DNA from: Actinomycetospora corticicola
Lineage (GTDB): Bacteria > Actinomycetota > Actinomycetes > Mycobacteriales > Pseudonocardiaceae
Direction: 5' to 3'
NCBI RefSeq assembly: GCF_013409505.1
Contig: NZ_JACCBN010000001.1
Span: forward strand, 620,001-684,000
DNA: 64,000 bases
The notes beneath the pieces are model-generated. The model worked only from the letters and a program-made list of their open reading frames with translations. It was not told where the DNA came from and ran no database searches. Below, piece by piece: positions 1 to 64,000 of this stretch. The translations under genes were made by a program, and so were the position numbers. Position 1 is the first letter of the stretch, and the number at the start of each line of letters is the position of its first letter.

Positions 1-812
1 TGAAACCGTCCCTCGGCGCGGGCAGCGTCGGCGTCCGCACCGTCCGGTCCTCCCCGGAGCTCCATGCGGCCTGGGACCGCATCGCCGAACAGCCGACCGC
101 CTTCCTCCAGCACGACCCGTCCGCGGTCCTCGAGGCCCGCCTTCCGGTCGACGACGGGCACGAACCCGACCTGGCCGGCTACTGCAGCGTCGAGGGCCTG
201 GTGCACGACGGGACCGTGACCACCCTGGGCATCAGCGATCGGCTCCGACTGCAGCACGACTGCGTCGAGGAGGGCCTCGTCCTCCCGAGCTCGATGGGGT
301 CCGACCTCGCCGCGCGCGTGGTCGCGTGCGCCGAGCGCGCCATCCGGGCCGTGGGGCTGCGGCACGGCGCGACGCACGTGGAGATCGCCACGGGCGACGG
401 CGACCCGCGGCCCATCGAGGTCAACGCCCGCGTCGGCGGACCGGTCTGTTCGATGGTCGCCGCCGCGACCGGCCGGTCCCTGGTCGCCGACATCGCGGCC
501 CTGGCCCTCGGTCGCCGGGTACCGCCCCTCCCGCCGCCGCACGCGACGGCCTGGTTCCGCTTCGTCCCGGTGCCCGAGGGCGACTGGCGGATCGCCGCGC
601 AGACCCCGGCGGCAGAGCTCCTGACCCGCTTCCCCCAGCTCGTGTACCTGCGCCCCCGTTTCGAGGTCGGCGGGCACGTCACGCTCGCACGCACCCAGCA
701 CCTCGCGAGCTTCCTCGTCGCGGCTCCCGACCGGGCCACGGCCGCGGCGACCGCGGCGGAGGTCGAACGGGCCCTCGGGATCGACCTGCAGCCGGTGGCG
801 GCGCTCCGATGA
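1..812 (+). CDS. ATP-grasp carboxylate-amine ligase, 5' end missing
   Basis: The reading frame is open from base 3, so the N-terminus lies outside the window. The first visible residues, KPSLGAGSVGV, match the glycine-rich ATP-binding loop of ATP-grasp enzymes. Further on, HVEIATGDG followed by PIEVNARVGG matches the metal-binding strand with the E-x-N-x-R signature. Such enzymes join a carboxylate to an amine through an acyl-phosphate and often make amino-acid-derived natural products or peptides. The C-terminal part is long enough to be complete. The stop overlaps the next start (ATGA), so it is translationally coupled to an acyltransferase, an exporter and a reductase-deaminase. The substrate cannot be read from the sequence. 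Confidence 0.85.
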   Translation, partial: KPSLGAGSVGVRTVRSSPELHAAWDRIAEQPTAFLQHDPSAVLEARLPVDDGHEPDLAGYCSVEGLVHDGTVTTLGISDRLRLQHDCVEEGLVLPSSMGSDLAARVVACAERAIRAVGLRHGATHVEIATGDGDPRPIEVNARVGGPVCSMVAAATGRSLVADIAALALGRRVPPLPPPHATAWFRFVPVPEGDWRIAAQTPAAELLTRFPQLVYLRPRFEVGGHVTLARTQHLASFLVAAPDRATAAATAAEVERALGIDLQPVAALR

Positions 813-1357
813 GCGCGCCCGGGCCGGCCGCCCCCGGGCCGACGGTGCCCGCACCGACCCGCCGTCGGGAACGCCCGTCCCTACGGCAGGCGGTGGTCGA
901 GGACCTCGTCGCCGTGGTGGAGCGCGACCCGTCCTGCCCGCGCTGGGCAGCCGTGCTGCACGTGCCCTGGTGGGCGGTCGCCGCTCACCGCGTGGCCCAC
1001 CGGCTGCACCGACGGGCGCCCCTGCGCGCCCGGCTGATCGCCGCGGCCGCGCGGCTCGTCACCGGGATCGAGATCGCCCCGGGCGCCGTGATCGGCCGCC
1101 GCTTCTTCATCGACCACGGCATCGGCACGGTCATCGGAGCGACCGCGATCGTCGGCGACGACGTCACGCTCCACCACCGCGTCACCCTCGGTTCCCGGGG
1201 GTGGTGGAACCTCCCGGCCGACCCCGGCGCCCGTCGACACCCCCGCATCGGTGACGGGGTACGGATCGGGGTCGGTGCCTCCGTGCTCGGGCCGGTCACG
1301 GTCGCGGCGGGAACGACGGTCCGCGCCCACGCGCTCGTCCTCGAGGACGTCCCGTGA
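809..1357 (+). CDS. Serine O-acetyltransferase-like hexapeptide acyltransferase
   Basis: This 182-residue protein has a helical N-terminal part and a C-terminal left-handed beta-helix of hexapeptide repeats (IEIAPGAVIG, HGIGTVIGATAIVG, RIGDGVRIGVGASVLG). That matches the CysE family. The motif FFIDHGIGTVIG carries the catalytic-type His of serine acetyltransferases. The ATG overlaps the upstream stop by 4 bp and the stop overlaps the next GTG. Because it is embedded with an ATP-grasp ligase and an exporter, it may acetylate serine or another hydroxyl or amine for a secondary metabolite rather than for housekeeping cysteine synthesis. That role is inferred. Confidence 0.82.
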   Translation: MSAPGPAAPGPTVPAPTRRRERPSLRQAVVEDLVAVVERDPSCPRWAAVLHVPWWAVAAHRVAHRLHRRAPLRARLIAAAARLVTGIEIAPGAVIGRRFFIDHGIGTVIGATAIVGDDVTLHHRVTLGSRGWWNLPADPGARRHPRIGDGVRIGVGASVLGPVTVAAGTTVRAHALVLEDVP

Positions 1358-2571
1358 GCGCCTCGCCGCGCGTCGCCGCGGCGCTCCGGTCCCCGCACTC
1401 CCGGGTCTACCTCGTCGGCACCTCCGACGCGCTCGGTCTGGGCCTCTACCTCGCGATCACCCCGCTCTACCTGAGCCAGGTGATCGGGCTCCCCGTCGCC
1501 GCCGTCGGTGCGGTCCTCGCCGTCGCCGGGGTGACCTCCCTCGTCGGCGCGGTCCCGATCGGCGCGTTCGCCGACCGGGTCGGCCCGCGCCGCGCCCTCG
1601 TCGTGCTGTTCTGCGCCCGCGCCCTCGCCTTCCTGGGCCTCGCCGTCGCCGCCGACGTCGGGTCCGCGACCGTCATCCTGGCCGCCGCCGGTCTCCTCAA
1701 CCGCGGCATCGGGCCGATCGTGCAGTCCGTCGTCGTGCCCGCCGACGAGAGCCCGACCGCTGACCAGGCCCGCTCGATCCGGGCGCTCGCACGGCTGCGG
1801 GCGTTGCGGAACGCGGGGATCGCCGCGGGTGGACTCCCGGCCGCGCTCGCGGTGTCGATCGGCGTCGCCACGGGGTACCGCGTCGTGCTCGGCGCCGCCG
1901 CCCTGACCTTCGCGGTCGCCGCCGTGCTCTCCTCCCGCATGCCCCGCGACGGATCCGCGCCGCGCCGGACCCCGCGGCTCGCAGCGCTGCGGAACCCGCA
2001 CTTCGCCGCCGTCACGGCCGTCTACGGGCTGCTCACGCTGCCCGCGCTGATGCTGAGCATCGGCCTGCCGTTGTGGATCGTGGCGCGGACGGACGCCCCG
2101 GGATGGAGCGTCGGCCTCGTGCAGGTCCTCAACACCCTGCTGGTCGTCCTGCTCCAGGTGCGCGCCAGCCGTGGGACCGAACGCTTCCGACGGGCCCGTC
2201 TGCTCGTCCTCGGCTCCGGTGTCGTCGCGGCCCTCGGAGCGCTCCTCGTCCCGGTCGGCGCCCGTCCCGCCGGCGCGGTCACGGCCGTCGTCGTGGTGAT
2301 CGTCGCGGTGCTGCTGCTAACGGCCTCCGAGATCGGGGCGACCGCGGGCACCATGGCCATCGCCCTTGACCGGATGCCCGCCGAGGGCCGGGCCGTGGCC
2401 CTGGCCACCTTCAACCTCGGCTTCGGGGTCGCCACCGTCGTCGGACCGCCCCTGATCACGGCCGCCGTGGCCGCCGGATCGACGGGCTGGACGTCGATGG
2501 CCGGCCTGTTCCTCGTGTCGGGTCTGCTCGTCCTCCCGATGCGCCCGCGCGCCGGAGGAGACGGGAGGTGA
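1354..2571 (+). CDS. MFS transporter, probable exporter
   Basis: A 405-residue integral membrane protein with about 12 hydrophobic segments. The conserved major facilitator loop between helices 2 and 3 is visible as GAFADRVGPRRALV near residues 69-82. The GTG start overlaps the upstream stop (GTGA), and the stop overlaps the next GTG. Coupling to biosynthetic enzymes suggests it exports the product or gives self-resistance. Substrate and direction are not shown by the sequence. Confidence 0.85.
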   Translation: MSASPRVAAALRSPHSRVYLVGTSDALGLGLYLAITPLYLSQVIGLPVAAVGAVLAVAGVTSLVGAVPIGAFADRVGPRRALVVLFCARALAFLGLAVAADVGSATVILAAAGLLNRGIGPIVQSVVVPADESPTADQARSIRALARLRALRNAGIAAGGLPAALAVSIGVATGYRVVLGAAALTFAVAAVLSSRMPRDGSAPRRTPRLAALRNPHFAAVTAVYGLLTLPALMLSIGLPLWIVARTDAPGWSVGLVQVLNTLLVVLLQVRASRGTERFRRARLLVLGSGVVAALGALLVPVGARPAGAVTAVVVVIVAVLLLTASEIGATAGTMAIALDRMPAEGRAVALATFNLGFGVATVVGPPLITAAVAAGSTGWTSMAGLFLVSGLLVLPMRPRAGGDGR

Positions 2572-3572
2572 TCGGGGCGCGACCGCACGTCCTGGCGAGC
2601 TGCGCCGTCTCGCTCGACGGGTTCCTCGACGACGCGTCCCCGCAGCGCCGTGTTCTGTCCGGCCCCGCCGATCTCGACCGGGTCGACGAGGAGCGGGCGG
2701 GGGTCGACGCGATCCTGGTCGGCGCGGGCACCGTCCGCGCCGACGACTCGCGCCTGCTCGTCCGCGCCCCGGAGCGCCGGGCGGCCCGGGTCGCCCGCGG
2801 GCTCCCGCCGAGTCCGCTGCGGGTGGTCCTGACGACGGGTGCGATCGACCCGTCCGCGCGGGTCCTGGGTGGTGACGCCGAGACGATCGCGCTGGCCGGG
2901 ACGCCTGGTGAGGTGGTCGACGCGCTCGGGGCGCGGGGTGTGGTGCGGCTGATGGTCGAGGGTGGCGCGGCGGTGCTGCGCGAGTTCCTGACGGCGGGTC
3001 TGGTCGACGAGCTGCAGCTGGTCCTGGCCCCGCAGCTGGTGGGCGACGGTCCGCGGTTCACCGGCGGTGGCCGCCCCCCGCACCTGGTGGAGACCTGCAC
3101 ACTCGGTGGCGACGTCCTGCTCCGGTACCGCTTCGGGGAGGCCGACGACCGGCACCTGGCCGAGGCGTGTCTGCTCGCCGAGCACTGCCCGCCGTCGGCG
3201 ACCGCGTTCAGCGTGGGGTGCGTGGTGGTGGCCGAGGACGGCACGGTGCTCGGTGCCGGGTGGTCGCGCCGGGACCATCCGCTCGACCACGCCGAGGAGG
3301 GGGTGTTGCGGGCGTTGGGTCACGACCCGCGGCTGCGTCGGGCCACGCTGTACAGCTCGTTGGAGCCGTGCGGGGAGCGGGCGTCGCGGCCGGACCCGTG
3401 TGCGGCGTTGATCGCCCGGGCCGGGATCCCGCGGGTGGTCCACGCGTGGAGCGAGCCGCCGGACTTCGTCACCGCGCCGAGCGGGAGCGCGCAGCTCGAG
3501 GCGGTCGGTGTCGAGGTCGTGCAGCTGTCGCGGTGGGAGCCGCTGGCACGCAGGTGCGCCACGCGCTTGTGA
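2568..3572 (+). CDS. RibD-like reductase fused to a C-terminal cytidine-type deaminase (reversed order)
   Basis: 334 residues. The N-terminal half resembles the RibD_C/dihydrofolate-reductase-like reductase fold (ASCAVSLDGFLDD at the start, ILVGAGTVRADDSRL, VEGGAAVLREFL). The C-terminal half has deaminase zinc ligands: HAEEG around residue 244 and the cysteine motif SLEPCGERASRPDPC near 263-277. Housekeeping RibD has the deaminase first and the reductase second; here the order is reversed. It probably acts on a pyrimidine- or pterin-like intermediate. It could be a riboflavin-branch enzyme, but no rib genes are nearby. GTG start in a 4-bp overlap with the MFS stop; the stop lies inside a palindromic terminator. 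Confidence 0.82.
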   Translation: MIGARPHVLASCAVSLDGFLDDASPQRRVLSGPADLDRVDEERAGVDAILVGAGTVRADDSRLLVRAPERRAARVARGLPPSPLRVVLTTGAIDPSARVLGGDAETIALAGTPGEVVDALGARGVVRLMVEGGAAVLREFLTAGLVDELQLVLAPQLVGDGPRFTGGGRPPHLVETCTLGGDVLLRYRFGEADDRHLAEACLLAEHCPPSATAFSVGCVVVAEDGTVLGAGWSRRDHPLDHAEEGVLRALGHDPRLRRATLYSSLEPCGERASRPDPCAALIARAGIPRVVHAWSEPPDFVTAPSGSAQLEAVGVEVVQLSRWEPLARRCATRL

Positions 3573-3608
3573 GCACTAAGGGGGGCTATAGCCCCCCTTA
3601 GTGCTCAC
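3569..3608. terminator. Bidirectional terminator: 40-nt perfect palindrome holding both stop codons
   Basis: The left arm GTGAGCACTAAGGGGGGCTA (3569-3588) is exactly reverse-complementary to 3589-3608. The TGA of the + strand reductase-deaminase (3570-3572) and the TGA of the - strand P450 (3605-3607) are symmetrically placed in the arms. The convergent gene arrangement and G/C-rich stem support shared intrinsic termination. There is no T-tract, as is common in actinobacteria. Confidence 0.85.
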
Positions 3609-4837
3609 CTGGCGGAGCCACCTCGCGTGAAGGTCACCGGGAGGTGCGTGATCGCCCACGTGGTGCCAATGGTCTCGTGGACGTCGTCGGGCGAGGTGAT
3701 CCGAATGTCGTCGAGGGCGGCGAGGACCTCCTCGAAGGCGACCTTGAGCTCGGTGCGGGCCATGTGCAGGCCGACGCAGGTGTGGGCGCCGTAGCCGTAG
3801 GCCATGTGCCGGTTGGGGCTGCGGTCGATGCGGAGTTCGTCGGGGTGGTCGAACACGGCCGGGTCGTGGTTCGCGCCGGCCCAGTTCAGGTAGACGCGCT
3901 CACCGGCGCGCAGGGTGTGCCCGTCGAGGTCGGTGTCGGTGAGCACGGTGCGGGTGTGCGACCGCGTGGGCGTCACGTAGCGCATGAGCTCCTCGAGCGC
4001 GGTCGGGATGCGCTCGGGCTCCGCGCGCAGCAGTGCCTGCAGCTCCGGGTCCTCGGCGAGCATCAGGAACATGAAGCTCATCGAACTCGCCGTCGTCTCA
4101 AATCCTGCCGGGAGCAGGATGAGGCAGTAGTCGAGGATCTCGGTCTCGCTCAGCGGGCGTCCGTCGACCTCCGCGCGGCAGAGCAACGACACGATGTCGT
4201 CGCCCGGGTCGGTGCGCTTCGCCGCGGCGAGCCCGGAGAAGTACTCGTAGATCGCGACGGCGGGTGCGCCGTCCTCGGCCTGCCCGCGGACGAGGGCGAC
4301 GGCCAGGTCGGCGAGCCGTTCGCGGTCGGGCGCGGGGACGCCGAGGGTGTCCATGAGGGCGTGCACCGTGACCGGGGTGCAGAGCTGCTCGAAGAGCTCC
4401 GCGACCCCGTCGTCGAGAAAGGTGGCGATCTGCCGTCGGACGAGGTCGCGGTAGTACGGCTCGCGCGCCTGCTGCTCGCGGCGGGAGAGGGGCGCCGCGA
4501 TGATCTGCTTGTACTGCCGGTGCAGCGGAGGGTCGGACTCCATCGGGATCATCGGGCGGACCTGCCCGAAGCTCTGCAGCAGGACCGGGACGTTCGAGTA
4601 CACCTCGCCCTCCTCGCGGTGGACGGCGACGAGCTGGTCGTAGCCCGAGACCGTCCAGAGCCCGTCGGCGAACCGGTCGGTGTGGGCCACCGGGCATCCG
4701 CGGGCCATCGCCCCCGCGACCCGCGTGTACCGGCCGCGGGTGAGGTCACGGCTCAGCGGGTCGAAGTGGTCCGTCAGCTCCGCGGGGTCGTCGAGAGCGC
4801 CGGCCGGCTCGTCGGGGGACCAGTACCTGCTCGCCAT
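3605..4837 (-). CDS. Cytochrome P450
   Basis: 410 residues, the usual size for a soluble bacterial CYP. Visible signatures are the I-helix oxygen-activation motif AGFETT, the K-helix ExxR in EELMR, and the heme loop YGYGAHTCVG with the axial cysteine at about residue 354. I chose the ATG at 4837, with GGAG about 10 nt upstream, over a start 40 residues earlier whose extra sequence looks non-coding. It is convergent with the four-gene operon to its left and could oxidise that product, but it is on the opposite strand and that link is only inferred. A ferredoxin partner is not visible nearby. Confidence 0.9.
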   Translation of the reverse strand: MASRYWSPDEPAGALDDPAELTDHFDPLSRDLTRGRYTRVAGAMARGCPVAHTDRFADGLWTVSGYDQLVAVHREEGEVYSNVPVLLQSFGQVRPMIPMESDPPLHRQYKQIIAAPLSRREQQAREPYYRDLVRRQIATFLDDGVAELFEQLCTPVTVHALMDTLGVPAPDRERLADLAVALVRGQAEDGAPAVAIYEYFSGLAAAKRTDPGDDIVSLLCRAEVDGRPLSETEILDYCLILLPAGFETTASSMSFMFLMLAEDPELQALLRAEPERIPTALEELMRYVTPTRSHTRTVLTDTDLDGHTLRAGERVYLNWAGANHDPAVFDHPDELRIDRSPNRHMAYGYGAHTCVGLHMARTELKVAFEEVLAALDDIRITSPDDVHETIGTTWAITHLPVTFTRGGSAR

Positions 4838-5198
4838 CGGACACCAGCTCCACGCTCGTCGGACGCATCCGGGCCGTCGCAGTATCACCCCGCCCGGCGC
4901 TCGCACTCGGACCGGTACGAGCGGGCTCGCGCCGTCATCGTCATCCGTTCGGGACACGACGGCGGCCCGGCGCTACACCCTGCAGATCGACCCGCCGCCG
5001 TCCATCCCCTGCTTCCTTCGGCTCGCCTACGTCGCGCTCGACGGGGCCGCCCTGACGGCATGTGAAGTTGCGACGGCGGAATGGTCCGGTCGCCCCTTCC
5101 CGAACCTGTCGGGACGCTGACTCGGCGCCGTCCGCGCCCACCTCGAGGACCTTGACCGCGCGACGTTGAGCCGGTCCGTCAGTGCCCGAGCTCAGCGC
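4838..5198. other. Gene-free gap between the P450 and the toxin gene
   Basis: The P450 promoter should lie at the left end of this stretch. I see no convincing coding sequence, RNA gene or repeat in the rest. Confidence 0.5.
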
Positions 5199-5597
5199 TC
5201 AGGGCGAGTGCACCTCGACGAGTCGCTCCAGCCCGGCGAAGTCCGCCGGGTTGCGGGTGATCAGCGGGACGGCATTCGCGCCGGCGGTCGCCGCGATCTG
5301 GAGGTCCATCCGGCGAGGGCGTGGATTGCGTCCGGCACGGCGGACCATCGAGGCCATCGTCCCGTACAGCTGCGCGGCAGCGAGATCGAACGGGAGGACC
5401 GGCAGATCGCGCAGGACGGCGTAGTAGCGGTCGGTGCGGGCCCGTCGCTCGATGAGGTCGTCGGTGTCCAGCCCGAACGCGAGTTCGGCCACCGTCACAG
5501 CGCTGACGACCGGGACGGCGTCGGCGAACCGCCCGAGGTCGAGGTGCTCCAGATCAATGAGGGCTGAGGTGTCGAGCAGGACCCGGCCTGTCGTCAT
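5199..5597 (-). CDS. VapC-like PIN-domain ribonuclease toxin
   Basis: 132 residues with the PIN-domain acidic pattern: LLDTSALIDLE near the N-terminus, the conserved Glu in TVAELAFG, and acidic residues in RMDLQIAATA and NPADF near the C-terminus. VapC proteins are Mg-dependent RNases that cut tRNA or rRNA when freed from their antitoxin. The ATG overlaps the antitoxin stop (ATGA), which justifies this start over the longer frame. The target RNA cannot be told from sequence. Confidence 0.85.
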   Translation of the reverse strand: MTTGRVLLDTSALIDLEHLDLGRFADAVPVVSAVTVAELAFGLDTDDLIERRARTDRYYAVLRDLPVLPFDLAAAQLYGTMASMVRRAGRNPRPRRMDLQIAATAGANAVPLITRNPADFAGLERLVEVHSP

Positions 5598-5866
5598 CGG
5601 CCGACCGGGTCGTCGTCGCCGAGGTACTCGTCCGCCCGCTCGCGGTCGGCTCTCCACTGCTCCGCGTTCACCGGAGGAAGGTTCCGGAAGATGTCCTGGA
5701 GCTCGCCCAGAGTGCGCGGGGCCGGCTCCTGCTCACGGGCGTGAGGTACGAGGTCGGCAATCGGCCGACCGTTGCGGGTGACGACGAAGCTCTCGCCGGC
5801 CTCGACCCGGCGCATGATCGACCCGCTGTCGTTGCGGAGCTCCCGCTGCCCGATGGAGTCGCTCAC
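5594..5866 (-). CDS. Phd/VapB-family antitoxin
   Basis: 90 residues. The N-terminus QRELRNDSGSIMRRVEAGES followed by FVVTRNGRPIADLVP is typical of Phd/YefM antitoxins (DNA-binding N-terminal domain). The tail PPVNAEQWRADRERADEYL is an acidic toxin-binding segment. The GTG start at 5866 is chosen because the family N-terminus begins there and a promoter-like TATTCT ends about 6 nt upstream, suggesting a leaderless or nearly leaderless transcript. It overlaps vapC by 4 bp, so the two genes form one operon. Confidence 0.82.
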   Translation of the reverse strand: MSDSIGQRELRNDSGSIMRRVEAGESFVVTRNGRPIADLVPHAREQEPAPRTLGELQDIFRNLPPVNAEQWRADRERADEYLGDDDPVGR

Positions 5867-5900
5867 GCGACTAGAATAGCACTTCTGTTTGATTGTGCTA
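5867..5900 (-). promoter_or_regulatory. Promoter and operator of the toxin-antitoxin operon
   Basis: Read on the - strand, an inverted repeat TAGCAC-N12-GTGCTA spans 5877-5900 and overlaps the -10-like hexamer TATTCT (5873-5878), just upstream of the antitoxin GTG. Phd-type antitoxins repress their own promoters through short palindromes, so this is the likely autoregulatory operator. No clear -35 is visible. Confidence 0.5.
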
Positions 5901-6011
5901 CACGCCTGGTCGGGGTGTCCTCCTCGAGGAACCGAGTCCACGTGACTCGGTTGCGCCGCGACGGTCTGCCTTCCCGACGACGGGTCGGTCACCCTCGGCG
6001 TTCCGCGCCGG

Positions 6012-6677
6012 TCAGCTCTCCCCGGTCGCGCCCGGAGGCTCGTGCAGCGCCCGCAGCCCCGGATCCTCACGGAGCCGACGGAGGCCGACGAAGCGGTAGT
6101 TCTTCGCCGCGCCGAGGGAGATGCCGAGCTCGTCGGCGGCCTCCTGCACCGTCCGGCGGCGCAGGTCGACCAGGTCGATCACCGCCCGTTCGCGCGGCGA
6201 CAGCGACGCCAGCGCCCGGGCGACGACGAGGTGGAAGAGGATCGTGTCCTCGAACGGCTGCGCCGGGTCGGCGAGCTCCAGCACCGCCTCGGCGTCGTGC
6301 TCGACCCGCGCCGTCTCCCGGGCCGCGCGGGTGCCCCACGTGATCGCCCCGTTGCGGACGGCCTGGCGGAAGAGGGCGTCGACCTTGTCGGGGTCGCGCA
6401 GCACCGGCGGGTTCTGCACGACCTTGCGCATCACGTCCTGCAGCAGGTCCTCGGCCTGCTCCCGGTGCCGTCCGAGCAGCGTGCGGGCCAGGGCGAGCAG
6501 CGACGGGCGGGCCCGCTGGTAGTAGGCGAGCAGCACGGTGAGGTGACGGGCGGGGTCGTCGCCGGAGATGCGGCGCAGCCCGGCGCGGGTTGCGGCATCG
6601 ACGTCGGGGGCCACCTCGGCGGGCAGCCACCGGCGATCGAAGCGGGCCAGGAGGGAGAGCCCGTCGTCCGCCGTCAC
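6012..6677 (-). CDS. ECF-like RNA polymerase sigma factor (copy 1)
   Basis: 221 residues. Region 2 is visible in EDLLQDVMRKVVQNPP and the region 4 helix-turn-helix in LSPRERAVIDLVDLRRRTVQ plus EAADELGISLGAAKNYRF. An N-terminal extension of about 60 residues begins with LLARFDRRWLP, a motif shared with the second sigma factor (14968-15648) and the 54-residue protein at 15645. The GTG at 6677 follows a GGGGG-type ribosome site; longer versions run into non-coding sequence. It lies just downstream of the first protease-STAND gene on the same strand but has its own promoter-like element at 6789-6820. No obvious anti-sigma gene is adjacent. Confidence 0.82.
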   Translation of the reverse strand: MTADDGLSLLARFDRRWLPAEVAPDVDAATRAGLRRISGDDPARHLTVLLAYYQRARPSLLALARTLLGRHREQAEDLLQDVMRKVVQNPPVLRDPDKVDALFRQAVRNGAITWGTRAARETARVEHDAEAVLELADPAQPFEDTILFHLVVARALASLSPRERAVIDLVDLRRRTVQEAADELGISLGAAKNYRFVGLRRLREDPGLRALHEPPGATGES

Positions 6678-6788
6678 CGCCCCATTCTCACCCCCTGCCC
6701 CGCCACCTGTCCGGGGCACGGCCGGCGGGCCGTCCGCTCGTGGGCGCCCCCCGTGCCCACGAACGGCGGCCCGTCCGGCCTCCGTCGA

Positions 6789-6820
6789 GGAGGACCACCT
6801 CGGTCGGCGGATGGTTGGGG
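6789..6820 (-). promoter_or_regulatory. Promoter-like element A, upstream of sigma copy 1
   Basis: On the - strand it reads CCCCAACCATCC, 12 nt, then GGTCCTCC. It matches the elements at 10644, 15833 and 15874 in both halves and in the exact spacing. It lies about 110 nt before the sigma GTG, inside the gap between the protease-STAND stop and the sigma gene. Layout and spacing fit an ECF-type -35/-10 pair (CAACC-N16-GGTC). Confidence 0.6.
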
Positions 6821-6828
6821 TGCGCGAG

Positions 6829-9800
6829 CTATTCATCGGCGAGGGAGCACGGCCGCACCTCGGAGGTCCCGGACGGCAGCTCGGTGCGCTCGGTCGCCGA
6901 GAAGTCCCGGTTCTGCGTCTGGCAGAGGCGCACCCGCCACAGGTCGGCGTCGGTCGGGATCGAGAAGGCGACGTCGCCCTCGTCCAGTTCGATCCGGCCG
7001 CCCGCGACCGGCCGCGGCGCGACGCCGGGTGGCAGCGGCACGTCCGCGACCTGCCGGCCCGCGGCCACGTCCCAGATGGCGAGCCGGAACAGCGTCGCGT
7101 CCCACGTCACCGGGCGGTCGGCGCCGTCGACGCCGAGGACCGCGCCGGTGCCCGTCGGCACCGGGACACGGGCCGTCACCGCCCCAGACGGGACCGCGCG
7201 CGCCACGAGGTCGCCGGGGTCGTCGACCGAGAGCAGTCGGTTCGCCTCGAGCAGCATCCCGCCGGCCGCACCCGTCGTCGGGAAGGAGGCGACGATGCCG
7301 CCGGGAGAGAAGAGCCCGATAGCGCCGGGCTCGCGGACGGCGACCTGCGACGCGTCCGGGGAGGCCGCCGCAGCGCCCGTGCCGACCGGCACGGGCGGGG
7401 CGAGCGGGCGGTGCGAGGTCGCCGAGAACCAGGTCAGCGCCCCGTCGGCGCGGTCGACGAGGTCGTCGCCGCCGCGGGCGAGGACCACCGGAGGATCGTG
7501 CGACGGCGGGAGGGGATAGGAGCCCAGAGGGCGGAACCGGGGCAGGTCGTACTCGTCGATGCGCGGCCCGGTGGGGGCGCGGTCGACTGCGAGGAACGAC
7601 CCCGCAGTCGGCGAGACGAGCACGGACGACCACCCCCCGGGAGGCGCGTCGAGGCGGCCGAGCGCCCTCGGGCCGAAGGCGTCGAAGGCGGTCGCACCGG
7701 TCGCGTCCGGCACCACCGCGATGGCGTCGACCGGCCCCTTCAGCACCGGCGGTGGAGTGGCCGAGGGCGCCCGGAAGGTGGGGGAGTCGAGCAGGTTCAG
7801 CCCGTCGACCTGCCCGTGGTCGATGAGCTCGCCCTGCCCGTGGCGGATGTCGAACCGCGGGTTGACGGGGATGCCGACGGCGGCGGACGGGGGCATGACG
7901 GCCGACGCGCTCGGGACCCAGGCGGCCCGACGGCGCCCGTCGGGGAGGTCGACGACCTGGATCGGCTGGGTCGCCGACGTCCCCGGCGCGCCCTCGAGCC
8001 ACACGAGGTGGGCGCCCTCCGCGGTGATCATCGCGGGGCGGCCGGCGCAGCCGTGCGGGCCGGTCGGGACCCGCGTGCGCACGGCGCCCGTGGCGGTGTC
8101 GGCGACGACCACGGTCTCGTCGGGGTCGGTGTCGCACCGGACGGTGACGGTGCCCTGCAGCCCGACGCCGGCGTCGGTCGGGACGGCGCCGACCACCGCG
8201 CCCGTCGTCGCGTCGCGCACGGTGCGGGCACCGTCGGGGGTCGTGATCAGCAGCCGCGTCGGGTCGGCCGTCGGCGCCGCGGTGTCCCCGGCCTCCGGCA
8301 GCCGGGCCACCACCGTCGACGTGAGGGCCTCCAGGTCGACCCGCGAGACGAGGGTGCCGGAGCCGTCGGGTCCTGTGGCGAGCAGGTGGGTGCCGTCCGG
8401 CGTCGCGACGACGGAGGCGACGGCCGAGCCGGGGACGAACCGGGGAGGAGTGGTGGTATTGCGGTCCCACACCCGGACTGCCCCGGTGTCGGTGCGGAGC
8501 ACGACGAAGCGGCCGCCGTCGCTGACCGAGACCGGCCGGGTGTCGGCGTCCCGGCCGGGGACCGTCTCGAAGACCGGGGTGGGGCTGTAGAGCCGGTAGA
8601 CGAACAGCGCCGAGCCGGGGGCGACGACCATGGTGTCCTCGGCCTCCGGGTCGGGCACGAGGACGGCCGCGGGATCGTCCGCGCCGGCGACCGGCATCGT
8701 CGAGGTGGTCAGCCGCCGCTCGACGTAGGCCCTGGCCAGCGCGTTCCGCGCCGTCACGTCGCTCGGGTCGCTGCGGTACGCGGCGAGGGCGAGCTGCGTT
8801 CCCGACGACGGGTCGCCCGGCAGGGCGGCCAGCGAGAGTGCGCCGAGGGTCTCGGCGTTGTGCGTCGCGCGGGCGGCGGCCAGTCGGACACGCGAGACGG
8901 ACACGGTGAGGAGCCCCGTCGTCAGGACGAGGACGAGCAGGACCGCGATGAGGACGAGGCGTCGCCGGCGCTCGCGCGCGCGGCGGTCCCGGCTCGCCGC
9001 GACCAGTGCGTGGACCGTCCCGTCCACGTCGGCGGCGCGGTTCTCGACGTGTTCCTCGGCCTGCTCGAGTGCCTCGGCGCGCAGGACCACCGTCGGGTCG
9101 CGGCGCCAGGTCCGTGCCCGGGCCCGCGCCTCGTCGTGCCAGCGCAGGAAGGGGCCGTCGGCGGCGAGCTGGTCCGCGAGCGGCGACCACCGGTCGACGA
9201 GGGCCCGGTGCGCCGGCTCGGCGACGGGGCGTCCGCCGCGGCCGATCGTCACGACGCGCGCCGCGGCCAGCGTCTCGAGCACCGCGTGTCGGGCGTCGTC
9301 GAGGCCGTCAAGGGGCAGCTCGCCGGGGCCGAACCCGTCGTCGTGCGCGCGCACCAGCCCGAGGAGCAGGGGCCGGGCGACCGCACGGTTCGCCTCGTCG
9401 AGGTCCGCCCAGGCGGCGTCGGCGACCGCGACCGCAGCGGCGCCGACGTCCCCCGGCGGCGTCCCGTCCTCGACGCTGCGGTGCAGCAGCCGTTGCAGCA
9501 GCGCGAGCCCGCCGGGAGCGTCGGCGGCGTCGTCGACGAGGCGGGCGGCCGTCGCGGCGTCGACCGTCGGACCCGGGCGGCTCGCCGCCGGTTCGAGGAC
9601 GGCCCGGCGCAGACGCTCCCGGTCGAGGCCGTCGATCGTCACGGTGACGGCCTGCAGCGCGGGGTCTCCGGCGATCCGCTGCCAGCGGTCCGCCCGGGCG
9701 GTCCCGACGACGGGTCGGGTCTGCTCGCGCAGCCAGGCGGCCGGGTCGGGGTGGAGGTCGAGGCGGTCGGCGATCACGACGTCGGGTGCGGCGGCCCGGA

Positions 9801-10563
9801 GCCCGGCCTGCAGCAGGGAGGTGGCGCCCTGCCCGGAGCCGGCGGCGATGACGACGACGCCGTGCTCGGCGAGGACCTCCCGGCAGCGGGCCGTCTCCTC
9901 CTCCCGGCCGACGAACAGATCGTGGTCCTCCGCGGTGAACGCCCGCGCACCCGGGAAGGGGTTGGCGAGGACCTCGGGGGCGAGGGGGAGGACGTCGTCG
10001 GCGGTCAGGGCGTAGGCCGTGCGGCCGCGCGAGAGGCGGTCGTCGGTGACCGCGAGCCCGAGCACCGTGCCGGTCGTGGCGTCGAGGACGGGCGCGCCGC
10101 TGAAGCCCGGGCCGATCGTGGATCCGTCGTCGACGGCGAGCTGGAGCCAGCCGCTGCCTTGGACCGCGCGTAGCCGCCCCTCGGCCCACACGCCGTCCTC
10201 CCGGCCGACCGGGAAGCCGACCACCCGGAACGCCGTGCCCCAGGGGCGCGGTCGCGTCCACTCCGGCACGACGACGGCGGGGGCCGGTGCGTCGAGGTCG
10301 AGCAGCGCGATGTCCCCGCCGCCGTCGGCCGTCGGCGGTGCCCACCGGCGGATTCGGCCGCTGCGGGAGGGCGTGCCAGGCAGGAACGGGAGGTCGATCC
10401 GGACCCCGTCGTCGGGGGCCTCGTCGGCCACCGCGTCGTGCCCGAGCGCGGTGGCGACGACGTGGGCGCAGGTGGCGAGCAGTGACGGCGTCAGCAGGAC
10501 GCCCGCGCCCACCGCCACCCCGTCGGCCGTGCAGACCCGCGCCACGGCACCGTGCTGCTCCAC
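6829..10563 (-). CDS. Trypsin-like protease / degenerate STAND ATPase / beta-propeller membrane protein
   Basis: 1244 residues. An N-terminal trypsin-like domain keeps a plausible catalytic triad: His34 (LATCAHVV), Asp84 (GGDIALL) and Ser155 (GPGFSGAP). A STAND-type NTPase region follows after LFVGREEE (about 217), but its P-loop reads GSGQGATS (about 242-249), lacking the lysine, and no clear Walker B is seen. A helical region, one membrane segment (LIAVLLVLVLTTGLL) and a long C-terminal beta-propeller-like part follow. The GTG at 10563 aligns with the start of the paralogue at 14965; an open frame continues far upstream, but only antisense to the kinase gene. It probably senses or cleaves a partner; no target is known. 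Confidence 0.75.
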   Translation of the reverse strand: MEQHGAVARVCTADGVAVGAGVLLTPSLLATCAHVVATALGHDAVADEAPDDGVRIDLPFLPGTPSRSGRIRRWAPPTADGGGDIALLDLDAPAPAVVVPEWTRPRPWGTAFRVVGFPVGREDGVWAEGRLRAVQGSGWLQLAVDDGSTIGPGFSGAPVLDATTGTVLGLAVTDDRLSRGRTAYALTADDVLPLAPEVLANPFPGARAFTAEDHDLFVGREEETARCREVLAEHGVVVIAAGSGQGATSLLQAGLRAAAPDVVIADRLDLHPDPAAWLREQTRPVVGTARADRWQRIAGDPALQAVTVTIDGLDRERLRRAVLEPAASRPGPTVDAATAARLVDDAADAPGGLALLQRLLHRSVEDGTPPGDVGAAAVAVADAAWADLDEANRAVARPLLLGLVRAHDDGFGPGELPLDGLDDARHAVLETLAAARVVTIGRGGRPVAEPAHRALVDRWSPLADQLAADGPFLRWHDEARARARTWRRDPTVVLRAEALEQAEEHVENRAADVDGTVHALVAASRDRRARERRRRLVLIAVLLVLVLTTGLLTVSVSRVRLAAARATHNAETLGALSLAALPGDPSSGTQLALAAYRSDPSDVTARNALARAYVERRLTTSTMPVAGADDPAAVLVPDPEAEDTMVVAPGSALFVYRLYSPTPVFETVPGRDADTRPVSVSDGGRFVVLRTDTGAVRVWDRNTTTPPRFVPGSAVASVVATPDGTHLLATGPDGSGTLVSRVDLEALTSTVVARLPEAGDTAAPTADPTRLLITTPDGARTVRDATTGAVVGAVPTDAGVGLQGTVTVRCDTDPDETVVVADTATGAVRTRVPTGPHGCAGRPAMITAEGAHLVWLEGAPGTSATQPIQVVDLPDGRRRAAWVPSASAVMPPSAAVGIPVNPRFDIRHGQGELIDHGQVDGLNLLDSPTFRAPSATPPPVLKGPVDAIAVVPDATGATAFDAFGPRALGRLDAPPGGWSSVLVSPTAGSFLAVDRAPTGPRIDEYDLPRFRPLGSYPLPPSHDPPVVLARGGDDLVDRADGALTWFSATSHRPLAPPVPVGTGAAAASPDASQVAVREPGAIGLFSPGGIVASFPTTGAAGGMLLEANRLLSVDDPGDLVARAVPSGAVTARVPVPTGTGAVLGVDGADRPVTWDATLFRLAIWDVAAGRQVADVPLPPGVAPRPVAGGRIELDEGDVAFSIPTDADLWRVRLCQTQNRDFSATERTELPSGTSEVRPCSLADE

Positions 10564-10643
10564 CCCGCGTGACCCCCTCGTGCCTCGGGAGTGTGACACG
10601 TCTTCCTGAGCGGGGCGGTCGCCGTTGGAAACCCGTGGATCTC

Positions 10644-10675
10644 CCCCAACCTTCCGGCTTCCGCTGTGGTCCACC
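10644..10675 (+). promoter_or_regulatory. Promoter-like element B, upstream of the Ser/Thr kinase
   Basis: CCCCAACCTTCC (10644-10655), 12 nt, then GGTCCACC (10668-10675), 45 nt before the kinase GTG. It has the same sequence and spacing as elements A, C and D. Confidence 0.65.
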
Positions 10676-10719
10676 TCGATGACGGGTGTGAAGGACGTCG
10701 GGGGTGGGGAGGGGGAACG

Positions 10720-12888
10720 GTGGTCGGCGGCGAGGAGTTCGGGCCCTACCGGCTGCAGCGTCTCATCGGGCGCGGCGGCATGGGAGAGGTGTTCCAGGCC
10801 TATGACGTGGGACAGGACCGGGAGGTCGCGGTCAAGCGCCTGCTCGGGCACATGGCCGACGACCCGGACTTCCGGAAACGGTTTCAGCGTGAGTCGCGGG
10901 CAGCAGCCCGCCTGCGCAACCCGCACGTGGTGCCGATCCACACGTACGGCGAGATCGACGGACGTCTCTTCATCGACATGCGGCTGGTCAACGGTTGCGA
11001 TCTCGAGCGGCTGTTGTTGGAGGAGGGGCGCCTCGCGCCGGAGCGAGCGGTGGCGATCGTCGGGCAGGTGGCCAATGCGCTCGAGTCGGCGCACCACGCG
11101 GGGCTCGTCCATCGGGACGTCAAGCCGTCGAACATCCTGTTGGACCGCGACTTCAGCGACGAGGACTTCGTCTACCTCGCCGACTTCGGGATCACCCGCG
11201 CCTCCACGGGGCGCTCCACCTCGCTGACGGCGAGCCACGTCGTGGTCGGCAGCCTCCAGTACATGGCGCCCGAGCAGTTCGACGGGGTCTCGGGGCCGGC
11301 TGTGGACATCTACTCGCTGGGCTGCGTGCTCTTCCAGTGCCTCACCGGGGTCCCGCCCTTCGAGGTCGACGGGTTGCCGTCGTTGATGAAGGCCCACACC
11401 GAGAGCGCCCCACCTGCTCCGTCGGAGCGGTGTCGTGAGATCCCCGCCGGTTTCGACGACGTTGTCGCCCGGGCGATGGCGAAGGACCCGGCCGACCGGT
11501 ATGCCTCGGCCGCGGAGTTCGCCAAGGATGCGCGCCGGGTCGTGCTCCCCCACGATCCGCACCCGACGGGCGGCACGCGCGTGCTGGACCCGCCGGAGCC
11601 CGACACCGAGCTTGCCGATCTGCCCGTATCGTCGTCGGCGCCGACCGAGGTGACCCTGCGCGCCGACGGCCCCGGGTTCCCGCTCCGGGGCGCTCCGACA
11701 GGAGCCCCCGAGCCGGCCGGACCGGCGAGCGCCGACGGCCGTGGGGGCGCGGCCGGAGGGTCGGGGCGCCGTTCTCTCGGCGTGGCGCTCCTCGCGGTGG
11801 CTCTCGTGGCCGCCGTCCTCGTGGCCGTCGGCGTGATCGTGGCCAACTCCGGCTCCGAGCCGACCGCGGGCCCTGGCACCGCGGTCCCTGCCCCGGCCGA
11901 CGACGACCGTCCGACCGTCGCGATGAGCCTCGCCCAGGCGACGGTGGCCGGCACCTTCCCCACCAACGGTCCGCCGGAGACGGTCGCGGTCTCGCCGGAC
12001 GGCCGATCGGCCTACCTGACGATCACCGGCGAGCATCCCGCCGTCGAGGTCCTCGACATCGAGAGCGGGCAGGTACTCACTGATGTCCCCGTCCCCGGCC
12101 CGCCCTACTTCATCGGGCTCTCGCCGAGCGGCGAGGACGCCTACGTCACCTACTACGACCGCAGCCAGGACCAGCTCGTCATCGGGACGATGGACACCCG
12201 GCTCAACGAGCTCGACGGGGCGATCCCCACGGGTCAGCGTGCCGATCAGGGCTCCGCGTTGACCTGGCTCTTCGGCTTCGCGAGCTCGCCGGTCGACCCC
12301 CACCTGCTCTACGTGCCCAACATGAACGCCTCGACGGTGTCGGTGCTCGACCCCGAGAAGAAGGCCCCCGTCGCGCAGATTCCAGTGCCCGCGAGCCCCC
12401 ACTGGGTGGCACTCACCCCGGACGGGAAGCGTGCCTACGTCACCAACCACGTACCGGGCCAGATCACGGTGATCGACACGACGACGAACAGCGTCACCGG
12501 GACGATCCCGATCGGGTCCGGCCTCGCCCCGCACAGCATCGCCGTCTCGCCGGACGGGTCGTTGGCGGAGGAGGTCAACTACGACGGCAACTCGGTCACG
12601 TTCATCGACACCCGGACCAACACCGTCGAAGGCACGACCCCGCTCCCGGACGGACCGCAGAGCATCGCGTTCGCTCCCGACGGACAGCACAGCTACGTGG
12701 TGAGTGAGGACGCCAAGGCCGTCAGCATCGTCGACAACCGGACCCACCAGGTGACGCAGACGATCCCGGCCGGGGACGATGCCTCCATGATCGCGGTGAC
12801 CCCGGACGGGACGAAGGCGGTGGTGGCGAACAAGGGAGCCAACGACGTCATGATCCTCACGGTGGGGCAGGCGCCACCGGCGCACTGA
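10720..12888 (+). CDS. Membrane Ser/Thr protein kinase with extracytoplasmic beta-propeller sensor (PknD-like layout)
   Basis: 722 residues. The N-terminal Hanks-type kinase has the glycine loop IGRGGMGEVF, catalytic Lys39 (VAVKRLL), HRDVKPSN (131-138), DFG (155-157) and APEQ. A proline/glycine-rich linker and one membrane helix (VALLAVALVAAVLVAVGVIV) follow. The C-terminus holds repeated YVTN/NHL-like blades such as VAVSPDGRSAYLT, VALTPDGKRAYVTNH and IAVSPDGS, which would lie outside the cell. I chose the GTG at 10720 because GGGGAGGGGG precedes it closely and the kinase domain starts there. It is divergent from the first protease-STAND gene and its 3' end overlaps the convergent second one by 32 bp. 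The nearby FHA-ABC transporter is a likely phospho-partner. Confidence 0.9.
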   Translation: MVGGEEFGPYRLQRLIGRGGMGEVFQAYDVGQDREVAVKRLLGHMADDPDFRKRFQRESRAAARLRNPHVVPIHTYGEIDGRLFIDMRLVNGCDLERLLLEEGRLAPERAVAIVGQVANALESAHHAGLVHRDVKPSNILLDRDFSDEDFVYLADFGITRASTGRSTSLTASHVVVGSLQYMAPEQFDGVSGPAVDIYSLGCVLFQCLTGVPPFEVDGLPSLMKAHTESAPPAPSERCREIPAGFDDVVARAMAKDPADRYASAAEFAKDARRVVLPHDPHPTGGTRVLDPPEPDTELADLPVSSSAPTEVTLRADGPGFPLRGAPTGAPEPAGPASADGRGGAAGGSGRRSLGVALLAVALVAAVLVAVGVIVANSGSEPTAGPGTAVPAPADDDRPTVAMSLAQATVAGTFPTNGPPETVAVSPDGRSAYLTITGEHPAVEVLDIESGQVLTDVPVPGPPYFIGLSPSGEDAYVTYYDRSQDQLVIGTMDTRLNELDGAIPTGQRADQGSALTWLFGFASSPVDPHLLYVPNMNASTVSVLDPEKKAPVAQIPVPASPHWVALTPDGKRAYVTNHVPGQITVIDTTTNSVTGTIPIGSGLAPHSIAVSPDGSLAEEVNYDGNSVTFIDTRTNTVEGTTPLPDGPQSIAFAPDGQHSYVVSEDAKAVSIVDNRTHQVTQTIPAGDDASMIAVTPDGTKAVVANKGANDVMILTVGQAPPAH

Positions 12889-14965
12889 TCGCGGATCCGG
12901 TCCCGCACAGGCCGTCGCCGGGTGCATCCAGACCGGCCGCGAGCAGGGACCCGGCCGATACCCCGAGGACGACCACGACGGCGAGCGTCGCCCGACGCAG
13001 GCGGCGCTCGCGCCGCCGACGGGACAGTCCGGCCGCGATGAACTCCTGCTCGGGCGCTCGGAGGTCGCCCGCCCGTTCTGTCGCCCAGCCCGCAGCGACG
13101 TCGAGGGCGGCGCCACGCAGCAGGACGTCGCGGTCGTGGGTGGGAGCCCACGCCGCGACGCCGGCCTGCAACCCCGCCCGCCAGCGGAGGAACGCGTCGT
13201 CCGCCTGCAGCCAGCGCTGCAGCCGGGGCCACCGGTCGATCAGGGACTGATGCGCCAGCTCCGCGACGTCCTCGGCCGCGCCCGGGCTGATGACGACGAG
13301 GCGCGCTGCGGCGAGGGCCTCGAGGACACGGCGCTGCCCGGGGGCGAGCGGAGCGAGGGGGAGCGGTCGCCGCACGAACCCGGTCTCCGTGGGTCGCGTC
13401 ATCGCGAGCAGCAGGGCACGAGCTCGTGCACGCCTACCGACGGGGATCGCGGTCCACTCCCGCTCGGCGGCCGCAGCGAGCGCGCCCTGCACGGTCCCCA
13501 CTCGGGCGTAGGCCTCGATCGTCAGTCGTCCGTCGTCCGCGGCATCCCAGAGTTCCGCGAGGAGCACCGCGACGAGAGGGAGTCGACCGGGCTCGTCGCC
13601 GGCGTCATCGACGATCCGTGCGACAAGGCCCGGATCGAAGGACGGGCCGGGAACCCGCGCCGCCGGCTCGGCGACCGCGGCCCGGAGGTGGGCACGGTCG
13701 AGGGGGAGGACCCCCACGAGGGCTCGCTGCACGACCGGCGCGCTGCGACCGTCGAGGAGGTCGTCGAACGTCGCCCACCGCGCCGTGACCCCCACCCGGA
13801 CACCGAGCGCGACGAGTAGTCCGATCACCTCGAGCGCGGTGTGCGCGGCCGGGGGAGAGGAGAAGGCGAGGTCCTCGAACTGGTCGACGGCCACGAAGAG
13901 GCGACCGCTCGCGACCGCGCGGGCGTCCCCGATGCCGACGGGTCCGACGGCGCCGGCGACCACGGTGCGGTCGCCCGGCCGTGCCGAGAGCACACGCGAC
14001 CAGTCGCGCAGCGTCCACCTCTCGACCGCATCCGGGGTGCGGACCGCGCGGGTCCGGCCGGACGGGTCGGGTGCGACGGCCTCGGTGAGAGCGGCCGCGA
14101 ACGCGGTGATGACGGCGGGTCGGGAGGCGACCCCGGCGAGGCGGACCCGGGCCGGCCGCAGGCCGCGCACACGCGCCTCGGGCAGCACCCCGGCGGTGAG
14201 CAGCGACGACTTGCCCGCCCCGGAGCCGCCGACGAGCACCACGAGCCCGTCGCGGTCGAGGACCTGGAGGGCGCGGGCGAGCTCGTCCTCGCGGCCGAAG
14301 AAGAACTCGCGGTGGGCCTCGTCGAAGGCGGCGAGTCCGCGGTAGGGGTTCACGAGCAGCTGCGGCGCCTGGGCGAGCACCCGGGCGATCGGGATCGCGT
14401 AGGCGGAGCGCGCCGGCCCGTCGCCCCGGTCGGCGGCGACCGCCATCGCGATCACCGCGTCGCCGCACTCGTCCAGGATCGGTGCCCCGCTGAACCCGGG
14501 CCCGATCTCCTCCGCCCCGGACAGCTGGATCCAGCCGCTGCCCTGCTCCCGGCGCAGGACCCCGGCCGCCCAGACGCCGTCCTCCCGGCCGGGCGGGAAC
14601 CCGGCGGTACGGAAGGGGCGACCCCAGGGTTCCGGTACGCGGCGGGTCGACGGGACCGCCACACCGACCGCCGCGTCGAGTTGCAGCAGAGCGACGTCTC
14701 CCGTGCCGTCCGATGCCGGCGGCCACCACCGCCACACCGTGGCGCGGCGGAGTGGCCCGTCCGGTGCGAACGGCAGGTCGACCTCGAGCTCGGCGTCGGG
14801 GGCCAGGTCCGGCACGTCGTCATACCCGAGCGCGTCGCCGACCACATGGGCGCAGGTCGCCACGAGGCGGGGCGCGAGCAGCACCCCGGCGCCGACAACG
14901 GTGTCGCCCGGGGCTCGAATCCGTGCCACGGCGTGTCCGACCGTGGTGTCGGAGCCGGTCACCAC
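12857..14965 (-). CDS. Trypsin-like protease fused to an intact STAND ATPase, C-terminal membrane anchor
   Basis: 702 residues and a paralogue of the 6829-10563 product. The triad is His40 (VATCAHVV), Asp90 (GTGDVALL) and Ser159 (GPGFSGAP). The STAND NTPase is canonical: GGSGAGKSS at about 246-254 and Walker B-like LFVAVDQFEDLAF. A membrane helix (LAVVVVLGVSAGSLLAAGL) closes the protein about 25 residues before the C-terminus; there is no beta-propeller, unlike the paralogue. The GTG at 14965 (or 14962) comes 2 nt after the sigma stop, so the two are co-translated. Known STAND-protease fusions are signalling or conflict switches in which NTP binding controls the effector; that role is inferred here. 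Confidence 0.82.
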   Translation of the reverse strand: MVTGSDTTVGHAVARIRAPGDTVVGAGVLLAPRLVATCAHVVGDALGYDDVPDLAPDAELEVDLPFAPDGPLRRATVWRWWPPASDGTGDVALLQLDAAVGVAVPSTRRVPEPWGRPFRTAGFPPGREDGVWAAGVLRREQGSGWIQLSGAEEIGPGFSGAPILDECGDAVIAMAVAADRGDGPARSAYAIPIARVLAQAPQLLVNPYRGLAAFDEAHREFFFGREDELARALQVLDRDGLVVLVGGSGAGKSSLLTAGVLPEARVRGLRPARVRLAGVASRPAVITAFAAALTEAVAPDPSGRTRAVRTPDAVERWTLRDWSRVLSARPGDRTVVAGAVGPVGIGDARAVASGRLFVAVDQFEDLAFSSPPAAHTALEVIGLLVALGVRVGVTARWATFDDLLDGRSAPVVQRALVGVLPLDRAHLRAAVAEPAARVPGPSFDPGLVARIVDDAGDEPGRLPLVAVLLAELWDAADDGRLTIEAYARVGTVQGALAAAAEREWTAIPVGRRARARALLLAMTRPTETGFVRRPLPLAPLAPGQRRVLEALAAARLVVISPGAAEDVAELAHQSLIDRWPRLQRWLQADDAFLRWRAGLQAGVAAWAPTHDRDVLLRGAALDVAAGWATERAGDLRAPEQEFIAAGLSRRRRERRLRRATLAVVVVLGVSAGSLLAAGLDAPGDGLCGTGSAISAPVAPAPP

Positions 14966-14967
14966 GG

Positions 14968-15648
14968 CTACGCCGCGTGGTGCAGATCGGCGAGGTCCGG
15001 ATCGGCCCGAAGGCGCCGCAGGGCCACGAAGCGGTAGTTCTTGGCGGTGCCGAGCGCGATACCGAGCTCGGCGGCAGCGTCCTTGATCGTCATGCCCCGG
15101 ACGTCGACCAGTTCGACCAGCGCCCGTTCGCGGGGGGAGAGGGCCGCGAGCGCCCGCGTGAGAACGAGGTGGAACACGACCGGGTCCTCGACGCCCGCGG
15201 CACGATCGGCGAGTCGGGCGACGGCCTGGTCGTCCGGACCACGTCGATGACGCTCGCGGCCGGCTCGGGTGCCGACGGTGACGGCCTCGTTCCGGACCGC
15301 CTGGAACAGGAACGGAGCCTCCTTGCCCGGCTCCCGCATGGTGGGCGGGTTCTGACACACCTTGCGCATGACCTCCTGCACGAGGTCCTCCGCGAGGTCG
15401 GCGTGGGCGCCGAGGAGCTGGCGGGCGACGGCGTGCAGACGGCCCCGCTCCGCGCGGTAGGTGCGGAGGAGGGCGGTGAGCCGTACTCGCGCGTCGTCGG
15501 CCGATATGCGCTGGAGCCCGGTCCGGTACCTCTCGTCGACCGCTCGGGTCCCGAGCGACGGTGTCCACCGGGAGTCGAAACGGCGCAGCGAGACGGCGAG
15601 CCAGTCGGCGCGCGGGCGGGGGACGACTCTCAGGTCGACGACGCTCAT
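14968..15648 (-). CDS. ECF-like RNA polymerase sigma factor (copy 2)
   Basis: 226 residues, clearly homologous to copy 1. Region 2 reads EDLVQEVMRKVCQNPP and region 4 reads LSPRERALVELVDVRGMTIK plus DAAAELGIALGTAKNYRF. The N-terminal extension carries LRRFDSRWTP. The ATG overlaps the stop of a 54-residue upstream gene by 4 bp, and its own stop is 2 nt from the protease-STAND GTG, giving a three-gene operon. Element C in front of the operon may be its own target promoter, which would make it autoregulated; that is an inference from the shared motif. Confidence 0.83.
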   Translation of the reverse strand: MSVVDLRVVPRPRADWLAVSLRRFDSRWTPSLGTRAVDERYRTGLQRISADDARVRLTALLRTYRAERGRLHAVARQLLGAHADLAEDLVQEVMRKVCQNPPTMREPGKEAPFLFQAVRNEAVTVGTRAGRERHRRGPDDQAVARLADRAAGVEDPVVFHLVLTRALAALSPRERALVELVDVRGMTIKDAAAELGIALGTAKNYRFVALRRLRADPDLADLHHAA

Positions 15649-15809
15649 CGCGTCGCACCTCCCTCGGATGCGGGATCGGGTCGGTCAGGTGGGTTCACGA
15701 CGGACAGCCGGCGTGGCGGCGTCCGCAGCGAGGACGGGAGCCAGCGCGGGTCGAACCGACGGAGGGCGTCGAGGATCGGGTCGGCCGATCTCCGGAAGGT
15801 GCGGTGCAT
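15645..15809 (-). CDS. 54-residue protein carrying only the sigma N-terminal RFDxRWxP motif
   Basis: The small product includes ILDALRRFDPRWLPSSL, which matches the N-terminal extensions of both neighbouring sigma factors (RFDRRWLP and RFDSRWTP) but has no sigma region 2 or 4. A good ribosome site (GAGAGG, 7 nt before the ATG) and a 4-bp overlap with the sigma copy 2 start support that it is translated. It could be a regulator that competes for whatever the sigma N-terminus binds, or a leftover duplication used only for coupling. No family is recognised. Confidence 0.6.
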   Translation of the reverse strand: MHRTFRRSADPILDALRRFDPRWLPSSLRTPPRRLSVVNPPDRPDPASEGGATR

Positions 15810-15832
15810 GGCGGTCCTCTCGTCACTGCTCA

Positions 15833-15864
15833 GGACGACCAGCGGGACCGGCGGAAGGTTGGGG
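15833..15864 (-). promoter_or_regulatory. Promoter-like element C, upstream of the small gene-sigma-protease operon
   Basis: On the - strand CCCCAACCTTCC (15864-15853), 12 nt, then GGTCGTCC (15840-15833), about 24 nt before the ATG at 15809. With element D it forms an inverted pair between divergent operons. Confidence 0.65.
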
Positions 15865-15873
15865 GCAGGGCGT

Positions 15874-15904
15874 CCCCAACCTTCGCGGGACGGTGCGGGT
15901 CCCC
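15874..15904 (+). promoter_or_regulatory. Promoter-like element D, upstream of the FHA-ABC transporter
   Basis: CCCCAACCTTCG (15874-15885), 12 nt, then GGTCCCC (15898-15904), 33 nt before the GTG at 15938. Its left half pairs with element C as an inverted repeat (GAAGGTTGGGG / CCCCAACCTTC), so the site could also be a hairpin, but the matching GGTC halves favour two back-to-back promoters. Confidence 0.6.
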
Positions 15905-15937
15905 GCGTGTGATCCGTTCGCACCGCCAGGAGGACCC

Positions 15938-18070
15938 GTGTTGAACCCGTCTGCATCCCGGACCGTGGCCCGGTCCTCTCGCCCCGGCATCGTGGACCTT
16001 CGACCCCGACCGCTTCCGAGCGCGGACCCGGTCTGCCGACAGGGCCGGATCTCGGCGGTGCACGACGTGCGGGCTCGTACCGCGCGGATCTCGATCGGAC
16101 GCGACGAGCGCAACGACGTGGTGGTCGAGGATCTCCTGGCATCACGGCGCCACGCCGAGCTCCTTCGTCGTGGCGATCGCTGGCTCCTCGTCGATCTCGG
16201 CTCGGCGAACGGGACCTTCGTCAACGGGCGGCGGGTGCGCACCCGGGCGATCGGGCCCGGCGACGTGGTCGCGATCGGACACGTACTGCTCCATCTCGAG
16301 GACGACCGGTTGGTCGAGCGGCTCGACGTCGGATCGGTCGGCTTCCGAGCCGCGGGACTCACGGTCCGGACGGGCGTCGGCGTCCCCCTGCTCGACGACG
16401 TCGGGTTCTCCCTCGCACCGCGGTCGCTGCTCGCCGTGGTCGGACCGAGCGGCGCGGGGAAGTCGACCCTGCTCCGCGCCCTCACCGGATTCCGCCCGGC
16501 CGACGAGGGTCGCGTCGAGTATGCGGGCCGTGATCTCTACGCCGACTACGAGGAACTGCGGGCGCGGATCGGGCTGGTCCCGCAGGACGACATCCTGCAT
16601 CCGCAGCTCACGGTGCGGCGGGCTCTCGACTACGCCGCCGAGCTGCGCTTCCCCGCCGACGTGTCGCGCATGGAGCGGGCGAGGCGGGTGGCGGAGGTGA
16701 TCGCCGAGCTCGATCTCGTCGAGCAGGCGGGCCGGACCATCCGCAGCCTCTCGGGCGGGCAGCGCAAGCGGACGTCGGTCGCGCTCGAGCTGCTCACCCG
16801 GCCCTCCCTGCTCTTCCTGGACGAACCGACCTCCGGACTGGATCCGGGTCTGGACAAGTCGGTGATGCGGACGCTGCGCGGACTCGCCGACGACGGCCGC
16901 ACGGTCGTCGTCGTCACCCACAGCGTCGCCAACCTGGACCAGTGCGACCGGCTCCTCCTGCTCGCCCCCGGCGGCAAGGTGGCGTATTTCGGACCGCCGG
17001 CGGAGGCGCCGACCCACTTCGGGTGCACCGACCTCGCTGACGTCTTCCTCGCCCTGCAGGAGCGTCCGCACGACGACTGGTCCGGCCGCTTCCGGCGGTC
17101 ACGGCTCTGGGCGCAGTACGTCTGGTCGGGGGAGTACCCCCTGCCGTCGCGGCCGACCGCCGTGCCCGCCGTGCCTGCGGCCGCGCTGTCGCCGGCCCGA
17201 CAGGTCTCGGTGCTCTGCCGTCGGTATCTCGCGGTGATCGCCGCCGACCGGCAGTACCTGGCGTTCACGGCAGTACTGCCCCTGGTGCTGAGCCTGCTCG
17301 CACACGCACTGCCAGGCGACAGCGGGCTCTCGATCGCTCGCCAGATGCAGGGCGTCCGCGGCGCCCCGAACACGGTCTGGTTGGTGCTGGTGGTCGGAGC
17401 GACGTTGATGGGCACCGCCGCCGCGATCCGGGAACTGGTGAAGGAGCGCGAGATCTACCGGCGGGAACGGGCGATCGGACTGACACGCGGCGCGTACCTG
17501 ATCTCGAAGCTCGTCGTGCTGGGAACGATCGTCGGCCTCCAGGCGGTGGTGCTCGGAGTCGTCGGCACCGCCGGTCGACCTGCACCGGATGCGGCGGTCC
17601 TGCTCGGATCCTCCACCACTGAGGTGGTGATCGCGCTGGTTGCGGTGTCGGTGGCCAGCGTGACGCTCGGACTCCTCGCCTCCGCGCTCATCGACAACGC
17701 CGACCGCGGCATGCCGCTGCTCGTCCTGCTCGCGATGCTGCAGTTCGTCCTGTCCGGCGCCCTCGTCCAGATCGGAGACCGACCGGTCCTCGCCGAGCTC
17801 GCCTGGCTGGTGCCTGCTCGCTGGGGCTTTGCGGCCGGTGCCGCCACGATCGGTCTGCCGACCGGGCCGGACACCTTCTACCCCTCCGTGGATCCCCTGT
17901 GGGAGCACACGACAGGTGCATGGCTCCTCGATCTCACCATGCTCGGGGTCCTGACCGCCGGATGCGTCATCGGCACGTGGCGGCTCCTGTGCCGTCTCGA
18001 TCCGATTCGCAGGAGAACTGCCTCCACATCGACCCCACCTTTCTACCGTCGGCGTCGTCTCCAGGCGTGA
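15938..18070 (+). CDS. FHA domain-ABC ATPase-ABC2 membrane fusion (Rv1747-like)
   Basis: 710 residues. The FHA domain spans about 45-115, with ISIGRDERND, SRRHAEL and GSANGTFVNGRRV as phosphothreonine-binding elements. The ABCG/White-type ATPase follows: Walker A GPSGAGKST, signature LSGGQRKR, Walker B LLFLDEPTSGLD. About six membrane segments of the ABC2 type run from about residue 435. The GTG has an excellent ribosome site (AGGAGG). In mycobacteria the similar Rv1747 is controlled by a neighbouring Ser/Thr kinase through its FHA domains; here the kinase at 10720 is the obvious candidate. Export of a lipid or glycan precursor is likely but unproven. Confidence 0.88.
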   Translation: MLNPSASRTVARSSRPGIVDLRPRPLPSADPVCRQGRISAVHDVRARTARISIGRDERNDVVVEDLLASRRHAELLRRGDRWLLVDLGSANGTFVNGRRVRTRAIGPGDVVAIGHVLLHLEDDRLVERLDVGSVGFRAAGLTVRTGVGVPLLDDVGFSLAPRSLLAVVGPSGAGKSTLLRALTGFRPADEGRVEYAGRDLYADYEELRARIGLVPQDDILHPQLTVRRALDYAAELRFPADVSRMERARRVAEVIAELDLVEQAGRTIRSLSGGQRKRTSVALELLTRPSLLFLDEPTSGLDPGLDKSVMRTLRGLADDGRTVVVVTHSVANLDQCDRLLLLAPGGKVAYFGPPAEAPTHFGCTDLADVFLALQERPHDDWSGRFRRSRLWAQYVWSGEYPLPSRPTAVPAVPAAALSPARQVSVLCRRYLAVIAADRQYLAFTAVLPLVLSLLAHALPGDSGLSIARQMQGVRGAPNTVWLVLVVGATLMGTAAAIRELVKEREIYRRERAIGLTRGAYLISKLVVLGTIVGLQAVVLGVVGTAGRPAPDAAVLLGSSTTEVVIALVAVSVASVTLGLLASALIDNADRGMPLLVLLAMLQFVLSGALVQIGDRPVLAELAWLVPARWGFAAGAATIGLPTGPDTFYPSVDPLWEHTTGAWLLDLTMLGVLTAGCVIGTWRLLCRLDPIRRRTASTSTPPFYRRRRLQA
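18033..18059 (+). promoter_or_regulatory. Weak fifth copy of the promoter-like element
   Basis: CCCCACCTTTC, 12 nt, then CGTC, 39 nt before the ATG at 18098. It differs from elements A-D by one missing A, one C-to-T change and CGTC for GGTC, and overlaps the end of the transporter gene. Correct orientation and spacing make it worth listing. Confidence 0.35.
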
Positions 18071-18097
18071 CATCCATCCACGAGAAAGGCGGACACC

Positions 18098-18697
18098 ATG
18101 ACCCTGCGCTTTCCAGGCGACCGGATTCGGGCCGTCGTCGTCGGGGCGACCGTCGTTGCGGTGATCGGAGTGGGCGGTGCCCTCGCGCCGGCCGCGTGGG
18201 CGGCTCCGATGCCGTCCGGAGCTCCCTGCCAGCCCGAGCAGTCGACGCTGGACGCCGTCAGAACGCGCATCGCCGCGCACAACGCGGCGGCGCCTGCCCA
18301 GCCGCACGCGGCCGACCCGAACGTCTACAACGCCGAGGTCGAGCAGTACAACGCCGAGGTCACGGCGTTCGACGCGCAGGCCGACGCACTGGCGCAACAG
18401 CAGAACGCGGCCCTCGCGGCACTGCGGCAGTGTCTGGCGCGCCACGGCGTCATCGTGCAGGGCGGCCCGCAACCCCCGACCCCGACGAACCCCCCAAAGA
18501 CCGACCAGCCGCAGCCGACGTCGCCGCCCGCACCGGAGAACGCGCCCGAACCCGAGCCGTTCGATGTCCAGGAGAACATCCAGAAGGCGTTGGACTGGTT
18601 GGACGACCGACTCGAGGAACTCGACGAGATGTCGAAGAAGGACGGGTCGACCGACCACGACTGCCCGCCGAACGAGCAGAAGCACGGAACGGCCTGA
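18098..18697 (+). CDS. Secreted coiled-coil protein of unknown function
   Basis: 199 residues with a signal peptide: charged MTLRFPGDRIR, hydrophobic AVVVGATVVAVIGVGGALAP, then a cleavage-like AAWAAP. The mature part has helical, alanine/glutamine-rich segments with two YNAEV copies, a proline-rich linker, and an acidic helical tail (KALDWLDDRLEELDEM). No enzyme motif is seen and I do not recognise the family. It starts 27 nt after the FHA-ABC stop, with an AAGGCGG ribosome site, so it probably belongs to the same unit and may be a periplasmic partner. Confidence 0.65.
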   Translation: MTLRFPGDRIRAVVVGATVVAVIGVGGALAPAAWAAPMPSGAPCQPEQSTLDAVRTRIAAHNAAAPAQPHAADPNVYNAEVEQYNAEVTAFDAQADALAQQQNAALAALRQCLARHGVIVQGGPQPPTPTNPPKTDQPQPTSPPAPENAPEPEPFDVQENIQKALDWLDDRLEELDEMSKKDGSTDHDCPPNEQKHGTA

Positions 18698-18984
18698 ATC
18701 CCGTCCGTCTCATCCACCTGTGATCACAAGTATCCGATTCATCACGATATTCCCGATCGTCGATCATCCATCGGAATCGTCCGTCACCGGAGGACAATTT
18801 CTCCGGAGATCCAGTAGCGCGAGAGCCTGCTCGGACGAATACACCCGCGCACGCGCTCGGCTCCGAGATCGGTTTTCGTTCCGCCCCGCCCGATGAACAG
18901 CGGTGGACTCGTCCGAGGCGTGCGTGCCCGGCGACCGCACACGCCCCGCACGCCTTCGACGTACCTATCCCACGGGAGTTCGCC

Positions 18985-20274
18985 ATGTCGTCGTTCCATC
19001 GCACCACCACACGCACCGGGCTGGGCGCCGCCGGAGTCGCCGCCGCCCTGCTCCTCCTGCCGACCGTTGCGTCCGCAGCACCTGTTCTGCCGTCGCAGTG
19101 CACGCAGACCGGCACCACCGTCACGTGCACCTACCTCGCGTCCGGTGGCCAGCAGACCCTCGCGGTGCCCGCGGGAGCGACCGCCGTCTCCGTCGTGGTC
19201 AAGGGCGGCGCGGGTGGTCGGGGCGGCGCCGGTGGGACCGGTCGTGCCGGAGGTGCCGGCGGCTCCGGGGGAGTGGTCACCGGGTCGTTGACCGGCGTGG
19301 CGGGCGTGACTCTGCGCATCGTGCCCGGACCCCTCGGAGCCAACGGCACCGACTCGGGGAACGGCGGCGGCGACGGCGGAGCAGGCGCCGGCACCGGCGG
19401 CGGCGGTGGCGACGGAGCAACGGTGGTGGGCACCTCGGACAACGGCGGTGCGGGCGGTGCGGGCGGCGGCTCGTCGGCCGTCCTGCGGGACGACACGGCC
19501 CAGAACCTGGTCGTCGGCGCGGGGGGCGGCGGAGGCGGCGGCGGAGGCGGCTACGAGGGCGACTCGGCGCCCACGTCGGGTCCGGCCGGCGGCGGGGGAG
19601 CGGGCGGTGCCGCAGGCACCGACGGCGCCCCCGGTCGTGGTCAGGGGACGGCCCCTGGTGGGAAGGCCGCATCGAGCGGGTCCCCGAACGGCGCGGAGGC
19701 GCCCGGCGCCGCGTTGCCGGGTGCCGGCGAGCCGAGCTACGGCGCGGGTGGTCCGGGCGGTGGTGGCGGCGGGGTCGAGGGCGGCGGCGCCGGCGGCTTC
19801 GCGAACGAGACCGGCGGCGGCGGTGGCGGTGGAGGGAGCAACCTCGTGCCGAGCGGCGGGTCTGCGACGACCACCAACACCGGCGGTGGCTCGGTGACCA
19901 TCACCTACTCGACGACCTCGTCGACCCCGACGCCCACGCCGACCTCGACGTCCGTCCGCGGAGACGTGCAGTTCGGGTCCGGGTATCGCGCCTCGATCGA
20001 CGTGCGCGGCACCGCGACCGGCGGGTCGGGCTCGTGCGCGGTCAGCGCCGGTACCGAGCGCGCCGTCTGTCGATCGATCACGTCGGTGACCCGCTCCGGG
20101 AACACGGCCACGATCAAGGGCACCGCGGTGTCCCGCGCCGGGCTCGTCCCGTTCAGCACCACGGTGGTCGACGGAGCGCGGCCCGGAGTCCGGGGGAGCG
20201 ACACGGTCACCGTCACCGTCGGCGGGCGGACGGTGACCGGCACCGTCACCCGCGGGGACCTCTCGGTCGGTTGA
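18985..20274 (+). CDS. Secreted glycine-rich surface protein
   Basis: 429 residues. A signal peptide (GLGAAGVAAALLLLPTVASA) is followed by a small beta domain (TVTCTYLASGGQQTLAVPAG), then about 220 residues of GGAGG-type repeats, a Thr/Pro linker (STPTPTPTSTS) and a C-terminal beta-rich domain (VQFGSGYRASIDV, SITSVTRSGNTATIKGTAV) that resembles short cell-surface or post-COAP-type modules; that last match is tentative. The glycine block is reminiscent of PGRS-like or structural surface proteins. It is a single-gene unit with its own hairpin terminator. Confidence 0.72.
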   Translation: MSSFHRTTTRTGLGAAGVAAALLLLPTVASAAPVLPSQCTQTGTTVTCTYLASGGQQTLAVPAGATAVSVVVKGGAGGRGGAGGTGRAGGAGGSGGVVTGSLTGVAGVTLRIVPGPLGANGTDSGNGGGDGGAGAGTGGGGGDGATVVGTSDNGGAGGAGGGSSAVLRDDTAQNLVVGAGGGGGGGGGGYEGDSAPTSGPAGGGGAGGAAGTDGAPGRGQGTAPGGKAASSGSPNGAEAPGAALPGAGEPSYGAGGPGGGGGGVEGGGAGGFANETGGGGGGGGSNLVPSGGSATTTNTGGGSVTITYSTTSSTPTPTPTSTSVRGDVQFGSGYRASIDVRGTATGGSGSCAVSAGTERAVCRSITSVTRSGNTATIKGTAVSRAGLVPFSTTVVDGARPGVRGSDTVTVTVGGRTVTGTVTRGDLSVG

Positions 20275-20280
20275 CGTCTA

Positions 20281-20316
20281 CCGGTCCACGCGCGCGAGTC
20301 GCCGCGCGTGGACCGG
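20281..20316 (+). terminator. Hairpin terminator of the glycine-rich protein gene
   Basis: CCGGTCCACGCGCG (20281-20294) pairs perfectly with 20303-20316 across an 8-nt loop, 7 nt after the stop codon. Confidence 0.75.
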
Positions 20317-20365
20317 CCCGCCGCTGCTCGCCCGTCCGCGGCGCTCACGCTGACACGGTGGCGAT

Positions 20366-20405
20366 TGCTCACCGGTGATACTAACTGCTCACCGGTGATA
20401 CTAAC
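20366..20405. repeat. Two exact 20-bp tandem copies, each holding a 10-bp palindrome
   Basis: The unit TGCTCACCGGTGATACTAAC occurs at 20366-20385 and 20386-20405 with no gap. Each contains the perfect palindrome TCACCGGTGA followed by an A/T-rich TACTAA. The layout suggests a double operator for a dimeric regulator; no regulator with a known match is adjacent. Confidence 0.75.
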
Positions 20406-21283
20406 GTGGCGCCGCAACCGGCAACTTTGGACGGTAGCGGACTCCAGTTCGGCCGACGGCGACGCGGACGTCAGCCATCGTACCGAAGCCGACGGCCTGT
20501 CGATGCCGGAGAGTGCGCGAGCCGCGGTGCGCGACGATGACGAGGAACACGGTCGGGCTGACGAGGTCGACGCTGCGGCAGCATGGGTGACCATGAATTT
20601 CCGCGAGGCACTGGACCGCCTCGGTCGAGCCTGAGGCGGTCCGTGGTACTCGCGGAGCTCGTCGCTGGGCGAGGCGACGTGGTGTTCGATGTGTTCTTCG
20701 TTCTCAACAGCTGCCCACCGCACACAGACCGCCAGAGTCGGCGAATGCGCCCAGCTGATCATCGGGCGAGGGCGCGGAAAAGCAGGTCCTTCATCTCGGC
20801 GACCGACTCCTCGGGGGAAACAGACCCCGCCGTTGCTGTCCACCACGGTGGCTTCGACGGCGAGGGTTCGATCCTCGACAGATGCGAGCCTGTCCTCGAC
20901 GCCTCCGGCGCGCCCAATGAGGTCGCGCTGGTTCGCCCCGAGCGTATTGACCGCTGCCAGAACGGCGCGATGGTCGACGCGGTCCGCCTCGAACTCCGCA
21001 ACGCGAGCCGCGAGCTCGGCCATCGGTCCGGTCATGCCGTGACGGTAGTGGGCGACGATGAGGCCGAGGTCGCGTTTGCAGAGGTCCCTCCTGGACGGCG
21101 TCTGGTTGATCGCAGCGGCGCCCGAGGACCTCCGCTGTCCTCGGAATCCGCGAGGCCCCCGACATGACTCGGTCGACGAAGTGGCGCTGCAGGCGTTGAC
21201 CGCACTCAACGACACATTGCTGGCATGCTGAGGTGCTGTAACCGCTGTGAAAGCGGCGGGCGCTTCCGTGTGGTGGTGACCGG
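20406..21283. other. Long region without an intact recognisable gene
   Basis: Apart from a possible frameshifted coiled-coil gene (20759-21035, - strand), I find no supported gene. Open frames here have no family features and disagree between strands. The composition is less biased than that of the flanking genes, as expected for a decayed insertion. Confidence 0.45.
20759..21035 (-). pseudogene. Possible frameshifted short coiled-coil gene
   Basis: Beginning at the ATG at 21035, the - strand encodes MTGPMAELAARVAEFEADR and then VEDRLASVEDRTLAVEATVV, a heptad-rich helix. After about 70 residues a one-base frame change gives a sensible end, SVSPEESVAEMKDLLFRALA plus a stop at 20759. The total length of 277 nt is not a multiple of three. 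Small coiled-coil proteins of this type are common near mobile elements; the identity is not established. Confidence 0.35.
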
Positions 21284-24200
21284 TCAGAGGCGGCGCAGTC
21301 CGAAGGGGAGCGCCGACGTGCCGTCCGCGACGAAGCGGGTGAGTCGACTCGCGGCGTCGGCCCAGGGCCGCCACCCCAGACGGTCCGCCATTGAGGCTGC
21401 GGCGGTGAACGACCGGTGAGCCTCCTCGGGCGAGTCGAGGGCGAGCAGGGCCAGGCCGCGGTAGGTCTCGAGCGGGCCGAGGATGCCGGCGCCGACCCCG
21501 ACGACGACCACCGCACCCGGGTCCGCCGGCATCCCGACCAGGACCTCCCGGGCCGACGCCGCGTCGTCCAGCGCGAACGCGGCGGCTGCCGCAAGACAGA
21601 GTCCTGGGCGGTCGAAGAGGCGGTACGGACGTCCCCGTCGGCGGCGGTGCCACTCGGCGAGGTGCGCTTCTGCGGCGTCCCGGTCGCCGCCCTGGACGGC
21701 GTCGACCGCCGCGACCGAGGCCCACGCCGCGACGTGCGGGTAGAAGCCGGCGGCCATCGCGGGCAGGCCACCGAGCGAGGGCATGGTGCCCGCGAGCAGG
21801 TGGTGGGACGCGAGGTGGACGCCGTACGCGCCGAGGGCGTCGGGGATGCCGAGATCGGCCCCGCGGTCGCGGGCAGCGTCGGCCGTCGCCATGGCCAGCT
21901 CGACCTCGCCGCGAGCCAGCTGCGTGGACGCCTCGATGAGCAGGCACGCCCACAAGCCCCGGGCGTGACGAAGTCGCTCGGCCGCGACGCCCAGCGCGGT
22001 GCGCTGTCGGTCCGCCTCGTCGACCTGACCGGCAGCGATCAGCGCGGCGACGAGGAGCTCCTCCGCCTCGAGCTCCAGCTCGGTGTCGTCGCTGCGGGCC
22101 CCGAGGTCACACGCGCGGCGGGCGTGGCGCAGGCGGTCGGCCACGGGCACGGGCTCGTCGGCGAGTTGGTTCACCCGCAGCAGCGCGACCTGGGCCTGCA
22201 GCCGGGGGTCATCCGGACGACGGGCGGCGAGCGCGAGGAGCTCGGGCATCGCGTCGGCCTCGGCGTCACCGAGCAGTTGGAGCTGCTCCTCGATCAGCGC
22301 GCGGAGGGTGCGGACCCGCTGCCGGTCGTCGAGTTCGAGGCCACGCACCTGCTGGAGCCGCGCCAGCCGTCGGGGTCGGCCGGCGATCGACATGCCGAGG
22401 GCGTCGACGCCGACCGCGGCGTCGGCCCGCAGGTCCGGCGCGACGGACCGGTCAGCGGCCACGACGTCGAGCACGTCATCGGCCTCGGGGGTGCGCCCGA
22501 GCGCCTCGAGGACCACGCCGCGGAGCACCGCGACCTCAGCCGGGGCCGAGGCGGTATCCGCCTGGTCGAGCAGGGCGAGGGCCTCGAGGAAGGCGCCGCG
22601 ACGACGGGCGGTCCGGGCGGCGTCGAGGCGGGCGTCGGACACGACCGCAGCGGGCACGAGGGCGCCCGCCCCGACGGCATGGCGCAGCCGTTCGAAGGGG
22701 TCGACGTCGTCGGGCAGCGTGTCGAGGCGGGTGCGGTGCAGCAGCGCGCGTTCCGGTTCTGGGACGCGCTCGCGGGCCGCCACGGCCAGGAGTTCGTGGC
22801 GCAACACGTACGACCCGTCGTCGGGAACGACGAGGCCGAGGTCCACCGCGGGGCGCAGCGCGGCGATGACGGCACGCGGCGTCGTCTCCAGCGTCGTCGC
22901 GAGCGCGTCGACGTCGATCGGGGCGAGCACGGCGAGCGCCTCGAGGACCTCGCGGCAGGGCGCGGGCAGCTGGCCGAGCTGGTGGGCGAGGAGGGGGCGG
23001 AGTCGGTCGGGGACCCGTCCGGCAGTGCCCGGTCCCAGGTCGAGCAGGGCCACGAGGTGCAGCGGGACGCCGGCGGAGCGGGCGAGCAGGTCCGGCACCG
23101 ATCCGGCGTCGGGAGGAGCATGGCGCAGAGCGAGGAGCGCGGCGACCGCGCGGGCGTCGAGGGCGCCGACGGGAAGTTCCGCGACGCCGGGGTGCCGGAC
23201 GAGGTCGGCGCGGGTGTCCTCCCAGGCGGGGTGGGCGACGGCGTCGGGCTCGCGGGCGGCGGCCAGCAGCACGACACCGGGCGGGAGACCGAGCCGGGCG
23301 AGTGCGAGGAGCGCGCCGCGCGAGGCCGAGTCGGCGCGGTGGGCGTCGTCGAGCGTGAGCAGCAGCGGGACGTCGTCGGCGCGGGCCGCCAGAACACGTC
23401 GGATGGTCCGCCCGAGCTCGGGCTCGCCGGGAGCGGGTGGCACGACGCCGAGCCCGCGGAACCCCTCCGTCCATGCGGCGAGCGGGCTGCCGACCTCGTC
23501 CCAGGTCCCCGCGCCCACCGCCGCACCGCGCAGCCGGGCCTCGGCCCGCGCCGCGCGCAGCAGCGACGTCTTCCCGATCCCCGCCTCCCCGGTGACGATC
23601 AGCAGCCAGCCGCGGTCGGGATCGTCGAGCCGCCCGCGGATCGCGGCGAGGAGGTCCTCCCTCCCGACGACGGGTTGCTCGCGGGTCGGGCTGCGTCGGG
23701 GGGCGGCGAGCAGGAGCTGCTCGAGCTCGCGCAGGGGCGCGCCGGGGTCGACGCCGTGCTCGGTCCGCAGCACGCGGCGGGTCTCGGCGTAGACCGCAAG
23801 GGCGTCGACGGTGCGTCCGAGGCGGTGCAGCGCGGTCATGGCAAGCGCGACGAGTCCCTCCCGGTCGCGGTGGGCGGGGAGGTGTGGCAGGAGCGCGTCG
23901 GCCGCAGCCGCCGCGTCCGAAGGCGCGTCCCGTTTGAGCAGGGCGGTGGCGTGGGCCTCGAGCAGGCGCAGGAACCGCTCGTGGGCCTCGACGCGCGCCA
24001 TCTCGAGCCGCGCGCCCGGGACACAGCCGGCGAAGGGCTCGTCCCACAGGGCGAGGGCAGCCGTCGCGATCTCGACGGTCTCGTCGGGGTCGTCTGCTGT
24101 CCGAGCGGCCGCGCTGAGGCGGTGGAAACGGCGGAGGTCCACCTCGTCGTCGGCGACCTCCAGCACGTAGCCGCCGTGCCGGGACACCAGCGGGAGATCG

Positions 24201-24439
24201 GGGCCGAGGATCTTGCGCAGGCGGGTGACCTGGACCTGCAGCGCGGCGGTCGGGCGTTGGGGGAGGCGTTCGCCCCAGAGGCCGTCGACGAGGGCGTCTA
24301 CGGCGACCGGGCGGCCGGGGGAGAGGGCGACGTGCGCGAGGAGCGTGCCCAGCAATCGGCTACCCAACGTGCTCGTTCGAACGCGGGAAGCGCCGAGAAC
24401 GCCGACGCACGGAGGCTCCAGTTGCGCCATCTCGGGCAT
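21284..24439 (-). CDS. AfsR/SARP-type regulator with BTAD and ATPase domains
   Basis: 1051 residues. The N-terminal OmpR-like winged helix covers about 1-95 (VDALVDGLWGERLPQRPTAA, LRKILGPDLPLVSRHGGYVL). The bacterial transcriptional activator domain follows (about 100-245). The AAA/STAND ATPase has P-loop VTGEAGIGKTSLLRAA, LLLTLDDAHRADSASRGALL and a long helical, TPR-like C-terminus. The ATG at 24439 follows GGGGGG. Relatives activate secondary-metabolite or differentiation genes. It is divergent from the papain-like hydrolase, with only 50 bp between the starts, so that gene is the first candidate target. No LuxR helix-turn-helix is seen at the C-terminus. Confidence 0.88.
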   Translation of the reverse strand: MPEMAQLEPPCVGVLGASRVRTSTLGSRLLGTLLAHVALSPGRPVAVDALVDGLWGERLPQRPTAALQVQVTRLRKILGPDLPLVSRHGGYVLEVADDEVDLRRFHRLSAAARTADDPDETVEIATAALALWDEPFAGCVPGARLEMARVEAHERFLRLLEAHATALLKRDAPSDAAAAADALLPHLPAHRDREGLVALAMTALHRLGRTVDALAVYAETRRVLRTEHGVDPGAPLRELEQLLLAAPRRSPTREQPVVGREDLLAAIRGRLDDPDRGWLLIVTGEAGIGKTSLLRAARAEARLRGAAVGAGTWDEVGSPLAAWTEGFRGLGVVPPAPGEPELGRTIRRVLAARADDVPLLLTLDDAHRADSASRGALLALARLGLPPGVVLLAAAREPDAVAHPAWEDTRADLVRHPGVAELPVGALDARAVAALLALRHAPPDAGSVPDLLARSAGVPLHLVALLDLGPGTAGRVPDRLRPLLAHQLGQLPAPCREVLEALAVLAPIDVDALATTLETTPRAVIAALRPAVDLGLVVPDDGSYVLRHELLAVAARERVPEPERALLHRTRLDTLPDDVDPFERLRHAVGAGALVPAAVVSDARLDAARTARRRGAFLEALALLDQADTASAPAEVAVLRGVVLEALGRTPEADDVLDVVAADRSVAPDLRADAAVGVDALGMSIAGRPRRLARLQQVRGLELDDRQRVRTLRALIEEQLQLLGDAEADAMPELLALAARRPDDPRLQAQVALLRVNQLADEPVPVADRLRHARRACDLGARSDDTELELEAEELLVAALIAAGQVDEADRQRTALGVAAERLRHARGLWACLLIEASTQLARGEVELAMATADAARDRGADLGIPDALGAYGVHLASHHLLAGTMPSLGGLPAMAAGFYPHVAAWASVAAVDAVQGGDRDAAEAHLAEWHRRRRGRPYRLFDRPGLCLAAAAAFALDDAASAREVLVGMPADPGAVVVVGVGAGILGPLETYRGLALLALDSPEEAHRSFTAAASMADRLGWRPWADAASRLTRFVADGTSALPFGLRRL

Positions 24440-24489
24440 TAACCCCCCAGTGACTTCACGAAGCGTGATGACGAGGAGAGAGTAGGCAC

Positions 24490-25344
24490 ATGGGGACGAT
24501 TGCGATAGACGATGTCGAACGCGGCGACATCCTGCTGGTGACGAAGAATCCACACAGCGCGTTGGCGCAGATGATCGTGGATCTCGATCGCTCACCCGGT
24601 GGGTTCTCACACAGCGGTATCGCAGGGGGCAAGAACACGATCATCAGCGCGTTCCCCACGGGCATCGAGCCCGCGTGGCCCGTCGCGGTCACTGGGCTCA
24701 CCTACGAGCCCTTCTCCCACTTCTGGTCGAAGGGCCAGGAGATCTATCGGCTCGTCCCGCCGCCAGGAGTCGACCGGGACGCAGCCCTGACGCGACTCGA
24801 CAGTTATCCGGAGAGCCGCAAGACCCGTTTCGGTGTGGCGTCGATCGTCCTGGTGGCGGCTGCCCTCCACGCGATGCGGGACGAGTACAAGATCGGTGAG
24901 GCCGGCGCCGATGCGGTGGTACGCAGCGCGATTCGCGCCGGCCAGGTCTGGTCCTCCGACGACGAGTTCTTCTGTGCGGAGTTCTCGGCCGTCATCTACG
25001 ACCTCGACTCCCGACCCTTCACCGTTGCCGACCTGCGTCCGCCCCTCGACATCGACGGCGAGGGCATCGTCACGGACATCGTCATCAAGATCGGTCTCGA
25101 GCTGCTCCTCGCCGAGCGCACGCCCGAGCAGAAGGAGACGCTCCGTCACTTCGTGGCGACCGTGCGCGAGAACGACCCGCGGTTCTTCGAGGACGGCATC
25201 GACGTTCTCGGGAAGGAGATCCTGTCTGTCGTCGGCCTGGCCAAAGCGGCCGACCTGCCCGACGACACTCCCGTCCCCTCAACACTGATCACTCCGAGGA
25301 TGCTCGAGGCCTGGGGTGAGGGGACTGAGTGGATTCGCCATTGA
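24490..25344 (+). CDS. Permuted NlpC/P60 (YiiX/YebB-like) papain-fold hydrolase
   Basis: 284 residues, no signal peptide. The N-terminus has VERGDILLVT and then GGFSHSGIAGG, where the His resembles the catalytic residue of circularly permuted papain-like enzymes. The Cys lies later in DDEFFCAEFSAVIYD. This His-before-Cys order is the hallmark of the permuted family, whose members act as peptidases, amidases or lipid acyl hydrolases. The tail after about residue 190 is helical and unrecognised. Divergent from the AfsR-like regulator. Confidence 0.68.
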   Translation: MGTIAIDDVERGDILLVTKNPHSALAQMIVDLDRSPGGFSHSGIAGGKNTIISAFPTGIEPAWPVAVTGLTYEPFSHFWSKGQEIYRLVPPPGVDRDAALTRLDSYPESRKTRFGVASIVLVAAALHAMRDEYKIGEAGADAVVRSAIRAGQVWSSDDEFFCAEFSAVIYDLDSRPFTVADLRPPLDIDGEGIVTDIVIKIGLELLLAERTPEQKETLRHFVATVRENDPRFFEDGIDVLGKEILSVVGLAKAADLPDDTPVPSTLITPRMLEAWGEGTEWIRH

Positions 25345-25907
25345 TATCCGACAGGTGGGAGGGCGCTGCCGCAACGGCGGCGACCGCGTCGGGAACGAGC
25401 AGCAGCACGCGGTCGCCGCGGTGACCGGCGGCCGCTCGTCCGCAAACGAAGTACTGAAGGCTCGAGGCGGCAGAGACCGGACACCGTCACTGCAACCGCG
25501 TCGGCGTGGTGCCGAAGTGAGGGCGCGGGGGACGGGCCGACCCCGCACGGAACCGCGGCCACCCGGCCCACCCGCACCGACCGCTCTGCAGTTCTGTCGT
25601 GTTCCACGAGAGACTTCGGATGGAGATCAGAACGCCTGCCCGCTTCGGCGTGGAGACGTCGAGATCATCTCGCTGTCGTTCATCAGCACACCCATGAATG
25701 GCGAGGAGCAGGTCCGACACATCGCGACGGCGAGCGGGTCTGCGAGCCGCTGACGTGCGCAGAGGGGCGCACTGGACGACGCACCGCGACCGGCCTGACA
25801 CAGCGCGAAGTGTCTGGCATTCAGCGTGGTGCTGGGGGACCATCAGCGTCGGGCGATCACCTTTTCGATCGTTTCCGGGTCGGTCGGGGTCGGATGATGG
25901 GGGAATC
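25345..25907. other. Intergenic region ahead of the first EPS locus
   Basis: 563 bp with no convincing gene on either strand. The right end must hold the promoter for the Wzz-like operon; I see no clear sigma-70 or ECF motif and no repeat. Confidence 0.45.
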
Positions 25908-27716
25908 GTGACCCTTGGAGAGTTTCTCCGAGTCGTTCTTCGACGGTGGCGGATCGGTGTCGCGGTCGCCGTACTCGGAATGATCGTCGTGGGGGCCATC
26001 GCGATCTTGATGCCGCCGTCCTACGAGGCGAAGGTCGACCTCTTCTTCACGACCTCGGATCCCACCGCGAACGCGTCCGAGCGGGTCGCCGGTTACGCGC
26101 CGTTGGTGACCAACGACGTCGTGACGACGTCCGTCGTCGGGCAGCTCGGACTCGACGAGAGCCCGGACCAGTTCGCGAAGCGCATCACGGTCACCACGCA
26201 GCCGAACTCGGCGGTCCTCACGGTCGGGGTGCAGCTCTCCGACCCCACGCAGACGGCGGCGGCCGCGAACGCCGTGGCCACCTCGTTCATCCAGCTCTTC
26301 GGACGGCTCAACCCCCCTCCAGCCCCGAACACCGCGCCCGCCGTGACGGCCACGGTCGTCCAGCCCGCCGGGGTGCCCGTCGAAGCGACGTGGCCGTCGG
26401 TGCTGACCCTCGTGATCGGCGCCGTCGTCGCGGTCGCGCTGGGGGTGGCGGCGGCCGCGCTGCGCGGCCGGGCCGATCCGAAGGTGCGGACGTCGGAGGA
26501 CGTGGTCGCCCTGACCGGCCGTCCCGTGCTCGGCGAGATCCCGTCCTCCGCCTCCGGGACGGAGTTCCGCCGGGTCCGCACGATGCTGCGCGCCGCCGCC
26601 GGTGACCGACCTCCCCGCCTGGTCGCGGTGTGCGGCGCGTCGACCGGGAGCGGCAGCGGGCTGGTCGGGGTGAACATCGCGGTGGCCCTGGCGCACGCCG
26701 GCTCCCGGGTGCTGCTCGTCGAGGCGGACCTCCAGCACCCGAGCATCTCCCACCACCTCGGACTCGACACGAGGACCGGACTCACCACGGTGCTGTCGGG
26801 TGCCAAGCCCCTGCGCGAGGCGGCGCGCCCCTGCACCGTCGCCGGGCTCTCGGTGCTCTCCGCCGGCATCGTCGATGCCGACTCCGGCGACCTGCTCGGC
26901 TCGCCCCGCGTCGCGGATCTGCTGGGGGCGGCGCGCACGGAGTACGACGTGGTCGTGCTCGACACGGCTCCGCTGCTCGGCGACCCGAGCGCCGCCGACC
27001 TGGCGTCGCGCACCGATGGAACCGTCCTCGTCGCGGGCCGCGGATCGACGCGGAAGGACGACCTTCAGGCTGCGGTGCGGCTGCTGGACCAGGTGGGGGC
27101 GCGGCTCCTCGGCACCGTGGTCAGGGCCCCGGGCCGGGCGGCGGCGGACGACGAGGGCCCCCAGGTCACGGCACGCACGCCTCAGGTCGGGCGCCCGACC
27201 CCGCCACCTCTCCGGATGGGCGCCCCGACGAACGGGCCCGTCCGCACGGGGCCCCCGAGCGGTGGACTCGTACGCACCGGGCCCCCGTCACACCCACCGA
27301 CCCGGCCCCCGGCGAAACCGCCCTCCCCGGGCAAGGCGGCCGCCGGGCCCCCGGCGGACCCCACGCCGACGCAGGCCGTGGTCCCGGTCCAGACCGCCAC
27401 CCGGGAGGAGGCCGGGGTCCCGTCGGACACCACGGCCGAGGTCTCGCCCCGTTCCCGGGGCTGGATCCCCCTGACGTCGGTTGCCGTCGCCGTCGCTGCC
27501 GCCGGCGTCGGCCGTGCTGCCGCCGGCACGTCGGCTACCGGTGTCGACGAACGCCCCGGCCCAGAGCCGACGAGCGGCACGGACGACGGCAACCACGACG
27601 ACGACGGCAGCGACACCGACGGCAGCGACAACGACGGGAAGCAGGAAGACGCCCCCGAGACGCCGAGGGGTGACGCCGCGGCCGCTGCCACCACCGAGAA
27701 GGGGTCGACGGCGTGA
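25908..27716 (+). CDS. Wzz/BY-kinase-like polysaccharide co-polymerase with a degenerate P-loop
   Basis: 602 residues. An N-terminal Wzz domain (LRVVLRRWRIGVAVAVLGMI as TM1, PPSYEAKVDLFFT) and TM2 (VLTLVIGAVVAVALGVAAAA) are followed by a CpsD-like kinase domain. Walker A', VLLVEADLQHPS, and the Walker B-like VVVLDTAPLLGDPSAAD are present. The P-loop, however, reads CGASTGSGSGLVGVN where GEGKST is expected, so the phosphate-binding lysine is absent. The tail is an unusual Pro/Gly-rich segment, a hydrophobic stretch and an acidic Asp-rich end without a tyrosine cluster. GTG start with GGGGGA before it; coupled to the polymerase by a GTGA overlap. It probably sets chain length without kinase activity. 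Confidence 0.82.
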   Translation: MTLGEFLRVVLRRWRIGVAVAVLGMIVVGAIAILMPPSYEAKVDLFFTTSDPTANASERVAGYAPLVTNDVVTTSVVGQLGLDESPDQFAKRITVTTQPNSAVLTVGVQLSDPTQTAAAANAVATSFIQLFGRLNPPPAPNTAPAVTATVVQPAGVPVEATWPSVLTLVIGAVVAVALGVAAAALRGRADPKVRTSEDVVALTGRPVLGEIPSSASGTEFRRVRTMLRAAAGDRPPRLVAVCGASTGSGSGLVGVNIAVALAHAGSRVLLVEADLQHPSISHHLGLDTRTGLTTVLSGAKPLREAARPCTVAGLSVLSAGIVDADSGDLLGSPRVADLLGAARTEYDVVVLDTAPLLGDPSAADLASRTDGTVLVAGRGSTRKDDLQAAVRLLDQVGARLLGTVVRAPGRAAADDEGPQVTARTPQVGRPTPPPLRMGAPTNGPVRTGPPSGGLVRTGPPSHPPTRPPAKPPSPGKAAAGPPADPTPTQAVVPVQTATREEAGVPSDTTAEVSPRSRGWIPLTSVAVAVAAAGVGRAAAGTSATGVDERPGPEPTSGTDDGNHDDDGSDTDGSDNDGKQEDAPETPRGDAAAAATTEKGSTA

Positions 27717-29008
27717 CCCTCCGGTCGCTCCCGTCCCCTCTCCTCGACCGCGGGGAGGGCAGGCCGGCCCCGGGGCGAGCGACGACGAGCCGGTGGGTGA
27801 TCGGGCTCTTCCTGCTCGACGTCCTGCTGCAGCGGCTGGCCGTCCCGGGGCTGCCGATCGCGCTGCTCCTGCCGGTCACTCTCGGGTGGGCCGTCCTCGC
27901 GCACCGGCGACGCGTCGTCGAGATCGACGCGACCCGGCTGATCTGGTGGGCGCTGGCGTGTGGCGCCACCGGGCTGATGCTCCTGCTCCAACCCCTCGTC
28001 GTCGCCGGACCGTTGATCAGCATCCCCTCGTGGGCGTTGGTGGTGGTGACGTCCCTGCCGTTCGCGCTCCGCGTGCGCGACCGGAGTGTTGCGACCTACA
28101 CCCGGATGCTGCGGGGCGCCGAGACGATCGGGTGCTGGCTCGCCGTGGGGTGCCTGGCGATGACCGGCACCCAGCTGCTCGGCGTGCCCTACCGCGACGT
28201 GCTCGCCGACGTGCTGCCGTCCACTCTGCTGCTGACCGACTTCAACAACACCTATCCCTACTCGTACGGGTCGACGCTGTTCCGCGCGAACGCCTGGATC
28301 GGGCTGGAGCCGTCGTTCACGTCGTTCCAGCTGGGCATCGCACTCCTGGCGAGTGTCCTGCTGCGGCGGTCGATCTGGCGGACCGTGCTCCTGGTCGCGG
28401 GGATCGCCTCGACGGCCGCGGGCTCGGGCATCCTGCTGGTCGCCGTCGGTGTGTTCGTGCTGGCCCTGTATCGGCGCCGCATGGTGCTGCGGCGGTACGT
28501 CGCGCCGGTGGTGGTCCTCGTCGGGGCCGTCCTCGCGACGTCCTTCGGGCAGTCCCTCCTCGGACGGTCCACCGAGTTCTCGGACCCGAACTCCTCCACC
28601 TCGCTGCGCGCGATCCTTCCCTACGACGTGCTCTGGCCCCGGTGGGTGGCCCAGACCGGGGTGATGCTCGTCGGGGACGGCCCCGGGTCGTCCCAGGTGC
28701 TGGCGACGAGCACCGGGATCGGCGGCCTCCTCGTGCCCACGCCCGTCAAGATCTTCTTCGACTACGGGCTCCTCGGCGGCGCGGTCCTCGCGGCCTTCCT
28801 CCTCGCCTGCTACGTCCGGTCGCCCAGCGTGTCGATCGCGGTCGCCCTCCTCCTGTCGCTCTGGACCGTCCAGCCCGGACTCACGACGACGGCGCTGCTC
28901 CTCAACGCCGTCATCTTCGTCTCGCTGTGGGTCCCGCGGGTCGAGCCGCCGCTGGAGGCGCGGCCACCGACCCCGCGTGACGAGGCGCCAGCCGAGCAGG
29001 GCGCCTGA
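27713..29008 (+). CDS. O-antigen polymerase/ligase-like membrane protein (Wzy type)
   Basis: 431 residues with about 10-12 hydrophobic helices and a large polar loop around residues 280-350 (STEFSDPNSSTSLRAILPYD, VGDGPGSSQVL), the layout of Wzy/WaaL polymerases. Position between the Wzz-like protein and the flippase fits polymerisation of lipid-linked repeat units outside the membrane. Coupled at both ends by overlapping start and stop codons. Sequence alone does not separate polymerase from ligase. Confidence 0.75.
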   Translation: MTLRSLPSPLLDRGEGRPAPGRATTSRWVIGLFLLDVLLQRLAVPGLPIALLLPVTLGWAVLAHRRRVVEIDATRLIWWALACGATGLMLLLQPLVVAGPLISIPSWALVVVTSLPFALRVRDRSVATYTRMLRGAETIGCWLAVGCLAMTGTQLLGVPYRDVLADVLPSTLLLTDFNNTYPYSYGSTLFRANAWIGLEPSFTSFQLGIALLASVLLRRSIWRTVLLVAGIASTAAGSGILLVAVGVFVLALYRRRMVLRRYVAPVVVLVGAVLATSFGQSLLGRSTEFSDPNSSTSLRAILPYDVLWPRWVAQTGVMLVGDGPGSSQVLATSTGIGGLLVPTPVKIFFDYGLLGGAVLAAFLLACYVRSPSVSIAVALLLSLWTVQPGLTTTALLLNAVIFVSLWVPRVEPPLEARPPTPRDEAPAEQGA

Positions 29009-31506
29009 TGGCCGCCCTCCGTCTCCGGAGGCCCTCGGGGCCGTCCCGGGCCCTCGTCGGACGCGCCTTCTGGAACCTCGTCGACCAGGCCATCTCCTCG
29101 GTGACGAACGCGGCGCTGTCGGTCGTGGTCGCGCGCTCGGTGGGCGAGCTCGACTTCGGTGGGTTCGCGGTCGCGTTCACCGTCTTCAGCGTCGTCGTCG
29201 GGCTGAGCCGGAACATGACGACCTCACCGATGCTGATCCGCTTCAGTGGCGCGGGCCGCGACGAGTTCGACACCGCGGCGGGCGGGGCGCTGGGGTCGGC
29301 GCTGTGCTTCGGGTTCGCCGCCGGGACCGGGTCCCTGGCGGTGGGTCTCCTGCTGGGCGGCGTGGTGGGGCCCTCGCTGGTGGCCCTGGGGGTGGTCCTC
29401 CCGGGACTGCTCGTGCAGGACGCGTGGCGCCAGGTGTTCTTCGCGGAGGGCCGGGCCGCAGCGGCCACGCTCAACGACTCGGTCTGGGCGGTCCTGCAGG
29501 TCGGCGCGGTCGCCCTCCTGCTCCTCGGCGAGCAGGTGGACACGGCGCCGCCCCTGGTGCTCGCCTGGGGTGGCGCCGCGCTCGGGGCGGCGGTACTGGG
29601 GAGGTGGCAGAGCCGCGCCCGGCCCCGCCCGTCGGCTGCCCGACGGTGGCTGCACGACCACCGCGACCTGGTCCGGTTGATGATCGCCGAGTTCGGCACG
29701 CAGCAGGGTGCGATGCAGGGCGCCATGCTGGTGATCACCGCGGTCACCTCGCTGCAGGTGATCGCTGTGCTCCGCGGCAGCCAGGTGCTGCTCGGCGTGA
29801 TGAACCTGCTGTTCACCGCCACCGTCAGCTTCGTGACCCCGGAGTTCGCCCGACGTCGGCACCGGCTCTCCGTGCGGCAGTGGACGTTGGGTGCGATCGG
29901 CGTGTTCGTCGTGGTCGGTGGTGCGTCCGCGGTGTGGGGGCTGCTGTTCCTCGTGCTGCCTGACTCCGTGGGTCGCAGTCTGCTCGGGGACACGTGGGAC
30001 GGGGTGGCTGCGGTTCTCGGTGTCGCGGTCGTCCAGCAGGTCGTCCAGAACATCGGCTCCGGCCCCGCGATGATGCTCCGCGCGATGGACCGCGTGCCGG
30101 TCACGTTCCGGCTCAACGCGATCCAGTCCCCGCTGGCCTTCGTCCTCGGGGTGAGCGGCGCCGTCGTGGACGGCGCCCGCGGTGCGCTCGTCGGCTTCGC
30201 GCTCGCCTACGCCGTGGTCTCGCCGTTCTGGTGGCTCCGGCTGAACCGGGAGGCACGCCGGCTCGCCGACGGCGGGGCACCCGAGGCCGCCGACGTGCCC
30301 GCGGCACTCGACGCTCCGACCGTCCTCGTCCCCGTGCCCCGCAGGACCACCGCCGTCGGTCGGCTGGTCTACGTCGTCTACAACGTCAACGACCCCGCAG
30401 TGCACCGGCGGGTCCGCATGCTGCGGCGCGGCGGCGTGAACGACCTCGTCGTCGTCGGCTTCCGCCGCAGCAGCGAGCCGGTGACCGAGATCGCCGGTGC
30501 CCCCGTCGTCGACCTGGGCCGCAACGCGGACGGGAACCTGCGGCGGCGGGCGGTCGACCTGGTGACGACGCGGCTGCGGCAGGGGAGGTGGGCGCGTACG
30601 GTCGGGCCCGCCTCGGTGGTCCTGGCCCGCAGCTTCGAGGCGCTCGTCCTCGCCGATGGTTTCCGCGCGCGCCATGCCCCGGGGGGTCGGCTCATCTACG
30701 AGGCCCTCGACGTGCACCGGGCGCAGATCGGGAGCTCGCTCTCGGCCCGCGCGCTGCGGGGCGTGGAGGCGCGCCTCCTGGCCCGCACCCAGCTCCTCGT
30801 CACCAGCTCACCCGCGTACGTCTCCGAGTACTTCTCCACGCTCGGCCGTCCGCTGCCGCCCGTGGTGGTCCAGGAGAACAAGGTCCTGGCCGCGGAGCTC
30901 GATCCCGGCCTCCTCGCGCGCCTGCACGCCGACCGGAACGCCTTCCGGCTGTGGGACGGACCGCCCTGGCGGATCGGCTGGTTCAGTCAGATGCGGTGCG
31001 CCCGCAGCCTCGAGCTGCTCGCCGGGGTGTGCCGCGCCTTCCCGGGGCACGTCGAGGTGGTGCTGCGCGGGCAACCGATCCCCGAACTGGTCGACCGGCT
31101 GCACGCCACCGTCGCGGCGACCCCCGGCATGGTGTTCCTCGGTCCGTACGACCGGGCGACCGACCTGGCCGCGATCTACGCGGACGTGCACTTCTGCTGG
31201 GGGCTCGACCTCTACAACAGCGGGACGAACTCGGACTGGGCGCTCGCGACGCGTCTCTACGAGGCGGGCACCTTCGGATGCGTCCCGCTCGGGCAGGCCG
31301 GGGTGGCGACGGGGGACTGGCTCGCGACGCGCGGCGTGGGGGTGCTCCTCGAGGAGCCGTTCGAGGAATCGCTGCACGCCTGGGCTTCCGGACTGACCCG
31401 GGAGTCCCACGCGGCGGCGCGTGCAGCGATGGCCCGCCTGCCGCTGCGGGCCTTCGTGGACACCGACGACGAGTCCCTCGGGTTCGTCCGGAGGCTCTAC
31501 GGCTGA
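29008..31506 (+). CDS. Flippase (Wzx/MATE-like) fused to a glycosyltransferase
   Basis: 832 residues. The first about 430 form a polysaccharide flippase with about 12-14 membrane segments (FWNLVDQAISSVTNAALSVV, GGFAVAFTVFSVVVGLSRNM). After a short linker, residues from about 450 form a soluble GT-B-like glycosyltransferase (RLVYVVYNVNDPAVHRRVRM, IGWFSQMRCARSLELL, then YEAGTFGCVPLGQAGVATGD near the C-terminus). Flippases and glycosyltransferases are normally separate proteins. The frame is continuous with no internal stop, so the fusion looks genuine. Topology would keep the transferase domain cytoplasmic, loading sugar where the flippase takes its substrate. Confidence 0.82.
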   Translation: MAALRLRRPSGPSRALVGRAFWNLVDQAISSVTNAALSVVVARSVGELDFGGFAVAFTVFSVVVGLSRNMTTSPMLIRFSGAGRDEFDTAAGGALGSALCFGFAAGTGSLAVGLLLGGVVGPSLVALGVVLPGLLVQDAWRQVFFAEGRAAAATLNDSVWAVLQVGAVALLLLGEQVDTAPPLVLAWGGAALGAAVLGRWQSRARPRPSAARRWLHDHRDLVRLMIAEFGTQQGAMQGAMLVITAVTSLQVIAVLRGSQVLLGVMNLLFTATVSFVTPEFARRRHRLSVRQWTLGAIGVFVVVGGASAVWGLLFLVLPDSVGRSLLGDTWDGVAAVLGVAVVQQVVQNIGSGPAMMLRAMDRVPVTFRLNAIQSPLAFVLGVSGAVVDGARGALVGFALAYAVVSPFWWLRLNREARRLADGGAPEAADVPAALDAPTVLVPVPRRTTAVGRLVYVVYNVNDPAVHRRVRMLRRGGVNDLVVVGFRRSSEPVTEIAGAPVVDLGRNADGNLRRRAVDLVTTRLRQGRWARTVGPASVVLARSFEALVLADGFRARHAPGGRLIYEALDVHRAQIGSSLSARALRGVEARLLARTQLLVTSSPAYVSEYFSTLGRPLPPVVVQENKVLAAELDPGLLARLHADRNAFRLWDGPPWRIGWFSQMRCARSLELLAGVCRAFPGHVEVVLRGQPIPELVDRLHATVAATPGMVFLGPYDRATDLAAIYADVHFCWGLDLYNSGTNSDWALATRLYEAGTFGCVPLGQAGVATGDWLATRGVGVLLEEPFEESLHAWASGLTRESHAAARAAMARLPLRAFVDTDDESLGFVRRLYG

Positions 31507-31510
31507 CTCC

Positions 31511-33154
31511 TCAGGCGGTCGTCCGGCCCTGCGCGAGCGCGGGCAGCGGTGTCCGTCCCGCGATCAGGTCGGCCGCCTTCTCGGCGATCATCAGCGTCGG
31601 GGCGTAGGTGTTCGCGGTGGTGATGCTCGGCATCACCGAGGCGTCCACGACCCGGAGCCCGTCCATGCCGTGCACCCTTAAGGACGCGGGGTCCACGACG
31701 GTGGAGTCGTCAGCGCCCATGCGACAGGTGCCCACCGAGTGCTCTCCGGAGCACGCGGCGCGGCGCACCCACTCGAGCACCTCGGCCTCGGACTTCACGC
31801 CCGGGCCGGGCACCGACTCGCCCGCGTCGTAGGGGCTGAACGCGTCCTGCGCGAAGAGCTCCCGGACGACCTCGAGCGCACGCGGCCACCACGCGCGTTC
31901 GGCCTCGCTCTGCAGGTAGCCGTACTGCACTCGCGGCGGGTCCCCCGGATCGCTCGACCGCAGGGTGACCGACCCGCGGAACCCGCACCACGTCGCCATC
32001 ATGTGCACCTGGTAGCCGTGGTCGTCGGCGTGCGAGTTCGGGTCGATGTTCAGGGCCAGCGGCGCGAAGTCGATCAGTACGTCGGGGCGCGTGAGCGCGG
32101 GGTCGGTGCGGACGAACCCGCCCGCCTCCACCTGGGTGGACGAGACCGCACCGGTGCCGAACGCGAGCCACTGCATGGCGTACAGCGGCCACCGGTACTT
32201 GTCCCGCATGGTCTTCATCGACACCGGCTGGGAGCAGCGGTGCTGAACGAAGAGCCCCATGTGGTCCTGGAGGCCGCGACCGACGCCGGGCAGGGAGTGC
32301 ACGGGCTCGATGCCGACCTCACGCAGCTCGGCCGAGTCCCCGATCCCGGACAGCTGGAGGATCTGCGGCGTCCGGAGCGCTCCGGCCGCGAGGATGACCT
32401 CGCCCGCCCGGACGTCGTAGGCGGCTCCGTCGTCGGGGCGGACCCGGACTCCGGTGGCGCGGTTGCCCTCTACCAGCACCGCGTCGACCGGTGACCCGGT
32501 GCGCACCTCCAGGTTCGGGCGGCGGCGTACCGGCGCCAGATAGGCCTTGGCGGCCGAGACCCGGCGACCGCGCCGTGTCGTCCGTTCGAAGGGCCCGAAG
32601 CCCTCGGGCGCGCTGTTGAGATCGCGGACCTGCTGGTACCCCGCCTGCCGGGCCGCCGCGAGGAAGGCGTCGAACAGCGGCCCCTTCGCGGGCCCACGCT
32701 GCAGGTCCAACGGACCCGTGCGGCCGCGGCCGGGATCGGCGGCAGGGTCGTCGAGCTTCTCCAGGCGTCGGAAGTACGGCTGACAGTGCGCCCAGTCCCA
32801 GGTCGACGAGCCCGACTCCTCGGCCCACAGGTCGAAGTCCGTGGGGTGACCGCGGGTGTAGACGGCTCCGTTGATGCTGCTGGAACCACCGACGACCCGT
32901 CCCGCGGGGTGGTCGATGACCCGGTCGTCGAGTCCGCTCTCCGGCTCACCGACCATCCGCCAGTCGTGGCTCCGGCTGCCGACGACGTAGGTCATCGCCG
33001 CCGGCGACTCCACGAGGAGGTCCCACCAATGATCCCGTCGTCCGGCCTCGAGCATCAGGACGGTGACGTCCGGATCGGCGCTCAGGCGGTTGGCCAGCAC
33101 GCAGCCGGCGGAGCCGCCGCCGACGATCACGAAGTCGAAGCGCGATACGACCAT
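31511..33154 (-). CDS. GMC-family FAD-dependent oxidoreductase
   Basis: 547 residues. FAD-binding DFVIVGGGSAGCVLANRLS at the N-terminus, GMC signature 1 as VVGGSSSINGAVYTRG, signature 2 as GALRTPQILQLSGIG, the active-site His in EHSVGTCRMG and the C-terminal NTYAPTLMIAEKAADL. Family members oxidise alcohols such as choline or sugars. The ATG at 33154 with GAAAGGAC upstream is preferred; a GTG 11 codons earlier is possible. It converges with the flippase-transferase gene, with 4 bp between stops. The substrate is unknown; a role in modifying a polysaccharide precursor is speculative. Confidence 0.88.
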   Translation of the reverse strand: MVVSRFDFVIVGGGSAGCVLANRLSADPDVTVLMLEAGRRDHWWDLLVESPAAMTYVVGSRSHDWRMVGEPESGLDDRVIDHPAGRVVGGSSSINGAVYTRGHPTDFDLWAEESGSSTWDWAHCQPYFRRLEKLDDPAADPGRGRTGPLDLQRGPAKGPLFDAFLAAARQAGYQQVRDLNSAPEGFGPFERTTRRGRRVSAAKAYLAPVRRRPNLEVRTGSPVDAVLVEGNRATGVRVRPDDGAAYDVRAGEVILAAGALRTPQILQLSGIGDSAELREVGIEPVHSLPGVGRGLQDHMGLFVQHRCSQPVSMKTMRDKYRWPLYAMQWLAFGTGAVSSTQVEAGGFVRTDPALTRPDVLIDFAPLALNIDPNSHADDHGYQVHMMATWCGFRGSVTLRSSDPGDPPRVQYGYLQSEAERAWWPRALEVVRELFAQDAFSPYDAGESVPGPGVKSEAEVLEWVRRAACSGEHSVGTCRMGADDSTVVDPASLRVHGMDGLRVVDASVMPSITTANTYAPTLMIAEKAADLIAGRTPLPALAQGRTTA

Positions 33155-33205
33155 GTCGGACCGTGTCCTTTCCGGCACGTGGCCCACCCCGCGGAGGGCC
33201 GGTGC

Positions 33206-34339
33206 CTAGCCCTGGGTTGACGGGATGCGCACGTCGTGGATCGAACTGAACAGCGGGTCGCTCTCGGTGGTGCTGTAGGAGCAGTCCGGTGTCGTCGGGT
33301 TGATCCCCCTGGCCGTGTACGACCAGTAGAGCAATCCGGCCACCTCCGGCACCTTCAGGTAGGCCGCGATCTTGTCCCGAGCGACCGCGGCCCTTCCGTC
33401 CACGCTGAGGCACGTGCCGCCGCTCGCGGCCCGAGCCTGGTCACCGCCCGCGTCGAGACCCCACTCCCCGACGAGGATCGGCTTGCCCACGTCCTTCGCG
33501 ACGTCGAGCACGTCGTCGAGGTGGGGCGACACGTCGGAGACCGAGTCGTACTCGTGCATGCTCACGACGTCGATCGCGGGACTGGACATCAGCCGGAGGA
33601 AGCCGTCGGCGCCGCCGAGCCCGTCGGGCAACGAGGTGCCCGCGCTGAGCAGGTGGTTCGGATCGAGCTGGTGCACCAGCCCGCCGGCGTCGTCGAAGAA
33701 GGCCCGCAGGACGTCGATGTTCCTGGTCCCGGGCTCGTTGACGAGCTCCCACATGCCGATCGTGACGCTGTCGCGGTACCGCGGGACGATCGTGCGGACC
33801 CAGTCGAGGTAGGCGCCGCGATAGCCGCCCGCGTAGAAGGCCTCGTCCTTCTTGGTGTCCCCGCAGTTCGCGTGGTCGTCGGTCAGGGCGACGACGAGTC
33901 GGACATCGTGCGCCGCCGCCGCGGCGACCAGGGCGTCCGTGTCCGCCGTCGAGGTCCCGGGCAGCATGAACACCCGGACCACGCTGAGCGGCTGCAGACC
34001 GGCGAAGAACGCGTCGCGGGCCTCCGGCGTCAGCTTCTCGTCGGGGTCCCCGCAGCCCAGCATCACGTAGGAATTGAAGCCCGTGAAACGGTAGGGCTTG
34101 CCCTCGAGGACGAGTTGCGTCCCGTTCCTGCCGATGAACGACGGCGGAGCCGGCGGCCGCGCCGCCGAGGCGTTCATGGCCTGCGGGCGTTCGTCCCGCA
34201 TCCCGTTCGTGGTCGTCGCCACGACGACCCCGGCGATCACGAGAAGTGCGGCGACGACGCCGCCGAGAATGATCCGCGGACGGCGACGACTTGCCTGCGA
34301 GGACGACGCGCCACGCTCCGCGACTTCGTCATCACTCAT
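33206..34339 (-). CDS. Membrane-anchored GH5-like (cellulase/mannanase-type) glycoside hydrolase
   Basis: 377 residues. A cytoplasmic N-terminus, one signal-anchor helix (IILGGVVAALLVIAGVVVAT) and a TIM-barrel enzyme follow. The acid/base Glu is in MWELVNEPGTR and the nucleophile Glu in PILVGEWGLD. Also YRFTGFNSYVMLG at the barrel start. The ATG at 34339 has AGGAGG upstream (12 nt away). Lying within an EPS locus and facing outward, it may trim or release the polymer, as many EPS loci carry a matching hydrolase. Substrate not determined. Confidence 0.82.
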   Translation of the reverse strand: MSDDEVAERGASSSQASRRRPRIILGGVVAALLVIAGVVVATTTNGMRDERPQAMNASAARPPAPPSFIGRNGTQLVLEGKPYRFTGFNSYVMLGCGDPDEKLTPEARDAFFAGLQPLSVVRVFMLPGTSTADTDALVAAAAAHDVRLVVALTDDHANCGDTKKDEAFYAGGYRGAYLDWVRTIVPRYRDSVTIGMWELVNEPGTRNIDVLRAFFDDAGGLVHQLDPNHLLSAGTSLPDGLGGADGFLRLMSSPAIDVVSMHEYDSVSDVSPHLDDVLDVAKDVGKPILVGEWGLDAGGDQARAASGGTCLSVDGRAAVARDKIAAYLKVPEVAGLLYWSYTARGINPTTPDCSYSTTESDPLFSSIHDVRIPSTQG

Positions 34340-34497
34340 GGCAGCCGATGCCCTCCTTTCGATCATCCGGCGCCCACCTGGGCCACGTCCACAATTCACG
34401 ATCACCGGGCATGGCGCCAGAGTCAATCAGCGGAGGTCTCGTCGGCGTGTGGTCGAGCTGCTAACGTTCGACGCCACTTCGGGTGGGGGGTGCTTCG

Positions 34498-35421
34498 GTG
34501 GAGGAGTTGTCCGGAGATCTCGCGACGGCGATCCACGAGAAGCGTCGGTGGAACTACGAGCTCGTCGTGGTCACGTATCACAGCCGCCCACTGGTCGAGT
34601 CGATGTTCGAGCGTCTCCCGGTGGATCTTCCCATCGTGATCGTCGACAACGCTCAGGGTGCGGACGGAATGGGCGAGCTGATCGAGAACCGCCCGTCGGC
34701 GCGCTATCTGACCGGACCGGGTCGCGGCTACCCGAGCGGCGCCAACCTCGGTGTCCTGTCCTCGACCTACGACTACGTCGTCCTCGTGGACCCCGACACC
34801 TCACCGGCGATCGACCAGATCGACAGCCTCGTCCGGGACCTCGAGCAGGACCCGGGGCTCGCGGCGGTCGAGGTGATGACGGTCGAACCGGACGGTCGCG
34901 CGGAGCTGAGCGGCGGGTGGGAGCCGACTCCGTTGCGGGCGTTCGTGCACGCCGCCGGCCTGCACAAACTGTTTCCGACCGCCGGCCTGTACGCCCGGCC
35001 GGTCCCCGGGCAGCCGCTGCAACCGGAGTGGATGTCCGGCTCCTGCACCGCCGTGCCCGTGCGTATCTTCCGGGAGCTCGGTGGGTTCGACGAGAGCTAC
35101 TTCGTCTACAGCGACGACGTGGAGTTCGGGCGCCGCGTCCGGGAGGCCGGGCTTCGTCTGCGACTCCGGACCGACATCTGCATGCAGCACCTGGGCACCG
35201 GCTCCGGGGAGGGCCGACCGAGGATGCTGCGATACCGGGGTGCGTCGATGACGCGCTATCTCCTCCGGTACAACACGACGTCCCGGACGAATGCCATGCG
35301 CGTCTTCCTGTCGGTCGGTCTGGCCGCGCGCATCCCGCTGTGTCTGCTGCGGAACCGGCGAGCTCAGGTTCTTGAGCACGTCGCCTATCTCCGTGGTCTC
35401 TGGTTCGGCCCGCCGACCTGA
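34498..35421 (+). CDS. Family 2 glycosyltransferase, rhamnosyltransferase-like
   Basis: 307 residues. The GT-A fold is seen in YELVVVTYHSRPLVESM, IVIVDNAQG, the metal-binding VLVDPDTSP and WMSGSCTAVPVRIFRELGGF followed by YFVYSDDVEFGRRVREAG. This matches GT2 enzymes of the rhamnosyl/galactofuranosyl type. The GTG at 34498 lies 7 nt after GGTGGGGGG. It would add a sugar to the lipid-linked EPS intermediate in the cytoplasm. It is divergent from the GH5-like gene, and a minisatellite starts at its stop codon. Confidence 0.86.
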   Translation: MEELSGDLATAIHEKRRWNYELVVVTYHSRPLVESMFERLPVDLPIVIVDNAQGADGMGELIENRPSARYLTGPGRGYPSGANLGVLSSTYDYVVLVDPDTSPAIDQIDSLVRDLEQDPGLAAVEVMTVEPDGRAELSGGWEPTPLRAFVHAAGLHKLFPTAGLYARPVPGQPLQPEWMSGSCTAVPVRIFRELGGFDESYFVYSDDVEFGRRVREAGLRLRLRTDICMQHLGTGSGEGRPRMLRYRGASMTRYLLRYNTTSRTNAMRVFLSVGLAARIPLCLLRNRRAQVLEHVAYLRGLWFGPPT

Positions 35422-35546
35422 TTCGATCAACGCCCTGAGTCATTCGATCAACACCCGGAGCGATTCGATCAACACCCGGAGCGATTCGATCAGCGCTCGG
35501 AGCGATTCGATCAGCGGTCGAATCGATATGATCATTGCTCCGTTCG
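35421..35546. repeat. Six-unit 21-bp minisatellite after the GT2 stop
   Basis: Units start at 35421, 35442, 35463, 35484, 35505 and 35526. Units 2 and 3 are identical; unit 4 differs at three positions; units 1, 5 and 6 are more diverged. The shared core is ATTCGATCA followed by CCCGGAGCG-like sequence. Each unit holds TCGA/TGATC-type half-palindromes about every two helical turns. It fills the gap before the next glycosyltransferase. Confidence 0.85.
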
Positions 35547-35643
35547 ATCGACGCCGCCGAAGAATCTCTTGCTCGACGCTGCTCCCTGCGTAATGTGCTG
35601 CGTCGCACACCCGATCGAGTGGTCGGAGTTGACCGAGGGGGCA

Positions 35644-37041
35644 ATGCTCGTGGCGGTCCTGTCTACTCTCCGCGACCGGCCGGTGGCGTCGAGCAATCGA
35701 ATCGCCGACACCGCTTTCATCCTCAGTTCGTCGCCGCCGGTGCCTCTCGACAACGGCAAGCGCGTCATGATCAACAGTATTCTGGAACATCTCGTCGATC
35801 GGCTCGGCGAGGACCGGGTGCATTACGCCGTCGTGACCGGCACGTCCGACGCGCTCCCGCCGTTCCCCGGTGTGATCCACCGACTCGAACGGCCCCCGGC
35901 CCTGCGGCAGATCGGCGGTCTCGCGCATTGCGTCCGCGACCGGAGCTACACCATCCAGGAGGCGATGCTCGGCGGGCGCCGTCTCCGGGAACAGGTGGCC
36001 GCCCTGGTCGCGGAGATCCGGCCCTCGCTCGAGGTCTACGACACGCTCCGCATGGCCCAGCACGCCCCGGCACGATCACCGGCCGGCCGACGCGTGCTCT
36101 ACATGGACGATCTCTTCTCGATCCGGTATGCGCGCATGCTCGACGTCGCCCGGCGCGGCGACCTGCACATGGACCCGTTGGGAGGCTTCGCCACCAACGT
36201 GCCGGCGCGACTGCGGCCCCTGGCGCGACGCCCCGGTGTCTACCGCCCGCTGCTGCGGTTCGAGGGCGCCCGCATCAAGGCCCGCGAGGAGGCCATCGTC
36301 AACGACTTCGACGTCAGCCTGTTGGTCAATCCGCGTGAGGTCGACCAGCTCCGAGTGCGGACGGGTGTCGACTCCGTCCACGTCCTGCCGCCGCTCCTGC
36401 CCGAGATGAGGCCGGGCGGGCGCTCGCCGGTGGCCCCGGCCCAGTTCGTCTTCCTCGGGAAGCTGGACATCCCGCACAACGACGACGCGATCTGTCACTT
36501 CCTCCAGAAACTGGGGCCGGTGCTGAGTGCGCTCGAGCCCGCGATCCGCATCCGGGTCATCGGCAAGAACCCGAGTCCGTCGCTCCGGGCGCTCGCGACG
36601 CGCCACCCCGGGCTCGTGCGGCTGGAGGGGTTCGTCGAGGACCTCTCGGACGTTCTCGGCTCGACGACCGCCCTCCTAGCGCCCCTGCGCTTCGGGAGCG
36701 GGCTCAAAATCAAGGTGCTGGAGGCCCTCGCTCGCGGGGTGCCGGTCCTTGCCACCTCGATCGCCGCGGAGGGCCTGCCGGCCTCGGAGGCGTCGGCCAG
36801 TGGGCTGTACGTCGAGGACGATCTCACCGCGTGGCCGGCGTTGATGGCCTCCCTGAGTCCGGAGCGTTCCCACGCGATGGCCGGCCCGGCCCGCGCGTAC
36901 TTCCTCCGTAGCTACGGGCGGGACGTCGTGGCTCGGCGCTACGACGCAATGCTCGGACTCGCGGCGCCCGCGCCGGCACCGGCCTTGCCAGCGCCGCGCT
37001 CGGACATCGAGGACCTGGAGCGACGCCCCCACCCGGTGTGA
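35644..37041 (+). CDS. GT4-family glycosyltransferase
   Basis: 465 residues with a GT-B layout: acceptor-domain start around ADTAFILSSSPPVPLDNGKR, linker QFVFLGKLDIPHNDDAI, and the GT4-type donor site GSGLKIKVLEALARGVPVLA followed by SIAAEGL. The ATG at 35644 follows GAGGGGG; an upstream start would lie in the minisatellite leader. It probably adds a further sugar in the first EPS pathway. The C-terminus has a Pro/Ala-rich tail. Confidence 0.85.
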   Translation: MLVAVLSTLRDRPVASSNRIADTAFILSSSPPVPLDNGKRVMINSILEHLVDRLGEDRVHYAVVTGTSDALPPFPGVIHRLERPPALRQIGGLAHCVRDRSYTIQEAMLGGRRLREQVAALVAEIRPSLEVYDTLRMAQHAPARSPAGRRVLYMDDLFSIRYARMLDVARRGDLHMDPLGGFATNVPARLRPLARRPGVYRPLLRFEGARIKAREEAIVNDFDVSLLVNPREVDQLRVRTGVDSVHVLPPLLPEMRPGGRSPVAPAQFVFLGKLDIPHNDDAICHFLQKLGPVLSALEPAIRIRVIGKNPSPSLRALATRHPGLVRLEGFVEDLSDVLGSTTALLAPLRFGSGLKIKVLEALARGVPVLATSIAAEGLPASEASASGLYVEDDLTAWPALMASLSPERSHAMAGPARAYFLRSYGRDVVARRYDAMLGLAAPAPAPALPAPRSDIEDLERRPHPV

Positions 37042-37144
37042 CTTCGTCGGGGGAGCATCGATGTGGCTTCCGAACAAGGCCCTGTGGCGTCGGCCCGAAA
37101 AGAGCGACCCGCTTCGATTCCTCGGCCGGGCTCTGATCCGCCAC

Positions 37145-37540
37145 TCATCGGCGGCGAGGAGAACGACGCCGAGGAATACCGTCTGCTTCACGAGGCCGCG
37201 GGATCGCCGCTCGCCGCTCGTCGTTGTCCAACAATTCCGGATCTCCGTCCGAACCGTCCGATGTGGTCGAGAGAACTGTCGGCGAACCGATATCCCCGAC
37301 GTTCCAGGACGGTGCCGACGGCTGGGTGCACCGAGGATCCTTGGGGCGGCGAGGAGCGGGTAGCTGCGGCGCCTCGTCGCGGATCTCCTGCAGTGTGCGC
37401 TGGTCGATCGTGCCGTGTCGTCGCATCGACACCCACGGGGCCGCCCCCCACACGACGGCCGCGACCGCCGACAAGCCGAGGATCACCTTCACCGTCGCCC
37501 CCCGGTCCGGTCGTGGAGTCCCACCGTCGGGAGTCTTCAC
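37145..37540 (-). CDS. Small single-pass membrane protein, unknown
   Basis: 131 residues. A hydrophobic helix VKVILGLSAVAAVVWGAAPW near residues 17-36 is followed by a polar, proline- and arginine-rich tail. No family is recognised and no strong ribosome site precedes the GTG at 37540. The coding call rests on codon bias and the clear membrane segment. Confidence 0.4.
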   Translation of the reverse strand: MKTPDGGTPRPDRGATVKVILGLSAVAAVVWGAAPWVSMRRHGTIDQRTLQEIRDEAPQLPAPRRPKDPRCTQPSAPSWNVGDIGSPTVLSTTSDGSDGDPELLDNDERRAAIPRPREADGIPRRRSPRRR

Positions 37541-37585
37541 GAGAAGACACGGTAGAGCGCTGCGTGGCCCGCATCCTTCACAATT

Positions 37586-37617
37586 CCATGACGAATGCGG
37601 GGGCGCATTCGTCATGG
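37586..37617. repeat. Perfect 14-bp hairpin with a 4-nt loop
   Basis: CCATGACGAATGCG (37586-37599) pairs with 37604-37617 around GGGG. It sits 46 nt upstream of the small membrane protein gene and 545 nt after the GT4 stop. There is no T-tract. It could be an operator, a terminator for a leftward or rightward transcript, or a mobile-element end. Confidence 0.6.
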
Positions 37618-38187
37618 GTCACCCGCTGTGTGCACCGTCGCACGGTGTGCGCTCGCCCGCCGTCGATCTGCACGCGGATCGCTAGCGCCCGTTGTCGGGA
37701 GATCCTTCTCGACGACCTGCTACGCGAATGGAGAAACAACTCGCCGCGATCGTTCCACCCGGACGACCGTGAACGGAAATCGCTGACGGCGAGTGTCGGG
37801 CACAGGGACCGGGCGTTTGGCTGCGAGGGATATGGCTGATCCTGCGCTCCGACGACCGGCGGTCTACGGACAGTCGGCTCCGGAGCCGACGGCCCCTCCT
37901 CGGGTCAGCTCGGCCGCCGGCCGCGGCCGGCGCTCAGTCCTCGAACCGTCGGGGGCCGATCCGTCGACCCCGTGCACGGCGGCCAAGTGATCGTTCAGCT
38001 CCGCCGTCGCGGCACGGGTGGGAAGCCGCGCTGCAATCGTCCCCACACCGAAGGTGACCACTTGTCGAGATGCGCTGGGCTGTACGGGTGAACCAGCGGG
38101 AGCGATTCGAGCACTAGGTAACAGAACTTCATGGCGACCGAGACACAGACGTCGCTCAGTGCGCATGTTCGTTCTCGAGGGGGACCC
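37618..38187. other. Intergenic region before the zinc-ribbon/TM2/TraG group
   Basis: 570 bp with no gene I can support. The right end should hold the promoter of the conjugation-like operon; no clear motif is seen. Confidence 0.45.
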
Positions 38188-38286
38188 ATGAACCTGCCAG
38201 TCGTCCAGCCACCGCGGTGCGCCCGTTGCAGCTCGATCCTCGAGCCACCCGGCTTCTACTGCGGCCGCTGTGGCCTCAACCAGTAG
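38188..38286 (+). CDS. 32-residue zinc-ribbon mini-protein
   Basis: The product contains CARCSSILEPPGFYCGRCG, a classic two-knuckle CxxC-CxxC zinc ribbon, and ends with a TAG directly before the next ATG. GAGGGGG lies 5 nt before the start. The TM2 gene that follows is in the same frame, so the pair looks like one zinc-ribbon-TM2 protein split by an amber codon; such fused proteins are common in bacteria. It may be translated alone, by coupling, or by readthrough. Confidence 0.65.
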   Translation: MNLPVVQPPRCARCSSILEPPGFYCGRCGLNQ

Positions 38287-38571
38287 ATGGTTCCACGGGC
38301 CGCGCCTCCGGTCGTCCCTGGCTTCCAGAAGTCGCCGGGCGTCGCGGTCCTGCTGAGCTTCCTCCTGCTCGGAGGGGGCTTCCTCTACCTGAACCGCGTC
38401 GGAGCCGGTGTGGCCCTGCTGGTGTGGGACCTGTTCTTGTTCTTCCTGATCCTGATCCCCTTCATCGGGTGGGTGGCGGCGCCGCTCCTGTGGCTGGTGT
38501 CCTTCGCGATCGTGGCTCCGCTGACCTACTCGGCAGCGAACGACTACAACCGCTCGCTGGGCAACCGATGA
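38287..38571 (+). CDS. TM2-like small membrane protein
   Basis: 94 residues with two or three hydrophobic helices, starting KSPGVAVLLSFLLLGGGFLY, then VALLVWDLFLFFLILIPFIG and LLWLVSFAIVAP. The first helix pair resembles TM2/zinc-ribbon-linked membrane proteins. It starts immediately after the TAG of the zinc-ribbon gene and overlaps the TraG-like gene by 4 bp (ATGA). Function unknown; the operon suggests an accessory membrane component of the coupling protein. Confidence 0.7.
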   Translation: MVPRAAPPVVPGFQKSPGVAVLLSFLLLGGGFLYLNRVGAGVALLVWDLFLFFLILIPFIGWVAAPLLWLVSFAIVAPLTYSAANDYNRSLGNR

Positions 38572-40307
38572 GTACCCCGGCCTGGGGCCCGCGCCCGGGC
38601 GGTCCGCCGGCACCTCCGCAGCAGACCGCCCAGCCTCGCAACGGCTGCCTCCTGGCCTTCATGGCCGTGCTCGGCACCATCGGGTTCCTCATGGTGTTCA
38701 GCCGCGCGTGGCCGATCGGGCTGGTCTTCGTCCTGGTCGGTGGTGGGGTGCTCGCCTGGGCGGCCACGGAGGGGTCGCGGCAGCGGTCGCAGGCCCAGCG
38801 GATCGCGGACACACGGTCCCGCGAGAGTCACGAGTGGTGGCTTAGGCGCCCGGAGAACATGGTCGCCGGGGCACCGGACCCGTTGTCCGCAGCGATGGCG
38901 ATGGTGGCGCCGTCCGGCGGAACGGCCTACCTGGGCATCACGCCCGACCACCGCGAACCCGTGGCCGCCGAGGCGCAGCAGGCCGTCATCGTGCTCGGGC
39001 CGCCGAGGTCGGGGAAGACGTCGGCGCTGATCGTCCCGGCCATCCTGGGCGCGCCCGGCCCGGTCGTCTCCACCTCCACCAAGCTCGACGTCCTGCACGC
39101 GACTGCGACCAACCGGTCGCGGTCGGGCCGCATCTGGGTCTTCGACCCGTCCGGTTCCGAGGCGCTCCCCCCGGGTGCTCTGGAACTGCACTGGACGCCG
39201 GTGACCTCGGCACGCACCTGGGACGGCGCGCGCGAGACCGCCGACGCCATGGTCGGAGCATCGACGGCGGGGAAGGGAGTCGAGAACGCCACGCATTGGA
39301 CGGAGAGCGCGAAGTCGGTCCTCGCGCCGTTGCTGCACGCTGCTGCTCTCTCCGGTCGCACGATCCAAGAGGCTCGCCGCTGGGTCAGTCTCGTCGAGCT
39401 GCAGGAGGCGGGAGCTGTCCTCGAGGCACACGGCGCGGACCATGCTGCCGACGACCTGAGCGCCATCTCCAACACCGAGGAACGGGAACGGAGCTCCATC
39501 CTCGCCACGACCCGGCAGGTCCTCAACGCATACGGTTCCGACACCGTTGCGGCCCGCAGTCGGGTGCAGAACTTCGACGCCGAGGCGTTCGTTCGCTCGA
39601 AGGACACGGTGTACGTGGCGGCGCCGTCGCACCGGCAGCACCTGCTGGCACCCCTCGTCGTCGGGCTGCTGGAGGAGATCCGACGAGCAGCGTACGCCCG
39701 AGCCCGGGGTCAGGGCGCCATGAACGCCGCGCCGGTGTTCTGGGCCCTGGATGAGATCGCCAACATCGCGCCGCTCGAGAAGCTGCCCGGGATCGTCTCG
39801 GAAGCGGGCGGACAAGGCCTGCAGATCATGGCCTGCTTCCAGGATCTCTCGCAGGCACGGGCACGGTGGAAGGAGGCGGCGGACGGCTTCCTGACCTTGT
39901 TCGGCACCAAGGTCGTCTTCCCCGGAATCGCTGATCACCGGACTCTGCAAGCCCTGTCGACCCTCGTCGGCGATTGGGACCGCCCCTACCTCGCGGTCAA
40001 TCGGTCCACGGGAGAGAGCCGGCAGTTCGGACTCCCGCTCGGAGTCTCGATCGGTCACCAGAACGGGATCGCGTACTCCTACGAGACTCGGCGGGAGACC
40101 TTGCTCAGCCCGTCGGAGATCGCCAATATCCCGCTCGGCAACGCGCTCACCGTGCGGGCGACGCGGTGGGGGCTCGTGTCCGCCACACCGTTCTTCGCCG
40201 CCCAGCCCTGGAAGGCCGTGGTCGACGCGGCCCCGCCGTCGATCCAGTACCGCGGCAACGTCGACGTCGTGCCCACGATCGTCGGAACGCGCGCCGCCGA
40301 TGCCTAG
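38568..40307 (+). CDS. VirD4/TraG-type coupling ATPase
   Basis: 579 residues. Two N-terminal membrane helices (about 28-67; CLLAFMAVLGTIGFLMVFSR, GLVFVLVGGGVLAWAA) precede an ATPase with Walker A VLGPPRSGKTSALIVPAILG and the Walker B-like PVFWALDEIANIAPLEKLPG, followed by SEAGGQGLQIMACFQDLSQA, all characteristic of type IV coupling proteins. These bring DNA or protein substrates to a secretion channel. No relaxase or VirB4 gene lies in the window, so this is either a fragment of an integrative element or a stand-alone actinobacterial system. Confidence 0.88.
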   Translation: MSTPAWGPRPGGPPAPPQQTAQPRNGCLLAFMAVLGTIGFLMVFSRAWPIGLVFVLVGGGVLAWAATEGSRQRSQAQRIADTRSRESHEWWLRRPENMVAGAPDPLSAAMAMVAPSGGTAYLGITPDHREPVAAEAQQAVIVLGPPRSGKTSALIVPAILGAPGPVVSTSTKLDVLHATATNRSRSGRIWVFDPSGSEALPPGALELHWTPVTSARTWDGARETADAMVGASTAGKGVENATHWTESAKSVLAPLLHAAALSGRTIQEARRWVSLVELQEAGAVLEAHGADHAADDLSAISNTEERERSSILATTRQVLNAYGSDTVAARSRVQNFDAEAFVRSKDTVYVAAPSHRQHLLAPLVVGLLEEIRRAAYARARGQGAMNAAPVFWALDEIANIAPLEKLPGIVSEAGGQGLQIMACFQDLSQARARWKEAADGFLTLFGTKVVFPGIADHRTLQALSTLVGDWDRPYLAVNRSTGESRQFGLPLGVSIGHQNGIAYSYETRRETLLSPSEIANIPLGNALTVRATRWGLVSATPFFAAQPWKAVVDAAPPSIQYRGNVDVVPTIVGTRAADA

Positions 40308-41301
40308 GTTGTGGGCCAAGGCCGGGCGAGCCGAGGGTGCCCTGAACTGGGCGCAACGGATGTACGCGAAGCATGAGAAGGCCCGAAAGGTGGTGCGTGC
40401 CGTCGTCGGCGTCACCTCGTCGCTCTACGCGCCGAACCCTGCCACGGCGCCGAACCAGCACGACGCGCAGCCGACGCGTGATCAGCAGGCCTACAGCGTC
40501 CCGGCGTCCCCGCAGGCCGTCAGGGCGAGCCAGGGGCCTGAGTTCCGGCAAGCTCCGGGTACAAGAGCCCCCGTCGTGCGGGCGGCGTCGCCCCGGCCCC
40601 CAGCCGGCGAACGGCTCGCCACCGGCGTCGCCGGGGGACTCGGGGTGAAGGGCGCTTCCGAGGAGACACCGCAGGGGAAGAGGAACGAGCAGGACAAACA
40701 GGTGCTGGACGGCCTGGAGGTCGACCGGAGAAGAGCTGAGGAACCCAAGGCGCCCATCCAGTCACCGAAGAACAAGAAAGGCCGGGACGAGGGGCCGGGA
40801 CGCGGCAGGCCTCGCGGTCCCGCTCACGGCCGGGGAGCTCAACGGGGAGCGGGCCCGAGCGACGAACCGAGTGGCAAGGGCAAGGAAGGCCGGGGCGCAA
40901 GGAGGCCGGGGGCGAAGGAGTCGCAGAACAAGGGCCGAGACGCGGGTCGGCGCGAGAACGAGGGCAGACCGGGGCAGCAGCAGCCGAAGCAGAGCGGGAC
41001 CCAGCGGAACTACGCGCAGGGCTCGAACGGCCAGCAGCCGAAGCAGAGCGGGACCCAGCGGAATTACGCGCAGGGCTCGAACGGCCAGCAGCCGAAGCAG
41101 GACGGGACCCAGCGGAACTACGCGCAGGGCTCGAACGGCCAGCAGCCGAAGCAGGACGGGACCCAGCGGAACTACGCGCAGGGCCCGAACGGGCAGCAGC
41201 CGAAGCAGAACGGCACGCGGAAGGACGGCGCATCCGCTGACAACCACGCGGAGGCGCCCAAGCAGCCACCGAAACCGCCGCCTAAGCCGCCGGGAAAGTG
41301 A
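40300..41301 (+). CDS. Repeat-rich disordered protein coupled to TraG
   Basis: 333 residues. A short helical N-terminus (AEGALNWAQRMYAKHEKARK) leads into a long, highly charged region low in hydrophobic residues. Four 18-residue repeats (QQPKQSGTQRNYAQGSNG and variants) precede a Pro/Lys tail. It overlaps the TraG gene by 8 bp, so it is co-translated. It is probably intrinsically disordered; no enzymatic motif is seen. A role as a substrate, chaperone or DNA-binding partner of the coupling protein is conjecture. Confidence 0.72.
   Translation: MPRLWAKAGRAEGALNWAQRMYAKHEKARKVVRAVVGVTSSLYAPNPATAPNQHDAQPTRDQQAYSVPASPQAVRASQGPEFRQAPGTRAPVVRAASPRPPAGERLATGVAGGLGVKGASEETPQGKRNEQDKQVLDGLEVDRRRAEEPKAPIQSPKNKKGRDEGPGRGRPRGPAHGRGAQRGAGPSDEPSGKGKEGRGARRPGAKESQNKGRDAGRRENEGRPGQQQPKQSGTQRNYAQGSNGQQPKQSGTQRNYAQGSNGQQPKQDGTQRNYAQGSNGQQPKQDGTQRNYAQGPNGQQPKQNGTRKDGASADNHAEAPKQPPKPPPKPPGK
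40978..41211 (+). repeat. 54-bp coding tandem repeat, four copies plus a partial fifth
   Basis: Units start at 40978, 41032, 41086 and 41140, with an 18-nt partial copy at 41194. They are nearly identical, with changes such as AGC to GAC in units 3 and 4, which indicates recent expansion by slippage or unequal exchange. Confidence 0.9.
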
Positions 41302-41498
41302 CTCGCGGCTGATGCGAGTGCCGCTGTCCCGATCAGCGTCCGAACGCCGCGACTGTCATCAGCCGTCGCGGCGGCTGGCTGCAGGAGTACGCAGCCGTGC
41401 CCGGAGCGGCCGCAGGGGCAAGTCGTTGCCGTCGTCGCGGTGGGGCACGCCGGGGCGGTCCAGCACGGACCGCCCCGACCTGTCCGATGCGCCCCTGG

Positions 41499-42939
41499 TC
41501 AGGAGGTCTGACGGGCGCTCACCCCGCCGTCGTCGTGGAGGTTCGCGCACGAGGTGAGGGCACGTTGGTCGGAGCCGGAGACCAGGTCCACCTCGCGGGC
41601 CTCGCACTGGTCGTAGAGGTCGCCCTGACCGGGACGGTGCAGGACCCGACCACCGGCGCGGACGAAACTCGCGAGGTCGTCGGACTGGCCGATCGTCGAC
41701 GTCGCCCGGTCGCTCACGAAGAGCCGACTCCCCGGGATGGTGGAGCCGCCGTAGATGACCTTCGCCGACCCGTCGCACCGCAGCACGACGTGTGTCGCCG
41801 ACCAGATGAACGGCGCGTCGTAGCCGCGTAGCCGATCATGTCGAACTGGGCTGATCGGGCCACTGCCGCGATGCGGGAGGCCTGACGGGCGGAGATGACG
41901 ACACCGCTCCCGTCGGACAAGGTCTGGACGTCCTCCCGCTCGGGATGGAACCGCGGGTCCTCGCCGTACCACTCGGCGTGCTCGGCGATGCGCTTCCCGT
42001 GGCGGGTCATGAACGTCCAGCCCTGCGAGACCCCGAACGGGGTGTCGCCCGGCTGCCGGTCGACCGCGCCCACCCGGCCGTCGTGGCAGGTGAGCTGCAT
42101 CGGCGGGATGTGGCTGAAGCCGCGGAACTCCTCGCTGTCCACGAACTTCTTCCACGCCGAGCCCTCGAGCGATGCCGGCGGGTAGGGGTTGCTGGATGCG
42201 TCGAGCAGTCCGCAGGCGAGGGGGACATTGCTCGCCTGGGGAAGCAGAACCACCGGGAGCAGCTCTCGGATGCAGTCCCGCGTGCCGATCTGCAGGAAGC
42301 GGACGAGCTTGACGTCCGGCGAGGTGACGACCCGGTCGCCGGTCGCCGCCGGACGTGGGAGCGGCGGTCCCTCGGGCAGGGAGGCCAGGAGGTCGGCCGT
42401 CTCCGCACCGACGTTCCCGTCGGCGGGCAGCCGGTGCTGCCCCTGGTAGTCGAGCACCGCCTTCCTGGTGTTCGGCCCGAAGACCCCTTGGCCTCCAGCG
42501 CGTACTCGGGGTGCTCCACGTCGAGGTCCCGCTGCAGGCGGGCGACGCAGTCGTTCTCCTGGCCCTCGAGCAGGAGGGGACACCCGCGGAAGCTGCGGTC
42601 CTCGCCGCCCGACGGGTCATCCACCGGCAGCAGCGCTGCGCACGACGGTTCCTTCCCGACGAGGAGGGCGCCGGTCCGCGGTCCGACGGCGCCGGTCGAC
42701 GGCAGCCCGTTCGCGACCTGGAAGTCGCGGACCGCCGTCGTGGTCGCGGGTCCGTCGGTGCCGGGTGTCGATCCCGTGGTGTCGACACCGAGCGCGCGCT
42801 GGATGCAGGCGACGGCCTCGGCGGCCGACGACCCCGGTCCGACGGTCCCGGGCGTCGGTGCGGCGAGGGCGCCGGGGACCGGTCCGAGGACCAGGATCGC
42901 GAGGACGGTCGCGCAGACGAGGAGCGAGCGGCCGGCCAT
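41499..42939 (-). pseudogene. Peptidoglycan-binding-domain protein with two frameshifts
   Basis: The start at 42939 gives a signal peptide (LLVCATVLAILVLGPVPGAL) and a peptidoglycan-binding-1 domain (AVACIQRALG, TAVRDFQVANGLPSTGAVG). A second such domain (RDLDVEHPEYALEA then VFGPNTRKAVLDYQ) is split by a frame change near 42488. A C-terminal region (EEFRGFSHIPPMQLTCHDGR) continues until a second frame change near 41830, where one G seems lost between two GGCTACG copies, and ends at 41499. Both breaks restore good homology in the new frame. These are either real mutations or assembly errors. The intact protein would be a secreted cell-wall-binding protein of about 480 residues. Confidence 0.72.
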
Positions 42940-42956
42940 CACTTCATCGCGTTCTG

Positions 42957-44477
42957 CTAGACGCGGATGTAGTCGACCTTCATCTGCTTCGACATGGCCC
43001 CGGCCGGCGGCGGACCGGCCCAGCCGCCGACGGCGAGGTCGACGATGACGCTCTGCGGGTGGCTCTGGATCGCGCTCCACAGACCGGCCTGCTTGGCGTT
43101 GGCCTGCGCGGCGGTGATCGTCCGCACCGGCTGGTCGTCGATCGACCAGGTGATGTGGCCGTTCGTGCTGTTGTCCCAGTCGATGGCGTAGGTGTGCCAG
43201 CCGGACACGTCGCCGGAGGGCACCGTGGCGGTGATGCCCCAGTTCACGTCGGGCGAGCCGTAGTGCACGGTCTGGTGGACGACGTTGGGCGCGTCCTTCG
43301 TCCCGATGTTCTCCATGATGTCGATCTCGCCGATCGTGGGCCATTCCTGGCCCGTGCTCGGGTTGCCGATGGTCCAGAACGCGGGCCACAGGCCCTGACC
43401 CACCGGGAGCTGCATCCGGGCCTCCCAGTGCCCGCCGGCCTGCTCGAACGTCGGCGCCCCCTGCTTCGACCAGCCGCGCATGGTCAACCGGGCGCTGGCG
43501 TGGGTGCACACGTTCGGCCCGCACTTCTGGCTCGTGTCGGGGCTGGTGTCCGCCGTGATGACGAGGTTGCTGCCGTCCTGCACGGCGTGGTCGTCCCGGT
43601 ACTGCACCGTCGTGCTGTTGCAGCTGTCGGGGTTCTTCCAACAGGGGTCGGTGAACCAGACGGTCCTGCCGAGACCCGCGTTGGCGTTGCCGCCCGCGTT
43701 GCCGTTGAACTCCTGGGAGAAGGTCAGCGGGTTCGGTGCGGCGGAGCTGACGAGGATCTTGTGCGGGTCGAGGTTGAACCAGGCCCCGTTGACCTGGACC
43801 GCGACGAAGACGTCGTAGGACCCGGTGTCGAAGGTCCGTTCCGCCGAGGTGAACGAGTAGCCCGACGTCGGGACCGAGGCGGCCTTCGCGCCGGGGAAGT
43901 CGAAGACGGCGCCGGAGCCGTTGCGGGCGGCGATGGTGACCGCCTGGACCGCGACCGTGCCGCTCGTGGCGGGGAGCTTCGCGGAGGCGGTGACGCTCTG
44001 CCCGGCAGCGGCACTCGGCAGGGTCAGGCTGTCCACGACCACCCCGGGGGATGCCCCGCCCACCGTGAAGGACCGGTGGGGGTCAAGGTTGTACCAGGTG
44101 CCGGCGATCTGGACGGCGACGAACGCGTCGTAGGTCCCCGCGGCGAAGGTGCGCGTGCCCGCGGTGAAGGTGTAACCCGACGTCGGGATGGCGGCGCTGG
44201 TGGCACCGGGGAAGTCGGCCTGCGCCCCGGAGGAGCTCCGGACCGCGATCGTCACGGCCTGCACGTTCACCGTGCCGCTGGTCGCGCGGACGCGGGCCGA
44301 GGCGCCGACGGACTGTCCGGGTTGGGCGGAGGTCGGGACGCTGAGGAGGTCGACGACGAGGCCCGGCGCGGCCGAGGCGGTCGGAGCGAGCGCCAGCGCG
44401 GAGGCGAGCGGGACGAGGAGGAGAGCCAGCCCCGCGAGGAGGCTCAGGAGCCGGCGGGAGAGCGCCTGCCTGGTCAT
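42957..44477 (-). CDS. Secreted GH16 glycoside hydrolase with two N-terminal beta modules
   Basis: 506 residues. A signal peptide (LLSLLAGLALLLVPLASALA) is followed by two tandem beta domains, each with SGTVxVQAVTIAxR and TYDAFVAVQ/SYDVFVAVQ. A GH16 beta-jelly-roll follows, with the catalytic GEIDIMEN (E-x-D-x-x-E) and GHWEARMQLP before it. GH16 enzymes cut beta-1,3/1,4-glucans or related polymers. I chose the ATG at 44477; another at 44492 is possible. It lies just upstream of the broken peptidoglycan-binding gene. Confidence 0.88.
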   Translation of the reverse strand: MTRQALSRRLLSLLAGLALLLVPLASALALAPTASAAPGLVVDLLSVPTSAQPGQSVGASARVRATSGTVNVQAVTIAVRSSSGAQADFPGATSAAIPTSGYTFTAGTRTFAAGTYDAFVAVQIAGTWYNLDPHRSFTVGGASPGVVVDSLTLPSAAAGQSVTASAKLPATSGTVAVQAVTIAARNGSGAVFDFPGAKAASVPTSGYSFTSAERTFDTGSYDVFVAVQVNGAWFNLDPHKILVSSAAPNPLTFSQEFNGNAGGNANAGLGRTVWFTDPCWKNPDSCNSTTVQYRDDHAVQDGSNLVITADTSPDTSQKCGPNVCTHASARLTMRGWSKQGAPTFEQAGGHWEARMQLPVGQGLWPAFWTIGNPSTGQEWPTIGEIDIMENIGTKDAPNVVHQTVHYGSPDVNWGITATVPSGDVSGWHTYAIDWDNSTNGHITWSIDDQPVRTITAAQANAKQAGLWSAIQSHPQSVIVDLAVGGWAGPPPAGAMSKQMKVDYIRV

Positions 44478-44620
44478 GGTCGTAGTTCCCATCCGGACGA
44501 GCCGGTCCCCGAGCCGGCGGTGGAGCCCGGCCGAGCGGCGCGGGCCGGCGTCGCGAGGGCGCCCCCCGATGCCCTCGCGACCAGCACTTTCTGCCATCGC
44601 CGTCACCGTCGGTAGAGAGA

Positions 44621-44660
44621 TCCTGGACGGTCTTGGACGGTCCTGGACGGTCCTGGACGC
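44621..44660. repeat. Four 10-bp direct repeats upstream of the GH16 gene
   Basis: TCCTGGACGG at 44621 and 44641, TCTTGGACGG at 44631 and TCCTGGACGC at 44651, back to back. One-turn phasing and location about 145-185 nt before the start suggest binding sites for a regulator. Confidence 0.7.
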
Positions 44661-44743
44661 GTCGTGACACCAACGGCGACCCCACGGATGCATGCTGTGC
44701 CGCAGCGTCGCCGTCAGGAAAGATCGCCACCCGACCAGGGGGT

Positions 44744-46075
44744 GTCTCTATGGGGCTGTCAAGCTGCGATTGGCTCGGGTGCTCGCGCTGGAGCGCGGTA
44801 GGGCTGGCGGTCGCGGAGCATGGCGTAGATGACGTCGGTGCGGCGGCGGGCCAGGCAGATCAGGGCGGCGTTGTGGCGCTTGCCGGCGGCTCTCTTGCGG
44901 TCGTAGTAGGCCCGACTTTCGGGGTCGCCGAGGGCTGCGAACGCGGACAGGAACAGCGCCGATTGCAGGGCGTGGTTGCCGCGCTGGGAGCGGGTCTCGC
45001 CCTTGATCGAGGACCCGGAGCGGCGGGTGACCGGGGCCAGTCCGGCGTAGGCCGCGAGGTGCGCGGCGGTGGGGAACGCGGATCCGTCGCCGACGATGGT
45101 GAGCAGCTTGATGGCGGTCCTGACCCCGACTCCGGGCATCGTGGTCAGGACCGGTCCAAGAGGGTGGGCCTCCAGGCGGGCCTCGAGCTCGGCAGCGAGG
45201 TCGGCGCGTTCGTCGTGGGCGTCTCGTAGCTGCCCGGCGACCCCGGTAATGACCCGGGCGAACGCTGCGGTGCCAGCAACGACCAGCGACTGGGCCGCGA
45301 GGGCGGTGCGGATCTGCGCGGGCAGGGTCCGGGCCAGCCGCGGCGAGCGGGGCGCCATCACCTCGGCCATGCCGTCGGCGCCGAGCTCGCCGAGCGTGGC
45401 CGGGGTCGGGGCGACGGCGAGCAGATCGAGGACCCCGGCGCGGTCCAAACGGGGCCCGAGCAGGCGTTCCAGGGCCGGGTGAACGTGCAGCAGCGCGTCG
45501 CGGAGCCGGTTGGTCAGCCGAGTGGACTGCCCGGCGAGGTCGTCGTCGTAGCCGGCCAGCACCGCGAGCTCGGCGAGGGTCTCGTCGTCGCCGCGGATGC
45601 GACGCAGGGTGTGGGGCATGGTCCGAGCGGCGTCGGCGATCACATGGGCGTCGCGGGCGTCGGTCTTGGACTGGCCGGGATGCAGGTCGGCGATCCGGCG
45701 CATCGCCAGCCCGGGCAAGTAGGCCACCTCGATACCGAGTTCACGGGCGACCGCGACCGCCAGCGCGCCGATCGAGGCGGGCTGGTCGACCACGACCAGC
45801 ACCCGACCGCGCTCGGCGAGACGTTCGAACACCGCGCGGAGTGCGGCTTCGTCGTTGGGCAGCGATCTGTCGTAGAGCCGCTTGCCGGTCGTGTCGAGGG
45901 CGCAGGCGTGGTGCTCGGACTTGCCGACGTCCAGCCCGCAGAACACCGCGAACGGCATCGGGTCGGGATCGGAGTTGCTCAACCGCGGCTCCTTGCTCGT
46001 CGCGGCAGGCCGACCTGGACACCCGCGCCGGCAGCCACGTTACGAGCAGACCACGCGAGCGGGTCAGGTCTCTAT
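44744..46075 (-). mobile_element. IS110-family insertion sequence
   Basis: It contains one transposase and no obvious terminal inverted repeats, as expected for IS110. An 8-bp direct repeat GTCTCTAT occurs at 44744-44751 and 46068-46075, just outside the transposase gene on each side, and may be the recombination core. About 90 nt upstream of the transposase are non-coding. The exact ends are uncertain; the true element may extend further right. Confidence 0.6.
44759..45982 (-). CDS. IS110-family transposase (DEDD recombinase)
   Basis: 407 residues. The N-terminal DEDD/RuvC-like domain shows CGLDVGKSEHHACALD, VVVDQPASIG and SKTDARDAHVIADAAR. The C-terminal Transposase_20 domain shows TTMPGVGVRTAIKLLTIVGD, AYAGLAPVTRRSGSSIKG with the candidate catalytic serine, and HNAALICLARRRTDVIYAML. 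IS110 enzymes are guided by a bridge (seeker) RNA from the element. The frame is complete, so it may be active. Confidence 0.92.
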   Translation of the reverse strand: MSNSDPDPMPFAVFCGLDVGKSEHHACALDTTGKRLYDRSLPNDEAALRAVFERLAERGRVLVVVDQPASIGALAVAVARELGIEVAYLPGLAMRRIADLHPGQSKTDARDAHVIADAARTMPHTLRRIRGDDETLAELAVLAGYDDDLAGQSTRLTNRLRDALLHVHPALERLLGPRLDRAGVLDLLAVAPTPATLGELGADGMAEVMAPRSPRLARTLPAQIRTALAAQSLVVAGTAAFARVITGVAGQLRDAHDERADLAAELEARLEAHPLGPVLTTMPGVGVRTAIKLLTIVGDGSAFPTAAHLAAYAGLAPVTRRSGSSIKGETRSQRGNHALQSALFLSAFAALGDPESRAYYDRKRAAGKRHNAALICLARRRTDVIYAMLRDRQPYRAPARAPEPIAA

Positions 46076-46202
46076 CAGCGGTCGTTGGCGCCCTCCGGCC
46101 ACGGTGACAACACCCCCCAGATCATCAACGACAGGGGCACTCAGTCATGCCGTGGCCGGCGGCCTGCAAGCCCTCACCGGGCTTGATCAAGAAGGTAACG
46201 GG

Positions 46203-47378
46203 GTGTGGTCCGTGCCGTCGTCCCTGCCCGGCTTGAGCCGCCAGGAGCATGTGTTGGTCTCTCTCGACGAGGTCCGCGACCGCGAGACGTTCGGTGCTGC
46301 CGTCCGATCGCTCATGGCGCGCGGGGCGCTGTCGCGCGAGGAGAACCTGCGGGTGACCCAGGAGGCCACCCAGCGGGGCTTCGTGGTCGAAGAGCACCGT
46401 CGCGCGACCGTCTACTCGTGGCGCAACGGCAGCCTGCCGCAGAAGAGCGAGGGGCCCTACCTCGGTTTCCTGCTCGCGCACCGTGTGCCGGCCGACGAGC
46501 TCACCTCGTGGATCCAGGCGCTTGAGCGCGCCCGCACCCAGCCGTCGGCAGCAGCGACCGTGGCGCCCGACCCCGTGCCGGCGCCGTCGACCAAGGACGC
46601 GCCCACGCCCCCTGTCGTCGGCGACGAGGTCTCCGCGGACGTACCTCCCGAGCAGCGGGGTCGGCGCCGGTGGCCGCTCGTCGTCGCCGGGATCGTCCTG
46701 GTCGCCGTGCTCGTCGGTATCACCCTGGTCGTCCGGACGGCGGGGAGCGGAGCCGCGCCGCAGCTCGGGTCCCCGCTGCCGTCGACGATCGAGGAGCCGT
46801 TCCTCCGCGAGGACTTCGACGAGCTCTCCGGCGTGCTCTGGCGACCGCCGTCGGAGCCGGCGCACGTCTACACGGCTGACCGCGTCCTCAACCTCGTCGG
46901 TGCGACCGACGCCGACCCGCGCGAGATCGACGTCGACCTCGGACCCCGCTCTCCGCAGGACTTCCGCGAGATCGATTTCAGCGTGAGCATCCGGGACGCG
47001 CGGGTGCCGGGGGCCGGCGGCGGGAGCCTCGTGCTGACGGAGCAGGACGGTCGGACCCACCAGTTGGTGTTCGGCCCGGTCCCGAGCACCCCGCCCACCG
47101 AGGTCGCTGCCGCGCTGCTCTGCAGCCGCCCGTCCTGCCGGAGCTACGACGACTACGACCCGCCGCCCCCGACCCGGCCCTTCGAGTTCATCACCGGCGA
47201 CGAGGTGGTGCCGTTCCGGGTCGTGCAGAACGACAGCACCCTCACGTTCCTGATGCGTGGCCAGGTGATGGCCCAGGCACCTCTCGGCACCCCGCTGCGC
47301 TCGTTCAAGTTCATCGCCTACTCCGGACCGGAGGAGCGCTGGCGCGTCACGGTCGACGCTCTGCGGGTGTACCGCTGA
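46203..47378 (+). CDS. Single-pass membrane protein with an extracytoplasmic beta domain, unknown
   Basis: 391 residues. The cytoplasmic N-terminal part is predicted helical (SREENLRVTQEATQRGFVVE, VPADELTSWIQALERARTQ), then a proline-rich linker, one helix (PLVVAGIVLVAVLVGITLVV) and an extracytoplasmic domain of alternating beta-like strands (FREDFDEL absent; visible FLREDFDELSGVLWRPPSEP, ending RVTVDALRVYR) that resembles jelly-roll sugar-binding domains. The GTG at 46203 follows GAAGGTAA. No firm family. It lies right of the IS110 element and upstream of the second EPS locus. Confidence 0.6.
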   Translation: MWSVPSSLPGLSRQEHVLVSLDEVRDRETFGAAVRSLMARGALSREENLRVTQEATQRGFVVEEHRRATVYSWRNGSLPQKSEGPYLGFLLAHRVPADELTSWIQALERARTQPSAAATVAPDPVPAPSTKDAPTPPVVGDEVSADVPPEQRGRRRWPLVVAGIVLVAVLVGITLVVRTAGSGAAPQLGSPLPSTIEEPFLREDFDELSGVLWRPPSEPAHVYTADRVLNLVGATDADPREIDVDLGPRSPQDFREIDFSVSIRDARVPGAGGGSLVLTEQDGRTHQLVFGPVPSTPPTEVAAALLCSRPSCRSYDDYDPPPPTRPFEFITGDEVVPFRVVQNDSTLTFLMRGQVMAQAPLGTPLRSFKFIAYSGPEERWRVTVDALRVYR

Positions 47379-47874
47379 GACCTCCGCGAGCCAACCGCGA
47401 ATGCATCGACGCCCAGCGTCCAGCGACCGCAGGCCCGGCTGGAGCGATTCCACACCCCCGCACGCCCGTCCCCAGGTCGGTGCGGCTGAGCGGCAGCCTC
47501 GCTGAGCCCACTGTGCACGTAAACACTCGTCCGGGTGACGCGTTCACGCAGTGGTGACACCACTGAAAGGGCAACGAAAGGTCATGCCCGCACAGTGCTC
47601 GCGTCGGGGGACACCACGCTGTGTACCGATCATCCGCCCTGAGATGAACTCTAACGGGTCCGATCAGGGGAACTCGCGTCAGAGGTTTCCGGCGTGTCGA
47701 TGCGACACGCCGCAGAGAGTGTCGGAACCGAGTAACAGGGTGAGCGGTCTGCAGCGATAGCCGGGTCAAGCGCACACCAACAGGTGACGGTGCTCGTGAC
47801 GGTCGGGGGCTCAGAGGGGAGCCCGGGCCGCAGGTCACGAACTCGCCGTCCGTGACTATGGGGGGTCACTCGAA
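47379..47874. promoter_or_regulatory. Leader region of the second EPS locus with two palindromes
   Basis: No gene is seen in these 496 bp. A 15-bp palindrome AGTGGTGACACCACT lies at 47550-47564, and a 9-bp hairpin GGCGTGTCG-ATG-CGACACGCC at 47691-47711. Both are candidate operators or RNA elements upstream of the priming sugar transferase. I cannot match either to a known riboswitch. Confidence 0.45.
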
Positions 47875-49365
47875 GTGAGCACGGACATCGGGACCGCGGG
47901 GAGCCGGCAGAGCGCCGACATTCGGGCTCCGCGGGCTCCGCAGGGCGCATCGGCCGGGGGACCGGCGCCCACTCGTACCTGGCGCCGCGTGCTGTTGCGT
48001 GCGGTTATCGCCGCTGACCTCGGCGTCGTCGTCCTGGCCGCGGCCCTCGCGACCGCCCTCGGCGTCGTCGTCCGGTCCTGGGATGTCGAGCCCGCGGCCG
48101 TCTCCAGCTGCATCGGTGCAGGCATCGCCCTGACGCTCATGGCCGCCATGCGCTGCTGGGACCCGCAGGTGGTCGGTCAGGGTGCCGAGGAGTTCAACCG
48201 CCTCGTCCGCGCCTTCGTTGGCGCGTCGCTGGTGCTAGCCCTCATCGGCTACCTGCTCAAGGCAGACGGCCTCCGCCCCTGGGTCATTGGGGTCCTGCCC
48301 GTCACCGGACTCGCGGTTCTCACCGGCCGCTACCTCATCCGCCGGGTCCTCCACACGGCCCGCCGCGAGGACCTCTGCATGTCCTCGGTTCTCGTGATCG
48401 GCACGGAGCAGGGCATCTCCGACCTGGTCGCCCGCACCCTGCGGGTTCCGCACCACGGATGGTCCGTCATCGCCGCATGCACCTCTTCGGGCCTTCCCGA
48501 CGGCGGGTCGGTGGCGGGAGTCCCTGTGGTCGGGGACCTGGACGGCGTCGCCCGTCAGGTCGCCGAGCTCGGGATCGACGTCGTGGCCATCGCTCCGACG
48601 CCCGGCTGGACCCCGAAGCGCCTGCAGGCCCTCGCCTGGGAGCTCGAGGGCACCGGCGTCGACCTGGTGGTCGACCCGGGTCTCATGGAGATCGGCGGCC
48701 CGCGCCTGCACGTCGCACCGGTCGACGGCCTCCCGATGCTCCGTCTCACCGAGCCCCGCTTCGACGGTGTCACCCGCGCGATCAAGGCAGGCGTCGATCG
48801 TCTTGGCGCCGCAGCACTCCTCTTCGTCCTCGCGCCGGTTTTCCTGACGATTGCAGTCCTCATCAAGCGTGACGGCGGCCCGGTCTTCTACCGGCAGGAG
48901 CGCGTCGGCCTCAACGGCCGGCACTTCCGCATGGTGAAGTTCCGCTCGATGGTCGTGAACGCCGACCGGATGGTCGCCCAGCTCGCCGCCACCAACGAGG
49001 CGGCCGGCCCGCTCTTCAAGATGAAGCGCGACCCGCGCATCACCGCTATCGGCTCGACGCTGCGCCGGCTCTCGCTCGACGAGCTCCCGCAGCTGTTCAA
49101 CGTCCTCGGCGGCTCGATGTCTCTGGTCGGCCCTCGGCCGCCGCTGGCTCGAGAGGTCGCGCAGTACGAGACCGATGCCCGCCGCAAGCTGCTGGTCCGC
49201 CCCGGCATGACCGGCCTGTGGCAGGTCAGCGGCCGCTCGGACCTCACCTGGGAAGAGTCGGTCCGGCTCGACCTGCGCTACGTGGAGAACTGGTCGCCGG
49301 CCCTAGACATGAACATTCTCTGGAAGACCGTCGGCGCCGTAACTCGCGGCCGCGGCGCGTACTAA
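47875..49365 (+). CDS. Priming polyprenyl-phosphate sugar phosphotransferase (WbaP/CpsE type)
   Basis: 496 residues. Four N-terminal membrane helices (VLLRAVIAADLGVVVLAAAL onward), a nucleotide-binding-like middle domain, a reentrant membrane segment (AALLFVLAPVFLTIAVLIKR) and the conserved catalytic C-terminus: GGPVFYRQERVGLNGRHFRM, KFRSMVVNADRM, LDELPQLFNVLGGSMSLVGP and RPGMTGLWQVSGRS. It transfers a sugar-1-phosphate to undecaprenyl phosphate, starting repeat-unit assembly. GTG start with GGGGGG upstream. It is the first committed enzyme of this EPS locus. Confidence 0.9.
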   Translation: MSTDIGTAGSRQSADIRAPRAPQGASAGGPAPTRTWRRVLLRAVIAADLGVVVLAAALATALGVVVRSWDVEPAAVSSCIGAGIALTLMAAMRCWDPQVVGQGAEEFNRLVRAFVGASLVLALIGYLLKADGLRPWVIGVLPVTGLAVLTGRYLIRRVLHTARREDLCMSSVLVIGTEQGISDLVARTLRVPHHGWSVIAACTSSGLPDGGSVAGVPVVGDLDGVARQVAELGIDVVAIAPTPGWTPKRLQALAWELEGTGVDLVVDPGLMEIGGPRLHVAPVDGLPMLRLTEPRFDGVTRAIKAGVDRLGAAALLFVLAPVFLTIAVLIKRDGGPVFYRQERVGLNGRHFRMVKFRSMVVNADRMVAQLAATNEAAGPLFKMKRDPRITAIGSTLRRLSLDELPQLFNVLGGSMSLVGPRPPLAREVAQYETDARRKLLVRPGMTGLWQVSGRSDLTWEESVRLDLRYVENWSPALDMNILWKTVGAVTRGRGAY

Positions 49366-49416
49366 CTGACAACAACCAACTTGCGACACGAATTCTTGCT
49401 GGGGGAGAAGACTGCA

Positions 49417-50388
49417 ATGACGAAGATTCTGAGTGACGACCTTCCACTGACTACGATTCCGGCGCCGCGAAAGCCCAACGTCTCTGAGGTCGACATCCAG
49501 GCGCGGATCGACGGCCAGGCGCGCGCGTACCACCATCTGATGGACATCAACCTCCAGGTCTTCGAATCGGTCACCCAGGCCGCAATTCGTGTTCTTCGTC
49601 GCGCTCGCGGGCGGTCGATTGGGACGAGCGTTTACACCTGCAACGTCGACCATCTGATGCTCATGAACAAGGACGTTCGCTTCCGCACCGCGTATGAGGC
49701 GGCGGATGTCGTGACCATCGACGGCGCCCCCTTGGCGCTGCTCACGAAGATGACGGGCACCGTTGAAGCACGACGCGTGACGGGAGTGGCGCTAACCGAG
49801 GCCCTCGTCGACCAGGCAGAGAAGGATGGTCTCCGGGTCGCTCTCGTCGGTGGCGCCCCCGGACGGGGTGAAATGGCGGCTTCCAACCTCCGGCACAGCC
49901 ACACCGAGCTGACCGACATCTTCGTCGACAGCCCTCGTATGGGATTCGAGATTGGGGACCAAGAAGATCGGCGTCTCGTCGACGCACTCGCCGCCTTCCG
50001 TCCAGATATCGTGATTGTGTGTCTCGGGGCGCCTAAGCAGGAACTCTGGATCGACCGTCATCGCGCTGAGCTTCCGGGTGCCGTGCTGGTGGGCGCAGGA
50101 GCGACCATCGACTTCCTGTCGGGACACCAGCCTCGAGCTCCGCGGCTGTTTCAGGCGACGGGAACGGAGGCCGTGTATCGGCTCGCTACCGATTTCCGCC
50201 GCTTGTGGCGTCGTTATCTTCTCCGGGACACGCGCTTCTTCGTCCTGGCCGCAGGTCTACTCATGGGTCACGCGGCTGAACGGGCGCGATTCGGCAAGTC
50301 GACGCGCTCCCACGCTGCCGTCGGACACCAGATGGGCTCGGAGGGGATATCTCAGTGCCGCGCTTGCAAGGACGACCGCGCTGCGTGA
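49417..50388 (+). CDS. WecG/TagA/CpsF family glycosyltransferase (GT26)
   Basis: 323 residues. Signature segments are NVDHLMLMNKDVRFRTAYEA with VVTIDGAPLALL, CLGAPKQELWIDRHRAELPG and VGAGATIDFLSGHQPRAP. GT26 enzymes add the second sugar (for example ManNAc) to the lipid-linked primer. The ATG at 49417 has GGGGGAG upstream. It follows the priming transferase by 51 nt, so they are probably cotranscribed. Confidence 0.86.
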   Translation: MTKILSDDLPLTTIPAPRKPNVSEVDIQARIDGQARAYHHLMDINLQVFESVTQAAIRVLRRARGRSIGTSVYTCNVDHLMLMNKDVRFRTAYEAADVVTIDGAPLALLTKMTGTVEARRVTGVALTEALVDQAEKDGLRVALVGGAPGRGEMAASNLRHSHTELTDIFVDSPRMGFEIGDQEDRRLVDALAAFRPDIVIVCLGAPKQELWIDRHRAELPGAVLVGAGATIDFLSGHQPRAPRLFQATGTEAVYRLATDFRRLWRRYLLRDTRFFVLAAGLLMGHAAERARFGKSTRSHAAVGHQMGSEGISQCRACKDDRAA

Positions 50389-50508
50389 TCGACCGAGACC
50401 CATTCGGATCCATGAGCGCCGTCTGGTCACACGTTCGAGACCCGATCAGGACGTATGGACCACGGATGTGTCACCATCCCTCTCAACTTCACCTGTGGGG
50501 GGTCTGAG

Positions 50509-51864
50509 GTGTTCGCGCGGCGGGTCATGGTGGTGGGGACGGGCTACGTCGGGCTGACGACGGGGGCGTGTCTGGCGTCGTTGGGTCACGAGGTGGTGTG
50601 CGCGGACATCGACGCGGCCAAGGTGGAGCGGCTGCGTCGGGGTGTGGTGGACATCGTGGAGCCGGATCTGGCGGAGCTGGTCTCCGAGCAGACCTCGGCG
50701 GGGCGGTTGTCGTTCGTGGTCGGCGCGGGGGCGGCGCTGGGCTCGTTCGAGGACGGTCGGCCGGCGGAGGTGCTGTTCCTGTGTGTCCCGACGCCGATGG
50801 GCGCGGGTGGGGTGGCGGATCTGCGCGCGGTGGAGTCGGTGATCGAGGAGGTCGGCGCCGAGCTGGCGGCGGGCACCGTGGTGGTGAACAAGTCGACGGT
50901 GCCGGTGGGCACGGCGGCGCGGACCGCGGAGCTGCTCGAGCGCACCGACGTGGCGGTGGTGTCGAACCCGGAGTTCCTGCGGGAGGGTTCGGCGGTCAAG
51001 GACTTCCTCGGGCCGGACCGGATCGTGGTGGGGTCGGACAACCAGGACGCCGCGGAGCGGGTGGCCGCTCTGTACGCGCGTCTGGGTGCGCCGACGGTGC
51101 TGACCGATGCGGCGTCGGCGGAGTTGATGAAGTACGCGGCGAACTGCTTCCTGGCGATGAAGCTGTCGTACGTGAACGCGATGGCCGAGCTGTGCGAGCG
51201 GGTCGGGGCGGACATCTCGGATGTGACCGAGGGGATCGGCTACGACCGGCGGATCGGGCAGGCGTTCCTGTCGCCGGGCCCGGGTTGGGGTGGGTCGTGC
51301 CTGCCGAAGGACACCCACGCGCTGTTGCAGGTGGCGGACTCGGCGGACTTCGAGTTCCGGTTGCTGCGCGCGACGATCGACACGAACACCCGTCAGCGGC
51401 AGCGCATCGTGGACAAGGTGCGTCTGGCGGTGACCGGGAAGCGGACGGGGTCGCTGTCGCGGGTGCGGCTGGCGCTGCTGGGGCTGACGTTCAAGGCCGG
51501 TACCGACGACCTGCGGGACTCCCCGGCGTTGGCGATCGCGGCGCTGCTGCGTCAGGCCGGCGCGGAGCTGGTGGGGTTCGACCCGGCGTTCGTGGAGGGC
51601 AAGGACGGCGCGGCGCCGCCGACCGAGATCGACGGGGTGCCGTTGGCGGCGGACGCGGTGTCCGCGGCGCAGGGCGCGGAGGCGGTGCTGGTGCTGACCG
51701 AGTGGCCGATGTTCCGGACGCTGGACTGGTCGGTGATCGCGTCGGCGGTGAAGCGCCCGATCGTGATCGACACCCGCAACATCGTCGACCCGGCCACCCT
51801 GCGCCGGGCCGGCCTCACCGCCGTCGGCCTCGGACGCCGCGGCGTCACCAGCATCGAGGAGTAG
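50509..51864 (+). CDS. ugd: UDP-glucose 6-dehydrogenase
   Basis: 451 residues. NAD-binding VMVVGTGYVGLTTGACLASL, VVNKSTVPVGTA, NPEFLREGSAVKDF, the catalytic Cys in PGWGGSCLPKDTHAL, and the C-terminal LGLTFKAGTDDLRDSPAL. It makes UDP-glucuronate, a building block for acidic EPS. The GTG at 50509 is 6 nt after GGGGGG. Codons end in G far more often than in its neighbours, which prefer C, so it may have a separate history. Confidence 0.93.
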   Translation: MFARRVMVVGTGYVGLTTGACLASLGHEVVCADIDAAKVERLRRGVVDIVEPDLAELVSEQTSAGRLSFVVGAGAALGSFEDGRPAEVLFLCVPTPMGAGGVADLRAVESVIEEVGAELAAGTVVVNKSTVPVGTAARTAELLERTDVAVVSNPEFLREGSAVKDFLGPDRIVVGSDNQDAAERVAALYARLGAPTVLTDAASAELMKYAANCFLAMKLSYVNAMAELCERVGADISDVTEGIGYDRRIGQAFLSPGPGWGGSCLPKDTHALLQVADSADFEFRLLRATIDTNTRQRQRIVDKVRLAVTGKRTGSLSRVRLALLGLTFKAGTDDLRDSPALAIAALLRQAGAELVGFDPAFVEGKDGAAPPTEIDGVPLAADAVSAAQGAEAVLVLTEWPMFRTLDWSVIASAVKRPIVIDTRNIVDPATLRRAGLTAVGLGRRGVTSIEE

Positions 51865-51873
51865 CTAAGGTTT

Positions 51874-51894
51874 CGCTTCGGCAAACGAGAAGCG
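51874..51894 (+). terminator. Possible hairpin after ugd
   Basis: CGCTTC (51874-51879) pairs with GAAGCG (51889-51894) across a 9-nt loop, 10 nt after the stop. The stem is short, so the call is tentative; it could also attenuate read-through into the next gene. Confidence 0.4.
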
Positions 51895-51930
51895 TAGTCG
51901 GGGACTTGAAAGGGCTGAGCAGCGACACAT

Positions 51931-53397
51931 ATGACAATCTCGGAGATCATCGGAGTGTTGCGCTCGCGGTGGCGCGTAACTCTGTGCGTTGCCCTAATTG
52001 GCATACTGACGGGCCTGCTCACCTACCTCCTCACCCCGTCGAGCTATACCGCGGTAGCCACACTCTACGTGAACGCAACTGTCACGAATAGCCCGAACAA
52101 TGCATACCAAGGAGCACAGCTCTCCGCGCAGCGGGTAGCTTCCTACACCGAGTTAGCGACTAGCACCCGTGTGTCGCGCCAAGTTGTCCAAGACTTGGGC
52201 CTACCGCAAACGCCAGAAGCTTTGAGTCGACAGCTCAGCGCCTCCTCTCCATCCGGCTCCGTCGTAATCACCCTTAGCGCGCGGGACGCTCTGCCAGACG
52301 CGGCAGTCGCTATAGTCAACGATACGGCGAACGTTTTTACCAACCTCGTAAACGAGCTGGAGCGACCGGACAGCAGCCTGGCCGTACAAGCGGTCGACGT
52401 ACGTGTCGTTGAGCCCGCCATCACGGCCTCCGTGACGTCGCTAGGGCTGCGATCGGCGTTGCTTTACGGAGCAATCTCTGGCATCGCTCTTGGAGTGGGC
52501 GCAGCCTTTCTGTACTCTAGTCTCGACAATCGCATTCGTAGCGCAGGCGCACTCTCCGACGCCACAGAACTGCCGATCCTCGGTTCGATCCCGAAGTCGA
52601 ACCAGCCTCCGTCGAGTGACCTCCTGATGTCCTCTGCAGGTAGCGGGCTACTCGAGAGCTATCGCGCGCTACGCACCAACTTGCAATACATCGAGATTGA
52701 CCGGCCTCCAAGGGTGCTTGTAGTAACAAGCCCTGGTGAAGGAGAAGGGAAAAGCACGACCGCGATTAACACCGCAATTGCGTTGGGCCTCGCCGGTTCG
52801 AGAGTTCTCCTAGTCGATTGCGATCTACGCAGGCCGCAGGTGGCCGACCGTCTTGGCATCAATAATGACGTAGGACTCACTTCTGTGCTCTCTGGGAAGA
52901 CGAGGGCTGACGACGCGACGCAGTCCTGGAATCGAAGTCTCATCCACGTACTTCCTAGCGGTCCGCTTCCGCCGAACCCGAGCGAGCTCCTCGGTTCGCA
53001 ACACATGCACCGAACTATTGCGCACCTCCGATCTACGTACGACTACGTGGTGCTCGACACTCCTCCTGTCATCCCGGTGACGGACGCCGCCGCTCTCGCC
53101 CCGGCCTCCGATGGGGTCCTTCTCGTCGTCGCTAGCGGCAGGACCCGTGTGCCACAAGTCGATGCCAGCAAGAAGACACTTACAGCAGTTGGCTCTCACA
53201 TCCTGGGGTGTGTTCTCAACCTTGCGCCCCAGCAGAGCGGCGAAGGTTCGTATTACGGCCCGCTCGCGGGTGCCGTATCGAAAGAAACCTCAATTTCCCC
53301 TCAGGATTTAGTCAGCGACGAATCGACTCTTACTATGAAACGCCATGGCGCGACAGGTGAGTCCAGCAGACCACAACCAGGCCCTAGACAGCGCTAG
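51931..53397 (+). CDS. Wzz/BY-kinase polysaccharide co-polymerase, intact P-loop
   Basis: 488 residues. An N-terminal Wzz domain with TM1 (WRVTLCVALIGILTGLLTYL) and TM2 (LLYGAISGIALGVGAAFLYS), then a CpsD-like kinase with Walker A TSPGEGEGKSTTAIN, Walker A' VLLVDCDLRRPQ and Walker B VVLDTPPVIPVTDAA. In contrast to the paralogue at 25908 all nucleotide-binding residues are present. Only one or two tyrosines occur near the C-terminus (GSYYG), a minimal cluster for autophosphorylation. It likely controls EPS chain length. Codon use is much more A/T-rich than upstream; the low-GC island begins about here. Confidence 0.9.
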   Translation: MTISEIIGVLRSRWRVTLCVALIGILTGLLTYLLTPSSYTAVATLYVNATVTNSPNNAYQGAQLSAQRVASYTELATSTRVSRQVVQDLGLPQTPEALSRQLSASSPSGSVVITLSARDALPDAAVAIVNDTANVFTNLVNELERPDSSLAVQAVDVRVVEPAITASVTSLGLRSALLYGAISGIALGVGAAFLYSSLDNRIRSAGALSDATELPILGSIPKSNQPPSSDLLMSSAGSGLLESYRALRTNLQYIEIDRPPRVLVVTSPGEGEGKSTTAINTAIALGLAGSRVLLVDCDLRRPQVADRLGINNDVGLTSVLSGKTRADDATQSWNRSLIHVLPSGPLPPNPSELLGSQHMHRTIAHLRSTYDYVVLDTPPVIPVTDAAALAPASDGVLLVVASGRTRVPQVDASKKTLTAVGSHILGCVLNLAPQQSGEGSYYGPLAGAVSKETSISPQDLVSDESTLTMKRHGATGESSRPQPGPRQR

Positions 53398-53400
53398 GAA

Positions 53401-54543
53401 ATGAATGCACCTATGTCCCGTAAGAGTAAGCATAGCCCGAGCTCAGTACTTTTTCTAACCTTCGCGCTCTCAGGTGGCGGTGCGCAAGCTGTTTGCAAAG
53501 CGTGGGCTAGTGAGTTCGCCGCACGAGGCCACTCTGTTGTGACTGTCGTTCTTGACGGGGTCACGCAGGAAGATCGAGAGACTCTCGAGGCGTTAGGCGT
53601 GAATGTCATCGACCTTCTCAGAATTGCAGGGAGCTCCCATGTCAAGAGGGTGCAGAAATTTATCGCAATTCTAACCTCGACCAAGGTTCAAACAGTTATA
53701 AGTCTAGAGACATACCCGAACCTCATAGCTTTGCTGGCGGGGTTCTCTCTCAGGCACCGCCGCCCTAGGGTCGTCGTGTCGGAGCATAATCTTCCGTCGC
53801 TACTTCTCAGAGCTGAACGGTTCTCACAACACGTTCAGCTCTTCTTTGCCAAGCGACTGTATAGAAAGAGCGACCACATTATTGCCGTATCCCATGCCGT
53901 CGCCGCGGACCTCCGCGCGGGCTTTGGGATTCGACCGGAGCAGCTGTCTGTGGTGGTGAACCCAGCACTTGCGGCGAACGCCGCTTCGAGTACCTGCGCA
54001 GAGGAACTGCCGAACAGCGTTCGATTGCTCATTCCTGCGCGTCTAGTCAAACAGAAGCGTCCAAACAAGGTGCTCGACGTGGCGAGGGCGTTGTCAACTA
54101 GGACCGACGTCGAGGTGGTTTGGGTTGGAGACTCATCCGACGGGTCGACGATCTCCCCTGACGAGAGCGATCGTTTCTTGGTTCGTCACCTACCTTGGCA
54201 GAGTTCCTGGTGGGAGTACGCAGACAACCACACTGTGGTGCTTCTGGCTTCAGCATACGAGGGACTAGGAAACGTGCTCGTTCAAGCAGCCGAGCGTGGT
54301 GTTAAGACCGTTGTTGGCGCGGCTGCCCTGGGAACCGCAGATGCAGTTTTGCCGGGGATCACTGGTGAGATCGCTGAAAGCGACCTCGACTCGAGCTACG
54401 TGGCAGCGGTCGAGCGGGTGTTATCGGCGAAGACAGGGTCCTTCGTGGAACCATGGCTGCAGCGATTTCGACCTCAAGCTGCTTATAGTTCGATCAATCG
54501 AATTATATCTAGTCTTCCTCCGAATGGCCTCGATCTGAAATGA
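53401..54543 (+). CDS. GT4-family glycosyltransferase
   Basis: 380 residues with GT-B features: LFLTFALSGGGAQAVCKAWA at the start, VVSEHNLPSLLLRAERFSQH, SVVVNPA, LLIPARLVKQKRPNKVLDVA and LASAYEGLGNVLVQAAERGV with the GT4 donor-site Glu. It would use a nucleotide sugar for the lipid-linked EPS intermediate. AGGAA lies almost against the first ATG, so the ATG at 53413 may be the real start. Overlaps the next gene by 4 bp. Low GC. Confidence 0.82.
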   Translation: MNAPMSRKSKHSPSSVLFLTFALSGGGAQAVCKAWASEFAARGHSVVTVVLDGVTQEDRETLEALGVNVIDLLRIAGSSHVKRVQKFIAILTSTKVQTVISLETYPNLIALLAGFSLRHRRPRVVVSEHNLPSLLLRAERFSQHVQLFFAKRLYRKSDHIIAVSHAVAADLRAGFGIRPEQLSVVVNPALAANAASSTCAEELPNSVRLLIPARLVKQKRPNKVLDVARALSTRTDVEVVWVGDSSDGSTISPDESDRFLVRHLPWQSSWWEYADNHTVVLLASAYEGLGNVLVQAAERGVKTVVGAAALGTADAVLPGITGEIAESDLDSSYVAAVERVLSAKTGSFVEPWLQRFRPQAAYSSINRIISSLPPNGLDLK

Positions 54544-55730
54544 AACGAGTTAGGAGGGGCCACGCCATGCGTGGGGGAGCTGACTCTCTGCATCGCGTAG
54601 TGCTTCTTGCCGACGGCCCAATAGGTTCGCGGCAGACTAACTCTGGCGTAGCTATGCAGCTACATACTGCTCTGCTCAAACGTGCAGATGTAGACGTTGT
54701 CGACACAATCGACAGCTCACTGGGCTTCATAGGAAAACTATTTGTGCGGCTAGCTTCATTTCGTCTCCGGCCAAGTAGTTGGGCACGCGAAGTCGGTTGG
54801 GGCCTGTCCAAGCCTTTAACGAGATCAATTAACCGGTCCTTTAGATCGCGCCGGATCCATTGCCGTCCGGGCGTCCTCCAGGTGCACGTAAGGAACTTCT
54901 ACTTTCCCAGCAGGTACCCCTACGCGCCGTTCTTAGATACAACGCTGCGACAGCGGGAGAAGTGGTGGCCAGAACCGGAGCTTAAGCCGCGACACTATCG
55001 CACACTTCAAGCGCTTGAGAAGATATACTTCCGTCGCGCAACGCTTGTGTTCGTCGCTGGCGCCTACTTGACAGAAGAAGTTGTTAGATTCTATGGGGTG
55101 CCGCGAGAGCGAGTAGTCTCAGTGGGGGCTGGACCGGCCTCTCCTGTGGCATCCCTTGCGGCCCCCGAGACCTCTGCGCAGCGTGATCCCCTCCGAGTTC
55201 TCTTCGTCGGCAAAGAGTTCGAAAGAAAAGGCGGACACTTGCTTGTTGGAGCCGTCTCCCATCTCCGTGATCTCGGATGTTCAATTGAACTCCATATGGT
55301 CGGCTGCGAAGTTCCGGAGCTGATGAAGGCGGACTTCATAGTCGAACATGGTCACATATCCGATGTGGAACAGCTTAGCATCCTTTATTCCGCGAGCGAC
55401 ATCTTCTGTCTGCCGGCGCTGTTTGAACCCTATGGTCTTGTGATTCTGGAAGCGATGGCTCATGGCCTTCCACTGGTTACCTCAGACTTCGGAGCACTCC
55501 CCGCGCTCGTCCGAGAAAATGATGCAGGGATCGTCGTGAAGGCCGGGTCTGTGGACGATTTAACTGCTGCCCTCTACCAACTAGCTAAGAATCCACCTGA
55601 GCGAGAACGTCAAGCAGAGAACTCGCGCCGAGCCGCGTCAAACTACACTTGGGACCTAGTCGCTGACGAAATGGTTAATGCGATAGATACATTGAGCAAG
55701 TTCAACGTGTCCACTGGGCCAAAAATATGA
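54540..55730 (+). CDS. GT4-family glycosyltransferase
   Basis: 396 residues. Acceptor domain with VVLLADGPIGSRQTNSGVAM; donor domain with VLFVGKEFERKGGHLLVGAV, IEHG-like turns and the catalytic PALFEPYGLVILEAMAHGLP (E-x7-E pattern) followed by LVTSDFGALPALV. A standard GT4 retaining enzyme. Start and stop both overlap neighbours (ATGA), so it is part of one translationally coupled EPS operon. The sugar specificity is unknown. Confidence 0.86.
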   Translation: MKRVRRGHAMRGGADSLHRVVLLADGPIGSRQTNSGVAMQLHTALLKRADVDVVDTIDSSLGFIGKLFVRLASFRLRPSSWAREVGWGLSKPLTRSINRSFRSRRIHCRPGVLQVHVRNFYFPSRYPYAPFLDTTLRQREKWWPEPELKPRHYRTLQALEKIYFRRATLVFVAGAYLTEEVVRFYGVPRERVVSVGAGPASPVASLAAPETSAQRDPLRVLFVGKEFERKGGHLLVGAVSHLRDLGCSIELHMVGCEVPELMKADFIVEHGHISDVEQLSILYSASDIFCLPALFEPYGLVILEAMAHGLPLVTSDFGALPALVRENDAGIVVKAGSVDDLTAALYQLAKNPPERERQAENSRRAASNYTWDLVADEMVNAIDTLSKFNVSTGPKI

Positions 55731-56932
55731 AATGGCAATTAGCGCTCCTTACCGGTGGGCGAACGTTTGCTAGCCTGGTACAGGCCGTAATCGTCGTACT
55801 AATGGCACGTTTGCTGCCTGTAGGTGAGTTCGGCGAACTCAATACGGTGCTGGGAGTAGGCGTCGTAATCGCAGGTGCGGGCGATTTCGGAGTTTCGACC
55901 CTGCTAGCAAAAGCAAGAGCTCGTCACGAGAACTCACTGGTTATGGGTTGTATTGTTTTTAACAGAGCATCTAGCTTGTTCATTGCAACAGCTTTCGCCG
56001 GCACCCTAGTAATTATTGAAGGCTTCTCCTTCGCGGGCTTCGCTTTCGCTTTCTTAGCTGTCGCACTGGCGATCGACAAGAATGTCGACTGCCTGCTCAG
56101 TATTCCCATAGCTGACGGAGACCGCTCGACGGCGCCCATATCCATCGCTCTCCGACGCACCGCCACGCTTATTGCATTCCTCACTTTTCTTGCGCTTGAA
56201 ACTCCTGCGCTATGGAGCTACTCATTGAGCTATTTGCTCGGCTCCCTCTTCGGGCAGGTACACATACAGATGTTCTTGAGGGACAAGCTGTCGCCTATTT
56301 GCGAAAAGGTGAAGCTAATTGCGACCACTCGTTCCGCCTTCCCATACTTCGTATCGAACTTTACTGGACAGATCCGTCTACTTGATACTCCGCTAGTTTC
56401 AAGCGTCGCAGGTGTAGTGCAGGCAGGGCTATATTCTGGCGCCACAAAGATTGTTCAGCCTTTTAGCCTCATCCCCGGTGTCGTTACCACTGTAATTATG
56501 CCACATTCAGCTAGACTTTCCCCAGACCGCGCACGTGTGCTGAGCCGTAAGTTGGTCGCATTAGCTATCTTATTTCTAGCGCTGATGGCCATCCCTACTA
56601 TTTTCAGCGCTGATATAATTTCGCTGATTCTCGGCGAACAGTTTCAAGCTGCTTCTGCAGCCTTGGGGTGGACGCTCTTGGGATTGGCTTTCGTAAGTTT
56701 GTCCTCCCCGCTGGGGTCAGTTCTACAGTCTCAGGGGCATGAACGCTTAGTTGCGAAGAATGGCTTCTTTTTTGCAATCGCAAATCTGGTAGGCGTTCTC
56801 CTAGGTTCGTGGGCGTCCGGCGCGCAAGGTGCGGCGGCGGCGATCGCCTTGGTCTTCTTCATAAAGAGCACGACTCTTGTATATTTTATTGAGAATCGCG
56901 TCAGAGGAGATATCCTCAAGGTAACGGGGTGA
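55727..56932 (+). CDS. Polysaccharide flippase (Wzx/MATE-like)
   Basis: 401 residues with about 10-12 membrane helices, for example ASLVQAVIVVLMARLLPVGE near the start and AILFLALMAIPTIFSADIIS later. The start, GEFGELNTVLGVGVVIAGAG, is typical of RfbX-like flippases. It would move lipid-linked repeat units across the membrane. Unlike the flippase at 29008, there is no fused transferase. Very A/T-rich for this genome (about 47 percent GC in one 60-bp line counted by eye at 56581). Confidence 0.85.
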   Translation: MKWQLALLTGGRTFASLVQAVIVVLMARLLPVGEFGELNTVLGVGVVIAGAGDFGVSTLLAKARARHENSLVMGCIVFNRASSLFIATAFAGTLVIIEGFSFAGFAFAFLAVALAIDKNVDCLLSIPIADGDRSTAPISIALRRTATLIAFLTFLALETPALWSYSLSYLLGSLFGQVHIQMFLRDKLSPICEKVKLIATTRSAFPYFVSNFTGQIRLLDTPLVSSVAGVVQAGLYSGATKIVQPFSLIPGVVTTVIMPHSARLSPDRARVLSRKLVALAILFLALMAIPTIFSADIISLILGEQFQAASAALGWTLLGLAFVSLSSPLGSVLQSQGHERLVAKNGFFFAIANLVGVLLGSWASGAQGAAAAIALVFFIKSTTLVYFIENRVRGDILKVTG

Positions 56933-56936
56933 CGTC

Positions 56937-57980
56937 ATGAAACCGCTAACGGCTCTTCACATCGGGCCCGATCATACCTCGCAAGGCGGCATGGCTTCAG
57001 TCATCGCTGACATTTGCGAACACAAATCCGACACACTGACATGTCAATCGTACGCCACTTGGCGACCGAGTAGCCCCTTGTGGTCAGCAGTCCGCTGTTT
57101 GAAGCTAATCATTGCGCTTTCCGCGCGCCGAATGAGCGCGGACGTTGTGCATGTGCATTTGTCCGAGGGCGGCAGCTTCATTCGGGAGGGTCTCGCAGTC
57201 TCATTAGCTTGTATGTTGCGACGTATTCCGGTCGTGGCAACGCTCCATGGAGCGAACTTCGCTCAGTTCACGCAGCGCCATCCTCGCCTTGCTCGCTTCA
57301 CGCTAGGCCTATGCGCTGGGATCGTATGTCTCGGACCGGAGTCTGCAAAGTTGGCCGAGGAACTCGCGCCCCGCGCGAAGGTTGTGATCCTGCTTAACCC
57401 TGTACGTCTCCACACAACGCCTGGAGGCCGGGCGTGCCCTCCGCACGTCCTATTCGCTGGTGAAGTTGGTCAACGAAAAGGCATAGACCGCCTCTTGTCC
57501 GCGTGGCCAGACGTCCTAAAGTTGGAGCAACGGGCGCAGCTCCTCGTATGTGGACCGATGGCGAAGGATTTCGGCGACCTAGGAGAGCGGGCGGGTGTGC
57601 ACTACTTGGGCAAGTTGGATCGGGCCCACGTTCTTTCGCTGTACAACTCCGTGGCCGTAACGTGCCTGCCTAGTCGGCTTGAAGTACTACCTATGACGGT
57701 CCTAGAATCTCTTGCAGCGGGAGTTCCTGTGGTCTGTTCCGACGCTGGTGAGATGGCATTCTTCCACGATTGCCCAGCTGCTACCGTAATCCAACAGAAT
57801 GGAACCACCGAGGATGAGTTCATCGCCGCGCTGACACGTGCCGTGGTGCAGCGTCTCCAGGAGCGGCATTCAATTAATCGGAGTGCGGTGCAAGACTGGA
57901 TAACAACTAGAGCTTCATTATCAACAGTAATAGCTCAACTTGAAGGGTTGTATTTGAGAGTTCGCGAGGCCAATCAATGA
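56937..57980 (+). CDS. GT4-family glycosyltransferase
   Basis: 347 residues. LHIGPDHTSQGGMASVIADI binds in the N-terminal domain, VVHVHLSEGGSFIREGL and VVATLHGANF follow, then HVLFAGEVGQRKGIDRLLSA and the donor site SRLEVLPMTVLESLAAGVPV. A complete GT-B enzyme of the EPS operon. Its stop overlaps the acetyltransferase start. Donor and acceptor not deduced. Confidence 0.85.
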   Translation: MKPLTALHIGPDHTSQGGMASVIADICEHKSDTLTCQSYATWRPSSPLWSAVRCLKLIIALSARRMSADVVHVHLSEGGSFIREGLAVSLACMLRRIPVVATLHGANFAQFTQRHPRLARFTLGLCAGIVCLGPESAKLAEELAPRAKVVILLNPVRLHTTPGGRACPPHVLFAGEVGQRKGIDRLLSAWPDVLKLEQRAQLLVCGPMAKDFGDLGERAGVHYLGKLDRAHVLSLYNSVAVTCLPSRLEVLPMTVLESLAAGVPVVCSDAGEMAFFHDCPAATVIQQNGTTEDEFIAALTRAVVQRLQERHSINRSAVQDWITTRASLSTVIAQLEGLYLRVREANQ

Positions 57981-58573
57981 TTGAAAGTATGGCCGACTTA
58001 CGTTACTATCTTTGTGCAGACCTTGTCGCCCAAGGATACGGTTCGAAATGGCACATGGTTTACCGGTTCACTCGGCGAGTCGCCTACTATCAGCGCCTTC
58101 TTCGGATCTGTGAATATCTGCGCAATTCTTCACCTACTCTTCGTCCTGCATACTTTGTATATCGATTACGGCTGCAGCTGCTCTCCGAGCGATTGGGCTT
58201 CGACATCCCCCTTAACGTCTTCGGTCCTGGACTATCTATCGCCCATCCTGGGTCGATTGTTGTTAACGCTGAAGCACGAGTCGGTTCGGGTTGTCGCATT
58301 CACCACGGTGTGACTATTGGTGCGGTCGGTGGTGGGAGTCCGGTTCTAGAAGACAATGTTTTCATATCGCCGGACGTCGGTATTTATGGCGCGATTAGGG
58401 TGGGTAAGGGGTCAGTACTTGGTCCCAACACCCTAGTTAAAGCGTCTATACCACGTGGTTCAGTAGTATCTGCTAACCCATCCGACCCTCTGAAGCGCCC
58501 CCAGGGTGAATGGGAAAATTCCCACCTCTCTGACTTTCAACAGCATGCTGGTTCTATGCGGGGGGATCGATGA
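57977..58573 (+). CDS. Hexapeptide acetyltransferase, serine acetyltransferase-like, for EPS
   Basis: 198 residues. Helical N-terminus then left-handed beta-helix repeats: FGPGLSIAHPGSIVVNAEAR, VGSGCRIHHGVTIGAVGGGS, LEDNVFISPDVGIYGAIRVG. The His in IHHGVTIG and the adjacent pattern match CysE-type O-acetyltransferases that decorate polysaccharides (colanic acid WcaF-like use is common). Overlaps neighbours at both ends. It probably O-acetylates the repeat unit. Confidence 0.8.
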   Translation: MIESMADLRYYLCADLVAQGYGSKWHMVYRFTRRVAYYQRLLRICEYLRNSSPTLRPAYFVYRLRLQLLSERLGFDIPLNVFGPGLSIAHPGSIVVNAEARVGSGCRIHHGVTIGAVGGGSPVLEDNVFISPDVGIYGAIRVGKGSVLGPNTLVKASIPRGSVVSANPSDPLKRPQGEWENSHLSDFQQHAGSMRGDR

Positions 58574-59865
58574 CACTTATCGGCGTATTATTGCTAACGC
58601 TGCTGGGTCTAGTGAGTACGCGTTTGGCGCCTTCAAAGTTGTTGGTCACGATTGTCATCGTTTTTGCGTTTTTCCCGACCAAGCTAACATTTGCACTCGG
58701 AATGCGCTGGGTATACCCGGGCCTGGTGATCATAGTTATATGGGCTCTGCGGCGAGGCTTCGTATCTTCAACCGAGATGCGGTCCCGGGGCTTCTCCGGC
58801 TGGGTAGCACTCGGGGGGGCAATTTGCACGGTCTACTACTTGTTCTTTGTCCTTATGTCCGAGAATTTTGGAACCGACCACACGGTGTGGGCACTGAGCT
58901 TCGGCGTAGGTGTTCTCTTACCCCTCTTCGTGCGCACCACTGAAGACGACGCTAGAAGTTTCGCGAGCGCTTGGGCCCTTGTGGGCGGCGTGTTGGGGCT
59001 ATTTACGTTGATCGAGAGTATAATAGGTTTTGTGCCTGTCTATGGCAGCATTTACTCTATTCTAGGGATCGAATCTATCCAGCACTGGGATAGCTATCGC
59101 GCTGAGGGTACATTCGGCCACCCTCTCTACGCGGGCACTTTTCTAGGTGTTGGGGCGCTTGCGGCCCTAATGCTATGGATGCGGAACAAGCGTCCGATAT
59201 TCTTGGGAGCTGCGGCGGCGTCGGCGGTGGGAATGGCTAGCACCGTTTCCCGCGGCGCTTTCGTCGCCCTTGGCGTCGGCCTTGTCCTTGCTTTCGTATT
59301 GACGCTGGGGGCAAGAAGGACCCGGATGCCCGCCAACATCGCGGCCTGGATGCTCTTTCTAACGAGTTTGAGCATAGCGGTTTTGTCGGGTTCCTTGCTG
59401 GACAGATTGAACAGTTCTGACGCTGAGAGTTCCGATGTTGTTAGGCAAGGCGTATATACGGCCGCGATGGAGGTCGTGGCTGATAGCGGAGGGATGCCAA
59501 ACGGGCTGGGAACCTCTGGCGAGGCTATTGCGAAATACAATCCGCAAGGGTTTCCGTTAGAAAGTGCTTTCTGGCAACTCATGGTTGGCTTCGGGGTCTA
59601 CGGCACGATCGTCTTTCTGGCCGTCGTCCTTGCTGCAATCTTAGTGGCAATCAGGCGAGAGACTGGCTTCTTTATTGCACCGATGTTGGTTTGCTTTTGC
59701 CTTTCAGTTTCTTCGTACAACATGCTTGATGAGCTCAGGACATTCCATCCACTCCTCGGACTTCTCGTCGCGATGTGCCTAACCGGTGCTCCTCGGAGAG
59801 CGCCACAAGTTCGGGTTCCTAACAGCGTCGGGCGTGCGCCCAGGGCGCAGGCGGTAGTGTCCTGA
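58570..59865 (+). CDS. O-antigen polymerase-like membrane protein (Wzy)
   Basis: 431 residues with about 10-12 helices and a large periplasmic loop containing LESIIGFVPVYGSIYSIL-like and YRAEGTFGHPLYAGTFLGVG segments, the latter typical of Wzy/WaaL proteins. It should polymerise repeat units exported by the flippase at 55727. Start overlaps the acetyltransferase stop and its stop overlaps the next start. Confidence 0.8.
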   Translation: MTLIGVLLLTLLGLVSTRLAPSKLLVTIVIVFAFFPTKLTFALGMRWVYPGLVIIVIWALRRGFVSSTEMRSRGFSGWVALGGAICTVYYLFFVLMSENFGTDHTVWALSFGVGVLLPLFVRTTEDDARSFASAWALVGGVLGLFTLIESIIGFVPVYGSIYSILGIESIQHWDSYRAEGTFGHPLYAGTFLGVGALAALMLWMRNKRPIFLGAAAASAVGMASTVSRGAFVALGVGLVLAFVLTLGARRTRMPANIAAWMLFLTSLSIAVLSGSLLDRLNSSDAESSDVVRQGVYTAAMEVVADSGGMPNGLGTSGEAIAKYNPQGFPLESAFWQLMVGFGVYGTIVFLAVVLAAILVAIRRETGFFIAPMLVCFCLSVSSYNMLDELRTFHPLLGLLVAMCLTGAPRRAPQVRVPNSVGRAPRAQAVVS

Positions 59866-60575
59866 TGGTGAAGGTCGCGATCCCGCGCCGCAAATGGGTG
59901 TTGCCGATTGCGCTCATTCTTGTGGCAGCGACTTTTATTGTATTTGGCTTTCTATTTGCGAGGAGTCGCAATGATGGAGAGGTGCAGGCAAGGAAGGACA
60001 CACAAATTGGCTTCCTGGGTGACTCGATCACCGCAGGCGTCGGTGCCTCTGACGCTAGGAGGTCTTACACGGGCGCTCTCGCGCGACAACTAGGCGGTCG
60101 GGAAGGAATACAACCGGGCGTGAATATTGTTGCCCTCGGCGGTGCCTCAACAGCTGCACTCGAGCCCTTGGCATTCCAGTTGCGACCTGATTCTTCGCTG
60201 GTCGTTGTGGCAGCTGGGACGAACGACATAACGCGAAGCCCGATTGAACAGTTTCGCGCCGATTTCGAGCGACTCCTTCGGGCGGTCAGGTCGACTGCTA
60301 CTGCGTCAAGCCTAGTATGTTTAGGTGCTTGGGGCACACCCCGAAACACTAGGATTTACGATGATGTGATTAGAGACGACTGCCAGAGTCAGGGAGGTTT
60401 GTTCGTTCCAATTTCTGACCTCTACGTAGTTGGAAGCATGAGAGGTGCGCGCGGACCCGTGGCGCCCGGCTCTCCGCCTCCAGATGACTTTCATCCCAAT
60501 GATGCGGGGCATGCTGCGATCGCGTCACGGATAGCAGAGACGTTATCCGGGACCGACAGATCATTCTCTTCCTGA
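59865..60575 (+). CDS. Membrane-anchored SGNH hydrolase
   Basis: 236 residues. A signal-anchor helix (WVLPIALILVAATFIVFGFL) precedes a GDSL/SGNH domain: block I IGFLGDSITAGVG with the nucleophile Ser, block III VVAAGTNDIT with Asn, and the catalytic DDFHPNDAGH near the end. Such enzymes deacylate or transfer acyl groups on extracytoplasmic glycans, so it may remove or move acetyl groups added by the acetyltransferase in the same operon. Confidence 0.85.
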   Translation: MVKVAIPRRKWVLPIALILVAATFIVFGFLFARSRNDGEVQARKDTQIGFLGDSITAGVGASDARRSYTGALARQLGGREGIQPGVNIVALGGASTAALEPLAFQLRPDSSLVVVAAGTNDITRSPIEQFRADFERLLRAVRSTATASSLVCLGAWGTPRNTRIYDDVIRDDCQSQGGLFVPISDLYVVGSMRGARGPVAPGSPPPDDFHPNDAGHAAIASRIAETLSGTDRSFSS

Positions 60576-60590
60576 AGGGGCCCAGCCAGA

Positions 60591-61241
60591 ATGACTAAGC
60601 TATCAGTCCGCCGAGTATCGGACTACTTCAACGATCCCTACGACCCGAGGTCGGTTGGGGGGCGTTCGCGAGGGAAGCGCTGGGAGAAGTTCCTCTCGGT
60701 TTTCCCTGAAGTTGAAGAGATGTCGGTTCTCGATCTAGGCGGGACGATTGAGTACTGGGAGTCGGCGCCGGTAAAGCCGAATGATTTGACGATCGTCAAC
60801 TTGCTTCCCGCGCGTGACGGACAGATGCAAGGCGATGCCTGCGACCCGCCCTCGGCAGTCTTGAACCGCCGCTTTGATCTTATAGTCTCCAATAGCGTGC
60901 TAGAGCACGTTGGGGGTCACTATCGACGGCAGCAACTTGCGGAAGTAGTGAGAAACAACGGTGACCGGCACTGGGTGCAGACTCCCTATAGGTACTTCCC
61001 CGTCGAACCCCACTGGTTGTTCCCTGGTCTCCAGTTTCTGCCCTTCGCGGCGCGAGTCAAAGTTACCCAGAATTGGCCGATGGGCCACATGCAGGAACGT
61101 GACGAGTACGGTGCGGTGGAGCTGGTTCACGAGGTCGAATTGGTCTCGAGGAGGCAAATGAGTTCATACTTCCCGGAATCGACAGTTTGGTTCGAACGTT
61201 TCGCTGGTTTGCCGAAATCTTTAGTGGCGTTCAAGGACTAG
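60591..61241 (+). CDS. SAM-dependent methyltransferase
   Basis: 216 residues. A class I fold is suggested by MSVLDLGGTIEYW (motif I, DLGG rather than the common DxGxG), the acidic residue after LTIVNLLP, and RFDLIVSNSVLEHVGGHYRR (post-II, typical of Methyltransf_11). AAGGGG lies before the ATG. As the last gene of the EPS operon it may methylate a sugar or cap the chain. Its GC is still below the genome norm. Confidence 0.78.
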   Translation: MTKLSVRRVSDYFNDPYDPRSVGGRSRGKRWEKFLSVFPEVEEMSVLDLGGTIEYWESAPVKPNDLTIVNLLPARDGQMQGDACDPPSAVLNRRFDLIVSNSVLEHVGGHYRRQQLAEVVRNNGDRHWVQTPYRYFPVEPHWLFPGLQFLPFAARVKVTQNWPMGHMQERDEYGAVELVHEVELVSRRQMSSYFPESTVWFERFAGLPKSLVAFKD

Positions 61242-61256
61242 GTAGGGACGGCAAGG

Positions 61257-61279
61257 TCGGACAGTGCCGCCCTGTCCGA
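61257..61279 (+). terminator. Hairpin terminator ending the EPS operon
   Basis: TCGGACAG (61257-61264) pairs with CTGTCCGA (61272-61279) over a 7-nt loop, 16 nt after the methyltransferase stop. It also lies between convergent units and could serve both. Confidence 0.7.
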
Positions 61280-61312
61280 TAGGTTGGGCTCACTAACTCG
61301 GTTGCCCGAGGG

Positions 61313-61748
61313 TCAGGCGCGGGTGACGCCACCGAGCACCACGGCCACGGGGGAGTCCTGGGTGACCATGGGATAGCCGACGCCCCGCATGGTGGCGAGC
61401 GACCCGTCGTCGTAAAGGCTCTTGAGCCCGGTGAGGGCGGGGTTGAAGCCGAGGCCGGGGTGTCGGTGGAGCCGAGGTCGAGGACCTCGGCGGGGGAGTA
61501 GGCGATCTCGGGGCGAGAGCGTTGGTAGACGTCGTCGCCCGCGGGGACGACGGTGTTGAGGCCGTCGTTGCCGCCGTAGAGGGTGACGACGACGAGCACG
61601 CCGGCGTCGGGTCGAGGTCACCGGCCGAGCCGGCGATCTCCTCCCAGCCGATGGTCGCGGCCCCGATCGCGACGGCACCCGTCACGGCGGTGGCCGCGAG
61701 GAACCGACGGCGGGTCAGGATCGGCACCGTGGTGCTCAGGGGCTTCAT
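61313..61748 (-). pseudogene. Truncated, frameshifted DUF1501-family protein
   Basis: The ATG at 61748 opens a Tat-type leader (LTRRRFLAATAVTGAVAIGA). After a frame change near 61603 the family core appears (VVVTLYGGNDGLNTVVPAGD, YQRSRPEIAYSPAEVLDLG). After a second frame change near 61463 it reads GLGFNPALTGLKSLYDDGSL then MRGVGYP and stops at 61313. Family members are about 400 residues; only about 145 codons remain. The ATGA junction with the DUF1800 remnant is preserved, so the pair was once an operon. Confidence 0.75.
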
Positions 61749-63045
61749 CCGCTCACCACGTACTCGGGGCTGACCGCCGCGGCGATCAGCAGTTGGCGGG
61801 GGTCGGCGACCGGGCTCAGCGCCGCCCGGGTCCGCGCACTCCACGCGTCGAGGCCCAACGTGGCGCGGGCCCAGTCCAGCCGGGCATTGGTTCCCGACGG
61901 GGGTCGTCCACGGTCTCGAGCGTGCCGTCGCTCAGCAGCGCGGTCGCGAAGCGGACGCGGGCGATGGTCGCGGTGGGGGTGATTTAGGGCGCGCCGGCGG
62001 GCCAGCCGCCGATGTTCGGCGGCTTGAACGGCACCTGCCCGAGCGCCTTGAGCTGGTTGAGCGCTTGGTCCTTAACGTCGAGGCTGCCGACGGGCCGACC
62101 GACGGCGCGGGCGATTCCGACGGCCCACTCGACGGGCTGCTTCATGAGCGTCGCGTTCGGGTCGCGGAAGGCGTCGGCGGTCGCGAGGGCTCTCAGGAGA
62201 CCTCGTACCGAGGTGGCCGGGCCGTTAGCGTCGACGAGCCGTTCCAGCTCCGCTTCCGACGGCGGGTCACTCGAGATCAGCCGGTTCCACAGGCGGGTGG
62301 CGATGAAGCGGGCGGAGTCGGGCCGGGCGGTGAGCATGTCGGCAAGGCTTGCGGCGTTCAGGTCGGCGGTCGTGCCGAGCACGGTCTTCGAGCCGTTGTC
62401 GAAGTTCGTCGGCTTGAACGTCAGTTCCCGGTCTTTGTAGCTCCAGCCGGTGAGAGCTCTTGCGGCCTGCTTGACGTCGCGCTCCGAGTATTCGCCGACA
62501 CCGAGGGTGAACAGTTCCATCAGCTCGCGCCCGAGGTTCTCGTTGGGCGAGTTCTTCCGGTTGGCGTGGTTGTCGAGCCAGACGTTGAGCGCGGGGTCGA
62601 CGACCATCGCCTGCGCGAGCTGCGCGACCGACTCCGGCCCTCTCGTGCGCAGCGTCTGGTTCTGCGTAACCATCAGGCCGACGTCGCGGACCTTGTCGTT
62701 ACTGGTCGCGAAGTGGCCGTGCCAGAACCAGGTCATCTTCTCTGCGCGCGGAGCCTTCACAATCGCCATGCGGTCGAGCCACCAGAGGATCGCGGTCCGC
62801 TCCTGGTCGGATCGCTGCTGGTCCTGGGCCTTCCGACCAGGATCGTTGGCGGGGAGGTCCATCATCTGCGGCAGGTTCGGGACGTCGGTCGGTGCCGGCT
62901 CGTCGGTAGTGAGGAGCTTCGCCAGCGTGGCGTCGGGGCCGGCGAGGATGCTCTGCTCGAGGTCCTGGCGAGGGGCGCCGAAACCCAACCGGTCGTGCAG
63001 GCGGCGCACGACCGCCCGTTCGATCAGAGCCCCCCGGTCCGGCAC
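61745..63045 (-). pseudogene. DUF1800-family protein interrupted by a stop and a frameshift
   Basis: From the GTG at 63045 the frame is long and family-like: LHDRLGFGAPRQDLEQSIL, MTWFWHGHFATSNDKVRDVG, SPNENLGRELMELFTLGVGE, AARALTGW. An in-frame TAA at 61984-61986 interrupts it right after FKPPNIGGWPAGAP. Beyond it the expected C-terminus resumes (TATIARVRFATALLSDGTLE), shifts frame near 61900 and ends LDWARATLGLDAWSARTRAA, then SPEYVVSG at 61745. The 353-residue product before the stop may still be made but lacks about 80 residues. Confidence 0.75.
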
Positions 63046-63244
63046 GGCGTCGAGTATGTCGGGTCCTCGGGTGCGATCGATGTGTGGTCACGGAATCGTC
63101 ATGAAAAGCACGGTGTGTCGTCACGCGAAAACGGTGTGTCGGCGTTCTTTGGGCTATTCGGGTCACAAGGTGTCGATGGGGCTAACGCACGAATATCGAC
63201 TGCGCTGACACTGGTGAGGCCGTCCGAGGTGGGGGAGTACGACC

Positions 63245-64000
63245 GTGCCGGCAACAGATCTTCTTCCGATGCGTCCAGAACCGGACCTGCCTGATGACGC
63301 GCGCCGCTGTCGGGTGCTCCGGGGACTGATGTTCCTGCTCGGTGCGGGCCTGGTCCTGGCGCTGCTGGCAGCAGGGGCGTTGTTCGCCGTGACGCAGCAG
63401 TTCAGTGACCGGATGCACCGCTATGAGGGAGTGTTCAACATCGACCCGTCGACTCGGCCGGTGCAGGGGGAGGGGCAGACGTTCCTGCTGGTCGGCACCG
63501 ACACCCGCTCGCCGGACCCGACGACGGGCACCGAGGCGACGGCCTCGGACTGGGTGCCGGGGATGCAGCGCTCCGACGTGATCATGCTGGTGAATGTCTC
63601 CGACGACGGCTCGCACGCCTCGGTGGTGTCGATCCCACGCGACTCGTGGGTGCCGATCCCCGGCCGCGGCATGAACAAGATCAACGCGGCCTACTCATTC
63701 GGTGGACCGTCGCTGCTGGTGCAGACCGTCGAGTCGCTGACCCGCGTGCGCGTCGACCACTTCGCGGTGATCGACTTCGCCGGGTTCGCGCAGATGACCG
63801 ACGCGGCCGGCGGGATCGACGTGAACGTCGGCCAGGCCACGAACTTCGACGGCGTGGCCGTCCCGGCTGGTCCACAGCATCTCGATGGCGTGCACGCACT
63901 CTCCTACGTGCGGGAGCGGAAGAGCCTGCCGGGCGGCGACTTCGACCGGGTCCGCCGGCAGCAGAACGCCCTGCGAGCCCTGGCCTCCTCGGCGACCAGC
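63245..64000 (+). CDS. LytR-CpsA-Psr (LCP) glycopolymer ligase, 3' end missing
   Basis: 252 codons are visible and the frame stays open at the window end. A signal-anchor helix (LMFLLGAGLVLALLAAGALF) precedes the LCP domain: TFLLVGTDTR, MQRSDVIMLVNV, VVSIPRDSWVPIPGRGMNKI with the conserved Arg, NAAYSFGGPSLL and VDHFAVIDFAGFAQMTDAAG. LCP enzymes transfer undecaprenyl-linked glycopolymers onto peptidoglycan. The GTG at 63245 has GGGGGAG 8 nt upstream. Next to an EPS locus it may attach that polymer to the wall. Confidence 0.88.
   Translation, partial: MPATDLLPMRPEPDLPDDARRCRVLRGLMFLLGAGLVLALLAAGALFAVTQQFSDRMHRYEGVFNIDPSTRPVQGEGQTFLLVGTDTRSPDPTTGTEATASDWVPGMQRSDVIMLVNVSDDGSHASVVSIPRDSWVPIPGRGMNKINAAYSFGGPSLLVQTVESLTRVRVDHFAVIDFAGFAQMTDAAGGIDVNVGQATNFDGVAVPAGPQHLDGVHALSYVRERKSLPGGDFDRVRRQQNALRALASSATS

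Follow-up and report, generated by a model that had tools for sequence, protein, structure and literature searches.

A recurrent -35/-10-like element at a trypsin-nSTAND1 protease locus of Actinomycetospora corticicola, probably a promoter recognized by the ECF sigma factors encoded there

In a 64-kb stretch of the Actinomycetospora corticicola genome (G000; the whole stretch is referred to as the window), we set by hand the bounds of eight genes, including STAND1, the kinase gene and the small gene. ECF sigma factor 1 (6012..6677, minus strand) consists of sigma2 and sigma4 domains with an N-terminal FDRRW motif, and ECF sigma factor 2 (14968..15648, minus strand) is 55% identical to it. Sigma70_r2 and Sigma70_r4 were above the Pfam cut-off for sigma 1; sigma 2 was assigned by alignment and by its best sequence match in the PDB, a sigma factor named SigL, presumably the Mycobacterium tuberculosis protein. 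The promoter of M. tuberculosis SigL is TGAACC-like. With sigma2 and sigma4 as their only domains, the local sigma factors have the domain composition of group IV ECF proteins. The small gene (15645..15809, minus strand) encodes a 54-aa protein with an RRFDPRWLP motif and no sigma domain, and its stop codon overlaps the start of sigma 2 (ATGA).

Two genes at the locus encode proteases fused to an nSTAND1 domain. STAND1 (6829..10563, minus strand) shows trypsin-like motifs (TCAHVV, DIALL and GFSGA), followed by nSTAND1 and a C-terminal extension; Pfam names nSTAND1 only, and the trypsin part was recognized by the motifs and by 59% identity to a protein of G015, another member of the genus. STAND2 (12857..14965, minus strand) consists of a trypsin-like domain with the triad motifs, nSTAND1 and a C-terminal hydrophobic segment. 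The P-loop lysine is lost in STAND1 (GSGQGATS), the P-loop of STAND2 is intact (GGSGAGKS), and no Walker A match was found in the trypsin-nSTAND1 protein of G015. Perhaps STAND2 and STAND1 form a pair of one ATP-switching protein and one pseudo-NTPase partner.

On the plus strand, a Ser/Thr kinase gene (10720..12888) encodes a protein with HRD and DFG motifs and a C-terminal YncE-like beta-propeller, and a transporter gene (15938..18070) encodes an FHA domain, an ABC ATPase and an ABC2 membrane domain in a single chain. A gene for a secreted coiled-coil-like protein without a Pfam family (18098..18697, plus strand) follows 27 nt past the transporter gene, probably in the same operon. Scanning seven window reading frames with Pfam, we found no other DNA-binding regulator and no anti-sigma family; two of the frames matched no family. 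In PADLOC, the kinase matched PD-T4-6 type kinase models, which we took as generic, STAND2 and the homologous protein of G110 (another genus) matched marginally, and STAND1 and sigma 2 had no match. Because these matches are generic or marginal, we claim no defence label for the locus.

A preliminary description of this DNA had reported four copies of one element with identical spacing, each upstream of a gene in the right orientation. Searching both strands of the window for CCCCAACCWTCS-N12-GGTCS, we found the four copies without mismatch where they had been placed, at 6820-6792 (minus), 10644-10672 (plus), 15864-15836 (minus) and 15874-15902 (plus), with a CAACC-to-GGTC gap of 16 in each. 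All four are intergenic, overlap none of the eight genes and face one of them. P1 (6792..6820; CCCCAACCATC-N13-GGTCC) lies directly past the STAND1 stop codon and points towards sigma 1, 115 nt from its GTG; the same placement after a STAND gene recurs in G015 (L037 11489). P2 (10644..10672) is located 48 nt upstream of the GTG of the kinase gene. P3 (15836..15864) points towards the operon of the small gene, sigma 2 and trypsin-STAND2, with 27 nt to the ATG, and P4 (15874..15902) towards the FHA-ABC transporter gene, with 36 nt to the GTG; the -35 halves of P3 and P4 stand back to back, 9 bp apart. The weaker copy said to precede the secreted coiled-coil gene is real (candidate element P5, ACCCCACC...CGTC; 18032..18060, plus strand). 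It lies within the 3' end of the transporter reading frame, 38 nt before that gene, and scored 13.0 bits with the matrix described below vs 23.8-26.8 for P1-P4; two unrelated sites in the 64 kb scored 11.5 and 10.3. No site was found upstream of the second secreted gene (18985) or, as had been noticed before, upstream of STAND1 (10564-10760, minus strand), where the best score was 1.9.

The G000 genome is a single contig of 6,166,488 bases. The exact form CCCCAACCWTC-N13-GGTC matched four times in the 6.17 Mb, all four in this locus and none in the coding regions of the eight genes, and the reversed control pattern had 0 matches. Frequent matches elsewhere, which the preliminary description had named as a sign against the element, were not seen with the exact form. 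With one mismatch permitted, there were 9 more matches in G000 vs 4 for the control, all 9 in coding-like frames; in A. termitidis (G006) there were 10 more vs 4, and one of the 10 was in its sigma locus. Since the pattern was derived from the window sites, the genome-wide count is partly circular and is taken as a measure of rarity, not as proof; the real test lies in the relatives.

We ran a widened pattern, CCCCAACCNT-N14/15-GGTC, on 18 genomes of the genus. It matched 4 times in G000 and 5 times in A. termitidis, all nine in sigma loci, and the control had 1 match in the 18 genomes. The five matches of A. termitidis are all on contig C27 at 37,663-63,578, a 26-kb stretch that holds its three sigma genes. 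In the 14 genus genomes without the sigma clade, 3 of which are less than 90% complete, the widened pattern matched twice altogether, once in a coding-like frame and once not. The carriers G015 and G012 had no match to the widened pattern; in the sigma locus of each there is a single intergenic site, which departs from the strict pattern at 2 positions. That of G015 is directly past the STAND stop codon and before the sigma gene, like P1, and that of G012 is before the kinase gene, not the sigma gene. Of the 12 genus sites, 10 have a spacing of 16 bp between the two halves and 2 a spacing of 17 bp; the -35 half contains AAC in 11 (the G015 site reads CCACC), and the -10 half is GGTC in 11 and AGTC in 1. 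Counting four sites from other genera, all 16 are oriented towards a start codon, at a distance of 27-54 nt in 12 and of 81-158 nt in 4 (the G396 site and those of G000 sigma 1, the G012 kinase and the G015 sigma).

A 16-position matrix trained on the 12 genus sites only was then used to score four sigma loci from outside the genus (G110, G297, G396 and G340). Eight training sites came from relatives; five of them were chosen by eye from lists of 2-4-mismatch matches, and 2 of these five are exact with a 17-bp gap. In leave-one-genome-out scoring, the training sites scored 9.5 (L036 13942), 16.6 (L035 16530) and, for the other ten, 19.6-26.7. In 3 of the 4 loci, the highest-scoring match of the whole locus precedes sigma itself, the sigma operon or a nearby gene. 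In G110 the two best matches (18.0 and 14.5) are intergenic, one 46 nt before a gene for a 215-aa protein and the other, scoring 14.5, 54 nt before the sigma gene. The G396 locus has its best match (21.1) 81 nt upstream of the gene that precedes sigma. The top match of G297 lies 53 nt before the sigma gene; because its score of 11.3 is within the range of unrelated window sites, it is supportive mainly by position. The sigma locus of G340 had no site with the matrix. Ten upstream regions of 200 nt from these genera were each compared with 400 shuffles. The score was reached by no shuffle for G110 sigma, G110 7172 and G396 8707, and by 1 for G297 sigma; the other six regions were unremarkable, including those of G340 sigma (161 shuffles), the stretch directly before G396 sigma (311), G340 STAND and G110 STAND. 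The -10 half is CGTC at the G110 sigma site, as it is at P5, and outside the genus it reads CGTC or AGTC as well as GGTC.

The sigma clade that accompanies the element is narrow. At E <= 1e-20, at least 11 copies were found in 8 of 390 genomes of the family and none in 393 other genomes of the class sample; both scans scored 7 first-look candidates per genome, and further copies could escape them. A scan of genome contigs yielded 48 loci; A. termitidis was the sole close relative among them, and the remaining 47 are sigma factors at 25-34% identity. Our literature search found no paper on this clade or its promoter. The site precedes 8 of the 11 sigma copies or their operons, bearing out the expectation that it would recur upstream of orthologous genes. 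It is directly before G000 sigma 1 and the sigma genes of G015, G110 and G297; in the other four cases it is separated from the sigma gene by one or two genes, namely the small gene (G000 sigma 2), a radical-SAM gene and a 127-aa gene (G006 A), a gene for a 182-aa membrane-type protein (G006 B) and a gene for a 165-aa DUF6585 protein (G396, with a gap of ~216 nt from that gene to sigma). No site was found for the sigma copies G340, G012 and G006 C. An N-terminal FDxxW extension is present in 8 of the 11 sigma factors (FDxRW in seven, FDPGW in G006 B) and absent from those of G012, G006 C and G396; the site accompanies 7 of the 8 copies that carry the extension vs 1 of the 3 that lack it. In region 2.2, the core-binding motif begins with AED in 4 of the 5 closest sigma factors and with ADD in the fifth, followed by L(L/V)Q(D/E) in all. 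The AlphaFold model of sigma 1 has a mean pLDDT of 71.3, with ~60-70 for the first twenty residues and <50 for residues 21-39.

In 7 of the 8 genomes, the sigma stretch retrieved also encodes a trypsin-nSTAND1 protein, which is a recurring partner of the sigma factor; none was found in the 19.9 kb around the G012 sigma gene. The fusion of a trypsin-like domain to nSTAND1 was recognized by Pfam in STAND2 and in the proteins of G015, G110 and G396. His, Asp and Ser protease motifs were all matched in 6 of 8 proteins; the Ser motif of the G006 B protease reads GFSGT, which is outside the search pattern yet present, and in the G297 protease only the Ser motif was seen because the gene call starts late. 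The kinase gene is in the sigma locus of 3 of the 8 genomes (G000, G006 and G012), each time with the site, which in G006 stands before an 86-aa gene preceding the kinase gene. FHA-ABC homologues occur in 15 of the 18 genus genomes, so widely that the present copy was apparently recruited to the locus. Among homologues outside sigma loci (7 of 20 FHA-ABC and 5 of 17 kinase matches were examined), no comparable site was found, the best score being 12.3; one FHA-ABC control locus (L137) ends 124 nt upstream.

Taken together, we put at about 0.85 the probability that the element is a -35/-10 promoter recognized by the ECF sigma factors of the locus, and that it defines a locus-sized, positively autoregulated regulon linked to trypsin-nSTAND1 proteases. 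The reader of the sites may be sigma 1, sigma 2 or both. Because both sigma genes lie behind the element, the predicted circuit would be positively autoregulated. Within the sections of PMC8103513 consulted, AAC in the -35, CGT in the -10 and positive autoregulation are given as hallmarks of ECF promoters, CGT being an early hallmark that is no longer defining and autoregulation not strictly so; the element here has the AAC, and its -10 half is mostly GGTC instead of CGT. The proposal of a CAACC-N16-GGTC -35/-10 pair is supported at the sequence level in G000 but is too narrow for the relatives, in view of the 17-bp gap at two of the 12 genus sites and the CGTC or AGTC outside the genus. Similarly, the proposal of one autoregulated circuit joining sigma factors, protease-ATPases, kinase and transporter agrees with the placement of the sites, except that STAND1 has no site of its own.

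By the same site, the kinase gene, the FHA-ABC transporter gene and the sigma 2-STAND2 operon would be placed under common control. At rest, the sigma factor would be kept inactive by a partner that recognizes the FDxxW extension. Release would follow when the trypsin-nSTAND1 protein(s), and possibly the kinase, sense a signal, and the freed sigma factor would fire P1-P4, leading to self-amplification and a joint rise of kinase, protease and exporter.

At P1, the transcript may have a different fate. The leader that links P1 to sigma 1 contains a large hairpin (6722..6778, minus strand). Folding of this 113-nt leader gives -77.1 kcal/mol (z -4.9), and the 155-nt leader of G015 is a structural counterpart with different letters (-95, z -5.3); of the 46 pairs predicted over the alignment of these two sequences, 9 changed on both sides yet were kept, some of them outside the main stem. 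The leader of the G012 kinase gene folds no better than shuffles (z 0.54). The hairpin is not a dispersed repeat, its own copy having an E value of 5e-33 and the next best 4e-4, and no Rfam family reached the cut-off in 5000-20000, where there was one chance match. The hairpin could attenuate sigma 1. That P1 does not drive sigma 1 at all, the hairpin ending the transcript to give a short structured RNA or an attenuated leader, would suit the stable fold and the same arrangement in G015. However, no T run follows the hairpin, the comparison comprises two sequences only, and in G110 and G297 the sigma gene starts 53-54 nt past the site, leaving no room for a hairpin of this kind. We regard this outcome as unlikely.

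Promoter recognition by the local sigma factors was also weighed against recognition by another, unlinked ECF sigma factor, with the local sigma genes as mere targets. G000 has 9 sigma-like matches altogether, and the G012 site precedes the kinase gene instead of the sigma gene, both of which would allow for such a factor. Yet 13 of the 14 genus members without the clade have 4-12 other sigma-like matches, with the 2 pattern matches across the 14, and the site recurs at the clade's own operons in other genera; an unlinked reader is quite improbable. We find it very improbable that the element is the operator of a transcription factor and its -35/-10 likeness incidental, even though the -35 half (CCCCAACCTT) is unusually long compared with the typical AAC core and P3 and P4 stand back to back, as some operators do. 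The sites have two conserved halves with a gap of 16 or 17 bp and mostly (12/16) a start codon 27-54 bp away; the 17-bp gap at two genus sites is more in keeping with a sigma promoter than with an operator. In addition, the seven window frames scanned contain no other DNA-binding family, and the site tracks with the sigma clade. Finally, a chance choice by eye of four similar GC-rich stretches can be dismissed: the loose 3-mismatch pattern is by itself unimpressive in the window (6 matches vs 2.81 expected, a number reached by 4 of 100 shuffles), but rarity belongs to the exact form, confined to this locus in 6.17 Mb, and chance is contradicted by sites that recur independently in A. termitidis and in other genera, and was rejected by the 18-genome scan.

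Short proteins resembling parts of the sigma factors are encoded within the predicted regulon. The 54-aa protein matches the sigma N-terminus over 12-23 residues (E ~1e-4 without composition correction). A 95-aa protein of G006 and a 135-aa protein of G012 each combine an FDxxW motif with a sigma2-like region and have no sigma4; in small local databases, their best sigma matches had E values of 1.5e-11 and 1.5e-14, respectively, without composition correction and of 1e-9 and 5e-10 with default settings. Using these two proteins as queries in the family, we found no further stand-alone protein, the rest being N-terminal halves of sigma factors and one weak match in G350. The gene for the 54-aa protein is behind P3, that for the 95-aa protein is behind its own site (the weakest training site), and that for the 135-aa protein is probably behind a site via read-through from the kinase gene. 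By copying FDxxW, these proteins may act as decoys for an inhibitor that binds the sigma extension. PhyR, a sigma-mimicking anti-anti-sigma protein, provides a model for such decoys. Tentatively, and with rather low confidence, we suggest a CRISPR-independent innate circuit in which the STAND protease is the switch of an ECF sigma factor, which in turn reprogrammes transcription at its own locus, and in which the sigma-fragment proteins serve as decoys for the inhibitor.

For a rare sigma clade tied to STAND proteases of the immune type, the element supplies a promoter code that can be tested and delimits a small regulon. Signalling from a protease to a sigma factor is known from accessories of type III CRISPR systems; should the protease control the sigma factor here, such signalling would also exist as an independent system. 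As a rare and specific promoter, the element is also a candidate orthogonal part.

Among known systems, autoregulated group IV ECF sigma factors are the closest in layout: they share the sigma2 and sigma4 domains only, an AAC-type -35, a 16-17 bp gap and a site before their own operon. The locus differs from them in its -35 (CCCCAACCTT) and mostly GGTC -10, in the N-terminal FDxxW extension and in the lack of a recognized anti-sigma family among the window proteins scanned. CalpL-CalpT-CalpS, characterized in the portion of PMC11417357 consulted as a type III CRISPR Lon protease, anti-sigma factor and ECF sigma factor, likewise pairs the genes of a defence-type protease and an ECF sigma factor. 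There, the protease is a SAVED-Lon protein with CRISPR type III genes, whereas the proteases here are trypsin-nSTAND1 proteins that are only presumed to act on the sigma circuit. ECF43 sigma factors are activated by a Hanks kinase, as in EcfP-PknT and EcfK-PknS (PMC8999054 and PMC13147305, in extracts). A Ser/Thr kinase gene is present in our locus too, but 5 of the 8 sigma loci have none, and the acidic core-binding motif that, per these extracts, is lost in most ECF43 members is kept here (AEDLLQD and alike). ECF43-type kinase control, which goes with replacement of the acidic residues in region 2.2 and with a conserved Thr, was rejected because this acidic motif is kept. In conflict systems with an EACC2-caspase and an ECF sigma gene, predicted conflict-system proteases are also coupled to an ECF sigma factor, with a caspase in place of trypsin, with different neighbours and with no promoter described in the excerpt (PMC8195603). 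In the pair PknF-Rv1747, an FHA-ABC exporter is regulated by a Ser/Thr kinase (PMC5549992, in excerpt). The transporter here has the same FHA, ABC ATPase and ABC2 composition in one chain and shares its locus with a kinase gene; unlike Rv1747 with its two FHA domains, it has one FHA stretch, and both kinase and exporter genes are placed behind a predicted ECF-type promoter.

Between the promoter P1 and the sigma 1 gene that it precedes, the leader contains a highly stable hairpin (6722-6778, minus strand). A counterpart of this hairpin, differing in its letters, was found in the leader of another Actinomycetospora genome, G015 (L037 11520-11674, plus strand). In two other genomes, the interval between promoter and sigma gene encodes a membrane-type protein: L035 13302-13850 (minus strand) in A. 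termitidis and L109 8707-9204 (plus strand) in G396, from another genus. One of the two proteins matches DUF6585, and their mutual similarity is weak (5e-05). They are possible candidates for an anti-sigma role.

Short proteins with the sigma-type N-terminal FDxxW motif are encoded on the minus strand in the window (15645-15809), A. termitidis (L036 13583-13870) and G012 (L038 10920-11327). A sigma2-like region is present in two of the three, and sigma4 is absent from both. We consider these proteins candidate decoys or fragments. The A. termitidis region extends into a further gene cluster (L036 1108-12994). A third sigma copy, without the FDxxW extension, is encoded there, along with a vWA protein and a TPR-containing PknG-like kinase.

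STAND1 (6829-10563, minus strand) has lost the P-loop lysine and retained the protease motifs; a search for a Walker A match in its G015 orthologue yielded none. The kinase and STAND2 genes are convergent, with their 3' ends overlapping by 32 bp (12857-12888). Adjoining the locus is a pair encoding a PIN-domain protein and a Phd/YefM-like antitoxin (5199-5866, minus strand), the latter scoring slightly below the Pfam cut-off.

Downstream of the strongest site in G110 lies a gene for a 215-aa protein (L106 7172-7819, plus strand), convergent with the trypsin-STAND gene; no Pfam family was found for its product. Common to the sigma-protease pairs of G340 and G297 is a small secreted-looking protein (L107 10267-10560, plus strand, and L108 8939-9235, minus strand, respectively), 53% identical between the two genomes.
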